Below are positions 1-38,955 of a stretch of 38,955 bases of DNA, piece by piece. Position numbers and translations under genes: made by a program. Origin of the DNA: Thiotrichaceae bacterium. Lineage in GTDB: Bacteria; Pseudomonadota; Gammaproteobacteria; Thiotrichales; Thiotrichaceae. The notes beneath the pieces are model-generated. The model searched no databases. It saw only the letters and a program-made list of their open reading frames with translations, and was not told the DNA's origin. The stretch spans positions 1 through 38,955 of the forward strand of contig WFWY01000143.1 of assembly GCA_015490895.1 (NCBI GenBank). The letters are read 5' to 3'. Position 1 is the first letter of the stretch. Every line of letters starts with the position of its first letter.

Positions 1-61
1 GAGACAGGTTTTTTATAGGACTTAATAAATTAGTTTAATTAAATATACGAAAGGTCTTTTT

Positions 62-1033
62 ATGCATATCAGAAAAAAATCATTACTATCTGCATTATCA
101 ATAATAGCGTTTGGTACAGCAGTTGTTTCATGTGGTGGCTCAGGCGGGAGTACACCAGCGGCTACATTAAATGGTATTACAATTGATGCTAATAATTATG
201 AAGCAGTATTGAGAAGTGGTGTAGTTGCAAGTGCAGATACACTGGAAGATCTGATTAACCTTGGAGATGAAATAGATCCTTCTACATTAGATCTGTTTCA
301 GATAAATAACAATGTATCTTCATACCGCTGTAACAACCAGGATGGTACGCTTCAGTATACCCAGATTAACCCATCAACAATAGAGCTGGTGTTTACTAAT
401 TGTGATTTACCCCGTAACTCTCCGACTACACGATATAACAATAAAGTTGTTGTTGAAGTACTTTCAAGTTCAGGTAATGTTGATCAAATTCCAGATATTA
501 ATTTCAATTGGAGTCTAACCCAAAAAGCTACTTTCACAGATCTTACTCTGTCCGATCCTGTTACTGGGGGGGTAGCCAGAGAAGTAAATCAGACAATAGT
601 ATATAATGGGGATGCGGTTGTTTTACAGTCAAATACGATGGCATCATCATCGCTCCACAATCAGTTAACCAGCTCTAATCTAACTGTAGATAATACGGAT
701 AGTTCAGGTAACCAGGTAAGCTACCAATACAGCCAGCTTTTGTACGATACACTTTCGAACTATAGTAATGATAATACAGATATAGATTACGATTTTACTG
801 CAAATATAACGGGCATTGGAGATATCCAGTTAACAACAAACCCGGTATTAAAATTTGTTACCAACGCGGCTACTTTGGACAGTGGTAGTACTGTACTAAC
901 AACTGGAAAATCTACTGTTAAATTTGAGGCTACAGGAAATAATGCAGTTGATGTATCCATCGACCCGGAAAATGATGGTACGTTTGAAGCACCCATCACA
1001 ACAGACTGGAATGTTTTAACAGGCTCTAATTAA
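62..1033 (+). CDS. Predicted lipoprotein of unknown function
   Basis: This 323-residue protein starts with a lipoprotein signal: Lys/Arg at residues 4-6, a hydrophobic stretch, then VVSC with the acceptor Cys at residue 24, followed by a Gly/Ser-rich linker. The mature part is rich in Asn, Thr, Ser and Asp, as in exported beta-rich proteins, and has no domain I recognise. An AAAGG ribosome-binding site lies about 8 bases before the ATG. The gene is visibly more AT-rich than the efflux genes downstream. Its last codons and TAA stop lie in the outer end of a repeat element copy (1019-1153), so the natural C-terminus may have been replaced. A lipid-anchored envelope location follows from the lipobox. 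Function is unknown. Confidence 0.8.
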   Translation: MHIRKKSLLSALSIIAFGTAVVSCGGSGGSTPAATLNGITIDANNYEAVLRSGVVASADTLEDLINLGDEIDPSTLDLFQINNNVSSYRCNNQDGTLQYTQINPSTIELVFTNCDLPRNSPTTRYNNKVVVEVLSSSGNVDQIPDINFNWSLTQKATFTDLTLSDPVTGGVAREVNQTIVYNGDAVVLQSNTMASSSLHNQLTSSNLTVDNTDSSGNQVSYQYSQLLYDTLSNYSNDNTDIDYDFTANITGIGDIQLTTNPVLKFVTNAATLDSGSTVLTTGKSTVKFEATGNNAVDVSIDPENDGTFEAPITTDWNVLTGSN

Positions 1034-1153
1034 GCCTGAGTAGAATGTCTCGATTGATAGAATTGTTCAGTTTTTCCTGGAGATTTTTAGGCGAAAAATG
1101 AGCGATTCTAGCTTCGAGAAAACCGCTCACGACTTGATCAGAGACTCCTTTAG
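1019..1153 (-). repeat. Diverged copy of MITE-like element (inverted orientation)
   Basis: The right edge reads GACTTGATCAGAGACTCC, the reverse complement of the left terminus of the copy at 14434-14600. Going inward, GCGAAAAAT, GCGAT and GAAAAC blocks occur in the same order, followed by GATAGAATTGTTCAGTTTTT-like sequence and a far end CTCTAATTAAG matching the other terminus. It is shorter (about 135 bp) and more diverged than the reference copy. It fills most of the gap between the converging lipoprotein and RND permease genes and overlaps the lipoprotein stop codon. Confidence 0.55.
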
Positions 1154-1231
1154 TATTACCTGCGGGGGCAATAGTTTCCTGTATCAGTGGTATTCGTTCC
1201 GGCACATTCTCTCTTTTCAGGCTGGCGCTTG

Positions 1232-4200
1232 CTAAGTCGATGAGCAAGACAGGGCTTTTTTGATATCTTCCAGTACCAGGTAAGTTGCCGGAATGAGTAT
1301 CAGGGTGATGAAAGTGGCAAACAGGATGCCAAATCCCAGGCTTACTGCCATGGGAATCAGGAATTGTGCCTGGGTACTTTTCTCCAGAATCAGTGGAATC
1401 AGGCCAAAAAAGGTGGTGAGCGAGGTGAGCAGAATAGGGCGAAAACGTGCCTTCCCGGAGCGGCGGACGGCCTGTTCCAGCGGCATGCCTTCACGCCGCC
1501 TGCGATTAATATAATCGACCATGACCAGGGAGTCATTAACCACCACCCCGGTGAGTGCCAGCAATCCCAGCATGCTGCTAATGCTGAGTGCCATCCCCAT
1601 AATCGCGTGTCCCATCAGGGCTCCAATCAAGCTAAAGGGGATGATAATCATGACAATCAGGGGTTGTACATAGGAGCGAAATGGAATGGCCAGTAATGCA
1701 TAAATGGCAAAAACAACCAGTGTCAGGCCGACCATAATACTATGATACATCTCTTGCTGCTCTTTTTGTTCACCTTCAAAACTGGAACGTACGCCAGGAT
1801 ACTGGGTCAGCACTCCAGGTAGCCATTTTTTGATGTCGGCGATAATGATATCGGCATTGCCTTTTTCCTTGTTCAGGTCTGCTGTTACATTGACAACGCG
1901 TTGCCTGTCAACTCGGGTGATCACGGGGACTCCTACTTCTCTTTTTACCGTTGCCGCTTCAGACAGGGGGATTTCGGCACCGGAAGCTGAGCGGATGACC
2001 AGCGTATTCAAGTCATCAATGGAACGTCGTTCCTCTTTGGGGTAGCGCACCATGACGCGTATATCATCCTGCTCTCGCTGGATACGTTGCGCCTCTGCAC
2101 CATAGAAGGCATGGCGTATTTGCGTACCAATATCTGTTAACTTCAGACCAAGCAGATCGGCATCGGGTTGCAAGCTGATTTGTAATTCCTGTTTGCCGCC
2201 ATCAAAACTGTTTTTGATATTGAAGATACCGTTATCACGGTATTCCCGAGCAATTTTTTCTTTTACTGCCTGAGCCGCAGCAGAGAGCATAGAAAAGTTG
2301 TTACTTTGTAACTGGATGTCAATCGGTGCGCCACCATGTGCGATTTCAGCACGAAACCGGAGTTCCTGCTTGCCGGGAATATCACCAATGCGCTTGCGCC
2401 ATTCACGGGTCAGTTCACTGCTGGTAATTTCCAGTGAGCGTTTTTCTGGCGGTATTGTTTCCAGTTGTACCTGTCCGATATGTGAACTGCCGGTTGAGGT
2501 ACGACTCAGGCCAACCCCGGTGGAGCCAACCGTGACGAGGATATGTTTGATAATGGATGTATTACTGACTGGATCAATATATTTCTGGCGTAAAAATTCA
2601 GCCTGCTGCTGGATTTTCTGGATATGTTTCTCGGTAACAGCGACAGGGGTGCCAGCAGGCATATACAAAGTGGCATTGACGTATTCAGATTGTACCCGGG
2701 GCATAAAAGTATAGGGGAAATAACCACTTTTAATCAGAACCACTGACAATAGCAGAATGGCGACAAAGACCGAGATGGTGAAATAACGCAATCTCAGGGT
2801 GTAATCAAGCAGGGGGTGATAGATAACCTCGACGAAGCGCTCCAGCCCATTAGCAACTTTTTGCTGGAGCCGCAGCAGGATATTGACCTCTCCCGGTTTA
2901 GGGTGTCTGGGGATAGGTTTGAGATGGCGCAGATGGGTGGGTAGAATGAGTTTTGATTCAATCAGAGAAAACAACAGCACAGGGATGACAACCATCGGGA
3001 TATAGGCAAATATTTTCCCGCGTACGCCTGCCAGCATTAAAAGCGGTACAAAGGCAGCAATGGTGGTAATAACGCCAAACGTAACAGGTACAGCGATTTC
3101 CTGGGTGCCTTCAATCACGGCCTTGAGGGGATCTTTGCCCCGCTTCTGGTGGGAATAGATATTTTCAGCCGTGACAATGGCATCATCGACCACGATTCCC
3201 AGTACCACAATAAAAGCGAACAGAGTGATCAGGTTAATACTGACATCCATGTATCCCATTACACCCAGTGCGCCCATAAAACTGATGGGGATACCCACAC
3301 TCACCCAGAAAGCAATCGCTGGGCGCAAAAAGAGCGCCAGTAATAACAGGATGAGTATGCCGCCTTGCAGGGCGCTGTTCATCAGGGTTTGCAATCGCGC
3401 CTTGACAATGCGGGAGCGGTCTTTCCAATAGGTGAGACTGATCCCGGGGGGAAGTGTCGCCGCTTTTTGGGTGATATAGCGTTTGACACTTTCGGCAACT
3501 TCCAGCGTGTTTTGTGTTCCTACGCGGTAAACCGGTATCAGGGCGGCACGTTTGTCATCAAAAATGGCATACAGGGGATCTTCGGTAAAGCCGTCAATCA
3601 CCTGGGCAATATCACCCAGACGGATACGGCTACCATCGTTATTGCTGGTAATGACAATCTTTTCGAACTGCTGGCGATTATAAGCCTGCCCCAGCACCCG
3701 CAAGCGGATTTCCCCGCCGGAAGTACGCAGTGTACCGGCTGGAATATCCTGCGACGAAGCCTGAATGATACGGGCGATACCATCCAGGGTCAGGCCATAT
3801 TGTTTTAAGGTGGCTTCCGAGATTTCGATGCTGATCTCATAGTCGCGTAAACCGGCAATATCTGCCTGGGATATCTCGGGCAAATGCGCGATCTCTTCAC
3901 GAATCTGCAATGCCATTTGATGCAGCTGGTGTTCTGTCATCTCGCCGGACAAAACCACGCTGATAGTTTCACGCTTGCGTTCCAGTTGGCTGATAACGGG
4001 TTTTTCTACATCCTCCGGAAAGGTGGAAATGGCATCTATGCGGTTTTTGATCTCACCGATGATTTTAATCAGGTTGACGCGACTGACTTCTACCCGTATT
4101 TGTGCCTGGGATTCCAGGGCACTGGAATAGATATGATCGATACCCTGCAGGTCGTGGATGGCTTCTTCCACCCGAACCACAACGGCAGATTCCACTTCAG

Positions 4201-4375
4201 CGGGTGATGCACCGGGATAGGGAATAGCAATGGTAATGACTTCACGCTCAAAAGAGGGGAACACTTCTGTAATGAGCTTGCTGTAAATAGCGTAAAAGCC
4301 TACACCGAAAATAGCCACCATCAGGAGATTGGCGGCAACACTGTTGCGTGCAAACCAGGCGATCAGTCCGTGCAT
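1232..4375 (-). CDS. RND efflux transporter permease (HAE1/AcrB family)
   Basis: The 1047-residue length is normal for an RND inner-membrane permease. There is an N-terminal membrane helix (MHGLIAWFARNSVAANLLM) and a large periplasmic porter loop. The TM4 motif GIVVDDAIVTAENIYS near residue 395 carries the two Asp residues of the proton relay. A second periplasmic loop follows, and VVNDSLVMVDYINRRRREG is in the C-terminal bundle. Such pumps export drugs, dyes, lipids or metals using the proton gradient; the substrate cannot be told here. Its ATG overlaps the adaptor stop by one base (TAATG), so the two are co-translated. No outer-membrane channel gene is adjacent, so a TolC-like partner must be elsewhere. 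Confidence 0.95.
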   Translation of the reverse strand: MHGLIAWFARNSVAANLLMVAIFGVGFYAIYSKLITEVFPSFEREVITIAIPYPGASPAEVESAVVVRVEEAIHDLQGIDHIYSSALESQAQIRVEVSRVNLIKIIGEIKNRIDAISTFPEDVEKPVISQLERKRETISVVLSGEMTEHQLHQMALQIREEIAHLPEISQADIAGLRDYEISIEISEATLKQYGLTLDGIARIIQASSQDIPAGTLRTSGGEIRLRVLGQAYNRQQFEKIVITSNNDGSRIRLGDIAQVIDGFTEDPLYAIFDDKRAALIPVYRVGTQNTLEVAESVKRYITQKAATLPPGISLTYWKDRSRIVKARLQTLMNSALQGGILILLLLALFLRPAIAFWVSVGIPISFMGALGVMGYMDVSINLITLFAFIVVLGIVVDDAIVTAENIYSHQKRGKDPLKAVIEGTQEIAVPVTFGVITTIAAFVPLLMLAGVRGKIFAYIPMVVIPVLLFSLIESKLILPTHLRHLKPIPRHPKPGEVNILLRLQQKVANGLERFVEVIYHPLLDYTLRLRYFTISVFVAILLLSVVLIKSGYFPYTFMPRVQSEYVNATLYMPAGTPVAVTEKHIQKIQQQAEFLRQKYIDPVSNTSIIKHILVTVGSTGVGLSRTSTGSSHIGQVQLETIPPEKRSLEITSSELTREWRKRIGDIPGKQELRFRAEIAHGGAPIDIQLQSNNFSMLSAAAQAVKEKIAREYRDNGIFNIKNSFDGGKQELQISLQPDADLLGLKLTDIGTQIRHAFYGAEAQRIQREQDDIRVMVRYPKEERRSIDDLNTLVIRSASGAEIPLSEAATVKREVGVPVITRVDRQRVVNVTADLNKEKGNADIIIADIKKWLPGVLTQYPGVRSSFEGEQKEQQEMYHSIMVGLTLVVFAIYALLAIPFRSYVQPLIVMIIIPFSLIGALMGHAIMGMALSISSMLGLLALTGVVVNDSLVMVDYINRRRREGMPLEQAVRRSGKARFRPILLTSLTTFFGLIPLILEKSTQAQFLIPMAVSLGFGILFATFITLILIPATYLVLEDIKKALSCSST

Positions 4376-5583
4376 TAGTGGTCGCTTTTCTGTTGGTTAG
4401 TCTGATAGCGTTTGGCAGGCATGCCCTCCGTCGCCAGTGCAGGAGGTGTGATAACCAGCAGGCTACCCGATGTTAGTCCGTCAGCCGAAATAATACTTTT
4501 ATCGGCATCGTGATGCAGCACCTTAACAGCCTGTATGTGCAGTGTACCCTGTTGCGGGTTTGAAGCATCAGGGACAAAGCGCAAAATGGTCTGTTGCTCA
4601 CTCAGTGCAGCGGCCGGGATAACCGCTACATTGTGGAGTGTTTTTCCTGCAATGTCTGCTTGCAGAAACTGCCCCAGCCTCACAGGTGGGGAGCCATTGT
4701 GGTTGCGTGAAAAAGGCTGGTTAATACGGGCGATGACAGAGATCTGCCGGGTTTTATTATCCAGGGCTGCATGGGTACGGGTGATTTTCCCCTGCCACTG
4801 GTGTTGTGAATCAGGGTGATTCCCGGTATAGAAAAGCACATCGGGTAGTTGCCGGGAGTCAGGCTGTTTTTCGTTCTGGTAATGTTCAGGGATACCCAGC
4901 AGCTCATAATCGGATAATGACAGCGGCAGTCGCACTTCAATGGCGTCCGTTGCAAATAGCTTTCCTAACGGGGTGCCGGGAGTCACATACTGGCCGATAT
5001 CGACGGTACGTTGCAGGACACGTCCTTCATAGGGCGCCTTAATCGTGGTGCGGGCGAGTTGAATTTGAGCCTGTTGCATACGCACCCTGGCGGCTTCCAG
5101 TGCCGCCCTGGCACTGGCGATATGAGGTGTCCGCAGGGCAAGATCGCTGGGCTGTTTTTCCTTCTCCCCGAACAGATCCCAGTCTTGCCTGGCCAGTTTG
5201 CTTTGCGCGATTTGCTCCTTGAGCGCGAGTTCTTTCTGGGCAATGTCTGCCCGGGCGATACGAATAGTATTTTGGTAGTCTGTCGTGTCAATGTTCAGCA
5301 ACACATCATTTTTCCTGAAGTAATTGCCTTCCTGAAAGCGTGGGCTGATTGCGATAACCTTGCCCGCGACTTCAGCGACCAGGCTGGTCTGGGTGCGTGC
5401 TTCCACTGTACCGGAGGAGTGTACGATGACACGGTATTCCTGCAACTTGAGGGGGGCAACCTTGACAATGGGAAGGGTCGGTTTTTTCGTGCGTTTTTTT
5501 ATTTCCGGCTTGTTGTGCATTAGCCAGTAACTGCCCGTACCTGCCAGTGCCAATACGGTCAGAATCAAGATAAGTTGTTTCAT
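4375..5583 (-). CDS. RND efflux periplasmic adaptor subunit (membrane fusion protein)
   Basis: This 402-residue protein has an N-terminal membrane anchor (residues 3-21) and then a barrel-sandwich/lipoyl-like half motif (VEARTQTSLVAEVAGKVIAI). An alpha-hairpin of Glu/Gln/Ala-rich coiled coil follows at about residues 105-175, then the second lipoyl half (TTIKAPYEGRVLQRTVDIGQ) and beta-barrel and membrane-proximal domains. This order is diagnostic of HlyD/AcrA-type adaptors, which link the permease to an outer-membrane channel. It is the first gene of a two-gene operon with the permease. The N-terminus has no Cys after the hydrophobic segment, so a transmembrane anchor is more likely than a lipid anchor. 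Confidence 0.94.
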   Translation of the reverse strand: MKQLILILTVLALAGTGSYWLMHNKPEIKKRTKKPTLPIVKVAPLKLQEYRVIVHSSGTVEARTQTSLVAEVAGKVIAISPRFQEGNYFRKNDVLLNIDTTDYQNTIRIARADIAQKELALKEQIAQSKLARQDWDLFGEKEKQPSDLALRTPHIASARAALEAARVRMQQAQIQLARTTIKAPYEGRVLQRTVDIGQYVTPGTPLGKLFATDAIEVRLPLSLSDYELLGIPEHYQNEKQPDSRQLPDVLFYTGNHPDSQHQWQGKITRTHAALDNKTRQISVIARINQPFSRNHNGSPPVRLGQFLQADIAGKTLHNVAVIPAAALSEQQTILRFVPDASNPQQGTLHIQAVKVLHHDADKSIISADGLTSGSLLVITPPALATEGMPAKRYQTNQQKSDH

Positions 5584-5787
5584 TATAGGTTTTAGAATCG
5601 CCTGCTTTGGAATATGGACTAATATATAGGATGTCGTAAGTTATTGTATACCCCAACGGGATGAGTTCGTTAAATCCAGGCAGAAAGGCTACTGGTCGGT
5701 TGATGGCGTGTTGCTGAGTGTTTTCATATATACTCCGGGCATTGCCGGGCATCGTTTGTATCGTGCTGCCAGTCGTTGAATGCTGAT
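5584..5787. other. Intergenic region upstream of the efflux operon
   Basis: This is about 200 bases between the start of the minus-strand adaptor gene and the small repeat at 5788. It should contain the efflux promoter. I see no convincing regulator gene or operator palindrome, and the reading frames across it are short and unlike known proteins. Confidence 0.4.
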
Positions 5788-5846
5788 GGAGCCTCTGATC
5801 AAGTCCCGGTCGTTTCCTGAGGCTGGAGCTTGATCAGAGGCTCCTT
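5788..5846. repeat. Minimal (internally deleted) copy of the MITE-like element
   Basis: GGAGCCTCTGATCAAG at 5788-5803 is a perfect 16-bp inverted repeat of CTTGATCAGAGGCTCC at 5829-5844. The 25 bases between them include CGTTTCCTGAGGCTG, which matches the sequence just inside the left terminus of the larger copy at 14434-14600. This is both termini plus a piece of the left interior, as expected of a deletion derivative. As RNA it would form a strong hairpin, about 95 bases before the start of the next gene. Confidence 0.7.
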
Positions 5847-5938
5847 ATGGACACTGCTTTCTGCATTGATGCTACGTGTTGCGACATCGGCGACATCGAT
5901 GAAAAGCGATGCCTCATATAAATTTAGGAGAAATAAGC

Positions 5939-6694
5939 ATGAGTAATGTTGTGATATTCATATTGGGTGTGCTGACCGGCTGGTTTGCCGAGTGGCTGTT
6001 TTTTACATTTTTTGTCAAAAACAAGGATGCAAAGGCCGCCGTAGCACCCGTGCAGGAAAAGCCAGTCGCAGCGGCACCCGCAGCCAGGCAAGCCACAGTC
6101 ACAAAGAGCCAGCCAGCCAGCGGCGCTGGAAAAGTAATGCCAGCGTCATCTTCGTCAGGCACGACCACGAAGACAGCGGCACCGGCAGCAAAGGCCGAGG
6201 AGAAAGTACCCGCCGAGAAAAAAGTAGAAGCTCCGAAACAGGAAAAGAAAAAAGTCGATAAACTTTCTGCGTCTGAAAAACCCGGAAAAACGTCCGCAGC
6301 CGTATCAGATAAGACGGAGACTGCTGCTGCCAAGACCGGCAATAAGGCCGATACTGTTGATACGGACAAGGCAACAAAGCCCGCCAGCAAGAAAAAAGCC
6401 ACAACACAAACAAAGGCGAATAAGGGAAAAGAAAAAGCTGAAACAGAAACCGGGGAGGATGATTTGTCCCTGCTAAAAGGAGTTGGCCCTAAAATGGCGA
6501 CATCGCTTTCAGCGCTTGGCATCAAGCGATTTGCACAGCTGGCAGCCTTGTCGAGTGATGAACTGACCCGCAAGCTGGATGAGGCGGGCGTTAAAGTGAC
6601 CAACAAAAAAGCACTGTTACATTTACCGGCTCAGGCTGAACTGGCAGCAAAAGGAGATAGGGACGCACTTGAGAAATTGAAAAAAGAAATATAG
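5939..6694 (+). CDS. Membrane-anchored Ala/Lys-rich protein with C-terminal helix-hairpin-helix domain
   Basis: The start is placed at the ATG at 5939, which has a TAGGAG ribosome-binding site 8 bases upstream; an in-frame ATG at 5909 lacks one. The 251-residue product has one N-terminal transmembrane segment (VVIFILGVLTGWFAEWLFF). A long low-complexity linker rich in Ala, Lys, Pro and Thr follows, to about residue 170. The C-terminal domain begins DDLSLLKGVGPKMATSLSAL, a helix-hairpin-helix-type motif like those in DNA-binding and some ribosome- or Complex I-associated proteins. The linker resembles a flexible tether. A role joining the membrane to nucleic acid or another partner is inference. 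The gene appears monocistronic and converges on pbpC. Confidence 0.8.
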   Translation: MSNVVIFILGVLTGWFAEWLFFTFFVKNKDAKAAVAPVQEKPVAAAPAARQATVTKSQPASGAGKVMPASSSSGTTTKTAAPAAKAEEKVPAEKKVEAPKQEKKKVDKLSASEKPGKTSAAVSDKTETAAAKTGNKADTVDTDKATKPASKKKATTQTKANKGKEKAETETGEDDLSLLKGVGPKMATSLSALGIKRFAQLAALSSDELTRKLDEAGVKVTNKKALLHLPAQAELAAKGDRDALEKLKKEI

Positions 6695-6730
6695 CAACGG
6701 GGTTAACAGTCGTGTGATACCCGGTTAGCG

Positions 6731-6759
6731 CCCGGAAAACCGTGGTTTTTCCTCACGGG
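6731..6759. terminator. Probable bidirectional terminator hairpin between convergent genes
   Basis: CCCGGAAAACC and GGTTTTTCC...CGGG form a stem around a GT loop, with one bulge. The A-rich and T-rich arms would give a U-rich 3' arm in either direction. It lies between the end of the helix-hairpin-helix gene and the end of pbpC and overlaps the pbpC stop codon, which suits convergent transcription. No long separate U tract follows. Confidence 0.45.
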
Positions 6760-9209
6760 ATCTCACTGGATAAAGAGGCTGTAGTGGTATCAGGGTTAGC
6801 AGTGGGCAAGATCGTAAAAGTGCGTGTTTGTTGGTAATTAGCTTCATCCACAAGCGTCAATATGTGCTTGCCAGCTTTTAGCCAGACGGCGAGTTGATGG
6901 AATGTTTGTGTAGATCCCATAAATTGCTGGTCAATATGCCAGAACAGGCGTGTTTCCGGCTCCCGGTGAATGGCTCTGAAGACGACCTTGCCGCTTTTTC
7001 CATCCAGTTTGATGGGGATATAGATTTGTGCGCCCTGTGTTGGATAGATGACCGAAATCGGGTTGCTGCTGGACGATACTGAACCAGGTGAAAGGCAATC
7101 AGGGCGAAATGGCGGTGTATTACGGTAGTTAGCGTGGTGCTGTTGATAATAATAGGCCTGATCCGGGGGTAAAATAAACCAGCTGCGATGTTGCATTTTA
7201 CTGACCGGTTCACAGCGATTATGGACTTGCCAGCGACCGGTAGTATCCAGGTGCAGGCGCCGATGGTAGGGGCTAACCTTGTCGAAAAAACTGCCGTTGG
7301 GGATGTCATAACTTACAGATCTACAGCCGTTTACAGCCAGGTAACCATCGTTTTTACAAAGCTGTATTGTTTTCATTGCCCATTGAGGTTTTTTGAACCA
7401 GCCTGCCTCATTGTCGGATGATGCTCGTAACCTGTTAAAAATATCAAACAGGACAGGTGCCGCCGTTTTCACTCCCGTTAATTCAGCAACACCTGCACCA
7501 CTGGCATTGCCCACCCAGACACCAACTGTATAGGAGGGGGTGACGCCAATGGCCCAGGCGTCCCTTTGGCCGAAGCTGGTTCCGGTTTTCCAGGCTATTT
7601 TCTGGCTACTAGAGAACTTTTTCCAATAGCCATCCGTACCCGGCCGGGTGACCTCCAGTAAGGCCTGCAGGCTCATCCAGGCACTTGCCGGACTGAGGCT
7701 CACCGGCTTCAATGCCGTGGCTTTCTGCTGCTGTAACAGTGTCGGTTTCAGCCAGTTATTCATGCGTTCTTGCCGGGGCAGCCCGGCCAGTCTGGCCAGG
7801 TTGGCGTATAGCTGGGTAATATCCCAAAGGGTGCCTTCAGCGCCCCCCAGGATCAGGGTTAGGCCGTAGTTTTTTGGCGGGCGATGCAGGCTACTCATCC
7901 CCATGCTTTTCAGGTTATCCTGAAAACGTCCAACCCCGTATTGACTGAGCATGTTGGCAGCGGGAATATTGAGAGAGCGGGCCAGGGCTTCTTTGGCACG
8001 CACTGCTCCCCGGTACTGCCTGTCGTAATTCTGTGGGCGAAAACCGGCGTAGCGTACCGGTACATCAGCAACCAGGGTTTCCGGGAGGATCTCACCGGCC
8101 TGGATCATATGAGCAAACAGTAGAGGTTTCAGAGTGCTGCCTGTGCTGCGAGGCCGTTGTATCAAGTCAATCGCATAGCCTTCCTGTCCTGTTTGCTGGT
8201 CACGGGCATTGCCAACATAGGCTTTTACGGTAAATGAGCGGTTATCAATGATGAGTGCTGCACTATTGTAGATCCCCTGTAGCCGCAGTTTTTCCGCATG
8301 TAAACGAATAATCTGGCTGGTTTCCTGTTGTAAGGATTTATCCAGTGTTGTCATAAAACGGTGTGTTTTTCGGAATAAGCGGGATTTTGCAGACAAGGTG
8401 TCCAGCAGGTGAGGAGCGAGACGGGGTAAGGCCTGGGGTTTGTCTGGCAGGGGTTCCTCAATCGCTAACTGGTAGCTTAAGGGGTCAAGATAAGTTTGAT
8501 CACGCAGTTTTTTAAGCAGGGCATCGCGCTTTTTTTTAAGTGCGAGTCGCGCCCTGCCGGGATGTATGAGTGCCGGGCTGTTGGGTAAGACAGCCAGGGT
8601 TGCACTTTCTGCCCAGGATAGCTGTTCGGGGCTGCGTCCAAAGTAGCGCCAGGATGCGGTTTCCAGCCCTACAATATTCCCCCCGAATGGTGCATGTGTC
8701 GCATAGAGTTTGAGAATTTCCTGCTTGTTGTGATGGAGCTCCAGGCGTAGCGCCAGCATGACTTCTTTCAGTTTTTCAAGCAGGGTGCGTTGCGGGTTCC
8801 CCCGTGACAGGCGGATAACCTGCATGGTCAGGGTGCTGCCACCACTGATGACCTTGCCGTGTTGCAGGTTGAGTTTAATTGCGCGGGCGATGGCCAGGAG
8901 GTCAACCCCCCTGTGTTCATAAAAGCGTTTATCTTCAAACTGGGTCAGGCAGGTGGCAAATTTGTCCGGTACATTTTCTATCGGTGGAAACCGCCACTGC
9001 TGGTCACTGGCAATATGTGCACCCAGTAACGCTCCCTGCCGATCCAGCAGGATAGTTGAGAGTGGTTTGTCAAAAGGCAAGGCTGGTGGTGAAAGCCAGA
9101 AAAAGCGAATAGCTCCCCCGAAACCGATTATCAGGAAGAAGATAGCCCAGCGACGTTTTAACGATAGAATCCGAAACATAGTTGGATTATAGAGTACCTT
9201 TATTGCCAT
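6753..9209 (-). CDS. pbpC: Penicillin-binding protein 1C (bifunctional class A PBP)
   Basis: This protein polymerises and cross-links peptidoglycan in the periplasm. A membrane anchor lies at residues 21-40. A GT51 glycosyltransferase domain follows, with FEDKRFYEHRGVD (catalytic Glu at residue 92) and GGSTLTMQV. The transpeptidase has STLK (Ser nucleophile, near residue 356), SLN near 410 and KTGTS near 540. A C-terminal BiPBP_C-like beta domain occupies roughly the last 90 residues. At 818 residues it is slightly longer than the E. coli protein. An internal ATG at 9179 would remove 10 residues and start at MFRILSLKRRW; neither start has a good ribosome-binding site. The alpha-2-macroglobulin gene often found beside pbpC is absent here. 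Confidence 0.95.
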   Translation of the reverse strand: MAIKVLYNPTMFRILSLKRRWAIFFLIIGFGGAIRFFWLSPPALPFDKPLSTILLDRQGALLGAHIASDQQWRFPPIENVPDKFATCLTQFEDKRFYEHRGVDLLAIARAIKLNLQHGKVISGGSTLTMQVIRLSRGNPQRTLLEKLKEVMLALRLELHHNKQEILKLYATHAPFGGNIVGLETASWRYFGRSPEQLSWAESATLAVLPNSPALIHPGRARLALKKKRDALLKKLRDQTYLDPLSYQLAIEEPLPDKPQALPRLAPHLLDTLSAKSRLFRKTHRFMTTLDKSLQQETSQIIRLHAEKLRLQGIYNSAALIIDNRSFTVKAYVGNARDQQTGQEGYAIDLIQRPRSTGSTLKPLLFAHMIQAGEILPETLVADVPVRYAGFRPQNYDRQYRGAVRAKEALARSLNIPAANMLSQYGVGRFQDNLKSMGMSSLHRPPKNYGLTLILGGAEGTLWDITQLYANLARLAGLPRQERMNNWLKPTLLQQQKATALKPVSLSPASAWMSLQALLEVTRPGTDGYWKKFSSSQKIAWKTGTSFGQRDAWAIGVTPSYTVGVWVGNASGAGVAELTGVKTAAPVLFDIFNRLRASSDNEAGWFKKPQWAMKTIQLCKNDGYLAVNGCRSVSYDIPNGSFFDKVSPYHRRLHLDTTGRWQVHNRCEPVSKMQHRSWFILPPDQAYYYQQHHANYRNTPPFRPDCLSPGSVSSSSNPISVIYPTQGAQIYIPIKLDGKSGKVVFRAIHREPETRLFWHIDQQFMGSTQTFHQLAVWLKAGKHILTLVDEANYQQTRTFTILPTANPDTTTASLSSEIP

Positions 9210-9337
9210 TGCCGCTACTCAAATTACTCTCCCCTTCTTTTGCACACAACGGCGCACACCATGGCATTGGTCTACAGGGAAGTAGGCAAGAGGCAAGATG
9301 CGGAAGCTGTGACAGTGTGCTGTGATACTTACCCTGT

Positions 9338-10741
9338 ATGAAACCTTTTTTCATTGTCATCACTTTTATGTTGATTGTTTTGCCCTGGCAGCCAGCGCTC
9401 GCATGGCGTATGGAGGCTGATAAAGTAACAATCAATGCAACAACAGGTGGTGTGATTACACGTATTAATTTTCGCCAGACTTATGCCCAGGTACCTCTGG
9501 TGTTCATATTACCCACCAACCGCGGTGCAAACCCCGCTGCACTGCGACTTGAAAATATTACAACAGCTGGTTTTGATGTCTACATGGTCGAGCCAGATGG
9601 TAACGATGGCCCCCATATTGATTTGCTTGATGTGCCCTATATTGCGATAGAACCGGGTGATTATACCCTGCTGGACGGGACGCGTTTTTACGCCGGTACG
9701 CTGGATACCCTGCGCTACCGTTCAAAGCTGCTTGGTGGTGCGAGCTGGGATTCGGTTGCGCTCACCGGCTTTACAACCACTCCCATTGTACTGGCCCAGA
9801 TTCAAACCATGAATAATGAATCAAATAACCCGCCCGCCAATGTGTCACAGCCCTGGATGACAGCGACGGTCAGTAATGTTCTGTCGAGTGGTTTTGATAT
9901 CGCACTGGAGCGTTCGGAAACCACAACAGGCACCTTGAACCAGGTTGAGACTATCGCCTATCTGGTACTGGAAAGTGGCACAAGCAACACCAGTTTTGTG
10001 GATAATCTGGCTAAGACTATTGAGCTGGAAACGATTCGCTCCGCCGATAACATTCGCGGCTGGGATAATTCAGCTACCGGTTATACGGTTTCATTTTCAA
10101 AGAGCTATCCAGATCCCATTGCGGTTGCGACCAAAAATACCCGAGACGGCGGGGATGGTGGCTGGTTTCGGCGTACGGGTATCAGTGCAGGCAGTATGGC
10201 ATTAGTGGTCGATGAAGATATCGCCACAGACAGTGAGCGTAGCCATACGACAGAAGTTGCGGGGGTGCTGGTTTTTTCAGAGCCTTTTGATTTGAACCTG
10301 GCCTTGCCGGAAATTAACCTCAAAAAAACGTCAACAGTCGTTTTTGACCCTTCCAACGATATTTCCAATCCCAAGCGTATTCCAGGTTCCATTGTAGAGT
10401 TTAATATAGAAGCACTGAATACAGGTGAGGGGACGACAGACCCTGACAAGCTATACATCACAGATACCATCCCGGCCAATTTAAAGCTCTGTGTGCAGGA
10501 TATTAATGTTTGCCGGGCGCCCCGCTTTGAGGATAGTGATGCCGATAGCGGGCTAACGCTCAATGTATTTGAATATTCGAATGATGATGGGCAAACTTTT
10601 ACCTATTCACCCACAGCAGATGCACAGGGGTATGATACTGCCGTAACGACCCTGCGGATGAAACTCAATGGCCGCTTTAGCGCTAATAATGGCAGCAACT
10701 CTCCGGATTTTAACCTGTATCTGCAAATGGGTGTGTTGTAG
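9338..10741 (+). CDS. Secreted protein with H-type-lectin-like repeats and a DUF11-like domain
   Basis: This 467-residue protein has a clear Sec signal peptide (MKPFFIVITFMLIVLPWQPALA). Three related beta-rich segments follow, at roughly residues 23-115, 120-225 and 230-325. Each has the pattern of an aromatic residue, then P-x-V, then GF-x-V, and segments 2 and 3 end in E-x-(I/V)-A-(Y/G). This resembles H-type lectin folds. The C-terminal part (about 335-430) reads PGSIVEFNIEALNTGEGTTD then ITDTIPANL, the pattern of DUF11/surface-repeat domains. A surface or extracellular carbohydrate-binding role is inferred. There is no sorting signal or C-terminal anchor. It is divergent from pbpC and has no obvious operon partner. 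Confidence 0.75.
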   Translation: MKPFFIVITFMLIVLPWQPALAWRMEADKVTINATTGGVITRINFRQTYAQVPLVFILPTNRGANPAALRLENITTAGFDVYMVEPDGNDGPHIDLLDVPYIAIEPGDYTLLDGTRFYAGTLDTLRYRSKLLGGASWDSVALTGFTTTPIVLAQIQTMNNESNNPPANVSQPWMTATVSNVLSSGFDIALERSETTTGTLNQVETIAYLVLESGTSNTSFVDNLAKTIELETIRSADNIRGWDNSATGYTVSFSKSYPDPIAVATKNTRDGGDGGWFRRTGISAGSMALVVDEDIATDSERSHTTEVAGVLVFSEPFDLNLALPEINLKKTSTVVFDPSNDISNPKRIPGSIVEFNIEALNTGEGTTDPDKLYITDTIPANLKLCVQDINVCRAPRFEDSDADSGLTLNVFEYSNDDGQTFTYSPTADAQGYDTAVTTLRMKLNGRFSANNGSNSPDFNLYLQMGVL

Positions 10742-11144
10742 TTCTGGTGTGTTTCAAGGTCGCGGGTTGAACCTGACAGAGGGAGTTTCAAGGCGGCTCA
10801 ATGTTTTTTTTGGAAAGGGATTTTTACGGCCTCTGATGCCCTTAGACAGCGGAGATGGTAAGTTGTTGGTTGTTAGGGTGCTGTGAATACATCCCGGTCT
10901 GCGGCAGCATCCCTGCTGCCGAAGCCCAAATAATCAACAAATTACCACCTTGCATGTCATTACGCTAAGTAAGTTAATTACTCGGTAACTTATCAGTGCA
11001 TCTAACTTCTGGTTCAGGACACTCGGCTTTAGCCACGGTACACTGGCACGACTAAAGTCGCAGGTTATAGAGGATGCACCGCGATGTGTATCGAGGTTAT
11101 CCATTGCGACATAACTGCTGTTTGCCTGATCCAGAAAGTTCCAG
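10742..11144. other. Non-coding stretch with hairpins between two convergent genes
   Basis: No credible gene is present. At 10902-10921 there is a perfect 8-bp stem with a four-base loop (CGGCAGCA-tccc-TGCTGCCG) without a T tract; it could end transcription of the secreted-protein gene or be a REP-like unit. Further on are the first of two ~75-bp repeats (10973-11045) and two short palindromes, GGCTTTAGCC at 11025-11034 and CGACTAAAGTCG at 11049-11060. Confidence 0.5.
10973..11045 (+). repeat. Direct repeat copy 1 flanking the carbonic anhydrase gene
   Basis: This segment shares blocks GGTAACT, TCAGTGCAT, TAACTTCTGGTTCAG and CGGCTTTAGC in the same order and spacing with 12411-12492. The two copies bracket the delta carbonic anhydrase gene and its upstream region. 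The short palindromes next to it recall the subterminal hairpins of IS200/IS605-type elements, but no transposase is present, so that link is only a suggestion. Confidence 0.6.
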
Positions 11145-11996
11145 TTAGTTTGATAAAAGGTTCGGGTTTATTACTAAGTTTCTTACCCCGTGACCATGAT
11201 CTTCATTAAAAACATTTCCTTTACACCATTCACCCACAGTATTGATGTTTACTTTTAATACTTTAGGGCGAACACTCCATGAAACCTGGAGCGGTGAAGC
11301 TATTTCGTTGTAGCCAGGCCCTGTTGTTGACCCCTCATAGCGTACTGGTGTACCTGTATTATCGGGTATATTCAAGGCTTGATGAAAACCATTCTTCTTA
11401 CCATGTTCTACAAGTGTTTTAAAATCTAAAGCGCTATCATCATTGGTTACTACATAGACTTGAGCTTCAACACGAAGCTGGGGATTTTTTATTGACTCGC
11501 TCAGACATGCGCCCAATGTGGGTCCAGGTTTTACTTTTGCAGTGGAGTGTACATAATGCACCTCAATAGTATCACCAGACTGAAGAGAGCCATGATCACT
11601 TGCACATATCTCTTGCTTTACAGGAGTTAGCTCCGCCTCACTCAACGTTCCTGCATATTTAAAACCGCTGTTGTAACCTTTTCCATCTCCGTTACCAGCA
11701 TATTTTACAAACTCTCCACCTTTATGCTCTGCATTTTTATGAAAATGTATGTTACATAAATTCATTTCTGCATAGGGCGGTGCGCTATTGAACTCAAGGG
11801 TATTATCCCCCTCTATAATATCTATATCTCTCGGGGATTGAGGTCCAAAACCTTTATCTTCTGTAGTTTTTGCAAGTGTTGCGCGTTGCTGGGCGATTAC
11901 TTCATCAGAGACAGCCTCTGTATGTCCAGTGCTACTTTTAGCGTAAACTTGTGTTCCCAGAGTGAGCAGCATTGGGATTATTAACAGTTTTTTCAT
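11145..11996 (-). CDS. Delta-class carbonic anhydrase, periplasmic
   Basis: This enzyme would interconvert CO2 and bicarbonate in the periplasm. A Sec signal peptide ends near residue 19 (MKKLLIIPMLLTLGTQVYA). The core motif NLCNIHFHKNAEHKGGEF places His84 and His86 as likely zinc ligands, with Glu90 and His91 nearby. A downstream segment DTIEVHYVHST (His147 and His150) supplies the expected third ligand. This pattern matches the delta carbonic anhydrases first described in diatoms and later found in bacteria. Cys81, Cys131, Cys164 and a Cys near 258 could form disulfides. A ribosome-binding site (AAAGGAAA) lies before the ATG. The gene is AT-rich relative to its neighbours and sits between related repeats, consistent with acquisition by transfer. 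It has no operon partner. Confidence 0.8.
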   Translation of the reverse strand: MKKLLIIPMLLTLGTQVYAKSSTGHTEAVSDEVIAQQRATLAKTTEDKGFGPQSPRDIDIIEGDNTLEFNSAPPYAEMNLCNIHFHKNAEHKGGEFVKYAGNGDGKGYNSGFKYAGTLSEAELTPVKQEICASDHGSLQSGDTIEVHYVHSTAKVKPGPTLGACLSESIKNPQLRVEAQVYVVTNDDSALDFKTLVEHGKKNGFHQALNIPDNTGTPVRYEGSTTGPGYNEIASPLQVSWSVRPKVLKVNINTVGEWCKGNVFNEDHGHGVRNLVINPNLLSN

Positions 11997-12055
11997 ATTT
12001 TTCCTTTAGTGGTTTTCATATTTCAGGTTTGTTCATTAAGCATTAATAAGAACTT

Positions 12056-12229
12056 CTAAGAACTTCAGGAGCTCCTGGTTCTATCTAGCTGAATTTCCTG
12101 CGAGATACAATTCATCAGTTTTTAACCTGGAAAATTCATAAATTATGCTCCATCTCGCTTTTCTATTGATTCCACAAGGGATATCTCAGCCTCAGGAAAA
12201 CGATAGGAGCTTGACCAGAAGTTCCTTGG
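12056..12229 (-). repeat. Full-length diverged copy of the MITE-like element (inverted)
   Basis: Reading this strand gives, in order, CTAAG...AGGAGCTCCTGGTT, GAATTTCCTGCGAGAT, ATTCATCAGTTTTT, TCTATTGATT and TCAGCCTCAGGAAAACGAT, then GAGCTTGACCAGAAGTTCCT. These match the reverse complement of the 14434-14600 copy block by block at the same spacing. The length is about 174 bp. The left boundary is uncertain by about 10 bases because a 10-bp tandem duplication (AAGAACTTC, 12048-12067) lies there. The copy sits just upstream of the carbonic anhydrase gene and could carry part of its promoter region. Confidence 0.65.
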
Positions 12230-12410
12230 GGAAGGATTACATACGCATTTCCACTAAGCAAGAAGAATTAAGTGAATCGAAGTCTCAGTTTTTACGAAGC
12301 ATTGCTTTGTTTGTCATACGCATAACGCATTGAAAAATAATACAATAACACACTGTTAGCCTCTTTTTTGTCATTATTCATATATCAGGGCTGTTCAATG
12401 CTATTTATCA

Positions 12411-12492
12411 GTCAATTATCCGGTAACTGTTCAGTGCATTTAACTTCTGGTTCAGAACGTGCGGCTTTAGCGTGTACTAAACGGTACAGTGG
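12411..12492 (+). repeat. Direct repeat copy 2 flanking the carbonic anhydrase gene
   Basis: This is the second copy of the segment at 10973-11045, with the same order of blocks GGTAACT, TCAGTGCAT, TAACTTCTGGTTCAG and GGCTTTAGC. About 9 extra bases precede the final CGGTACA block. Together with the first copy it frames an AT-rich 1.4-kb island. The rest of the 11997-12572 gap contains no gene I can support. Confidence 0.6.
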
Positions 12493-12572
12493 TGGCGCAC
12501 TGGGCGAGATTGATACGTGTGACAATCACGTAAACAGGATAAAGGCCACTGAAAATCGGTGTTTTCGACTTA

Positions 12573-12995
12573 TCAAGTTGTTCCTGTTACGGTCACCGTC
12601 AATTTTCTGGTAAAAGCAGAGGTTCGGTGTTCCCAGAGAAATAGCCCTTGCCAGGTACCCATCGACGAGCGCCCGCGGCTGACGGGGAGAGTGATTTCGG
12701 TTTGTGTGAGCACGCTTCTGATATGCCCGGACATATCGTCGATTCCTTCCAGAGTATGCCGGTAGTGTGGATCACCGTCCGGCACCAGCCGTGCAAAAAT
12801 GGTTTCCAGGTCATGCCGGACATCCGGATCAGCGTTTTCAGTGATAATTAAGGAAGCGCTGGTATGGTGAATAAAAACATGGCACAAACCAGTGCTAATG
12901 CCACTGTTCTGGATGAGGGCATCCACCTGCCGGGTAATATCATAGGTATTCCTGCCGGTGGTAGAAATTAGCAATGTGTCCTGGTGAATCTGCAT
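12573..12995 (-). CDS. yjbQ: YjbQ family protein (secondary thiamine-phosphate synthase activity)
   Basis: This 140-residue protein has the full UPF0047/YjbQ signature. It contains GLCHVFIHHTSASLIITENAD with conserved His and Ser-Ala-Ser, DVRHDLETIFARL, YRHTLEGIDDMSGHIRSVL and the C-terminal GTWQGLFLWEHR. Family members fold as a barrel and have weak thiamine-phosphate synthase activity; the physiological role is unsettled. GGGGAA lies 8 bases before the ATG. It is divergent from ispG with only about 41 bases between the start codons, so the two promoters must overlap or extend into the opposite gene. Confidence 0.93.
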   Translation of the reverse strand: MQIHQDTLLISTTGRNTYDITRQVDALIQNSGISTGLCHVFIHHTSASLIITENADPDVRHDLETIFARLVPDGDPHYRHTLEGIDDMSGHIRSVLTQTEITLPVSRGRSSMGTWQGLFLWEHRTSAFTRKLTVTVTGTT

Positions 12996-13036
12996 GGTAG
13001 TATTCCCCGGTTTTGTATGAGCTGACGATAATATAT

Positions 13037-14272
13037 ATGACGAATTCGATCAAACGCCGTCACACGGTTAGTGTAAAAGTAGGCCACGTTATGGTGGGCA
13101 GTGAACACCCTGTCGTCGTGCAATCCATGACGAATACGGATACAGAAGACGTGGTGCGAACTACAAGGCAAATAGCGGAGCTGGTAGCAGCAGGCTCTGA
13201 GCTGGTGCGTATCACTGTGAATACCCGCGCCGCAGCAGGTGCCGTTGCGGAAATCCGTGAGCGGCTGGACAAGATGCAGTGTAATGTTCCCCTGATTGGT
13301 GACTTTCATTTTAACGGCCACAAGCTGCTCGCGGCACATCCTGAGTGTGCGGCGTCACTGGCTAAATACCGTATTAATCCCGGCAATGTTGGCAAGGGCA
13401 AACGCCGTGATGAACAGTTCGCAAAAATGATTGATTATGCTTGCCGGTATGAAAAGCCTGTTCGTATCGGTGTGAACTGGGGTTCACTAGATCAGGAATT
13501 ACTGGCGAAAAGGCTGGATGAAAATTCGCAGCGCACCGAACCACTGGGTATTGAACAGGTGATGCATGATGCCCTGATAGAGTCCGCCCTGTCCAGTGCA
13601 GCCAAAGCTGAGGAGTATGGCCTGTCACATGATCGTATTATGATTTCATGTAAATTAAGCGGTGTCCGTGACTTGATTCGTACCTACCGGGATCTGGCTG
13701 GGCAGTGTGACTATCCGCTGCATCTGGGGTTGACAGAAGCGGGTATGGGAAGCAAAGGCATTGTAGCCTCCACGGCGGCATTATCGGTTCTGTTACTGGA
13801 AGGTATTGGTGATACTATTCGTATCTCGTTGACACCCGAACCGGGTGCAGATAGAGAAAAAGAGGTTATCGTGGGGCAGGAAATTCTGCAAACACTGGGG
13901 TTACGCTCCTTTGCCCCGCAAGTAGTCGCCTGCCCTGGTTGTGGGCGTACATCGAGCGAATATTTTCAGGTGCTGGCAGAGGATATTCAGCACTATCTAC
14001 GAGACCAGATGCCGGTCTGGAGACAACAATACCCGGGTGTTGAAAGCATGTCCGTTGCCGTGATGGGTTGTGTGGTTAATGGCCCGGGTGAAAGTAAGCA
14101 TGCTAATATCGGTATCAGTTTGCCGGGTAATGGGGAAAGACCCGTTGCCCCGGTATATGAAGATGGTAAAAAAACGGTAACCTTGCGGGGCGATCATATC
14201 GGTACCGATTTTAAGCAAATGGTTAATGACTATGTTCAGCGTTCTTATGGTGATGGTGATGGTGGTGGATAA
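13037..14272 (+). CDS. ispG: 4-hydroxy-3-methylbut-2-enyl diphosphate synthase (IspG/GcpE)
   Basis: This is a [4Fe-4S] enzyme of the MEP isoprenoid pathway, converting methylerythritol cyclodiphosphate to HMBPP. The 411-residue product starts at ATG 13037; a TTG at 13013 is also in frame but less likely. It has the TIM-barrel start [21 protein letters not shown], then [28 protein letters not shown] and [11 protein letters not shown]. The cluster ligands are in [12 protein letters not shown] near residue 299 and [20 protein letters not shown]. The N- and C-terminal domains are complete. The last residues are a Gly/Asp-rich tail encoded by a GATGGT-type simple repeat. It is monocistronic. Confidence 0.97.
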
Positions 14273-14414
14273 CTGCACAGTTTTCAAAGTCCACCTTCGG
14301 TTAATATAAACAGCCTCGAAGCAAAATTCCAAAGAAAACGCAATAAATTTTATTAATAGCTGTAATAATTAACAGGTATAGATATCCTGCAGGAATGCTA
14401 CAGTGTCTGTTCGA

Positions 14415-14437
14415 CGCTTGGTTCAGAGGCTCCTTAG
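14415..14437 (+). repeat. Right-end fragment of the MITE-like element
   Basis: CGCTTGGTTCAGAGGCTCC followed by TTAG matches the right terminus of the element (GACTTAATCAGAGGCTCC, TTAG). It abuts and shares TTAG with the left terminus of the near-complete copy that starts at 14434. It looks like the residue of an older copy next to a younger one. Confidence 0.5.
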
Positions 14438-14600
14438 GGAGACTCTGATCAAGTCTCAATCGTTTTCCTGAGGCTGAAATATCGCCATTTTTTCGCTATA
14501 AAAGTGACCAATAGAATGACTATTGCTGACTTTTCTATCAAAAAACTGACGAATTTCATCTCACAGGAAATTCGACCGGACTTAATCAGAGGCTCCTTAG
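14434..14600 (+). repeat. Near-complete MITE-like element with terminal inverted repeats
   Basis: The left end (14434-14455) and the right end (14579-14600) are inverted repeats matching at 18 of 22 positions, with core CTCTGAT-AAGTC. The interior contains CGTTTTCCTGAGGCTGAAAT, a run of T, AAAAGTGACCAATAGAATGA and GAATTTCATCTCACAGGAAA. Its right 101 bp match 31953-32053 with only six differences. No transposase is encoded; short open frames across it are not similar to a protein I know. It is the reference copy for the family in this window. Confidence 0.75.
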
Positions 14601-14847
14601 GAATAGGACGTTTTTTTCTGATGAGCGAGATTCTATTACCGTTTTCCGTTTTTATATACAGGAGACTGTCCAGGAATGGAGAAGCTACTGCAAATCTCAT
14701 GAGCATCGTAATCTGAACTTATTGAAATTGTAAAATGGCGACCGCTATTTACCATTCCAATAATTTCACTTCAGGATGCTTCTGTGTTTTTCGTGACGCT
14801 TGCTGTTTCTGGACAGACTCCCGGCGGTCTGTTTTGTAGGGGAGCAT
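14601..14847. other. Intergenic sequence after the repeat element
   Basis: This is about 250 bases upstream of the unknown gene at 14848. It contains a weak palindrome (AATGG...CCATT around 14733-14757) flanked by GAAATT and AATTTC. I see no gene in it. It presumably contains the promoter of the downstream gene. Confidence 0.35.
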
Positions 14848-15420
14848 ATGAGAGTGGGTAAATACGTTTATAGCAAACACAATCTGGTTTTGTATATCAA
14901 TCCAGGGTTCGTTGCGTCTGGGCAGAACGGGAGCCCCCCCCATTTTAGTGCACCCACTTCCAGCAAGATGGATGAGTTTCTGGATATCAGCTACGAACAG
15001 CTGAGTCAGCTGACAAATCAGGGTATGCAAGCCGATACGATCTATGTGTGTGACATGACAGGCAGATCCTGCTACGGGCCACTGGAATATATAGAGTTGA
15101 GTCAGTCACTGGATACGATTCGGGTTAGCGTCGAAGTCAACTTCAGAATGTCGGAATGGAAGGCACAGATGAGCCTGTTATCCTTTGTCGGTTCCCTCAG
15201 AAAAGGGGTGCAGCAGAGCTGCGGGATTAGCTCCCGGCAGGAAAAACTGTTTGATGAAGATTTGTTGCATATCAAGTTCAAATTGCTGGCATCCTATCAG
15301 CAGGATATAGCTTCTATCATGCAGCGCTTTTCCAGAAAACTACAAAAACTCCACAGGGATATTCTGGTGAAATACGCTGAAGACCGATTATCACTGTCGG
15401 CACTTCAGCACCGCTCCTGA
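14848..15420 (+). CDS. Hypothetical protein, unknown function
   Basis: The 190-residue product is read from ATG 14848, which is preceded by AGGGGAG, although only 3 bases separate them. An in-frame TTG at 14800 would add 16 residues. I do not recognise a domain. The protein has no signal peptide or membrane segment. The first half is mixed beta/loop (VGKYVYSKHNLVLYINPGF). The second half, from about residue 115, looks helical and amphipathic, with many Gln, Leu and basic residues (LLASYQQDIASIMQRFSRKL). It lies between element copies and the desulfhydrase gene, on the same strand as the latter. Confidence 0.6.
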   Translation: MRVGKYVYSKHNLVLYINPGFVASGQNGSPPHFSAPTSSKMDEFLDISYEQLSQLTNQGMQADTIYVCDMTGRSCYGPLEYIELSQSLDTIRVSVEVNFRMSEWKAQMSLLSFVGSLRKGVQQSCGISSRQEKLFDEDLLHIKFKLLASYQQDIASIMQRFSRKLQKLHRDILVKYAEDRLSLSALQHRS

Positions 15421-15544
15421 ACGCACATACCGAATCGCTGGCAGTGGTTTGCCAGGCTGTTCATTCATTTCTCTAGCGCTCCCGCTTTTTCTTTTTCCGG
15501 ATCTTTTTGCGACCCGCTCACCCGTTCTATGGTATTTTTCGGTG

Positions 15545-16561
15545 ATGATGCATGCTGACTTTATTCTTCAAGCCCCAAACGTTGAGTGGATACAGCATAC
15601 ACCTGTTCACTCCCCTGATTTGACGATAAGTCTGCTTGATATCAGCGCAATGCACCCACTTGCCAGTGGTAACAAATTATTTAAGCTGGCGCTTAACCTG
15701 GAGGATGCGCGGCAACAGGGGTATACCCGGATTGTCAGTTTTGGCGGTGCATTTTCCAATCATATTTATTCCCTCGCAGCCTATGCTGCTGCCAGCGGTT
15801 TGAACAGTGTCGGTATTATTCGGGGTGAACCCGCTTATGCTTCGAATCCCACACTCCGTGCGGCTCGTCAATGGGGCATGCAACTCGTTTTTGTTGACCG
15901 GCAAACCTATCGTTTGCGACACGCTGTGAGTTATCAGCAGCAACTGGCCAGACAGTACCCCCATGCCCTGATTATTCCTGAAGGTGGCAGCAATGAACGG
16001 GCGCTGGAAGGTTGTCAACAGCTGGCAGCTATAGTGAATCAGCATATGACCAAACCCGTTGACAAGATTGCTGTTGCCTGTGGTACCGGTGGGACATTGG
16101 CAGGACTGGTTGCAGGGTTGCGACCCGAGCAACAGGTATGGGGGTTTACTGTTGTACGTGACCCCGGGTTGGCAAACAGGGTAGAACAGTTTTTATCTCC
16201 AGTGCCTGTACAAAGAGCCGGTTATCGACTGCTTCCGGCTGATTATGGTGGTTACGCACGTTTTGATGCCGAACACCTGGCTTTTATTCTCCAGTGGCTG
16301 GAACAGACCGGCATTCTGCTGGATCCGGTCTATACCTCGAAAATGTGCAGGCGTGTGTGGGAAATGATTAAAAGTGGAGAATTATCCGGAAGACAGCATC
16401 TTTGTCTGTTGCATACCGGCGGGTTGCAGGGCTGGTTCGGTATGCGGGAGAAGGTGATTAAACTGGCTGGCCAGTCAACCTGGCAGCGTATTGCCGCCAT
16501 GCTTTCAGCAAAGGCGAGCCAGGCGGGGATAATAAAGCGCCAACGCAACCCCACGAAATAG
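15545..16561 (+). CDS. PLP-dependent D-cysteine desulfhydrase / ACC deaminase family protein
   Basis: This is a fold-type II PLP enzyme of about 338 residues. The start is set at ATG 15545 (ATG 15548 and GTG 15542 are equivalent options); the longer frame from 15449 adds a hydrophobic stretch unlike the family. SGNKLFKL gives the Schiff-base Lys at residue 44. FGGAFSNHIYSLAAYAA follows, and ACGTGGTLAGLVAG is the phosphate-binding loop. The C-terminal LLHTGG motif is also typical. Members release ammonia plus pyruvate and H2S from D-cysteine, or open ACC; the residues visible do not decide between these. Its last 57 bases overlap the 3' end of the convergent MATE gene. Confidence 0.88.
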   Translation: MMHADFILQAPNVEWIQHTPVHSPDLTISLLDISAMHPLASGNKLFKLALNLEDARQQGYTRIVSFGGAFSNHIYSLAAYAAASGLNSVGIIRGEPAYASNPTLRAARQWGMQLVFVDRQTYRLRHAVSYQQQLARQYPHALIIPEGGSNERALEGCQQLAAIVNQHMTKPVDKIAVACGTGGTLAGLVAGLRPEQQVWGFTVVRDPGLANRVEQFLSPVPVQRAGYRLLPADYGGYARFDAEHLAFILQWLEQTGILLDPVYTSKMCRRVWEMIKSGELSGRQHLCLLHTGGLQGWFGMREKVIKLAGQSTWQRIAAMLSAKASQAGIIKRQRNPTK

Positions 16562-17842
16562 CAAGAAACTCATTAATGATCCCCATAAGGCGTGGTTGCC
16601 CCAATAGGGTATGGCGAGCAAGGCCAACACCACATACACTACCAGAGCGACACCCACGGTATTACGCATCACGACGGTTTGCATCGTACCAATAAAGATA
16701 CCATCAAACTGATAGCTCCAGACGGCAATCAGCGGTGCCGCAACCAGCCAGGGCAAATACATTTCAGCCGTGGCTATAACGGGCGCAATACGGGTGAACA
16801 AACGAATAATAACACCCCCAAAGAGGGCATAAAACAGGGCGATCAGCAGTGCAGTGATGCCTGCCCATAACAGACTGCTTTGTACCGCAGCACGAAATGC
16901 CTGTCGATCCCGCTTGCCATAGGCACTACCCACCAGGGCCTCGGCCGCATGTGCAAAGCCATCCAGCCCATAGGCAAGCATGTGTAACATATTCATCAAG
17001 ATAGCATTGGCAGCCAGAACCACCGTACCAAAGCGGGCACTTTGTGACGTAAAAAAGAAAAAGGCACTGGTCAGAAACAGGGTACGGATAAACAGATTGA
17101 GATTCACCGAAAAGAGCGCACGCAGGGGCTCTGGCTGTTGTATTTCGTGGAACGTTTTAAGTGGTGCCTGAAACAGCGGGGTCAATAGCCTGCGTAATAA
17201 CCATAAGCCAAAACCTGCTGCCAGATAGTCACTTACGAGTGAAGCCAGCGCTACACCATCAACATGCCATCCAGCCAGAAGCACAAAGTAACCATCCAGT
17301 ACGATATTGGCACCATTGAGGACAAGCTGTGTAAAGAGTGCCAGTTTCATGCGTTGCATACCGATGAGGGTACCCAGCACACAATAGTTAATAAAGGTCG
17401 CAGGTGCACTCCAGATTCTGATGGAGAAATAAGTGCTTGCGTTTTCTGTCACCGCATTGTCGGCATCCATCAGAGTAAATGCCAACCAGGCAATGGGACG
17501 TTGCAAGAGAATCAGCAAAAGTCCCAGCAGCAGGGCAACAGCCAGCGCACGCAACAGCGCCAGACTCACAGCGTGCTGGTCTGCCTTGCCAAAAGCCTGG
17601 GAGACAAATCCGGTGGTTCCCATGCGTAAAAAACCAAACATCCAGAACACACTGCTAAAGATAATTGCTCCAACAGAAACCGCAGCCATATAGTGTGCCT
17701 GTGGCAGTTGCCCAACGACAGCAATATCAGTCATGCCAACCAGTGGCACAGAAAGATTGGAAAGAATAATGGGCCAGGCAAGCTGTAATACGCGCCGGTG
17801 CCATGCGCGGGGAGCCGTAGGGAGTTCCTGAGAAGTAGACAA
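16505..17842 (-). CDS. MATE family efflux transporter (DinF/NorM type)
   Basis: The 445-residue protein has about twelve predicted membrane helices and the MATE N-terminal signature RVLQLAWPIILSNLSVPLVG, followed by MTDIAVVGQL. The pseudo-symmetric second half begins near LRALFSVNLNLFIRT. Such proteins export cationic compounds using Na+ or H+ gradients; the short length and sequence style suit the DinF branch. The start must be a TTG at 17842, because the next in-frame ATG is inside the first helix. It converges on, and overlaps by 57 bases, the PLP-enzyme gene. It is divergent from the suf operon. Confidence 0.93.
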   Translation of the reverse strand: MSTSQELPTAPRAWHRRVLQLAWPIILSNLSVPLVGMTDIAVVGQLPQAHYMAAVSVGAIIFSSVFWMFGFLRMGTTGFVSQAFGKADQHAVSLALLRALAVALLLGLLLILLQRPIAWLAFTLMDADNAVTENASTYFSIRIWSAPATFINYCVLGTLIGMQRMKLALFTQLVLNGANIVLDGYFVLLAGWHVDGVALASLVSDYLAAGFGLWLLRRLLTPLFQAPLKTFHEIQQPEPLRALFSVNLNLFIRTLFLTSAFFFFTSQSARFGTVVLAANAILMNMLHMLAYGLDGFAHAAEALVGSAYGKRDRQAFRAAVQSSLLWAGITALLIALFYALFGGVIIRLFTRIAPVIATAEMYLPWLVAAPLIAVWSYQFDGIFIGTMQTVVMRNTVGVALVVYVVLALLAIPYWGNHALWGSLMSFLLFRGVALALYYPRLARLC

Positions 17843-17909
17843 GGTGTGAGACCAAAAAACAGGAATAATACCTCGCTATTGAAAATTATGACACCGTTCA
17901 CAAGGTATA

Positions 17910-17963
17910 TAGTCAGGTGGTCAGAATAAGGACTACAATTAACCAAGTAATTTAGTCAGGTAT
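17910..17963 (+). promoter_or_regulatory. Putative suf promoter with IscR type 1-like sites
   Basis: The 25 bases at 17939-17963 match 21 of 25 positions of the type 1 IscR operator consensus as I recall it. The right half-site TAGTCAGGTAT is perfect. A second half-site, TAGTCAGGTGG, lies at 17910-17920. TACAAT at 17934-17939 is a good -10 candidate between them, so a bound regulator would block the promoter. The sufB start is about 30 bases downstream. This suggests that an IscR-like Rrf2 regulator, not encoded in this window, senses Fe-S status and controls the operon. Confidence 0.55.
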
Positions 17964-17991
17964 TAGCAAAAGCACAGGTAATGAACCCATT

Positions 17992-19440
17992 ATGAGAACA
18001 TCGAATGACATAGTTGAGGACATGCAGCAAAGCGGCTATTCCGAAGGCTTCATTACGGAGATCGAGTCCGACACCTTCCCGCCGGGTCTGGATGAAGCCA
18101 TCATTCGCAAGCTCTCTGCCAAAAAACAGGAGCCGGAATACATGCTGGAAAGGCGTCTGAAGGCTTATCAGTATTGGCAAACCATGCAGGAGCCTCACTG
18201 GGGCAAGGTTGAATACCCGGAAATTGACTATCAGGCGATTTCCTATTTTTCGGCACCAAAATCCGGAGAAGATGCACCGAAAAGCCTGGATGAAGTTGAT
18301 CCGGCCTTGCTGGAAACCTATAACAAACTGGGGATTCCGCTGGTTGAACAACAGCTGTTGGCCGGAGTCGCCGTCGATGCCGTTTTTGACAGTGTATCGG
18401 TGGCAACGACTTTTCGGGAAGAACTAAAGAAAGCAGGTGTGATTTTTTGTTCTATTTCCGAGGCAATCCGGGATTACCCAGAGCTGGTACAAAAGTACCT
18501 GGGTTCGGTCGTACCCCATACAGACAACTTTTTTGCTGCGCTTAACGCAGCGGTATTTAGTGACGGGACGTTTGTGTACGTGCCGGAGGGGGTACGTTGC
18601 CCCATGGAGCTATCTACTTATTTCCGGATTAATGAAGCCAATACCGGGCAGTTTGAACGTACCTTGATTATTGCGGAGAAAGGCAGTTATGTGAGTTATC
18701 TGGAGGGCTGTACTGCGCCCATGAGGGATGAAAACCAGCTACATGCTGCCGTGGTGGAACTGATTGCACTGGAAGATGCACAAATCAAATACTCTACGGT
18801 ACAGAACTGGTATCCCGGTGATGCAGAGGGTAAAGGCGGTATTTATAACTTTGTGACCAAGCGTGGCATCTGTAAAGGAGATCGCTCACATATTTCCTGG
18901 ACTCAGGTAGAAACGGGCTCGGCAATTACCTGGAAGTATCCCAGCTGTATTCTCAAAGGGGATGATTCTATTGGTGAGTTTTACTCGGTGGCGGTTACTC
19001 GCGGACGACAGCAGGCAGATACAGGCACCAAGATGTACCATATCGGTAAAAATACCCGCAGTACCATTGTCTCCAAAGGTATCTCGGCTGATCGTGGCGT
19101 GAACAGCTATCGTGGCCTGGTACGCATGAACAAGGGCGCAGAGACTGGCCGGAATCACACGCAATGTGATTCGCTGCTCATTGGTGATCAATGTGCGGCA
19201 CATACCTTTCCCTATATTGAAGTGGCCAACCCGACCGCCCGGGTAGAGCATGAAGCAACCACCTCAAAAATAGATGCCAATCAGTTGTTTTATTGTAAAC
19301 AACGAGGCTTGTCAGAAGAAGAAGCCGTGGCACTGATTGTCAATGGCTTTTGTAAGGAGGTCTTTAATGAACTGCCGATGGAATTTGCCGTAGAAGCACG
19401 AAAACTGCTGGAAATCAGCCTGGAAGGGGCAGTGGGGTAA
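17992..19440 (+). CDS. sufB: Fe-S cluster assembly scaffold protein SufB
   Basis: SufB is the scaffold on which SUF clusters are built, in a SufB-C2-D complex. The 482-residue length is typical. Diagnostic segments include [40 protein letters not shown], the beta-helix stretch [20 protein letters not shown] and the C-terminal [20 protein letters not shown] with [12 protein letters not shown]. The conserved Cys and nearby acidic and His residues that assemble the nascent cluster are present. It is the first gene of the sufBCD operon, downstream of the IscR-like site. There are 41 bases to the sufC start. Confidence 0.97.
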
Positions 19441-19481
19441 TGGGTTAAAGAGTGCCCGAGAGGAAAAAAGAGGGAAACATC

Positions 19482-20252
19482 ATGAAGCAAACAAGCAGTC
19501 TGTTATCAGTCAATCACCTGCAGGCATCGGTTGATAACAAGCCTATTCTCAAGGGCTTGAATCTTGAAGTAAAAGCAGGTGAGATACATGCCATCATGGG
19601 GCCGAATGGCTCTGGCAAAAGCACCTTTGCCAATGTGCTGGCAGGACATGAAGATTACACGGTAAGCGCAGGTAATATTCATTATCTGGGGGAAAACCTG
19701 CTGGATTTGTCTGTTGAAGAGCGGGCACATAAGGGGATTTTTCTGGCATTTCAGTATCCGGTAGAAATTCCTGGTGTCAACAATATGGTGTTTTTGCGGA
19801 CAGCCTTAAATGCCATGAGAACAGCAAAGGGTGAGGATGAACTGAGTGCGCCCGCTTTTATGAAACTCATCCGCAAAACACTGGCGGAGCTGGAGATGGA
19901 TGATCGTTTATTGAAGCGTGCCGTCAATGTGGGCTTTTCAGGTGGTGAAAAAAAGCGCAATGAAATCCTGCAAATGGCACTGTTCCAGCCCCGGCTTGCA
20001 ATACTGGATGAAACCGATTCGGGGCTGGATATTGATGCCCTGCGACAGGTGGCCAAGGGTGTCAACAAACTACGCGATCCACAGCGTTCCATGATTCTGG
20101 TCACGCATTATCAGCGTTTGCTGGACTCTATTGAACCGGATTATGTGCATGTAATGGCTGATGGGAGAATTGTCCGCACCGGTGACAAGTCCCTGGCACT
20201 GGAGCTGGAAGATAAAGGCTATAGCTGGATTACTGACGAGGAGGCCGCCTGA
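19482..20252 (+). CDS. sufC: Fe-S cluster assembly ATPase SufC
   Basis: This ABC-type ATPase energises the SufBCD complex. The start chosen is ATG 19482, with a GAGGG ribosome-binding site, giving 256 residues; an in-frame upstream start at 19452 would add ten polar residues. Walker A is GPNGSGKST (residues 40-48), the signature is FSGGEKKRNEIL, Walker B is LAILDETDSGLD, and the switch His is in MILVTHYQRL. The stop codon overlaps the sufD start (TGATG), indicating translational coupling. Confidence 0.97.
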   Translation: MKQTSSLLSVNHLQASVDNKPILKGLNLEVKAGEIHAIMGPNGSGKSTFANVLAGHEDYTVSAGNIHYLGENLLDLSVEERAHKGIFLAFQYPVEIPGVNNMVFLRTALNAMRTAKGEDELSAPAFMKLIRKTLAELEMDDRLLKRAVNVGFSGGEKKRNEILQMALFQPRLAILDETDSGLDIDALRQVAKGVNKLRDPQRSMILVTHYQRLLDSIEPDYVHVMADGRIVRTGDKSLALELEDKGYSWITDEEAA

Positions 20253-21565
20253 TGTCTGATCAACAAGCATTGCTGGCACATTATCGCGCTCTGGCACAGC
20301 GTGATCAACCCGTCTTGCCACTACAGCAACAGGCGCAGCAGTATTTACAACAGCATGGCTTTCCGGACAAAAAAATAGAAGACTGGCACTACACGGCGTT
20401 AAACCCCCTGCTGGAACATGCTTTTACACCGGCAAGTGCCATGGATGAAACACTGGAGCTGGATCGTCATACGCTGGGTGATTTATTGCTGGGCAATGAA
20501 GAGAGTTATCAGGTTGTCGTCTATAACGGTGCCTATCAATCACAGCTATCGAAGACTCGTGGTTTACCGGCAGCGGTACAAATAGACAGCCTGCAACAGG
20601 CGCTGGCAGGTCAGGATCAAACCCTGATGGCACACCTGGGCAAGCTTTCCGGTGAAGGTGAACATTTGTTTAATGCACTGAATACGGCATACCTGCAAGA
20701 CGGTGTGTACATACGCGTTCCGGCAGGTTGCAAACTGGACAAGCCGATTGAAATTTTGCATGTCTCCTTAAGTTTTTCGGGTGCACTGATGGCGCAACCC
20801 CGGCACCTTGTGGTGCTGGAAGCTGGTGCCGAGGCGAGCCTGGTAGAACATTATGCTTCATTGGGTGATTCCTTGTGCTTTAACAATATGATCAGTGAAG
20901 TGTTTCTGGCGGAGCAGGCCAAACTGCACCATGCCCGGCTACAAAATGAAAGTCGACAAACACGGCATCTGGCAAGCCTGTATATCCAGCAGCAGCAAGC
21001 CAGCCAGTATCACGCGACTTCCATTGCCATGGGAGGGCTATGGTCACGCATTGAATTTCACAACAGTCTGGATGCTCCGGGTGCTGAAGCCTGGCATGCC
21101 GGCCTTTATATGGCGGGTAATGCCCAGCTGAACAACAACCACCTGAAGGTCTTGCATCGTGCTGCGGGATGCCGTAGCCGTGAAGTGTACAAGGGGATAC
21201 TAAAAGGACAGGGCAGGGCAGTCTTTGATGGCCTGGTCAAGGTTGACATAGACGCGCAACAAACCCATGCCCACCTGAGTAATGCCAATCTGCTCCTGTC
21301 GCGTGATGCAGAAATTGACACCAAACCTATACTCGAAATCGAGGCTGATGATGTGCAATGCAGTCACGGCACCACCGTAGGGCAAATAGATCCCGAGCTG
21401 TTGTTCTACCTGCGGGCGCGTGGCATACCGGAGCATCAGGCCCGGCAAATGATTTGCCTGGGGTTTGCCGGTGATATTGTGGAAACCCTGCACTGGCCAC
21501 CTCTGCGGGACTATGTTGAGGGTCTGTTGCAGCAGCGTTTGCAACATATAACCCGGATTGGGTAA
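20252..21565 (+). CDS. sufD: Fe-S cluster assembly protein SufD
   Basis: SufD is the SufB paralogue of the SufB-C2-D complex and helps iron entry. The 437-residue protein has the N-terminal helical part (QQYLQQHGFPDKKIEDWHYT), the beta-helix core (ARHLASLYIQ-like region, residues about 160-350) and the conserved C-terminal HLSNANLLLSRDAEIDTKP with IEADDVQCSHGTTVGQID. It overlaps sufC by one base. A cysteine desulfurase gene normally follows here but does not; instead there is a hairpin region and then sufT. Confidence 0.96.
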   Translation: MSDQQALLAHYRALAQRDQPVLPLQQQAQQYLQQHGFPDKKIEDWHYTALNPLLEHAFTPASAMDETLELDRHTLGDLLLGNEESYQVVVYNGAYQSQLSKTRGLPAAVQIDSLQQALAGQDQTLMAHLGKLSGEGEHLFNALNTAYLQDGVYIRVPAGCKLDKPIEILHVSLSFSGALMAQPRHLVVLEAGAEASLVEHYASLGDSLCFNNMISEVFLAEQAKLHHARLQNESRQTRHLASLYIQQQQASQYHATSIAMGGLWSRIEFHNSLDAPGAEAWHAGLYMAGNAQLNNNHLKVLHRAAGCRSREVYKGILKGQGRAVFDGLVKVDIDAQQTHAHLSNANLLLSRDAEIDTKPILEIEADDVQCSHGTTVGQIDPELLFYLRARGIPEHQARQMICLGFAGDIVETLHWPPLRDYVEGLLQQRLQHITRIG

Positions 21566-21607
21566 GGTTGAGGCTGGTGGGTTAAATCTGATGCTTTGTA
21601 TATATAG

Positions 21608-21686
21608 GGCGGATAAGAAACGCCACCTGACAAGGTGCTGAATTTACCTGTTTGTCGGATGGCGCTATCACTTATCCGACCTATTT
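21608..21686 (+). terminator. REP-like long hairpin followed by a T tract after sufD
   Basis: GGATAAG (21611-21617), CGCCA (21621-21625) and GACAA (21629-21633) pair in order with CTTATCC (21671-21677), TGGCG (21660-21664) and TTGTC (21652-21656). TTTTT follows a few bases after. The sequence resembles enterobacterial REP/BIME units (TGTCGGATGGCG and CTTATCCGACC). It may stop or attenuate transcription between sufBCD and sufTE, or stabilise the upstream mRNA. Confidence 0.55.
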
Positions 21687-21761
21687 TTAGAAAACATATT
21701 GTGGCAAAACACAGGGTTGACCCGCTACCAGGTTGGGTAAGGAATAAAGAGAGAATAGAAC

Positions 21762-22094
21762 GTGTTTAAACTGGCAAAACTGGCAAAGCGTAAAAAAGAT
21801 AAGGTGCTGTCTGGCCCACCAGACAAGGCGAGCTTGAAAGAAGCTGTTATCGACGCCATCAAGGAGATCTATGATCCGGAAATCCCGGTCAACCTCTATG
21901 ATCTGGGGTTGATTTATACCATTGATATTAATGATGATTTTTTTGTAACCGTAGACATGACCCTGACCGCACCGGCCTGTCCGGTTGCAGAAATAATGCC
22001 CGGGCAAGTGGAAAGTGCGGTGAAATCCGTCACGGGGGTGAGTGATGCCAGGGTTAATCTGGTCTGGGATCCCCCTGGTCGCAGGAAAACATGA
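21762..22094 (+). CDS. sufT: SUF-associated MIP18/DUF59 family protein SufT
   Basis: This 110-residue protein begins with GTG, preceded by a GAGAGAA purine stretch. It carries the DUF59 core VIDAIKEIYDPEIPVNLYDL followed by GLIY, and the TAPACPVAE loop with the conserved Cys73. Members of this family act in Fe-S cluster maturation, probably in delivery to target proteins. It is four bases from sufE, so the two are co-translated. The short Lys-rich N-terminus (KLAKLAKRKKDK) is not part of the conserved fold. Confidence 0.9.
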   Translation: MFKLAKLAKRKKDKVLSGPPDKASLKEAVIDAIKEIYDPEIPVNLYDLGLIYTIDINDDFFVTVDMTLTAPACPVAEIMPGQVESAVKSVTGVSDARVNLVWDPPGRRKT

Positions 22095-22097
22095 GCG

Positions 22098-22589
22098 ATG
22101 AAGCCAAATTACAACTGGGATTATTGTGACACGATGACAGCAATGCAAACCACGCAAACGGCAACTTCTCAGGACACCCTGAATGAAATCGCTGAAGACT
22201 TTGAGCTGCTGGAAGACTGGGAGCAACGCTATCAGTACCTGGTAGAACTCGGTGAACAGCTCCCGCCTATGCCCGCTGCTGAAAGAACGGATGAAAACCG
22301 TGTCATGCCCTGTATGAGCAAGGTCTGGGTCCATGCGTACCCTGATCCTGAAAACCCTGTACGTCTGTTGTTTCATGGCGATTGCGATACCGCGATTATC
22401 AAAGGAGTGGTGGCACTTCTGATACACATCTTTTCGGGGAAAACCGCTGATGAAATTCAAAAAACAGATATCGATGGTTTGTTTCAGCGCATTCAGCTGG
22501 CTGAGAACCTGAGTCCCAATCGTCATGTTGGTATCTATGCGATCGTTGAGAAAATGCGTGAACAGGTGGAGAAACAGCGCGTGAATTAA
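22098..22589 (+). CDS. sufE: Cysteine desulfuration protein SufE
   Basis: SufE accepts persulfide sulfur from a cysteine desulfurase and passes it to SufBCD. The 163-residue product has the expected fold markers: DWEQRYQYLVELGEQLPPM, then ENRVMPCMSKVWV with the active-site Cys72, FHGDCDTAIIKGVVALLIHI, and the C-terminal LSPNRHVGIYAIVEKM. An in-frame ATG at 22134 would trim the N-terminus by 12 residues. Its partner SufS is not encoded in the window, so it must work with a desulfurase encoded elsewhere. Confidence 0.94.
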   Translation: MKPNYNWDYCDTMTAMQTTQTATSQDTLNEIAEDFELLEDWEQRYQYLVELGEQLPPMPAAERTDENRVMPCMSKVWVHAYPDPENPVRLLFHGDCDTAIIKGVVALLIHIFSGKTADEIQKTDIDGLFQRIQLAENLSPNRHVGIYAIVEKMREQVEKQRVN

Positions 22590-22728
22590 GAGGTAGCGGT
22601 AAAGCGACAGGAGGCGGTTTTTTGCCAACAGTGCTGTTTTACAAACGATAATACCCGCATTAAAATTATTCAGGAATCCCTGGTTGACCAGATTTTCAGG
22701 CTTTCCAGAATGAGCGAGGTACCTGTCT

Positions 22729-23466
22729 ATGAAGGCCAGTATTATCGTACCGACCTATAATCGTGCAGACTATTTTTCTCGACTGTATCACTGTTTTCAG
22801 CATCAGACGCATCCAGACTGCGAGCTACTGGTTTATGATGATAGCCCGCAGCGCTCGAGCTTTTTTGATGATAAGGCGAAAGACGCTGTTCGTTATTACT
22901 ATTCAGAGACACGACTGACAATCGGGGAAAAGCGGAATTTTCTGATCGGGCAGGCTCGTGGTGAAGTCATCGTACACTTTGATGACGATGACTACTATGC
23001 ACCTCACTATGTTGAGTTTATGTTGCGCCTGCTGGGTGATGAGTATGCGCTTGCCAAACTGTCTGGCTGGTTCCTGTACCAGGTAGAAAACCACTTTCTG
23101 GGCTACTGGGATACAGCACACGATGACGAAAAATGTTATCTGATAGAGCCGTCTTCCCCGGTTCATCCCGTCTACCTGGAAGGGAAAGCATCATCACTGA
23201 CGGGGTTCGGCTTTTCCTATGTCTATAAAAAGTCAGTCTGTGAGCAGGTGCCGTTCCAGGCGATTAACTTTGGTGAAGATAACCAGTTTATACTAGATAG
23301 CCTGGAACAGGGCTACCGGCTTCACTATGTTGATGATCCTGAGGGGCTGGTATTACATATTATTCACCTGTCCAATACCTCCAGAGCGTTTCCGCAATAC
23401 AGGCTTCCGCCACATCTGGTCAAAAGCCTGTTTGGAGCCGGGATAGCGGATTACATCAAGACTTGA
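22729..23466 (+). CDS. Glycosyltransferase family 2 protein
   Basis: This 245-residue soluble GT-A enzyme has the nucleotide-binding start ASIIVPTYNRADYFSRLYHC, ELLVYDDS and the metal-binding VIVHFDDDDYYAPHYVEF with an acidic run near residues 84-88. GEDNQFILDSLEQGY provides the likely catalytic acidic residues. Such enzymes transfer a sugar from a nucleotide donor in the cytoplasm. There is no membrane segment. GAGG lies 10 bases before the ATG. It stands about 500 bases before the exporter operon on the same strand and probably belongs to the same polysaccharide locus. Confidence 0.9.
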   Translation: MKASIIVPTYNRADYFSRLYHCFQHQTHPDCELLVYDDSPQRSSFFDDKAKDAVRYYYSETRLTIGEKRNFLIGQARGEVIVHFDDDDYYAPHYVEFMLRLLGDEYALAKLSGWFLYQVENHFLGYWDTAHDDEKCYLIEPSSPVHPVYLEGKASSLTGFGFSYVYKKSVCEQVPFQAINFGEDNQFILDSLEQGYRLHYVDDPEGLVLHIIHLSNTSRAFPQYRLPPHLVKSLFGAGIADYIKT

Positions 23467-23686
23467 GCCTTCCTGCCCATGTAGCATGAACACGGCGTTA
23501 TCACACCAGAGCAGATCCAGAGAGTCTCCATCTGACAAAGTGAGCCGTTCCTTCCTGCCGGGCTGGTGCTGGCGGAGCTGATGGGTGATAACAGATCAAA
23601 GCGACTGTTGTGAGGGTTGCGTATCGCTCAGTTTAAATTGTTTATACACATGTAAAGAAAAGAACTCGTAGAGGGCTAATTTGCAG

Positions 23687-23747
23687 GTTGGTGGTGGCGA
23701 AGGCCTCCCAACAAACCTTGTCATGTTGGGCTTCGTGCCCCCAAGGT
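23687..23747 (+). other. Overlapping hairpins upstream of the capsule export operon
   Basis: Three stems are possible. GTTGG (23687) pairs with CCAAC (23708). CCCAACA (23707-23713) pairs with TGTTGGG (23724-23730). ACCTTG (23715-23720) pairs with CAAGGT (23742-23747), enclosing GGGC-ttcgt-GCCC. The second excludes the first and third. The GTTGGGCTTCGTGCCC core is also typical of a common dispersed REP-type sequence in proteobacteria. The rest of 23467-23962 contains no gene I can support. Confidence 0.45.
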
Positions 23748-23798
23748 AGGCGATAAACCGAATAGAAAGCAAAAGGGTTATTTGTCATTTTATATTTT

Positions 23799-23827
23799 TT
23801 ATCAAAAAAAACAGCCTGATCTACACT
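23799..23827 (+). promoter_or_regulatory. Candidate promoter for the capsule export operon
   Basis: TTATCA (23799-23804) and TACACT (23822-23827) are separated by 17 bases in an AT-rich stretch. Each matches four of six sigma-70 consensus positions. The start would leave a leader of about 130 bases before the TTG start of the permease gene. Confidence 0.35.
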
Positions 23828-23962
23828 AAACTCATCAAACTGGTTAGCGTATTAGCGATGTGAGTAGTGACTGCTCTGGCAGTTAGTCGTATAAACGGAT
23901 GAGCGAAACCCACAACCCCGCTTGTCACAGGTTCATTTTATTAATAAAAAAGACGCGCCGTT

Positions 23963-24748
23963 TTGAGTATTCTGAATGCCTTGAAAATACAGTCTCGTGT
24001 GATTCACGCTCTGATTCTGAGAGAAACCCGCACACGGTTTGACAGAAATAAACTCGGGTATCTGTGGGCCTTATTCGAGCCGATAACCTACGTGCTGATA
24101 CTGATAGCTGTGTTTTCCGCCATGGGTCGATCCTCCCCTATTGGTGACAGCCAGTCGTTGCCGCTCTTTTTCCTGTCGGGTCTGGTGCCCTGGCTACTGT
24201 TTGCCAACACGGTGAATAAAGTGATGGAAGGCGTAAATGCCAACAAGGGGCTGCTGACCTATACCCAGGTAACGCCGTTTGATGTGCTGGTTTCACGCGC
24301 ACTGCTGGAATTTGCCACCATGGTCGTGGTCTTGATGATCCTGCTGTTTTTGTTTGCCTGGGCGGGTTATTACCAGCCGATTGAATCCTTTAACGATATG
24401 TTGCTGGGGCTGTTGGCTATCTGGCTATTTGCAGTGGGTATTGGCTTTATCAACGCCAGTATCAAGTTGTATCTGCCCTCCTATGGGCAGACATATGCCG
24501 CCATACAACGTCCTTTCTTTTTTGTATCAGGCATCTTTTTTACCGCTGAGAGCCTGCCACCTACGTTGCGTGAGATTGCCCTCTACAACCCGATACTGCA
24601 TGCGGTGGAATGGTGCCGCAGTGCTATTTTCACGAACTACGATGCCCGTTACCTGGATAAGGACTATTTGCTCACGTTTGTGGTTGTATTGCTCAGTATT
24701 GGCCTGGCCTTTGAACGTACCACGCGAAAATTTGCACGGCAGGGATAA
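23963..24748 (+). CDS. kpsM: Capsular polysaccharide ABC exporter permease (KpsM/Wzm type)
   Basis: This 261-residue membrane protein has about six helices and belongs to the ABC-2 polysaccharide exporter family. RETRTRFDRNKLGYLWALFE near residue 20 is the hallmark of KpsM/CtrC-type permeases and is followed by LFFLSGLVPWLLFANTV. The start is a TTG with no in-frame ATG before residue 53, and the N-terminus it gives aligns well with KpsM. It moves lipid-linked polysaccharide across the inner membrane together with the ATPase encoded 34 bases downstream. Confidence 0.92.
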   Translation: MSILNALKIQSRVIHALILRETRTRFDRNKLGYLWALFEPITYVLILIAVFSAMGRSSPIGDSQSLPLFFLSGLVPWLLFANTVNKVMEGVNANKGLLTYTQVTPFDVLVSRALLEFATMVVVLMILLFLFAWAGYYQPIESFNDMLLGLLAIWLFAVGIGFINASIKLYLPSYGQTYAAIQRPFFFVSGIFFTAESLPPTLREIALYNPILHAVEWCRSAIFTNYDARYLDKDYLLTFVVVLLSIGLAFERTTRKFARQG

Positions 24749-24782
24749 CCCCGATAGCCCCAAACCAGCAGGGAAGAATAGA

Positions 24783-25430
24783 ATGATTGAATTTAACCGT
24801 GTTTCCAAAAGCTACCCCATGAAGCATGGGCGTAAACGGATTTTGCAGGACTTCAGTTTTACTTTTCCCGAAGGAAAAAACATCGGCATCCTGGGAAGGA
24901 ATGGCACCGGAAAGTCCACCATTATGCGTTTAATCGCAGGCTCTGAATTCCCGGATTCCGGTGCCATTACCCGACGGGGAAAACTCTCCTGGCCACTGGG
25001 TTTTGCGGGCGGCTTCAGCCCCAGCTTGACGGGTGAAGAAAATCTGCGCTTTATCTGTCGAATTTACGATGCAGACATTCCCACCGTTACGCGTTTTGTG
25101 GAGGATTTTTCAGAGCTGGGTGACTTCTTTTATGAGCCTATTCGCAATTATTCCAGCGGGATGCGCTCCCGGCTTTCTTTTGGACTCAGTATGGCGATTG
25201 ATTTTGATGTCATTCTGATTGATGAAATACTGGGAGTAGGTGATCAGCATTTCCAGAAAAAATGCCGTCTTAAAGTCGAAGAAAAAACAGCCAGTTCCAA
25301 TATTATTATGGTATCGCACAGCATGGAAACCATCCGCAATTTTTGTGATATTGCTATGGTACTGGCAGATGAAAAGCTCACAATCTATAACGATGTGGAA
25401 GCGGCTATCACCGTGTATTCCCAGAGCTGA
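24783..25430 (+). CDS. kpsT: Capsular polysaccharide ABC exporter ATPase (KpsT type)
   Basis: The start is ATG 24783, with GGGAAG upstream; the open frame continues further upstream but overlaps the permease gene. The 215-residue product has Walker A GRNGTGKST (residues 38-46), the signature NYSSGMRSRLSFGLSMA, Walker B VILIDEILGVGD and the switch region IIMVSHSMETIRNFC. It is the short form without the C-terminal carbohydrate-binding domain of Wzt, which points to KpsT-type group 2 capsule export. It is nine bases from the next gene. Confidence 0.94.
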   Translation: MIEFNRVSKSYPMKHGRKRILQDFSFTFPEGKNIGILGRNGTGKSTIMRLIAGSEFPDSGAITRRGKLSWPLGFAGGFSPSLTGEENLRFICRIYDADIPTVTRFVEDFSELGDFFYEPIRNYSSGMRSRLSFGLSMAIDFDVILIDEILGVGDQHFQKKCRLKVEEKTASSNIIMVSHSMETIRNFCDIAMVLADEKLTIYNDVEAAITVYSQS

Positions 25431-25439
25431 GACGAACGG

Positions 25440-26537
25440 ATGAAAGTATTAAAACTACCCGTTTCCTTCCTCGTTTTTGTGTTGTTACCAATTTTGGTAG
25501 CCGGTCTTTATTATGCCTTTTTTGCTTCGGGTCAATATGTTGTAGAGACCAAGTACATTATTGAAGGGCACAAAACCTCCCAGTCCGATATGTTGGGTGC
25601 GCTGGCAGGTATCAATGGCACAGCCTCTTCCCCGTCGGCCAAAGACTCCTACATTGCCCAGGAATACATCTGGTCAGCCGAATTGCTAAACAAGATAGAC
25701 CGGGAGCTGGGCATCCGCAAACACTATTCAGACCGTCGTTATGATGGCTGGGCACGCTTACCAGAGGACGCATCCCTGGCAGATTTTCTGGAGTACTGGA
25801 AGGCGATGATTGATATCCGCTATGACGGCACCTCGGGTATTACAACACTCTCGGTAACGGCCTTTAGCGCAGAGGATGCCTTGCGTATCGCCAGGCGGCT
25901 GCTTGAAGAAGCCGAGCAGCATGTGAACAAGCTAACGGAACGGGTTCGTCATGACAAGCTCAGCTTTGCCAAAAACGAATTGCAAGAAGCCGAACAACGC
26001 CTCATTAATGCCCGTGCCGCGATGATTCGCTTTAGAAGCCAGCAAAAGGATATTGACCCGGAGAAAACCACCGTCTCAAAACTGGAGATTGTGGCAGAAC
26101 TGGAAAGCCAGCTGGCAACAGCAGAAGCCGAGCTGGCGAATATGGCTACCTATATGAAGGCGGATTCCATCAAGTTAGGTGCGTTACGCAACAAGGTGAG
26201 TTCACTCAAACGCCAGATTCATATCGAACGAAAACGCTGGAGCAACAACGTGGATGAAACCCGAGCCCTGAATAACCGCATTGCTGAATATGAAATCCTG
26301 CTGGCAAAAAAGACGATTGCCGAAAAGTTTTACGAATCTGCACTGGCATCACTGGAAAGCGCACGCCTGAGTACCATGCAGCAACAGCAATACCTGGAAG
26401 TGATTGCCGCCCCCTATAAACCTGTTGAGGCAGAAAAACCTTATGTATTGAGCAATATGCTGTCCGTCATTCTGGGGAGCTTTTTATTCTGGGTCATTGG
26501 CAGCCTGATTATTTCTGCGGTTCGGGATCATGTGTAG
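25440..26537 (+). CDS. kpsE: Capsule export inner-membrane/periplasmic protein (KpsE-like, PCP family)
   Basis: The 365-residue protein has a membrane helix at each end (about residues 6-30 and 340-360), enclosing a periplasmic domain with a long coiled coil (about 160-320, rich in Glu, Ala, Leu and Gln). This is the layout of KpsE/CtrB/BexC polysaccharide co-polymerase proteins. These bridge the ABC exporter to an outer-membrane channel. The first part GQYVVETKYIIEGH resembles the Wzz-like N-terminal beta segment. No outer-membrane partner (KpsD or Wza type) is present in the window. Confidence 0.88.
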   Translation: MKVLKLPVSFLVFVLLPILVAGLYYAFFASGQYVVETKYIIEGHKTSQSDMLGALAGINGTASSPSAKDSYIAQEYIWSAELLNKIDRELGIRKHYSDRRYDGWARLPEDASLADFLEYWKAMIDIRYDGTSGITTLSVTAFSAEDALRIARRLLEEAEQHVNKLTERVRHDKLSFAKNELQEAEQRLINARAAMIRFRSQQKDIDPEKTTVSKLEIVAELESQLATAEAELANMATYMKADSIKLGALRNKVSSLKRQIHIERKRWSNNVDETRALNNRIAEYEILLAKKTIAEKFYESALASLESARLSTMQQQQYLEVIAAPYKPVEAEKPYVLSNMLSVILGSFLFWVIGSLIISAVRDHV

Positions 26538-26565
26538 TGAATAGTGAACAGGTGTACTAAATAGC

Positions 26566-29500
26566 ATGAAAGAATGTATTGTCATACTGGGTATGCACCG
26601 CTCCGGAACATCGGTATTAACAGGGTTGATATCCCTGTTTGGTGGCTATATTGGCGCTGATGCTATGTCGGCGACGGAAGCGAACCCCATGGGATACTTT
26701 GAAAATAACAAAGTTTATACACTGAATGAGAAGATATTAAAGGCGCACCAGACATCCTGGGATACGGTTTCTTTCTCAGCCCAAAGGATTCAGCCCGAGC
26801 ACTTCAGGGCACTGGTTGCAGAAGCCAGGCAAGTGATTGATAGCGAGTTTCGCTATGTCAATACATTGCTGATTAAAGACCCCCGCATGTGCCTGCTATT
26901 CCCGATATGGGAGCAGGCATTGCAGGAGATGAATATTCGTGTGAAACCTGTTCTGGTTTATCGTTCACCGCTGGAAGTGGCGTTTTCCTTGCAACACCGG
27001 GATGAGCTGGATATCGAAAGGGGTTTATTGGTATGGGCTCACTATCTTTTTAGCTCAGAGTCTTTTAGCCGTCAGTATCCGGAGCGCCTGGTTATTGAAT
27101 ATGACAAGGACTTTCGGCAGCTGACAACACTGCTTGAAACACTGAGTCAGTTTCTTGGCGTGGAAGTCACAGACAGCATTGCTGAACGAGCTGTTCAAAT
27201 GTATTCGCCATCACTCAAACACCATACGATTGAGCTGGGGAACATTTCCGGTGACCTTCCGGCTTATTTAAAAGACCTGATTGCACTACTGTTACAGTCT
27301 GGCCTGAACTCGACGGAGAAGCTGGACTCACTGGCGGCAGACTTTTATACCACCTCCCGTTTCTATCGGCATAACACTACCCGTTACCGGGCGCTGAAGA
27401 AAGAACAACAGGCATTGCAGGTCTCGCTGCAATCCATGCAAGCACAGCTCGCTGAAAAAGAAGCCGCACTTGAAGCCTGTAAAAATAAAAAGAAAGCCGT
27501 AGAAAAGCAGCGGGATTTAAGGGACAAAAAGTTGCAGACCTATGAGCAAGCCCTGAAACAGGAAAAGCGCAAGCAGCAAGCGATGCAACAATCCTTGCAG
27601 GCCAGGCTGCGCTCGCGTGAAAAGGAATACCAGAGCAACAGGGAAGCGCTCGAATCCATTATCCGAAAAAACAAAACCGATTACCTGCTGTCGAGATCGT
27701 CGATAGAATCTGTGATGAGTAGCAAGCAGCAAATGATCGCAACCATTGAAGCCACACTGGAAAGAAAAAGTCAGGATCTGGTTAAACAGGCACAGCGCTA
27801 CCAGACGGCCGAAGCGGTTTTTTACCGGGTGTTACGAGAACCACACTGGTGTAGAAAGCTCAAGCGCATACAGCCGGAAAATACCCACTATAAAAACAAG
27901 CAGCGGTTACTGCCCCTTGCCCGGCAGGCAACCCGGCAGTACCTGAAGGACAAGGCAGTTATCGTTGAGTCAGGGCTGTTTTCTTCCTTTTACTATCTGA
28001 CGCACTACCCGGATGTCTTTCAGGCAGGTGTAGACCCGGTCAACCATTACTGTCAATACGGGTGGAAAGAAGGGCGTAACCCCAGTCCGTATTTTAATAC
28101 CCGGCGTTATCTGACACAGTACCGCGATGTTGAAAAGGCAGGCATGAATCCACTGCTGCATTACCTTCGATATGGCAAGGGAGAAGGGCGCTCCCCCTGC
28201 GGAGAAGAGATACCACCAGAACGCCAGACAGCCTGGTTGTCTGGCGCAAAGAAAGAGTCACAGGCAGGATCAGGGCAGACGCTACCCGTACCTGATACCG
28301 CCTGTCAACGCCTGAAACAGGTCGTGCAGCAACAGGCGCTACCCGTTCTGCAGCGCGACAATAATGCAATCCTGGTATCCATTATTGTCCTGAACCGGGA
28401 TGGAGCAGGGCACCTCAAGACCCTGATACCAGCACTGTATGAACATACCCAGGGCATACGTTATGAACTCATTGTGGTTGATAATGCATCAACCGACAAC
28501 TCGGTTTCCTATCTAGAAAACAGCACCTATGATATGCCGCTGAAACTGATACGCAATAGCGTGAATGAAACCTTTTCCAGGGGGAATAATCAAGGTGCCC
28601 GGCAAGCCAGGGGGAAATACCTGGTCTTGTTGAATAATGATGTAGAGCCGTTGCCGGGCTGGTTACACCATTTGCTGCATTGTGCCGAAAAACAGGAAAA
28701 GACAGGCGCTGTGGGGTCCCGTCTGGTGTACCCTTTCAAGGCCTCGTTTGAAAACAGCTGTAGCGTGCAACATGCCGGTATCGCGTTTCGGGACGAAGTA
28801 GGCTTTTTTCGTCCATACAACCAGGGTAACGGGCGCTCAGGAAGCTCCCCCCATGTGATGAACAATGGAAGAAAAGCAGCGGTTACAGCGGCCTGTTTAT
28901 TGGTGCCCAAAGCGGTTTACCAGCAAGTAGGGGGGCTGGATGAAGGTTACAACTACGGCTTTGAAGATGTGGACTTTGGCCTGAAACTCATACAGGCGGG
29001 CTACCACAATTATTACTGTGCGGAGTCGGTACTCTTTCATTATGAATTTGGCACCCAGGAGAAAAACGACCGCGAAGAAGTCAAACAGCGCCGCCTGAAA
29101 AACACCGAACGGTTTCGCTATAAATGGTTTTCAGTCATCAAGGGGAATTACTGGAAGGAAAAGCTCTTTAACGGCTCGAGCCTGTATGCTGAAACTCCCC
29201 TGAAAGTTGCACTGGCTATTACCGACTACGGACCAAATGTCGCGGCGGGAGACTATTTTACCGCGCAGGAACTGGCTACCGCACTGGAAGTGCTGGGCTG
29301 GTCAGTAACCTATCTGAGCCGGGTGAAGCAGGAGTGGTACCAGATCGGGGAAGAGGTGGATGTCCTGATTAGCCTGATTGATGCCTATGACCTTAACAAA
29401 ATACCAAAAAGAAACAAGCGCCTGTACCGTATAGCATGGGCCAGGAACTGGTTCGACCGCTGGTGCAACAACCCTTCTTTTGAACACTATGACCAGGTTT

Positions 29501-31062
29501 TCGCCTCCAGCCATCTGGCGTGTGACTATATTCGTCAACACAGCAGACAAGAAGCCATGCTGTTACCCATTGCCTCGAATCCGGAGCGCTTTGCCAGGGC
29601 AAGCGGGTGCAAAAATGCACAACAGTATCAGAGTGATATCTGCTTCACCGGGAATTACTGGAGCTCACCCCGTGATATCATGGAGGCATTGAGCGAGCAA
29701 ACCCTGAAAAAATACCGCTTTCACGTTTACGGTGCGAACTGGGAAAAATTCAAGAAATTCAAACCCTACCACAAAGGGTTTTTGGCCTATGGCGAGATCC
29801 CCTGCGTTTATCAGCAGACCAGAATCGTCATAGATGACGCAGTGAAGCATATCACCAAGCCCTATGGTTCGGTCAATAGTCGGGTATTTGATGCACTGAT
29901 GTCGGGAGCCCTGGTGATCACCAACGGCGTGGAAGGCTCCAAAGATCTGTTCCAGGGCGAATTGCCCTATTATGAAACCCCCCGGCAGCTAGATCAGTTA
30001 CTGGACTTCTACCTGGGAAACGAAGCTGCGCGTCAGCAAAAAATCGGTCAGTTGAGGCGTATAATCCTTGGCAAGCATACCTATCATCATCGTGCCAAAG
30101 CCATCCGGCAGGCCCTGATGAAGCGTTTTATTGCCCGCTCAATCGCCATCAAAATCCCGGCACCTAACTGGCAAGGTGCTCACAGCTGGGGTGATTATCA
30201 CATCGCCGTATTATTGAAACAACAGCTGGAAAAACTGGGCTACTCGGTATTACTGCAAGTGTTGCCAGAGTGGGATAACGAAGCAGGCATGGCCTGTGAT
30301 ATCGCCCTGGTTTTACGGGGTCTGAGTCGTTATAACGTCAAGCCACACCAGCTGAACCTGATGTGGAATATCTCCCATCCGGATGCAGTCACGCTGGAAG
30401 AATACGAAGAATACGACCAGGTATTTATTGCCTCAACCTGCTGGGCGGAACACATTGCAGGGCAAGTCTCCGTACCCGTCAGCAGCCTGCTGCAATGCAC
30501 GGATCCGGAGCGTTTTCGCAGACCGGATGCCCGACAAAGAAAAGCGTATCGAAAATCCCTGCTGTTTGTGGGTAACTCCCGAAATGTCTTCAGAAAAGTA
30601 CTTAACGACCTGTTACCTACCCACCTTGACCTGTCCGTATATGGGCGCAACTGGAATAAGCTTATCCCGCTGCGTTATATCAAGGGTGAGCATATCCCCA
30701 ATGATGAGCTATACCGGTATTACGGCTCGGCAGATATCCTCCTGAATGACCACTGGGACGACATGCGCGAGCAGGGGTTTGTTTCCAACCGCTTGTTTGA
30801 CGGCCTGGCCTGCGGTGCATTTATTGTGACCGACCAGGTTAAAGCCATGGGAGAACTCAAACAGTTTGTACAAACTTATGAAACTGCCGATGAACTACAG
30901 GAGCTTATTCAGTATTATCTGGAACACCCCGAAGAACGGCGAAAAAAAGCCAGGCAGGGCATGGAGTACGTTCGGCAGCAGCACACCTTCAAGCAGCGGG
31001 CGGAGGCCATATCCCGCGTGATCGAGCAACTACTCAGCTGCCGCCAGACCCGCCTGTGCTAG
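26566..31062 (+). CDS. Multidomain sulfotransferase–glycosyltransferase fusion (GT2 plus two CgeB-like modules)
   Basis: This 1498-residue protein has several modules. Residues 1-260: a sulfotransferase-like P-loop domain, with GMHRSGTSVLTG at 9-20 as the 5'-phosphosulfate loop and VYRSPLEVAFSLQHR near 131 as the 3'-phosphate motif. 276-420: charged coiled coil. 463-540: two copies of the YP-D-V...AG-x-(D/N)-P-x-x-HY...G-x-x-EGR-x-P repeat often seen beside glycosyltransferases. 600-850: a GT2 domain with SIIVLNRDGAG, LLNNDVEPLPGW and YGFEDVDFGLKL. 875-1185 and 1188-1490: two CgeB/GT1_2-like modules, with SRVFDALMSGALVITN and NRLFDGLACGAFIVTD. No membrane segment is seen. It could both build and sulfate one polymer. 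It follows the KpsE-like gene by 28 bases. Confidence 0.88.
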   Translation: MKECIVILGMHRSGTSVLTGLISLFGGYIGADAMSATEANPMGYFENNKVYTLNEKILKAHQTSWDTVSFSAQRIQPEHFRALVAEARQVIDSEFRYVNTLLIKDPRMCLLFPIWEQALQEMNIRVKPVLVYRSPLEVAFSLQHRDELDIERGLLVWAHYLFSSESFSRQYPERLVIEYDKDFRQLTTLLETLSQFLGVEVTDSIAERAVQMYSPSLKHHTIELGNISGDLPAYLKDLIALLLQSGLNSTEKLDSLAADFYTTSRFYRHNTTRYRALKKEQQALQVSLQSMQAQLAEKEAALEACKNKKKAVEKQRDLRDKKLQTYEQALKQEKRKQQAMQQSLQARLRSREKEYQSNREALESIIRKNKTDYLLSRSSIESVMSSKQQMIATIEATLERKSQDLVKQAQRYQTAEAVFYRVLREPHWCRKLKRIQPENTHYKNKQRLLPLARQATRQYLKDKAVIVESGLFSSFYYLTHYPDVFQAGVDPVNHYCQYGWKEGRNPSPYFNTRRYLTQYRDVEKAGMNPLLHYLRYGKGEGRSPCGEEIPPERQTAWLSGAKKESQAGSGQTLPVPDTACQRLKQVVQQQALPVLQRDNNAILVSIIVLNRDGAGHLKTLIPALYEHTQGIRYELIVVDNASTDNSVSYLENSTYDMPLKLIRNSVNETFSRGNNQGARQARGKYLVLLNNDVEPLPGWLHHLLHCAEKQEKTGAVGSRLVYPFKASFENSCSVQHAGIAFRDEVGFFRPYNQGNGRSGSSPHVMNNGRKAAVTAACLLVPKAVYQQVGGLDEGYNYGFEDVDFGLKLIQAGYHNYYCAESVLFHYEFGTQEKNDREEVKQRRLKNTERFRYKWFSVIKGNYWKEKLFNGSSLYAETPLKVALAITDYGPNVAAGDYFTAQELATALEVLGWSVTYLSRVKQEWYQIGEEVDVLISLIDAYDLNKIPKRNKRLYRIAWARNWFDRWCNNPSFEHYDQVFASSHLACDYIRQHSRQEAMLLPIASNPERFARASGCKNAQQYQSDICFTGNYWSSPRDIMEALSEQTLKKYRFHVYGANWEKFKKFKPYHKGFLAYGEIPCVYQQTRIVIDDAVKHITKPYGSVNSRVFDALMSGALVITNGVEGSKDLFQGELPYYETPRQLDQLLDFYLGNEAARQQKIGQLRRIILGKHTYHHRAKAIRQALMKRFIARSIAIKIPAPNWQGAHSWGDYHIAVLLKQQLEKLGYSVLLQVLPEWDNEAGMACDIALVLRGLSRYNVKPHQLNLMWNISHPDAVTLEEYEEYDQVFIASTCWAEHIAGQVSVPVSSLLQCTDPERFRRPDARQRKAYRKSLLFVGNSRNVFRKVLNDLLPTHLDLSVYGRNWNKLIPLRYIKGEHIPNDELYRYYGSADILLNDHWDDMREQGFVSNRLFDGLACGAFIVTDQVKAMGELKQFVQTYETADELQELIQYYLEHPEERRKKARQGMEYVRQQHTFKQRAEAISRVIEQLLSCRQTRLC

Positions 31063-31072
31063 AGGCTTGCCG

Positions 31073-31960
31073 ATGACAGAACGCATGCTGAGTATCGTCA
31101 TTCCGGTTTACAACCGGCCGGTATTGCTGGCGCATCTGCTGGTGGAACTGGCGACGGCTATCACCGCAGGCGCCTATACGCACCAGGTTGAAATGATTGT
31201 AATTGATGATGCCTCCGAAAAAGCTCTTGCACTCCCCCCCTTGCCGGTCACCGTAAAACTGCTACGCAATAGCCAGCAACAGGGAGCGCCATATTCCCGC
31301 TGCAAAGGCTTGCAGCAGACAAGCGGCCGCTTTGTGCATTTCCATGACTCGGACGATAGCATGGCAGCCGGCTGGCTGGAGGCAATCATGCAGGAGCTGG
31401 CGGATAACCCACAGACCGACCTCCTGGTCACCGGGCGCTATGACAAGACCCGTGACATTAGCCGTTATCGCTACCAGCGTTTTTTTCACCAAAATGCACA
31501 CGCACCGCAAAGAATCAGAAAGCGGCTAGTGTATCGCAACTGCCTTGGCCCCCTGGGAGGCGTAACATTCTCTCGTCAGCTGCTGGAGAAAATCGAATGC
31601 TTAAACCTGTCATCCTGTCAGGACTGGCAGATGTATTACCACGCACTGGCACATGGCAAACGGTTACGCAGTCGCCCCGATATCTGTTTCCTGTTCAACC
31701 AGCAAGGTAGCGACCGCATATCGGCACATGCCAGAAAAAAACTGCTCGGTCATCTGCAGCTGGCACGAATAACAGCCAGGCAATCGGTTTTCGGGCGACA
31801 TATCCGCCTTTTTTACCTGCAAACATGCCACCAACCTGTTGACAGGCAAGGTGGCCTGATACAGCGGTTCTATCGACAACACCGCCTGTCAATCCTCGGG
31901 GTATATCTGCTCGCCAGCCTGGTCTGGAGAATGAGCCCCTATCTCCCGCCAAAAAAGTGA
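31073..31960 (+). CDS. Glycosyltransferase family 2 protein
   Basis: The start is ATG 31073, with AGAGG 7 bases upstream; a TTG at 31067 is also in frame. The 295-residue enzyme shows the GT2 start LSIVIPVYNRPVLLAHLLVE, MIVIDDAS, and the metal site FVHFHDSDDSMAAGWLEAIM. CQDWQMYYHALAHGKRL matches the catalytic acceptor region. Ten bases separate it from the multidomain gene, so they are co-transcribed. Its last residues (PPKK) and TGA stop overlap the start of a repeat-element fragment at 31953, so the original C-terminus may have been altered. Confidence 0.9.
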   Translation: MTERMLSIVIPVYNRPVLLAHLLVELATAITAGAYTHQVEMIVIDDASEKALALPPLPVTVKLLRNSQQQGAPYSRCKGLQQTSGRFVHFHDSDDSMAAGWLEAIMQELADNPQTDLLVTGRYDKTRDISRYRYQRFFHQNAHAPQRIRKRLVYRNCLGPLGGVTFSRQLLEKIECLNLSSCQDWQMYYHALAHGKRLRSRPDICFLFNQQGSDRISAHARKKLLGHLQLARITARQSVFGRHIRLFYLQTCHQPVDRQGGLIQRFYRQHRLSILGVYLLASLVWRMSPYLPPKK

Positions 31961-32053
31961 CCAATAGAATGATTATTGCTAACTTTTCTACCAAAAAACT
32001 GACGAATTTCATCTCACAGGAAATTCGACCAGACTTATTCAGAGCCTCCTTAG
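31953..32053 (+). repeat. Right-half copy of the MITE-like element
   Basis: This is identical to 14500-14600 except for six of 101 bases. It begins AAAAGTGACC and ends at the right terminus CAGAGCCTCCTTAG. The left half of the element is missing. It starts inside the last codons of the glycosyltransferase gene. Of all copies in the window this pair is the most similar, so it is probably the youngest spread. Confidence 0.8.
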
Positions 32054-32339
32054 AAGTATTCACGCATGGCGGTGTGATCATCGGGATTTACTGTATATGT
32101 GCGCGGCAAGGCAAACATCCTCTATTGAACCCTGATCCGCGAGAAGTATCAGCCAGGAGTATGAAATAAACAGGCTTTAAATCTATATAATTCAAATGCT
32201 TTAATCGTCCTCATTGTTTTGACAAACTGTCTGCTAACGACTATGAGTAGGGGCAGGAGGCTGTTGCCTTGATTGATAGTGGTATGAATACACACGCACA
32301 GTTTTTGGTGCCAGCCAGAATCGAAAAGTATGGAAAAGT
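32054..32339. other. Intergenic region before the GT61 gene
   Basis: There is no gene. It contains the candidate promoter at 32219-32247. Immediately before the start codon is a short tandem repeat (two units of GAAAAGTATG), which places GGAAAA about four bases from the ATG. Confidence 0.4.
32219..32247 (+). promoter_or_regulatory. Candidate sigma-70 promoter for the accessory gene set
   Basis: A perfect -35 TTGACA at 32219-32224 is followed after 17 bases by TATGAG (four of six -10 positions) at 32242-32247. The GT61 start codon lies 93 bases downstream. It would separate this set transcriptionally from the capsule genes. Confidence 0.45.
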
Positions 32340-33419
32340 ATGGAAAATTACACCTTTGTTTCGGTTGATGCGCTTCTGGATAGCCGTACCAGAGCCCTGT
32401 TAGATGCGGCAACCTATGCGCGGCGTTATCCGCTTTATACCAATATAAGCCGGTTTGACAAGCCCGGAGTGGCGTTGCTATGGCGGCAGGACAGGCAGAC
32501 CGTTGCACCTTCCTACATTCTGGAGCTGGCACAGGCTAAAGTGGTTCATCAGGGTGCGGTAATCACGTCTGATGACCGGGTTATTGATGCCTCTGTGTTT
32601 GGTTTTAGCGGAATGGATGGCAGTATTTCCTGTACTGAAACAGGTGTGTCGTATACGGGAGCGGGGTGTACAACAGCGGTTGACGCAGCGGTTGTGATCA
32701 AGAAAATAGGGGCGATTAACTATGGGCACTGGCTGGTCGAGATGTTACCCAAGGTGTTTTTTGCGTATCAGCAGCCGGCATTAGAAGGCGTGCCTATTAT
32801 TATCCAGAGAACCACAGGCAACCTTAAGCGGGCGATTTTTGACAGCCTTGAAGCCATTGGTTTTCCGCTTGAAAATGTCATTGAAACCGGTAATGACATG
32901 CTGTGCGCTGATACCCTGTTTTATCCAACTCCGGTGACCTGGCATCCGGTGACCAAGGCGCCTGCTATTATTCCCTTGTTTGAACAGTTGGCTGCACCGT
33001 ATCCGCAGGAGCGACAGGAGATTTTATTTATTTCACGTGCGGATACCGACCGCAGAAGGTTGATGAATGAGAAAGCCGTCATAGAGAGCTTGCGGCGGCG
33101 TTGGGGTTCGGTGCGTGTGCTCTTTCCTGCGAGCATGACGTTTCAGGAGCAGGTACGGACGTTTGCCAATGCCCGGTGTATTGTGGGGCCGATGGGGGCT
33201 GGGCTGGTCAACAGCCTGTTTGCCCCGGCTGATGTCCCGGTATTGGTATTGTGCAGTGAGCAGGTGCCAGGGCATTTTTTCTGGGATATTGCCTGTCTTA
33301 GAAAGACACCCTACTACCATTTGTTTGGTTCTGCGGTCGCACCGACTGTTATGGCAGATTATTTGATTGATCCTGGTGAGCTGGAAGCGTGCCTGGATGC
33401 GATGGCTGGGGTGTTGTAA
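32340..33419 (+). CDS. Glycosyltransferase family 61 (DUF563) protein
   Basis: This 359-residue protein has the GT61 signature: AINYGHWLVEMLPKVFFAYQ near residue 127, ILFISRADTDRRRLMNE near 225, and the C-terminal GPMGAGLVNSLFAPADVPVL near 282. Family members transfer pentoses or hexosamines to glycans, and bacterial ones occur in capsule and exopolysaccharide loci. It has no signal or membrane segment, so it acts in the cytoplasm. It leads a set of five co-directional genes with gaps of about 50-200 bases. Confidence 0.85.
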   Translation: MENYTFVSVDALLDSRTRALLDAATYARRYPLYTNISRFDKPGVALLWRQDRQTVAPSYILELAQAKVVHQGAVITSDDRVIDASVFGFSGMDGSISCTETGVSYTGAGCTTAVDAAVVIKKIGAINYGHWLVEMLPKVFFAYQQPALEGVPIIIQRTTGNLKRAIFDSLEAIGFPLENVIETGNDMLCADTLFYPTPVTWHPVTKAPAIIPLFEQLAAPYPQERQEILFISRADTDRRRLMNEKAVIESLRRRWGSVRVLFPASMTFQEQVRTFANARCIVGPMGAGLVNSLFAPADVPVLVLCSEQVPGHFFWDIACLRKTPYYHLFGSAVAPTVMADYLIDPGELEACLDAMAGVL

Positions 33420-33510
33420 TGCGCTTTCCTGTTAGCAGAGAGTATTGCAGAAAACAAGATAGTAGCTTGGCGCTGATGCAGGGAGCCCAACAATACACGG
33501 TCTTGCCGTT

Positions 33511-34665
33511 ATGAAGACAACACCTCCACCCATTCGTATTGGTATTGCAGGAACCGGCTATATATCGCGCGGTTTTAATCAGCTGTTACTGCAACAGCGT
33601 GCATTTATAGCGACCAGAGTACTGACTCGCCGCCCGCTTGACGCTTGCCGTGAATTTCCCCGTCAGGATCTGCTGACGCATTCCCTGACGGATTTGGTCG
33701 ATCATGCGGATGTGATTGTGGAATGTAGTGGTGATCCGCTGCATGCGGCGGAAGTGACGCAACAGGCATTTGCTGCGGGATTGCCAGTTGTGACAATGAA
33801 TACCGAGTTTCATATTACCTGTGGCTCGTGGTTTGTTGACAAGGGCTTGTTAACCGAGGCGGAAGGGGATCAGCCGGGATGTCTGGCAGCACTGGATGAA
33901 AATGCCCGGACAATGGGGTTCAGGCCGCTGGTCTATGGCAATGTCAAAGGCTTTCAGAACCTGAATCCCGGGCTGGAGGAGATGCAGTACTGGTCAAGGA
34001 AGCAGGGGATTAGTCTGCCAATGGTGATTGCCTCTACAGATGGTACCAAGGTACAGGCCGAGCAGGTACTGGTGGCCAATGGGCTGGGGGCGGATATTGC
34101 CCAGGAAGGTTTATTGGCCTATCCATCCACCTGTCTGGAGGATGAGGTTCAGCGTCTGGCAGTAGTGGCCAGTCGTCGTGGCAGTGCTATTAGTGATTTT
34201 GTGATTCATGCTACGGCGCCTACCCGGGTGTTTCTTGTTGCCGAGCATCATGCAGCACAGCAGGCGGCACTGGCTTACCTGAAACTGGGTGATGGCCCCT
34301 ACTATACCTTGAGTCAAAATAGTGTGTTATGTCATCTGGAAATACTTAAGAGCGTTAAACGTATTGTTACACTGGGAACAGTGTTACTAAATAATGGTAG
34401 ACGCCCTCAAACCGGTCTTGCAGCTATCGCCAAAAAGGATTTGCCTGCAGGAACTGTCATCCCCCACGGTATTGGCAGCTTTGAGTTACGTGGCGTGGCG
34501 GTCAGGATAGCGGAGCGCCCTGATCATGTGCCGATAGGGCTCCTGTCTGATGTGGTGCTCAGCCAGGCCGTCGAAAAAGGCGAAATCGTGTCTTTCCATC
34601 ATATTGACATTCAGCCGTCTCTGGCGCTTGAAGCCTGGCTGGATATTCGTCAACGCGAAGCGTGA
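33511..34665 (+). CDS. NAD(P)-binding oxidoreductase with C-terminal SAF domain
   Basis: This 384-residue protein begins with a Rossmann dinucleotide fold (IRIGIAGTGYISRGFN, residues 8-23), then DVIVECSGDPLHAAEVTQQA and VVTMNTEFHITCGSW. The arrangement resembles homoserine-dehydrogenase-like proteins. Residues from about 307 form a SAF domain (AKKDLPAGTVIPHGIGSFEL), the fold of NeuB and antifreeze-like domains. This Rossmann-SAF combination is known in polysaccharide and natural-product loci, but its reaction is poorly defined. A role in oxidising or reducing a sugar or small-molecule precursor is inference. It lies between the GT61 and methyltransferase genes. Confidence 0.8.
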   Translation: MKTTPPPIRIGIAGTGYISRGFNQLLLQQRAFIATRVLTRRPLDACREFPRQDLLTHSLTDLVDHADVIVECSGDPLHAAEVTQQAFAAGLPVVTMNTEFHITCGSWFVDKGLLTEAEGDQPGCLAALDENARTMGFRPLVYGNVKGFQNLNPGLEEMQYWSRKQGISLPMVIASTDGTKVQAEQVLVANGLGADIAQEGLLAYPSTCLEDEVQRLAVVASRRGSAISDFVIHATAPTRVFLVAEHHAAQQAALAYLKLGDGPYYTLSQNSVLCHLEILKSVKRIVTLGTVLLNNGRRPQTGLAAIAKKDLPAGTVIPHGIGSFELRGVAVRIAERPDHVPIGLLSDVVLSQAVEKGEIVSFHHIDIQPSLALEAWLDIRQREA

Positions 34666-34867
34666 ACTCACTGTACCGGCAAGCTGCTGGTTGCTGACAG
34701 ATCATGGATGATGATGCCTGTTGCGGCTGCCTGGATAGTGGGAACACCCATACAGGTATGGCTAATGACAGCAATAGCAACAGCAACAATAAGCTCTCTA
34801 CATTGCTGGAGTGCTCGCACTGATCAGTGTCACAGGGCGGTGTCTCTGTCTGTTTTGACGGCTTCCT

Positions 34868-36097
34868 GTGAAACATAAGCAGCAGCATACGACGCTTGCC
34901 TGCCGCATTTGTGGTGACAGGGCATTCCAGGTGCTTGATCTGGGGTTTTTACCCCTGGCGAATGGTTTGCTGAACCCGGCAGAGCGTGACTGTGATGTCT
35001 TTCCGGCTGTTTTGCATGTGTGTTCGCATTGTGCAACCGCGCAGCTCGGGTATTGCCCGGATGCTTCTGTCTTGTATGCGGATTACAAGTATGTCACACC
35101 GCAAAGCGAGATGCTGTCACGGCATTATCAACAGCTTGTTGCCTACCTGAAAGCGCATCACGGTTTGAGTAAAAGCAGCTCGGTGCTGGAAATTGGCAGT
35201 AATATCGGTCACTTTCTGCAATATCTTCAACCTTGTGTGGGTCGTCTTCTGGGTGTGGATCCCGCCAAAAATATAGTGCAACAGGCCAATGCAGCGGGAA
35301 TACCTACCCTGTGCCGGTATTTTGATAAAACGGTTGCCAGGGAAATACGTGCGGGTCATGGCGAGGTGGATTTTATCTTTGCCAGGCATTGTTTCGCGCA
35401 TAATGAAAAACCCTGGAAAATGTTGCAGGGCGTCGATACCCTGTTAAGTCCGGACGGGGTTTTTGTGATCGAAAATGCCTACTTTCCGGATACGGTGGCA
35501 CGTTGTGAGTTTGATCAGATTTACCATGAGCATATGTATTATTTCGGTATGCGTGCTATTCATTATCTGGCTCAGCAATATGGTTTTGTTGTGACTGATT
35601 GTCTGCACAGTGATATTCATGGTGGCACCATGCTGTATATCCTGCAACGCTCAGGGACAGCATCGGCACGGGTCAGGCAGGCGCTACGGGCGGAAAAAGA
35701 CATGCACCGGGCCTCTTTTTACAAGACGTTTGTGAGAAAAACCAATGAGAACAAGGCCACTTTACAGGCTTTGCTGCAACGGCTAGGCCGGGAGGGCAAG
35801 ACGATTCATGTGTATGGTGCATCTGCCAAGTCAACCACGTTGCTCAATTATTTTGGTATTGATACAAGGATTACGCCACTGGCTGTTGACTCTACAAGCT
35901 GCAAGCAGGGCATGGTGATTCCGGTGGTCAATATTCCTATTATTAGTGAAGAGGAGGCCTGTTTGAACCCGCCGGACTATTATTTGCTGACAATCTGGAA
36001 CTACCGGGATGAAATTATTGAAAAGGTACGTTCCGCGGGGAATTATGACAGTTTATTTATTATTCCCCATCCCGAAGTTCAAATTGTGACTAAATAG
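34868..36097 (+). CDS. SAM-dependent C-methyltransferase (three-domain sugar-methyltransferase type)
   Basis: This 409-residue protein starts with GTG. An N-terminal zinc-binding domain has CRICGD (Cys12, Cys15) and CSHCATAQLG near residues 51-54. The central domain has VLEIGSNIGHFL near 107 as the S-adenosylmethionine site, and HGGTMLYIL near 254. The C-terminal domain reads IHVYGASAKSTTLLNYFGI and is followed by YYLLTIWNYRDEI. This three-part layout is that of TylCIII/NovU-like enzymes that C-methylate nucleotide-activated keto-sugars. A branched-sugar product is therefore likely, but the substrate cannot be read from the sequence. Confidence 0.88.
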   Translation: MKHKQQHTTLACRICGDRAFQVLDLGFLPLANGLLNPAERDCDVFPAVLHVCSHCATAQLGYCPDASVLYADYKYVTPQSEMLSRHYQQLVAYLKAHHGLSKSSSVLEIGSNIGHFLQYLQPCVGRLLGVDPAKNIVQQANAAGIPTLCRYFDKTVAREIRAGHGEVDFIFARHCFAHNEKPWKMLQGVDTLLSPDGVFVIENAYFPDTVARCEFDQIYHEHMYYFGMRAIHYLAQQYGFVVTDCLHSDIHGGTMLYILQRSGTASARVRQALRAEKDMHRASFYKTFVRKTNENKATLQALLQRLGREGKTIHVYGASAKSTTLLNYFGIDTRITPLAVDSTSCKQGMVIPVVNIPIISEEEACLNPPDYYLLTIWNYRDEIIEKVRSAGNYDSLFIIPHPEVQIVTK

Positions 36098-36162
36098 GTA
36101 ACTGGAACACACATCAGCGGTCAATCTATCCGTTCACTGAAGTAAATCCGTTAAGGGTGGTT

Positions 36163-37182
36163 ATGGAAAACACAGCAGACAGGGACTTGTGGCCTGTATT
36201 ATTTCCCGCACTGCGTGAGTATGGTCGCGGTTGCATGGCGTATTCCAGTTTACAGCCGGGGCTGGAATACGAACAGCTTGCTGATGGAGGGTATATTGCT
36301 TACTTTTCGTTCAGGCATTTCTTCTGGGCACGCAAGGGGGTCAAGATGGTGTTGGCCGATCCGGTGTGTGACGCAGATAAGCTGCCGGATGCGATTCACC
36401 AGTTTGTGCGTAAGCATCCGCATGTGATTTTCATACAGATTTCAGCGTCTGTCGCCGGGGTACTGGATGCACTGGGTTACGAAGTAAACCCGTTCGGTAT
36501 TGAGACAGAGCTGTCATTGGCAGACTTTAACCTGGCCGGAAAGCAACGCAGTAAACTGCGACAGTGGCGAAACAAATGCCAGCGGGAAGGGGTGAGTATC
36601 CGTGAAGTCTGTTTTTATAATAAGCAGGGTCTCGCCGATACGGATCTGATCCGTGCCGTGCAAGCCCTGTCGCGTGAGTGGATAAAAAACAAGGGCGGGC
36701 ATGAGCTTTTCTTTCTGACCCGGCCGCTGCGCTATGAGCGCGAACCGGATGTGCGTTGCTTTGCTGCTTATCAGGGGGCAGAACTGCTGGGCTTTGCGGT
36801 TTTTGATCCCATGTATGAGGCGGGTGAAATCACCGGGTATTATCACAATATTGATCGGCTGGCTGCCTCGGCACCGCATGGCACCAGCGCCTGCCTGGTG
36901 TTGCAGGCGATGGAACAGTTTTGTGCAGAGGGTGTCCGGAAGCTGTCACTGGGTATGTCGCCCCTTTGCGGTATTAAGCGTGCAGGCTATTGCTCCAACT
37001 CTTTTTTTCATGATGCACTGGTGTTCAGCTATCGTCATCTGGAGTGGATTTATCCGTTCAAGGGTAATGCGTCCCATAAAAAGAAATTTAACGGTCAGAC
37101 TCATCCGGTATTTTTTTCCAGTACCCGGGGCAATAGTTTATGGCAATTATTTATCAGTTTAAAAGCTATGGGTTTGTTTTAG
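36163..37182 (+). CDS. DUF2156 / phosphatidylglycerol lysyltransferase C-terminal domain-like protein
   Basis: The start is ATG 36163, with AAGGG about 6 bases upstream; a GTG at 36157 is in frame. The 339-residue product matches the GNAT-like DUF2156 fold, the catalytic half of MprF: GYIAYFSFRHFFWARKGVKM, VLADPVCDA, IFIQISASVAGVLDALGYEV and NLAGKQRSKLRQWRNKCQRE. The second half has LLGFAVFDPMYEAGEITGYY. It lacks the membrane flippase domain of MprF. It may therefore transfer an aminoacyl or acyl group from a tRNA or other donor to a glycan or lipid precursor. The donor and acceptor are unknown. Confidence 0.8.
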   Translation: MENTADRDLWPVLFPALREYGRGCMAYSSLQPGLEYEQLADGGYIAYFSFRHFFWARKGVKMVLADPVCDADKLPDAIHQFVRKHPHVIFIQISASVAGVLDALGYEVNPFGIETELSLADFNLAGKQRSKLRQWRNKCQREGVSIREVCFYNKQGLADTDLIRAVQALSREWIKNKGGHELFFLTRPLRYEREPDVRCFAAYQGAELLGFAVFDPMYEAGEITGYYHNIDRLAASAPHGTSACLVLQAMEQFCAEGVRKLSLGMSPLCGIKRAGYCSNSFFHDALVFSYRHLEWIYPFKGNASHKKKFNGQTHPVFFSSTRGNSLWQLFISLKAMGLF

Positions 37183-37234
37183 TGTGTTGGCAATATGACA
37201 TCGACGCAGGATTCCCGCTGCAAGTGCTGTGGTC

Positions 37235-38613
37235 ATGAGTGATTTTATTCCGCCTTATCCGAAGCGCCATAAAAAGGCTCTGAATCCGCTGCAAATCCTT
37301 TATTATGCAAGAAAAGACCTGCTGTCTATCTGGCCTGAAACGGCATTCCGGCACGAGTTTATGCATGCAAAAATTCTCAGGCAGCATGTTTTTATTGCCA
37401 ATACTCCATCCATTATCCGCCATATATTTGTGACTCGTCACCAGAATTATGAGCGGAAAAGTATGCAGATGAAACGTGCGCTGGAACCGCTGCTCGGAGA
37501 TGGTCTGTTTATTAGTGAAGGTTCTGTCTGGAAGGAAAGACGGGGGATGCAAACACACCTGTTTGATCAGGCACATATCCGGCGCTACAGCATCAGCATG
37601 GTCGCAACTATTAACGAAATGGCAGAGCGCTGAGCTTGCCTGTCAGGAGTACGATTGACGTTCATCCTGAAATGGCGAAACTCACCGCTGAGATTATTGC
37701 TCGTAACCTGTTTGGTACCCGTCTTGGTACAGAGAATGCCGAGGCTGTCGTTAATGCGTTTGCGGACTATCAGGCAGCTATTGGGCAGATGGCCCTGTCC
37801 AACTTTCTGGGCTTGCCCGACTGGCTCCCGGCGATCAGCGGCAAAGTAGGCAGGGCGCATACTGCTGCAAGCCGTATTCATCGCATTGTAGACCTTATTA
37901 TTGAGCAGGCTACACAGCAGGGGGAGAGGGATACCCTGGCGGCATCCCTGATGCAGGCGAATCAGCCTGGTCATCCAGGTTGCCCAGCATCCGGGGCATT
38001 GAGCCTGGAACAGATTCGTAATGAAATTATTGTGCTGTTTATGGCGGGGCATGAAACCACGGCGAATGTTTTGTCCTGGGCCTGGTATCTGATTTCCCAG
38101 GCGCCAGCGGTGGCAGGGAAGTTCTATGCCGAGCTGGATCAGGTATTACAGGGCAGGCAAGCTACTTTCGATGATGTGAGTCGTTTGCCTTATACGCGCG
38201 CTATTCTGGATGAAACCATGCGCCTGTATCCCCCGGTGCCCATTTTGTCCCGGCAGGCTCTGGAAGAGGATGAAATACGGGGGCGAATCATACCGCCCAA
38301 CGCGATTATGCTGATTGTTCCCTGGCTGGTTCAGCGACACAAAAAATATTGGAGTAAGCCGGATCATTTTATACCGGAGCGGTTTATGCCGGGTGCTGCC
38401 AAACCTGAAAAGTTCAGCTACTTGCCGTTTAGTGCCGGCCCCAGAGTGTGTATTGGCAAGTCGTTTGGTTTGACGGAATCGGTCCTGTCCCTGGCAATAC
38501 TGGGGCAACGCTTTCGACTACAGCGGGACAGTGGGGCAGCGGTCAGGCACGAATGCCGCCTGACGTTACGCCCGCAGGGTCGATTACCCATGCAACTGGT
38601 ACGGCGGTCGTAG
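37235..38613 (+). pseudogene. Cytochrome P450, interrupted by a single-base frameshift
   Basis: Two frames, 37235-37633 and 37636-38613, together make one 459-residue P450. The first ends in MVATINEMAER followed by TGA at 37631. The second continues LPVRSTIDVHPEMAKLTAE. Adding one G (TGA to TGGA) restores ERWSLPVRS, as expected in this family. Motifs are the I-helix MAGHETTANVLSWAW (about residue 270), ExxR as ETMRLYPPVP, and the heme loop PFSAGPRVCIG with the axial Cys near 405. If the base is truly missing the enzyme is dead; if it is an assembly error the gene is intact. It would add oxygen to a product of the neighbouring genes. The heme half has all its key residues, so any decay is recent. 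Confidence 0.88.
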
Positions 38614-38810
38614 TAATGGCTGTTAATGGCCACCCTCCCAGAGGTAATTTCGGGTGATAGATCCTACCAAAATCATACCCAGACGGTGGGCATATTTTGT
38701 CACCGCTGATTTGTATGAACCAATAATTGGAGAAATAGTATTTTCCCCTGATTCTGAAATCGTTTTTGTCCTGTAGTTTTTAATTGTTGTGGTAGAGACA
38801 AGGCCCCCGA
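38614..38810. other. Intergenic region between convergent genes
   Basis: There are about 200 bases without a gene. A small palindrome (ACCCA-gacgg-TGGGC, around 38677-38692) may act in termination. Nothing else is recognisable. Confidence 0.3.
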
Positions 38811-38955
38811 TTATGTCTTTTTTTTGCGAGGATCAACAATATCTTTTAAATCGACCAGATCCCAAATACCACTATGACGATAAATTCTTTTTTCCTTATT
38901 CGGATAATCGCCTACATCTTGTTCTAAGCGCTGCCCAACCACTATGCAGATTAAC
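38811..38955 (-). CDS. 3' end of an unidentified gene running off the right edge
   Basis: On the minus strand an open frame enters from beyond the window and ends at TAA (38811-38813), giving 47 residues. They read LICIVVGQRLEQDVG, then DYPNKEKRIYRHSGIWDLVD, then LKDIVDPRKKKT. The mixed hydrophobic and charged pattern with a Lys-rich tail looks like a real C-terminus. The start and family are outside the window, and I do not recognise it. Confidence 0.45.
   Translation of the reverse strand, partial: LICIVVGQRLEQDVGDYPNKEKRIYRHSGIWDLVDLKDIVDPRKKKT

Follow-up and report, generated by a model that had tools for sequence, protein, structure and literature searches.

The stretch of DNA analysed here (the window, 38 955 nucleotides) contains an open reading frame (ORF) in which a sulfotransferase-like head and three glycosyltransferase (GT) modules form one chain behind the genes of a capsule-type exporter. 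The question that it raises is where on the exported polysaccharide a sulfate would be placed: on every repeat, once on the chain end or elsewhere. The single ORF begins with ATG and encodes 1498 residues with 0 internal stops. The chain and modules named in an earlier note on this DNA were confirmed by the ORF check, Pfam, profile searches and predicted folds. The features of the locus are as follows.

22729..23466, +, GT2 upstream of the exporter genes (Pfam)
23963..24748, +, KpsM-like ABC-2 permease (ABC2_membrane above the Pfam cut-off; NCBIfam KpsM 152 of 300 bits)
24783..25430, +, KpsT-like ATPase, 215 aa, without Wzt_C (ABC_tran above the Pfam cut-off)
25440..26537, +, KpsE-like inner-membrane export protein (TIGR01010, 291 of 437.5 bits, below the cut-off)
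26566..31062, +, whole ORF, 1498 aa: sulfotransferase, helical rod, YPDV repeats, GT2, CgeB-like, CgeB-like
26566..27336, +, sulfotransferase head, residues 1–257 (GMHRSGTS PAPS loop with R12, K104, 3' site R133/S141)
27313..27927, +, charged helical stretch, residues 250–454, proposed rod or ruler (composition and model; heptad test not significant)
27931..28233, +, two YPDV-type repeats, residues 456–556 (sequence; small helical units in the model)
28357..29145, +, GT2 (GT-A) module, residues 598–860 (Pfam and model)
29188..30120, +, CgeB-like (GT-B) module no. 1, residues 875–1185 (Pfam and model)
30133..31050, +, CgeB-like (GT-B) module no. 2, residues 1190–1495 (Pfam and model)
31067..31960, +, separate GT2, 4 bp 3' of the ORF (Pfam)
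32340..33419, +, GT61-family glycosyltransferase (Pfam)

The KpsM-, KpsT- and KpsE-like genes are all present together upstream of the ORF, which lies directly behind them, as had been described; the genes form an operon-like row (gaps of 9 bp between KpsT and KpsE, 28 bp between KpsE and the ORF and 4 bp between the ORF and the next GT2). The Kps names rest on the best NCBIfam matches (Kps/Bex types for the permease and KpsE), which are below the model cut-offs, together with ABC2_membrane and ABC_tran. A domain scan of the 215-residue KpsT found ABC_tran only, the end-reading domain Wzt_C being absent. Of the KpsS and KpsC proteins that serve the Kdo linker, one PF05159 protein of 427 aa was found, with no second in the 95%-complete assembly. 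A same-genus MAG (L026) carries a Kps-like locus with a separate CgeB protein, a GT2, KpsETM-like genes and two of the window accessory genes; no sulfotransferase was found in that locus or among four matches of that genome.

A whole-protein Pfam scan at E ≤ 0.001 gave no sulfotransferase match and only weak matches appeared at relaxed thresholds; a family profile and the fold were therefore used. The head is omitted at E ≤ 0.001 because it scores below the Pfam cut-offs (17.8 bits against 22 for PF00685 and 13.9 bits against 27 for PF13469, the latter cut-off being passed by the relatives L009 with 37.8 bits and L204 with 33.2 bits). This shortfall reflects the limit of detection and does not define the class, so the domain is placed among the sulfotransferases by its motifs, profile and fold. 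A profile of 14 relatives (window protein included) matched the solved sulfotransferases 5x2b (4e-8) and 1cjm (1.1e-7), and in the profile alignment R133 and S141 align with the Arg and Ser of 5x2b. The 3'-phosphate site is present as an Arg and a Ser eight residues apart (R133/S141). In the 14 aligned domains K104, R133 and S141 are invariant and the RSGTS loop (GMHRSGTS, R12-x-G14) is at least 90% conserved; R12, G14, K104, R133 and S141 are also invariant across the 32 large ORFs described below, and the strict RxPxxVxxS pattern is kept in 38/49 heads. An RxG loop and an RxxxDxxxS site are PAPS-sulfotransferase signatures according to the accessible part of PMC11625862, and the head motifs fit both, with Glu replacing Asp. 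The best fold match of the AF2 model of the head was TPST1/2 with PAP (TPST1: Z 15.4, r.m.s.d. 4.6, 217 aligned), nucleotide kinases ranking lower (adenylate kinase, Z 10.5). The predicted fold is common to TPST1/2 and to the polyketide-type sulfotransferase domains of OLS (4gox) and CurM (4gbm), but identity to the head is only ∼15–20%, the partner domains differ and the acceptor presumably differs. By profile, motifs and predicted fold the N-terminal domain is a PAPS-type sulfotransferase, which bears out the P-loop sulfotransferase of the earlier note; where that note had considered a head lacking PAPS-binding geometry, the PAPS-site motifs are present.

The same note had raised the possible lack of a PAPS pathway. 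The genome encodes one 574-aa ATP sulfurylase–APS kinase (PAPS synthase), on a contig other than that of the ORF. No PF01507 (CysH/CysD-type) gene was found in the genome, and no other sulfotransferase was found by the three models used, PF13469, PF00685 and profile A1 (E ≤ 1e-15); Sulfotransfer_3 at E ≤ 0.001 gave 0 matches in the genome and missed the window head itself. Among 369 Gammaproteobacteria, an APS kinase was found in 44/50 genomes with the sulfotransferase family against 178/319 without it, and among genomes lacking PF01507 in 19/20 against 83/195 (Fisher tests, which ignore shared ancestry); at the threshold applied, an APS kinase was not matched in six of the 50 family-bearing genomes. 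PF01507 was absent from 9/30 genomes of a scanned subset.

The head is followed by a charged stretch (about residues 250–454), modelled by AlphaFold as helix with pLDDT 37–88; residues 261–430 comprise 44% E/K/R/Q, one Pro and no Gly. A simple, author-made heptad test was compared with shuffled sequence and was not significant (p = 0.08 for residues 276–345, 0.99 for 345–412 and 0.52 for 276–412), so that a true coiled coil in the window protein is unsupported. Of the coiled coil previously suggested, the long helix stands in the model; the heptad signal is no better than that of shuffles. Both YPDV-type repeats named earlier are present (YPDV at residue 481, YRDV at 519) and sit between the rod and the polymerase modules; they matched nothing in Pfam at E ≤ 10, nor any PDB sequence at E ≤ 1.

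The three GT modules were likewise recovered, all above the Pfam cut-offs: the GT2 (PF00535) with 6.4e-19 and the two Glyco_trans_1_2 (CgeB-like) stretches (PF13524) with a whole-protein value of 1.3e-52. In the model, the C-terminal half is made up of a GT-A module and two GT-B modules. GT2–CgeB–CgeB proteins of Methanosphaera, Lachnospiraceae, Rubrobacter and others share this three-GT core (38–53% identity over aligned rows) but mostly lack the head, which occurs in 2/17 such loci outside the window: L003, an Alcanivoracaceae MAG whose protein is truncated N-terminally where the contig ends, and L009 (Fulvivirga), which lacks YPDV. The head was also found on GT cores of other types. A unique architecture was considered and rejected, as L003 and L009 share head and core and other cores bear the head. 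A full-length GT2–CgeB–CgeB profile match at E ≤ 1e-40 was obtained only from the window genome among the 369 Gammaproteobacteria, and no relative was found in the viral contigs searched. A search for caps covered ten N-terminal extensions in other GT proteins with CgeB modules: one contained a modifying enzyme (L020, a Methyltransf_24 methyltransferase and a coil-type stretch on the same GT2–CgeB–CgeB core), one another GT2 (L082), three gave weak coil-type matches (L018, L008 and one of L017) and five gave nothing; a PDB search with L018 and L021 yielded no useful match. As L020 is the sole modifying enzyme among the ten, the argument for interchangeable heads comes down to one protein, the N-terminus of which touches a contig end.

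The sulfotransferase family was found in 50/369 sampled Gammaproteobacteria, in 25 of them as part of an ORF 800 or more residues long, which does not agree with the view of the architecture as an unusual one-off. The family gave 64 matches, 28 in frames of at least 800 aa and 36 in shorter frames. All 28 of the former were examined together with four from same-family genomes (32 large ORFs), as were 16 of the 36 shorter ones, picked from the stronger and longer with 20 left out, and the weak L219 (279 aa), counted since it lay inside a fetched region (17 short ORFs; 49 in total); some of the 49 had themselves been rows in the profile by which they were found. In the large ORFs the head is N-terminal in 28/32, a GT2 is present in 29/32 and a helical-looking stretch, defined by a composition rule of our own rather than a coiled-coil predictor, lies within 100 aa after the head in 26/32. 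Such a stretch begins before residue 500 in 26/32 large ORFs against 12/57 control frames, a loose control since these frames are stop-to-stop. Neighbouring exporter genes were sought by single-sequence search with the window KpsM/T/E, which misses distant ones; PF01061 was dropped as an ABC-neighbour marker since it matched 30/30 genomes among the matches listed. A KpsM/T/E-like gene was found in the fetched region of 19/49 ORFs, the nearest being upstream in 19/19, and 11/49 ORFs follow such a gene on the same strand, starting no more than 200 bp after it. None was found by this search in 30/49 regions (up to 20 kb), including those of 12/17 short ORFs. Wzt_C passed the cut-off in the ATPases near L173, L184 and L204 and narrowly missed it for L211; it did not exceed the cut-off in 11/15 relatives' ATPases scanned (8/10 and 3/5, the latter including L211).

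Taken from sequence and models, the ORF probably encodes an active sulfotransferase–polymerase for an exported polysaccharide. The earlier note had proposed synthesis and sulfation of a repeating unit in one assembly; the sulfotransferase, the three GTs and the KpsMTE-like row agree with this, but the layout argues at least equally for a single chain-end sulfate. The evidence suggests that a chain-end cap is to be favoured over sulfation of each repeat, the chances that the head performs such an end-cap step being about balanced. The three GT modules would work at the inner membrane, elongating a lipid-linked chain, while the helical rod holds the head away from them; the head would use PAPS to sulfate the growing (non-reducing) end when the lengthening chain comes within its reach. 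The sulfate would block further sugar addition, so that the rod is proposed to set chain length, and the finished chain would leave via KpsMTE. In favour of the cap are the order of N-terminal head, helical stretch and GTs, which is the terminator order of Klebsiella O7 ORF6 and O12 WbbB, the methyltransferase on the same core in L020, Wzt_C beside some relatives and the matriglycan precedent. Against it are the window KpsT without Wzt_C, two Kps capsules with sulfate on the repeat, the failed heptad test, the YPDV repeats between rod and polymerase, the 30/49 regions without a KpsM/T/E-like gene, the methyltransferase swap in one protein of ten at a contig end and, in the part of PMC11231755 available, the H. 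influenzae b and Klebsiella O1/O2 precedents. The sub-Pfam score of the head, its kinase fold matches, the 38/49 pattern and the 6/50 genomes without APS kinase were also counted against the best explanation.

A less likely alternative, which the earlier note had proposed, is that the head adds sulfate to a sugar in every repeat during growth, giving a polyanionic sulfated capsule. Repeat-sulfated Kps capsules exist in Vibrio KMM 8419 (PMC11641403) and Cobetia KMM 1449 (PMC11766843) by the accessible parts of these papers, the ORF lies next to KpsMTE-like genes, the KpsT has no end-reading domain and a PAPS synthase is present; such a decorating enzyme would, however, not need a long rod between head and polymerase, an arrangement that matches the terminator order, and Wzt_C near some relatives and the methyltransferase in place of the head in L020 also speak against it. 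It is improbable that the head sulfates some other target (a primer or lipid-carrier end, or a side product) and that the fusion only places it near the membrane: 36/64 matches do lie in frames below 800 aa, and 12/17 short ORFs have no KpsM/T/E-like gene in the region searched, but 28/64 are in large frames, GT2 accompanies 29/32 large ORFs and a polymer-related acceptor is simpler. An inactive fold, or a mere binding or scaffold domain, would fit the sub-cut-off Pfam scores and the part of the fold shared with P-loop kinases, but is equally hard to accept given cofactor-site residues invariant in 14 and 32 sequences, the APS kinase association and a genome that keeps a PAPS synthase without PF01507.

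Returning to the chain-end cap, the family may tentatively be read as a widespread polymerase–terminator class that caps with sulfate, either with head, helical ruler and GT polymerase fused into a single chain or with the head as a stand-alone protein directly behind wzt, with PAPS supply and rod length setting polysaccharide length; we hold this slightly less firmly than the cap itself. If true, sulfate would be a new chemical cap among bacterial chain terminators, polysaccharide length would be tied to the sulfate donor PAPS, and a Kps-type ATPase without a cap-reading domain would be combined with a sulfate cap for the first time. As head, rod and polymerase are in one expressible chain, one sulfate per chain or one per repeat is directly testable; sulfated polysaccharides of set length are a possible use.

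Among known systems, the search recognised no report of a bacterial sulfotransferase–GT fusion or sulfate terminator in titles and abstract starts, subscription journals being mostly outside its scope. In Vibrio KMM 8419 and Cobetia marina KMM 1449, as far as the accessible text goes (PMC11641403, PMC11766843), Kps export is accompanied by PAPS and sulfotransferase genes as in the present genome, but sulfotransferase and GT genes are apart and sulfate is on the repeat; here, the PAPS synthase is on a separate contig. The HNK-1 sulfotransferase adds sulfate to matriglycan as a chain-ending group, as proposed here, but is an animal enzyme separate from the polymerase (PMC10955480, in part). In wbsalmo of Aeromonas salmonicida (PMC4483657, in part), wzt, a sulfotransferase-domain gene and wbbB stand in a row, so that there too a sulfotransferase-domain protein is flanked by an export ATPase and a GT polymerase of several domains; it is, however, a separate 216-aa gene, and the authors report no sulfate residue in the O antigen. 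A sulfate cap could explain this sulfotransferase gene beside an O-antigen exporter without sulfate in the chemistry.

The closest layouts are in PMC11231755, to the extent available. There, known terminators occupy the distal end of a coiled-coil ruler, those named for bacteria add methyl, methyl-phosphate or Kdo, and Wzt_C reads the chain ends; no terminating residue is present on the H. influenzae b capsule, itself exported by an ABC system, and the Klebsiella O1/O2 exporter has no reading domain, length being set by coupling to export. K. pneumoniae O7 ORF6 (methyltransferase–kinase, coiled coil and two GT2 modules in one chain) resembles the window protein in its N-terminal modifying enzyme, long helical spacer, C-terminal GTs and ABC exporter, whereas the window has a sulfotransferase head, a GT2 with two CgeB-like GT-B modules, YPDV repeats and an ATPase without an end-reading domain, and its termination is only proposed. 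O12 WbbB (Kdo-transferase terminator and polymerase) similarly unites polymerization and proposed termination in one polypeptide, but the window cap would be sulfate from PAPS rather than Kdo and the GT families differ. In the window model and, by the composition rule, in 26/32 large ORFs, a long spacer sets the modifying enzyme apart from the GTs. By analogy, this suggests the layout of the known polymerase–terminators, in which a sulfotransferase as head would be new.

The 1498-residue frame lies on the same strand as three KpsM/T/E-like genes:

23963-24748, + strand, KpsM-like gene, upstream of the ORF
start 24783, + strand, KpsT-like gene (215 aa), upstream of the ORF
25440-26537, + strand, KpsE-like gene, upstream of the ORF
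26566-31062, + strand, 1498-residue ORF, ATG start, no internal stops

The single chain directly behind a KpsM/T/E-like exporter described in the earlier note was recovered uninterrupted, in a source genome of 2.78 Mb (171 contigs, completeness rating 95%). The gaps on this strand are 9 bp (KpsT–KpsE), 28 bp (KpsE–ORF) and 4 bp (ORF–next GT2 gene), so the KpsMTE-like genes, the ORF and the GT2 gene are likely, from their spacing, to form an operon; the window's matches to the Kps models of NCBIfam score under the cut-offs of those models. The GT2 gene is followed by a GT61 gene, an oxidoreductase, a C-methyltransferase, a lysyl-PG-synthase-like gene and a split P450. The P450 (37229-38613, +) is made up of an ORF of 134 aa that matches P450 positions 35-123 and, in another frame, one of 325 aa that matches positions 138-440; the split is a frameshift or an assembly error. 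The DRL-type oxidoreductase and the C-methyltransferase, which lie close to the capsule genes (33511-36097), are found together again at 2176-4688 of L026, a Kps-like locus with a separate CgeB in a MAG of the same genus. Elsewhere in the window, 11145-11996 (-) gave a strong match to 'delta carbonic anhydrase' (PF10563, 1.4e-81), here in a bacterium, and a 467-aa protein at 9338-10741 (+) matched the H-type lectin domain (PF09458, 1.2e-6).

The head was assigned as a sulfotransferase by profile, motifs and predicted fold, Pfam alone being weak: it scored 17.8 bits against PF00685 (cut-off 22) and 13.9 bits against PF13469 (cut-off 27). PF13469 was matched at E<=1 by 11 of the 14 alignment members, the window included, and the head of the Fulvivirga locus L009 scored above its cut-off. 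The 14-member head profile retrieved the solved sulfotransferases 5x2b (4e-8) and 1cjm (1.1e-7), with R133 and S141 aligned to their 3'-site Arg and Ser. All 14 heads share K104, W115, R133, S141 and W157, and the RSGTS loop, N40, G43 and E46 are at least 90% conserved; across 32 large ORFs, R12, G14, K104, R133 and S141 are invariant. Passages of PMC11625862 give RxG (PF13469 family) as the PAPS-loop signature and RxxxDxxxS as the 3'-site signature; the window versions read R-S-G and RSPLEVAFS. Among 49 heads, RSGT was found in 46, a KDPR-type motif in 45 and the strict pattern RxPxxVxxS in 38. An AlphaFold model of the head from five sequences (mean pLDDT 72, mostly >80 over residues 1-210) best matched TPST1/2 with PAP (Z 15.4, rmsd 4.6, 217 aligned), followed by the ST domains 4gox (Z 14.3) and 4gbm (Z 13.9); adenylate kinases also appeared (Z ~10.5). 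The P-loop sulfotransferase domain proposed earlier is upheld by these profile matches, the PAPS-site motifs with the conserved R12, K104, R133 and S141, and the TPST-like predicted fold.

A model of the polymerase half (residues 595-1498), built from 16 sequences, reached pLDDT 89.4 and pTM 0.83. The prediction contains one GT-A module resembling GalNAc-T2 (Z 24.4) and two GT-B modules resembling PimA (Z 26.2) and sucrose-phosphate synthase (Z 25.4), in agreement with the GT2 and two tandem CgeB-like modules read from the sequence. NND, EDVD and NDHWDDM are among the motifs kept in all 16 aligned rows, and the core occurs in Methanosphaera, Lachnospiraceae, Rubrobacter, Fulvivirga and others (38-53% identity over the rows aligned). 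By our own module thresholds, all three modules share one ORF at 17 loci outside the window, two of which (L003, from an Alcanivoracaceae MAG, and L009) carry the sulfotransferase head. The full core at 2133-6731 of the Methanosphaera locus L007 is followed immediately by an ABC permease and ATPase of the polysaccharide type. In the Dehalococcoidia MAG protein at 2-4051 of L020, Methyltransf_24 and a coil-type stretch precede the GT2-CgeB-CgeB modules; by its domain matches, the core here bears another modifying enzyme as its head. The two YPDV-type repeats reported earlier are present (27931-28233), with more in relatives (L183, L198-L200, L004, L006, L016); they gave no match in Pfam and PDB sequence searches and occur in GT proteins both with and without the head. 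The nearest relatives of the head plus repeats are same-family proteins with other GTs (47-59%), those of the GT2 and first CgeB are L003, archaea, Sulfurimonas and Firmicutes, and those of the second CgeB are separate proteins of Cocleimonas and the same-genus MAG; because these differ from part to part, the protein looks like a product of module shuffling.

Both polymerase-terminator proteins and sulfated capsules exported by Kps systems have been described before; in the literature searched, no protein joining a sulfotransferase head to a helical rod and a GT polymerase was found. As a genomic arrangement, such a fusion is no one-off: by profile (E<=1e-15), the head family gave 64 matches in 50 of 369 Gammaproteobacteria genomes, 28 of them, from 25 genomes, inside open frames no shorter than 800 aa, and the sulfotransferase-rod-polymerase layout is widespread in the genomes sampled. 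Together with four from same-family genomes, these 28 made up the 32 ORFs (at least 600 aa) examined. Of these, 28 carry the head at the N-terminus and 26 have a long, charged stretch poor in Pro and Gly starting no more than 100 residues behind it; GT2 (PF00535) and Glyco_trans_1_4 are present in 29 and 21, respectively. Such a stretch begins before residue 500 in 26/32 head ORFs versus 12/57 headless large frames from the same regions. The coiled coil proposed behind the window's head stood as a long helical-looking charged stretch (residues 250-454), in which a heptad test was not significant. When 17 short ORFs were added (49 in total), a KpsM/T/E-like gene was found in the fetched regions of 19, the nearest being upstream in 19/19 and same-strand in 17/19, and none was found in the fetched regions of the other 30; 11 of the 49 start <200 bp behind a same-strand one. 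Sulfotransferase ORFs of 340-465 aa lie directly behind Wzt/KpsT-type ATPases at L204, L206, L207, L208 and L211, a place that, judged by gene order, could be open to a separate chain terminator.

PAPS-synthesis genes, which the earlier note had proposed to look for, are represented by a single protein of 574 aa that joins an ATP-sulfurylase and an APS-kinase domain; in the stretch L103 2239-6476 (contig 84) its gene lies <1 kb from an IS66-family transposase. No protein matching PF01507, a family that covers CysD besides PAPS/APS reductase, was found in this genome, nor any further sulfotransferase by PF13469, PF00685 or the head-family profile. APS kinase is present in 44/50 Gammaproteobacteria genomes with the head family versus 178/319 without (p 4.5e-6) and, where PF01507 is absent, in 19/20 versus 83/195 (p 3.2e-6), by Fisher tests that ignore shared ancestry. 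It is present in 23/25 genomes whose head lies in a frame of 800 aa or longer (exceptions G191 and G380).

The head would cap the polysaccharide end with sulfate, in the position of a terminator. We favour such an end cap over sulfation of the repeat, giving it an even chance. Several observations count against it: the window KpsT has no end-reading domain (Wzt_C), the rod gave no significant result in the heptad test, and the two YPDV repeats stand between rod and GT modules. Since that domain, one defining feature, was sought and is absent, the protein is not classed as WbdD/WbbB-type and only possibly works like such a terminator. Among 15 relatives' ATPases scanned, Wzt_C was above cut-off in three (L173 6.4e-29, L204 9.6e-25, L184 1.8e-9), just missed it in L211 (28.0 of 30.4 bits) and was not found in the other 11. 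According to parts of PMC11231755, the capsule that H. influenzae b exports by an ABC transporter lacks a terminating residue, and in Klebsiella O1/O2 the exporter is without a reading domain and extension is coupled to export, as could also be so in the window system. Sulfate on each repeat, the earlier reading, gains from the missing KpsT domain and from two known sulfated Kps capsules which, as far as their descriptions go, carry sulfate on the repeat; we consider it rather unlikely.

The end cap is preferred because of the methyltransferase head of L020 and likenesses to described systems. In the published table of A. salmonicida, a sulfotransferase-domain gene stands after wzt and before wbbB, and its authors remark on the lack of any such residue in the O antigen (PMC4483657); if each chain bore only a single sulfate, bulk analysis could miss it. 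For matriglycan, sulfate is described as the chain end in a section of PMC10955480. Finally, the relevant sections of PMC11231755 place the chain-ending enzyme of ABC-exported O antigens on a coiled-coil ruler, at its distal end, the capped chains being read by an export-ATPase domain; the Klebsiella O7 terminator is a methyltransferase-kinase in one chain with two GT2 modules and that of O12 a Kdo transferase in one polypeptide with the polymerase. As far as these are described, the order in the window protein is the same, with a sulfotransferase where O7 and O12 have their terminator.
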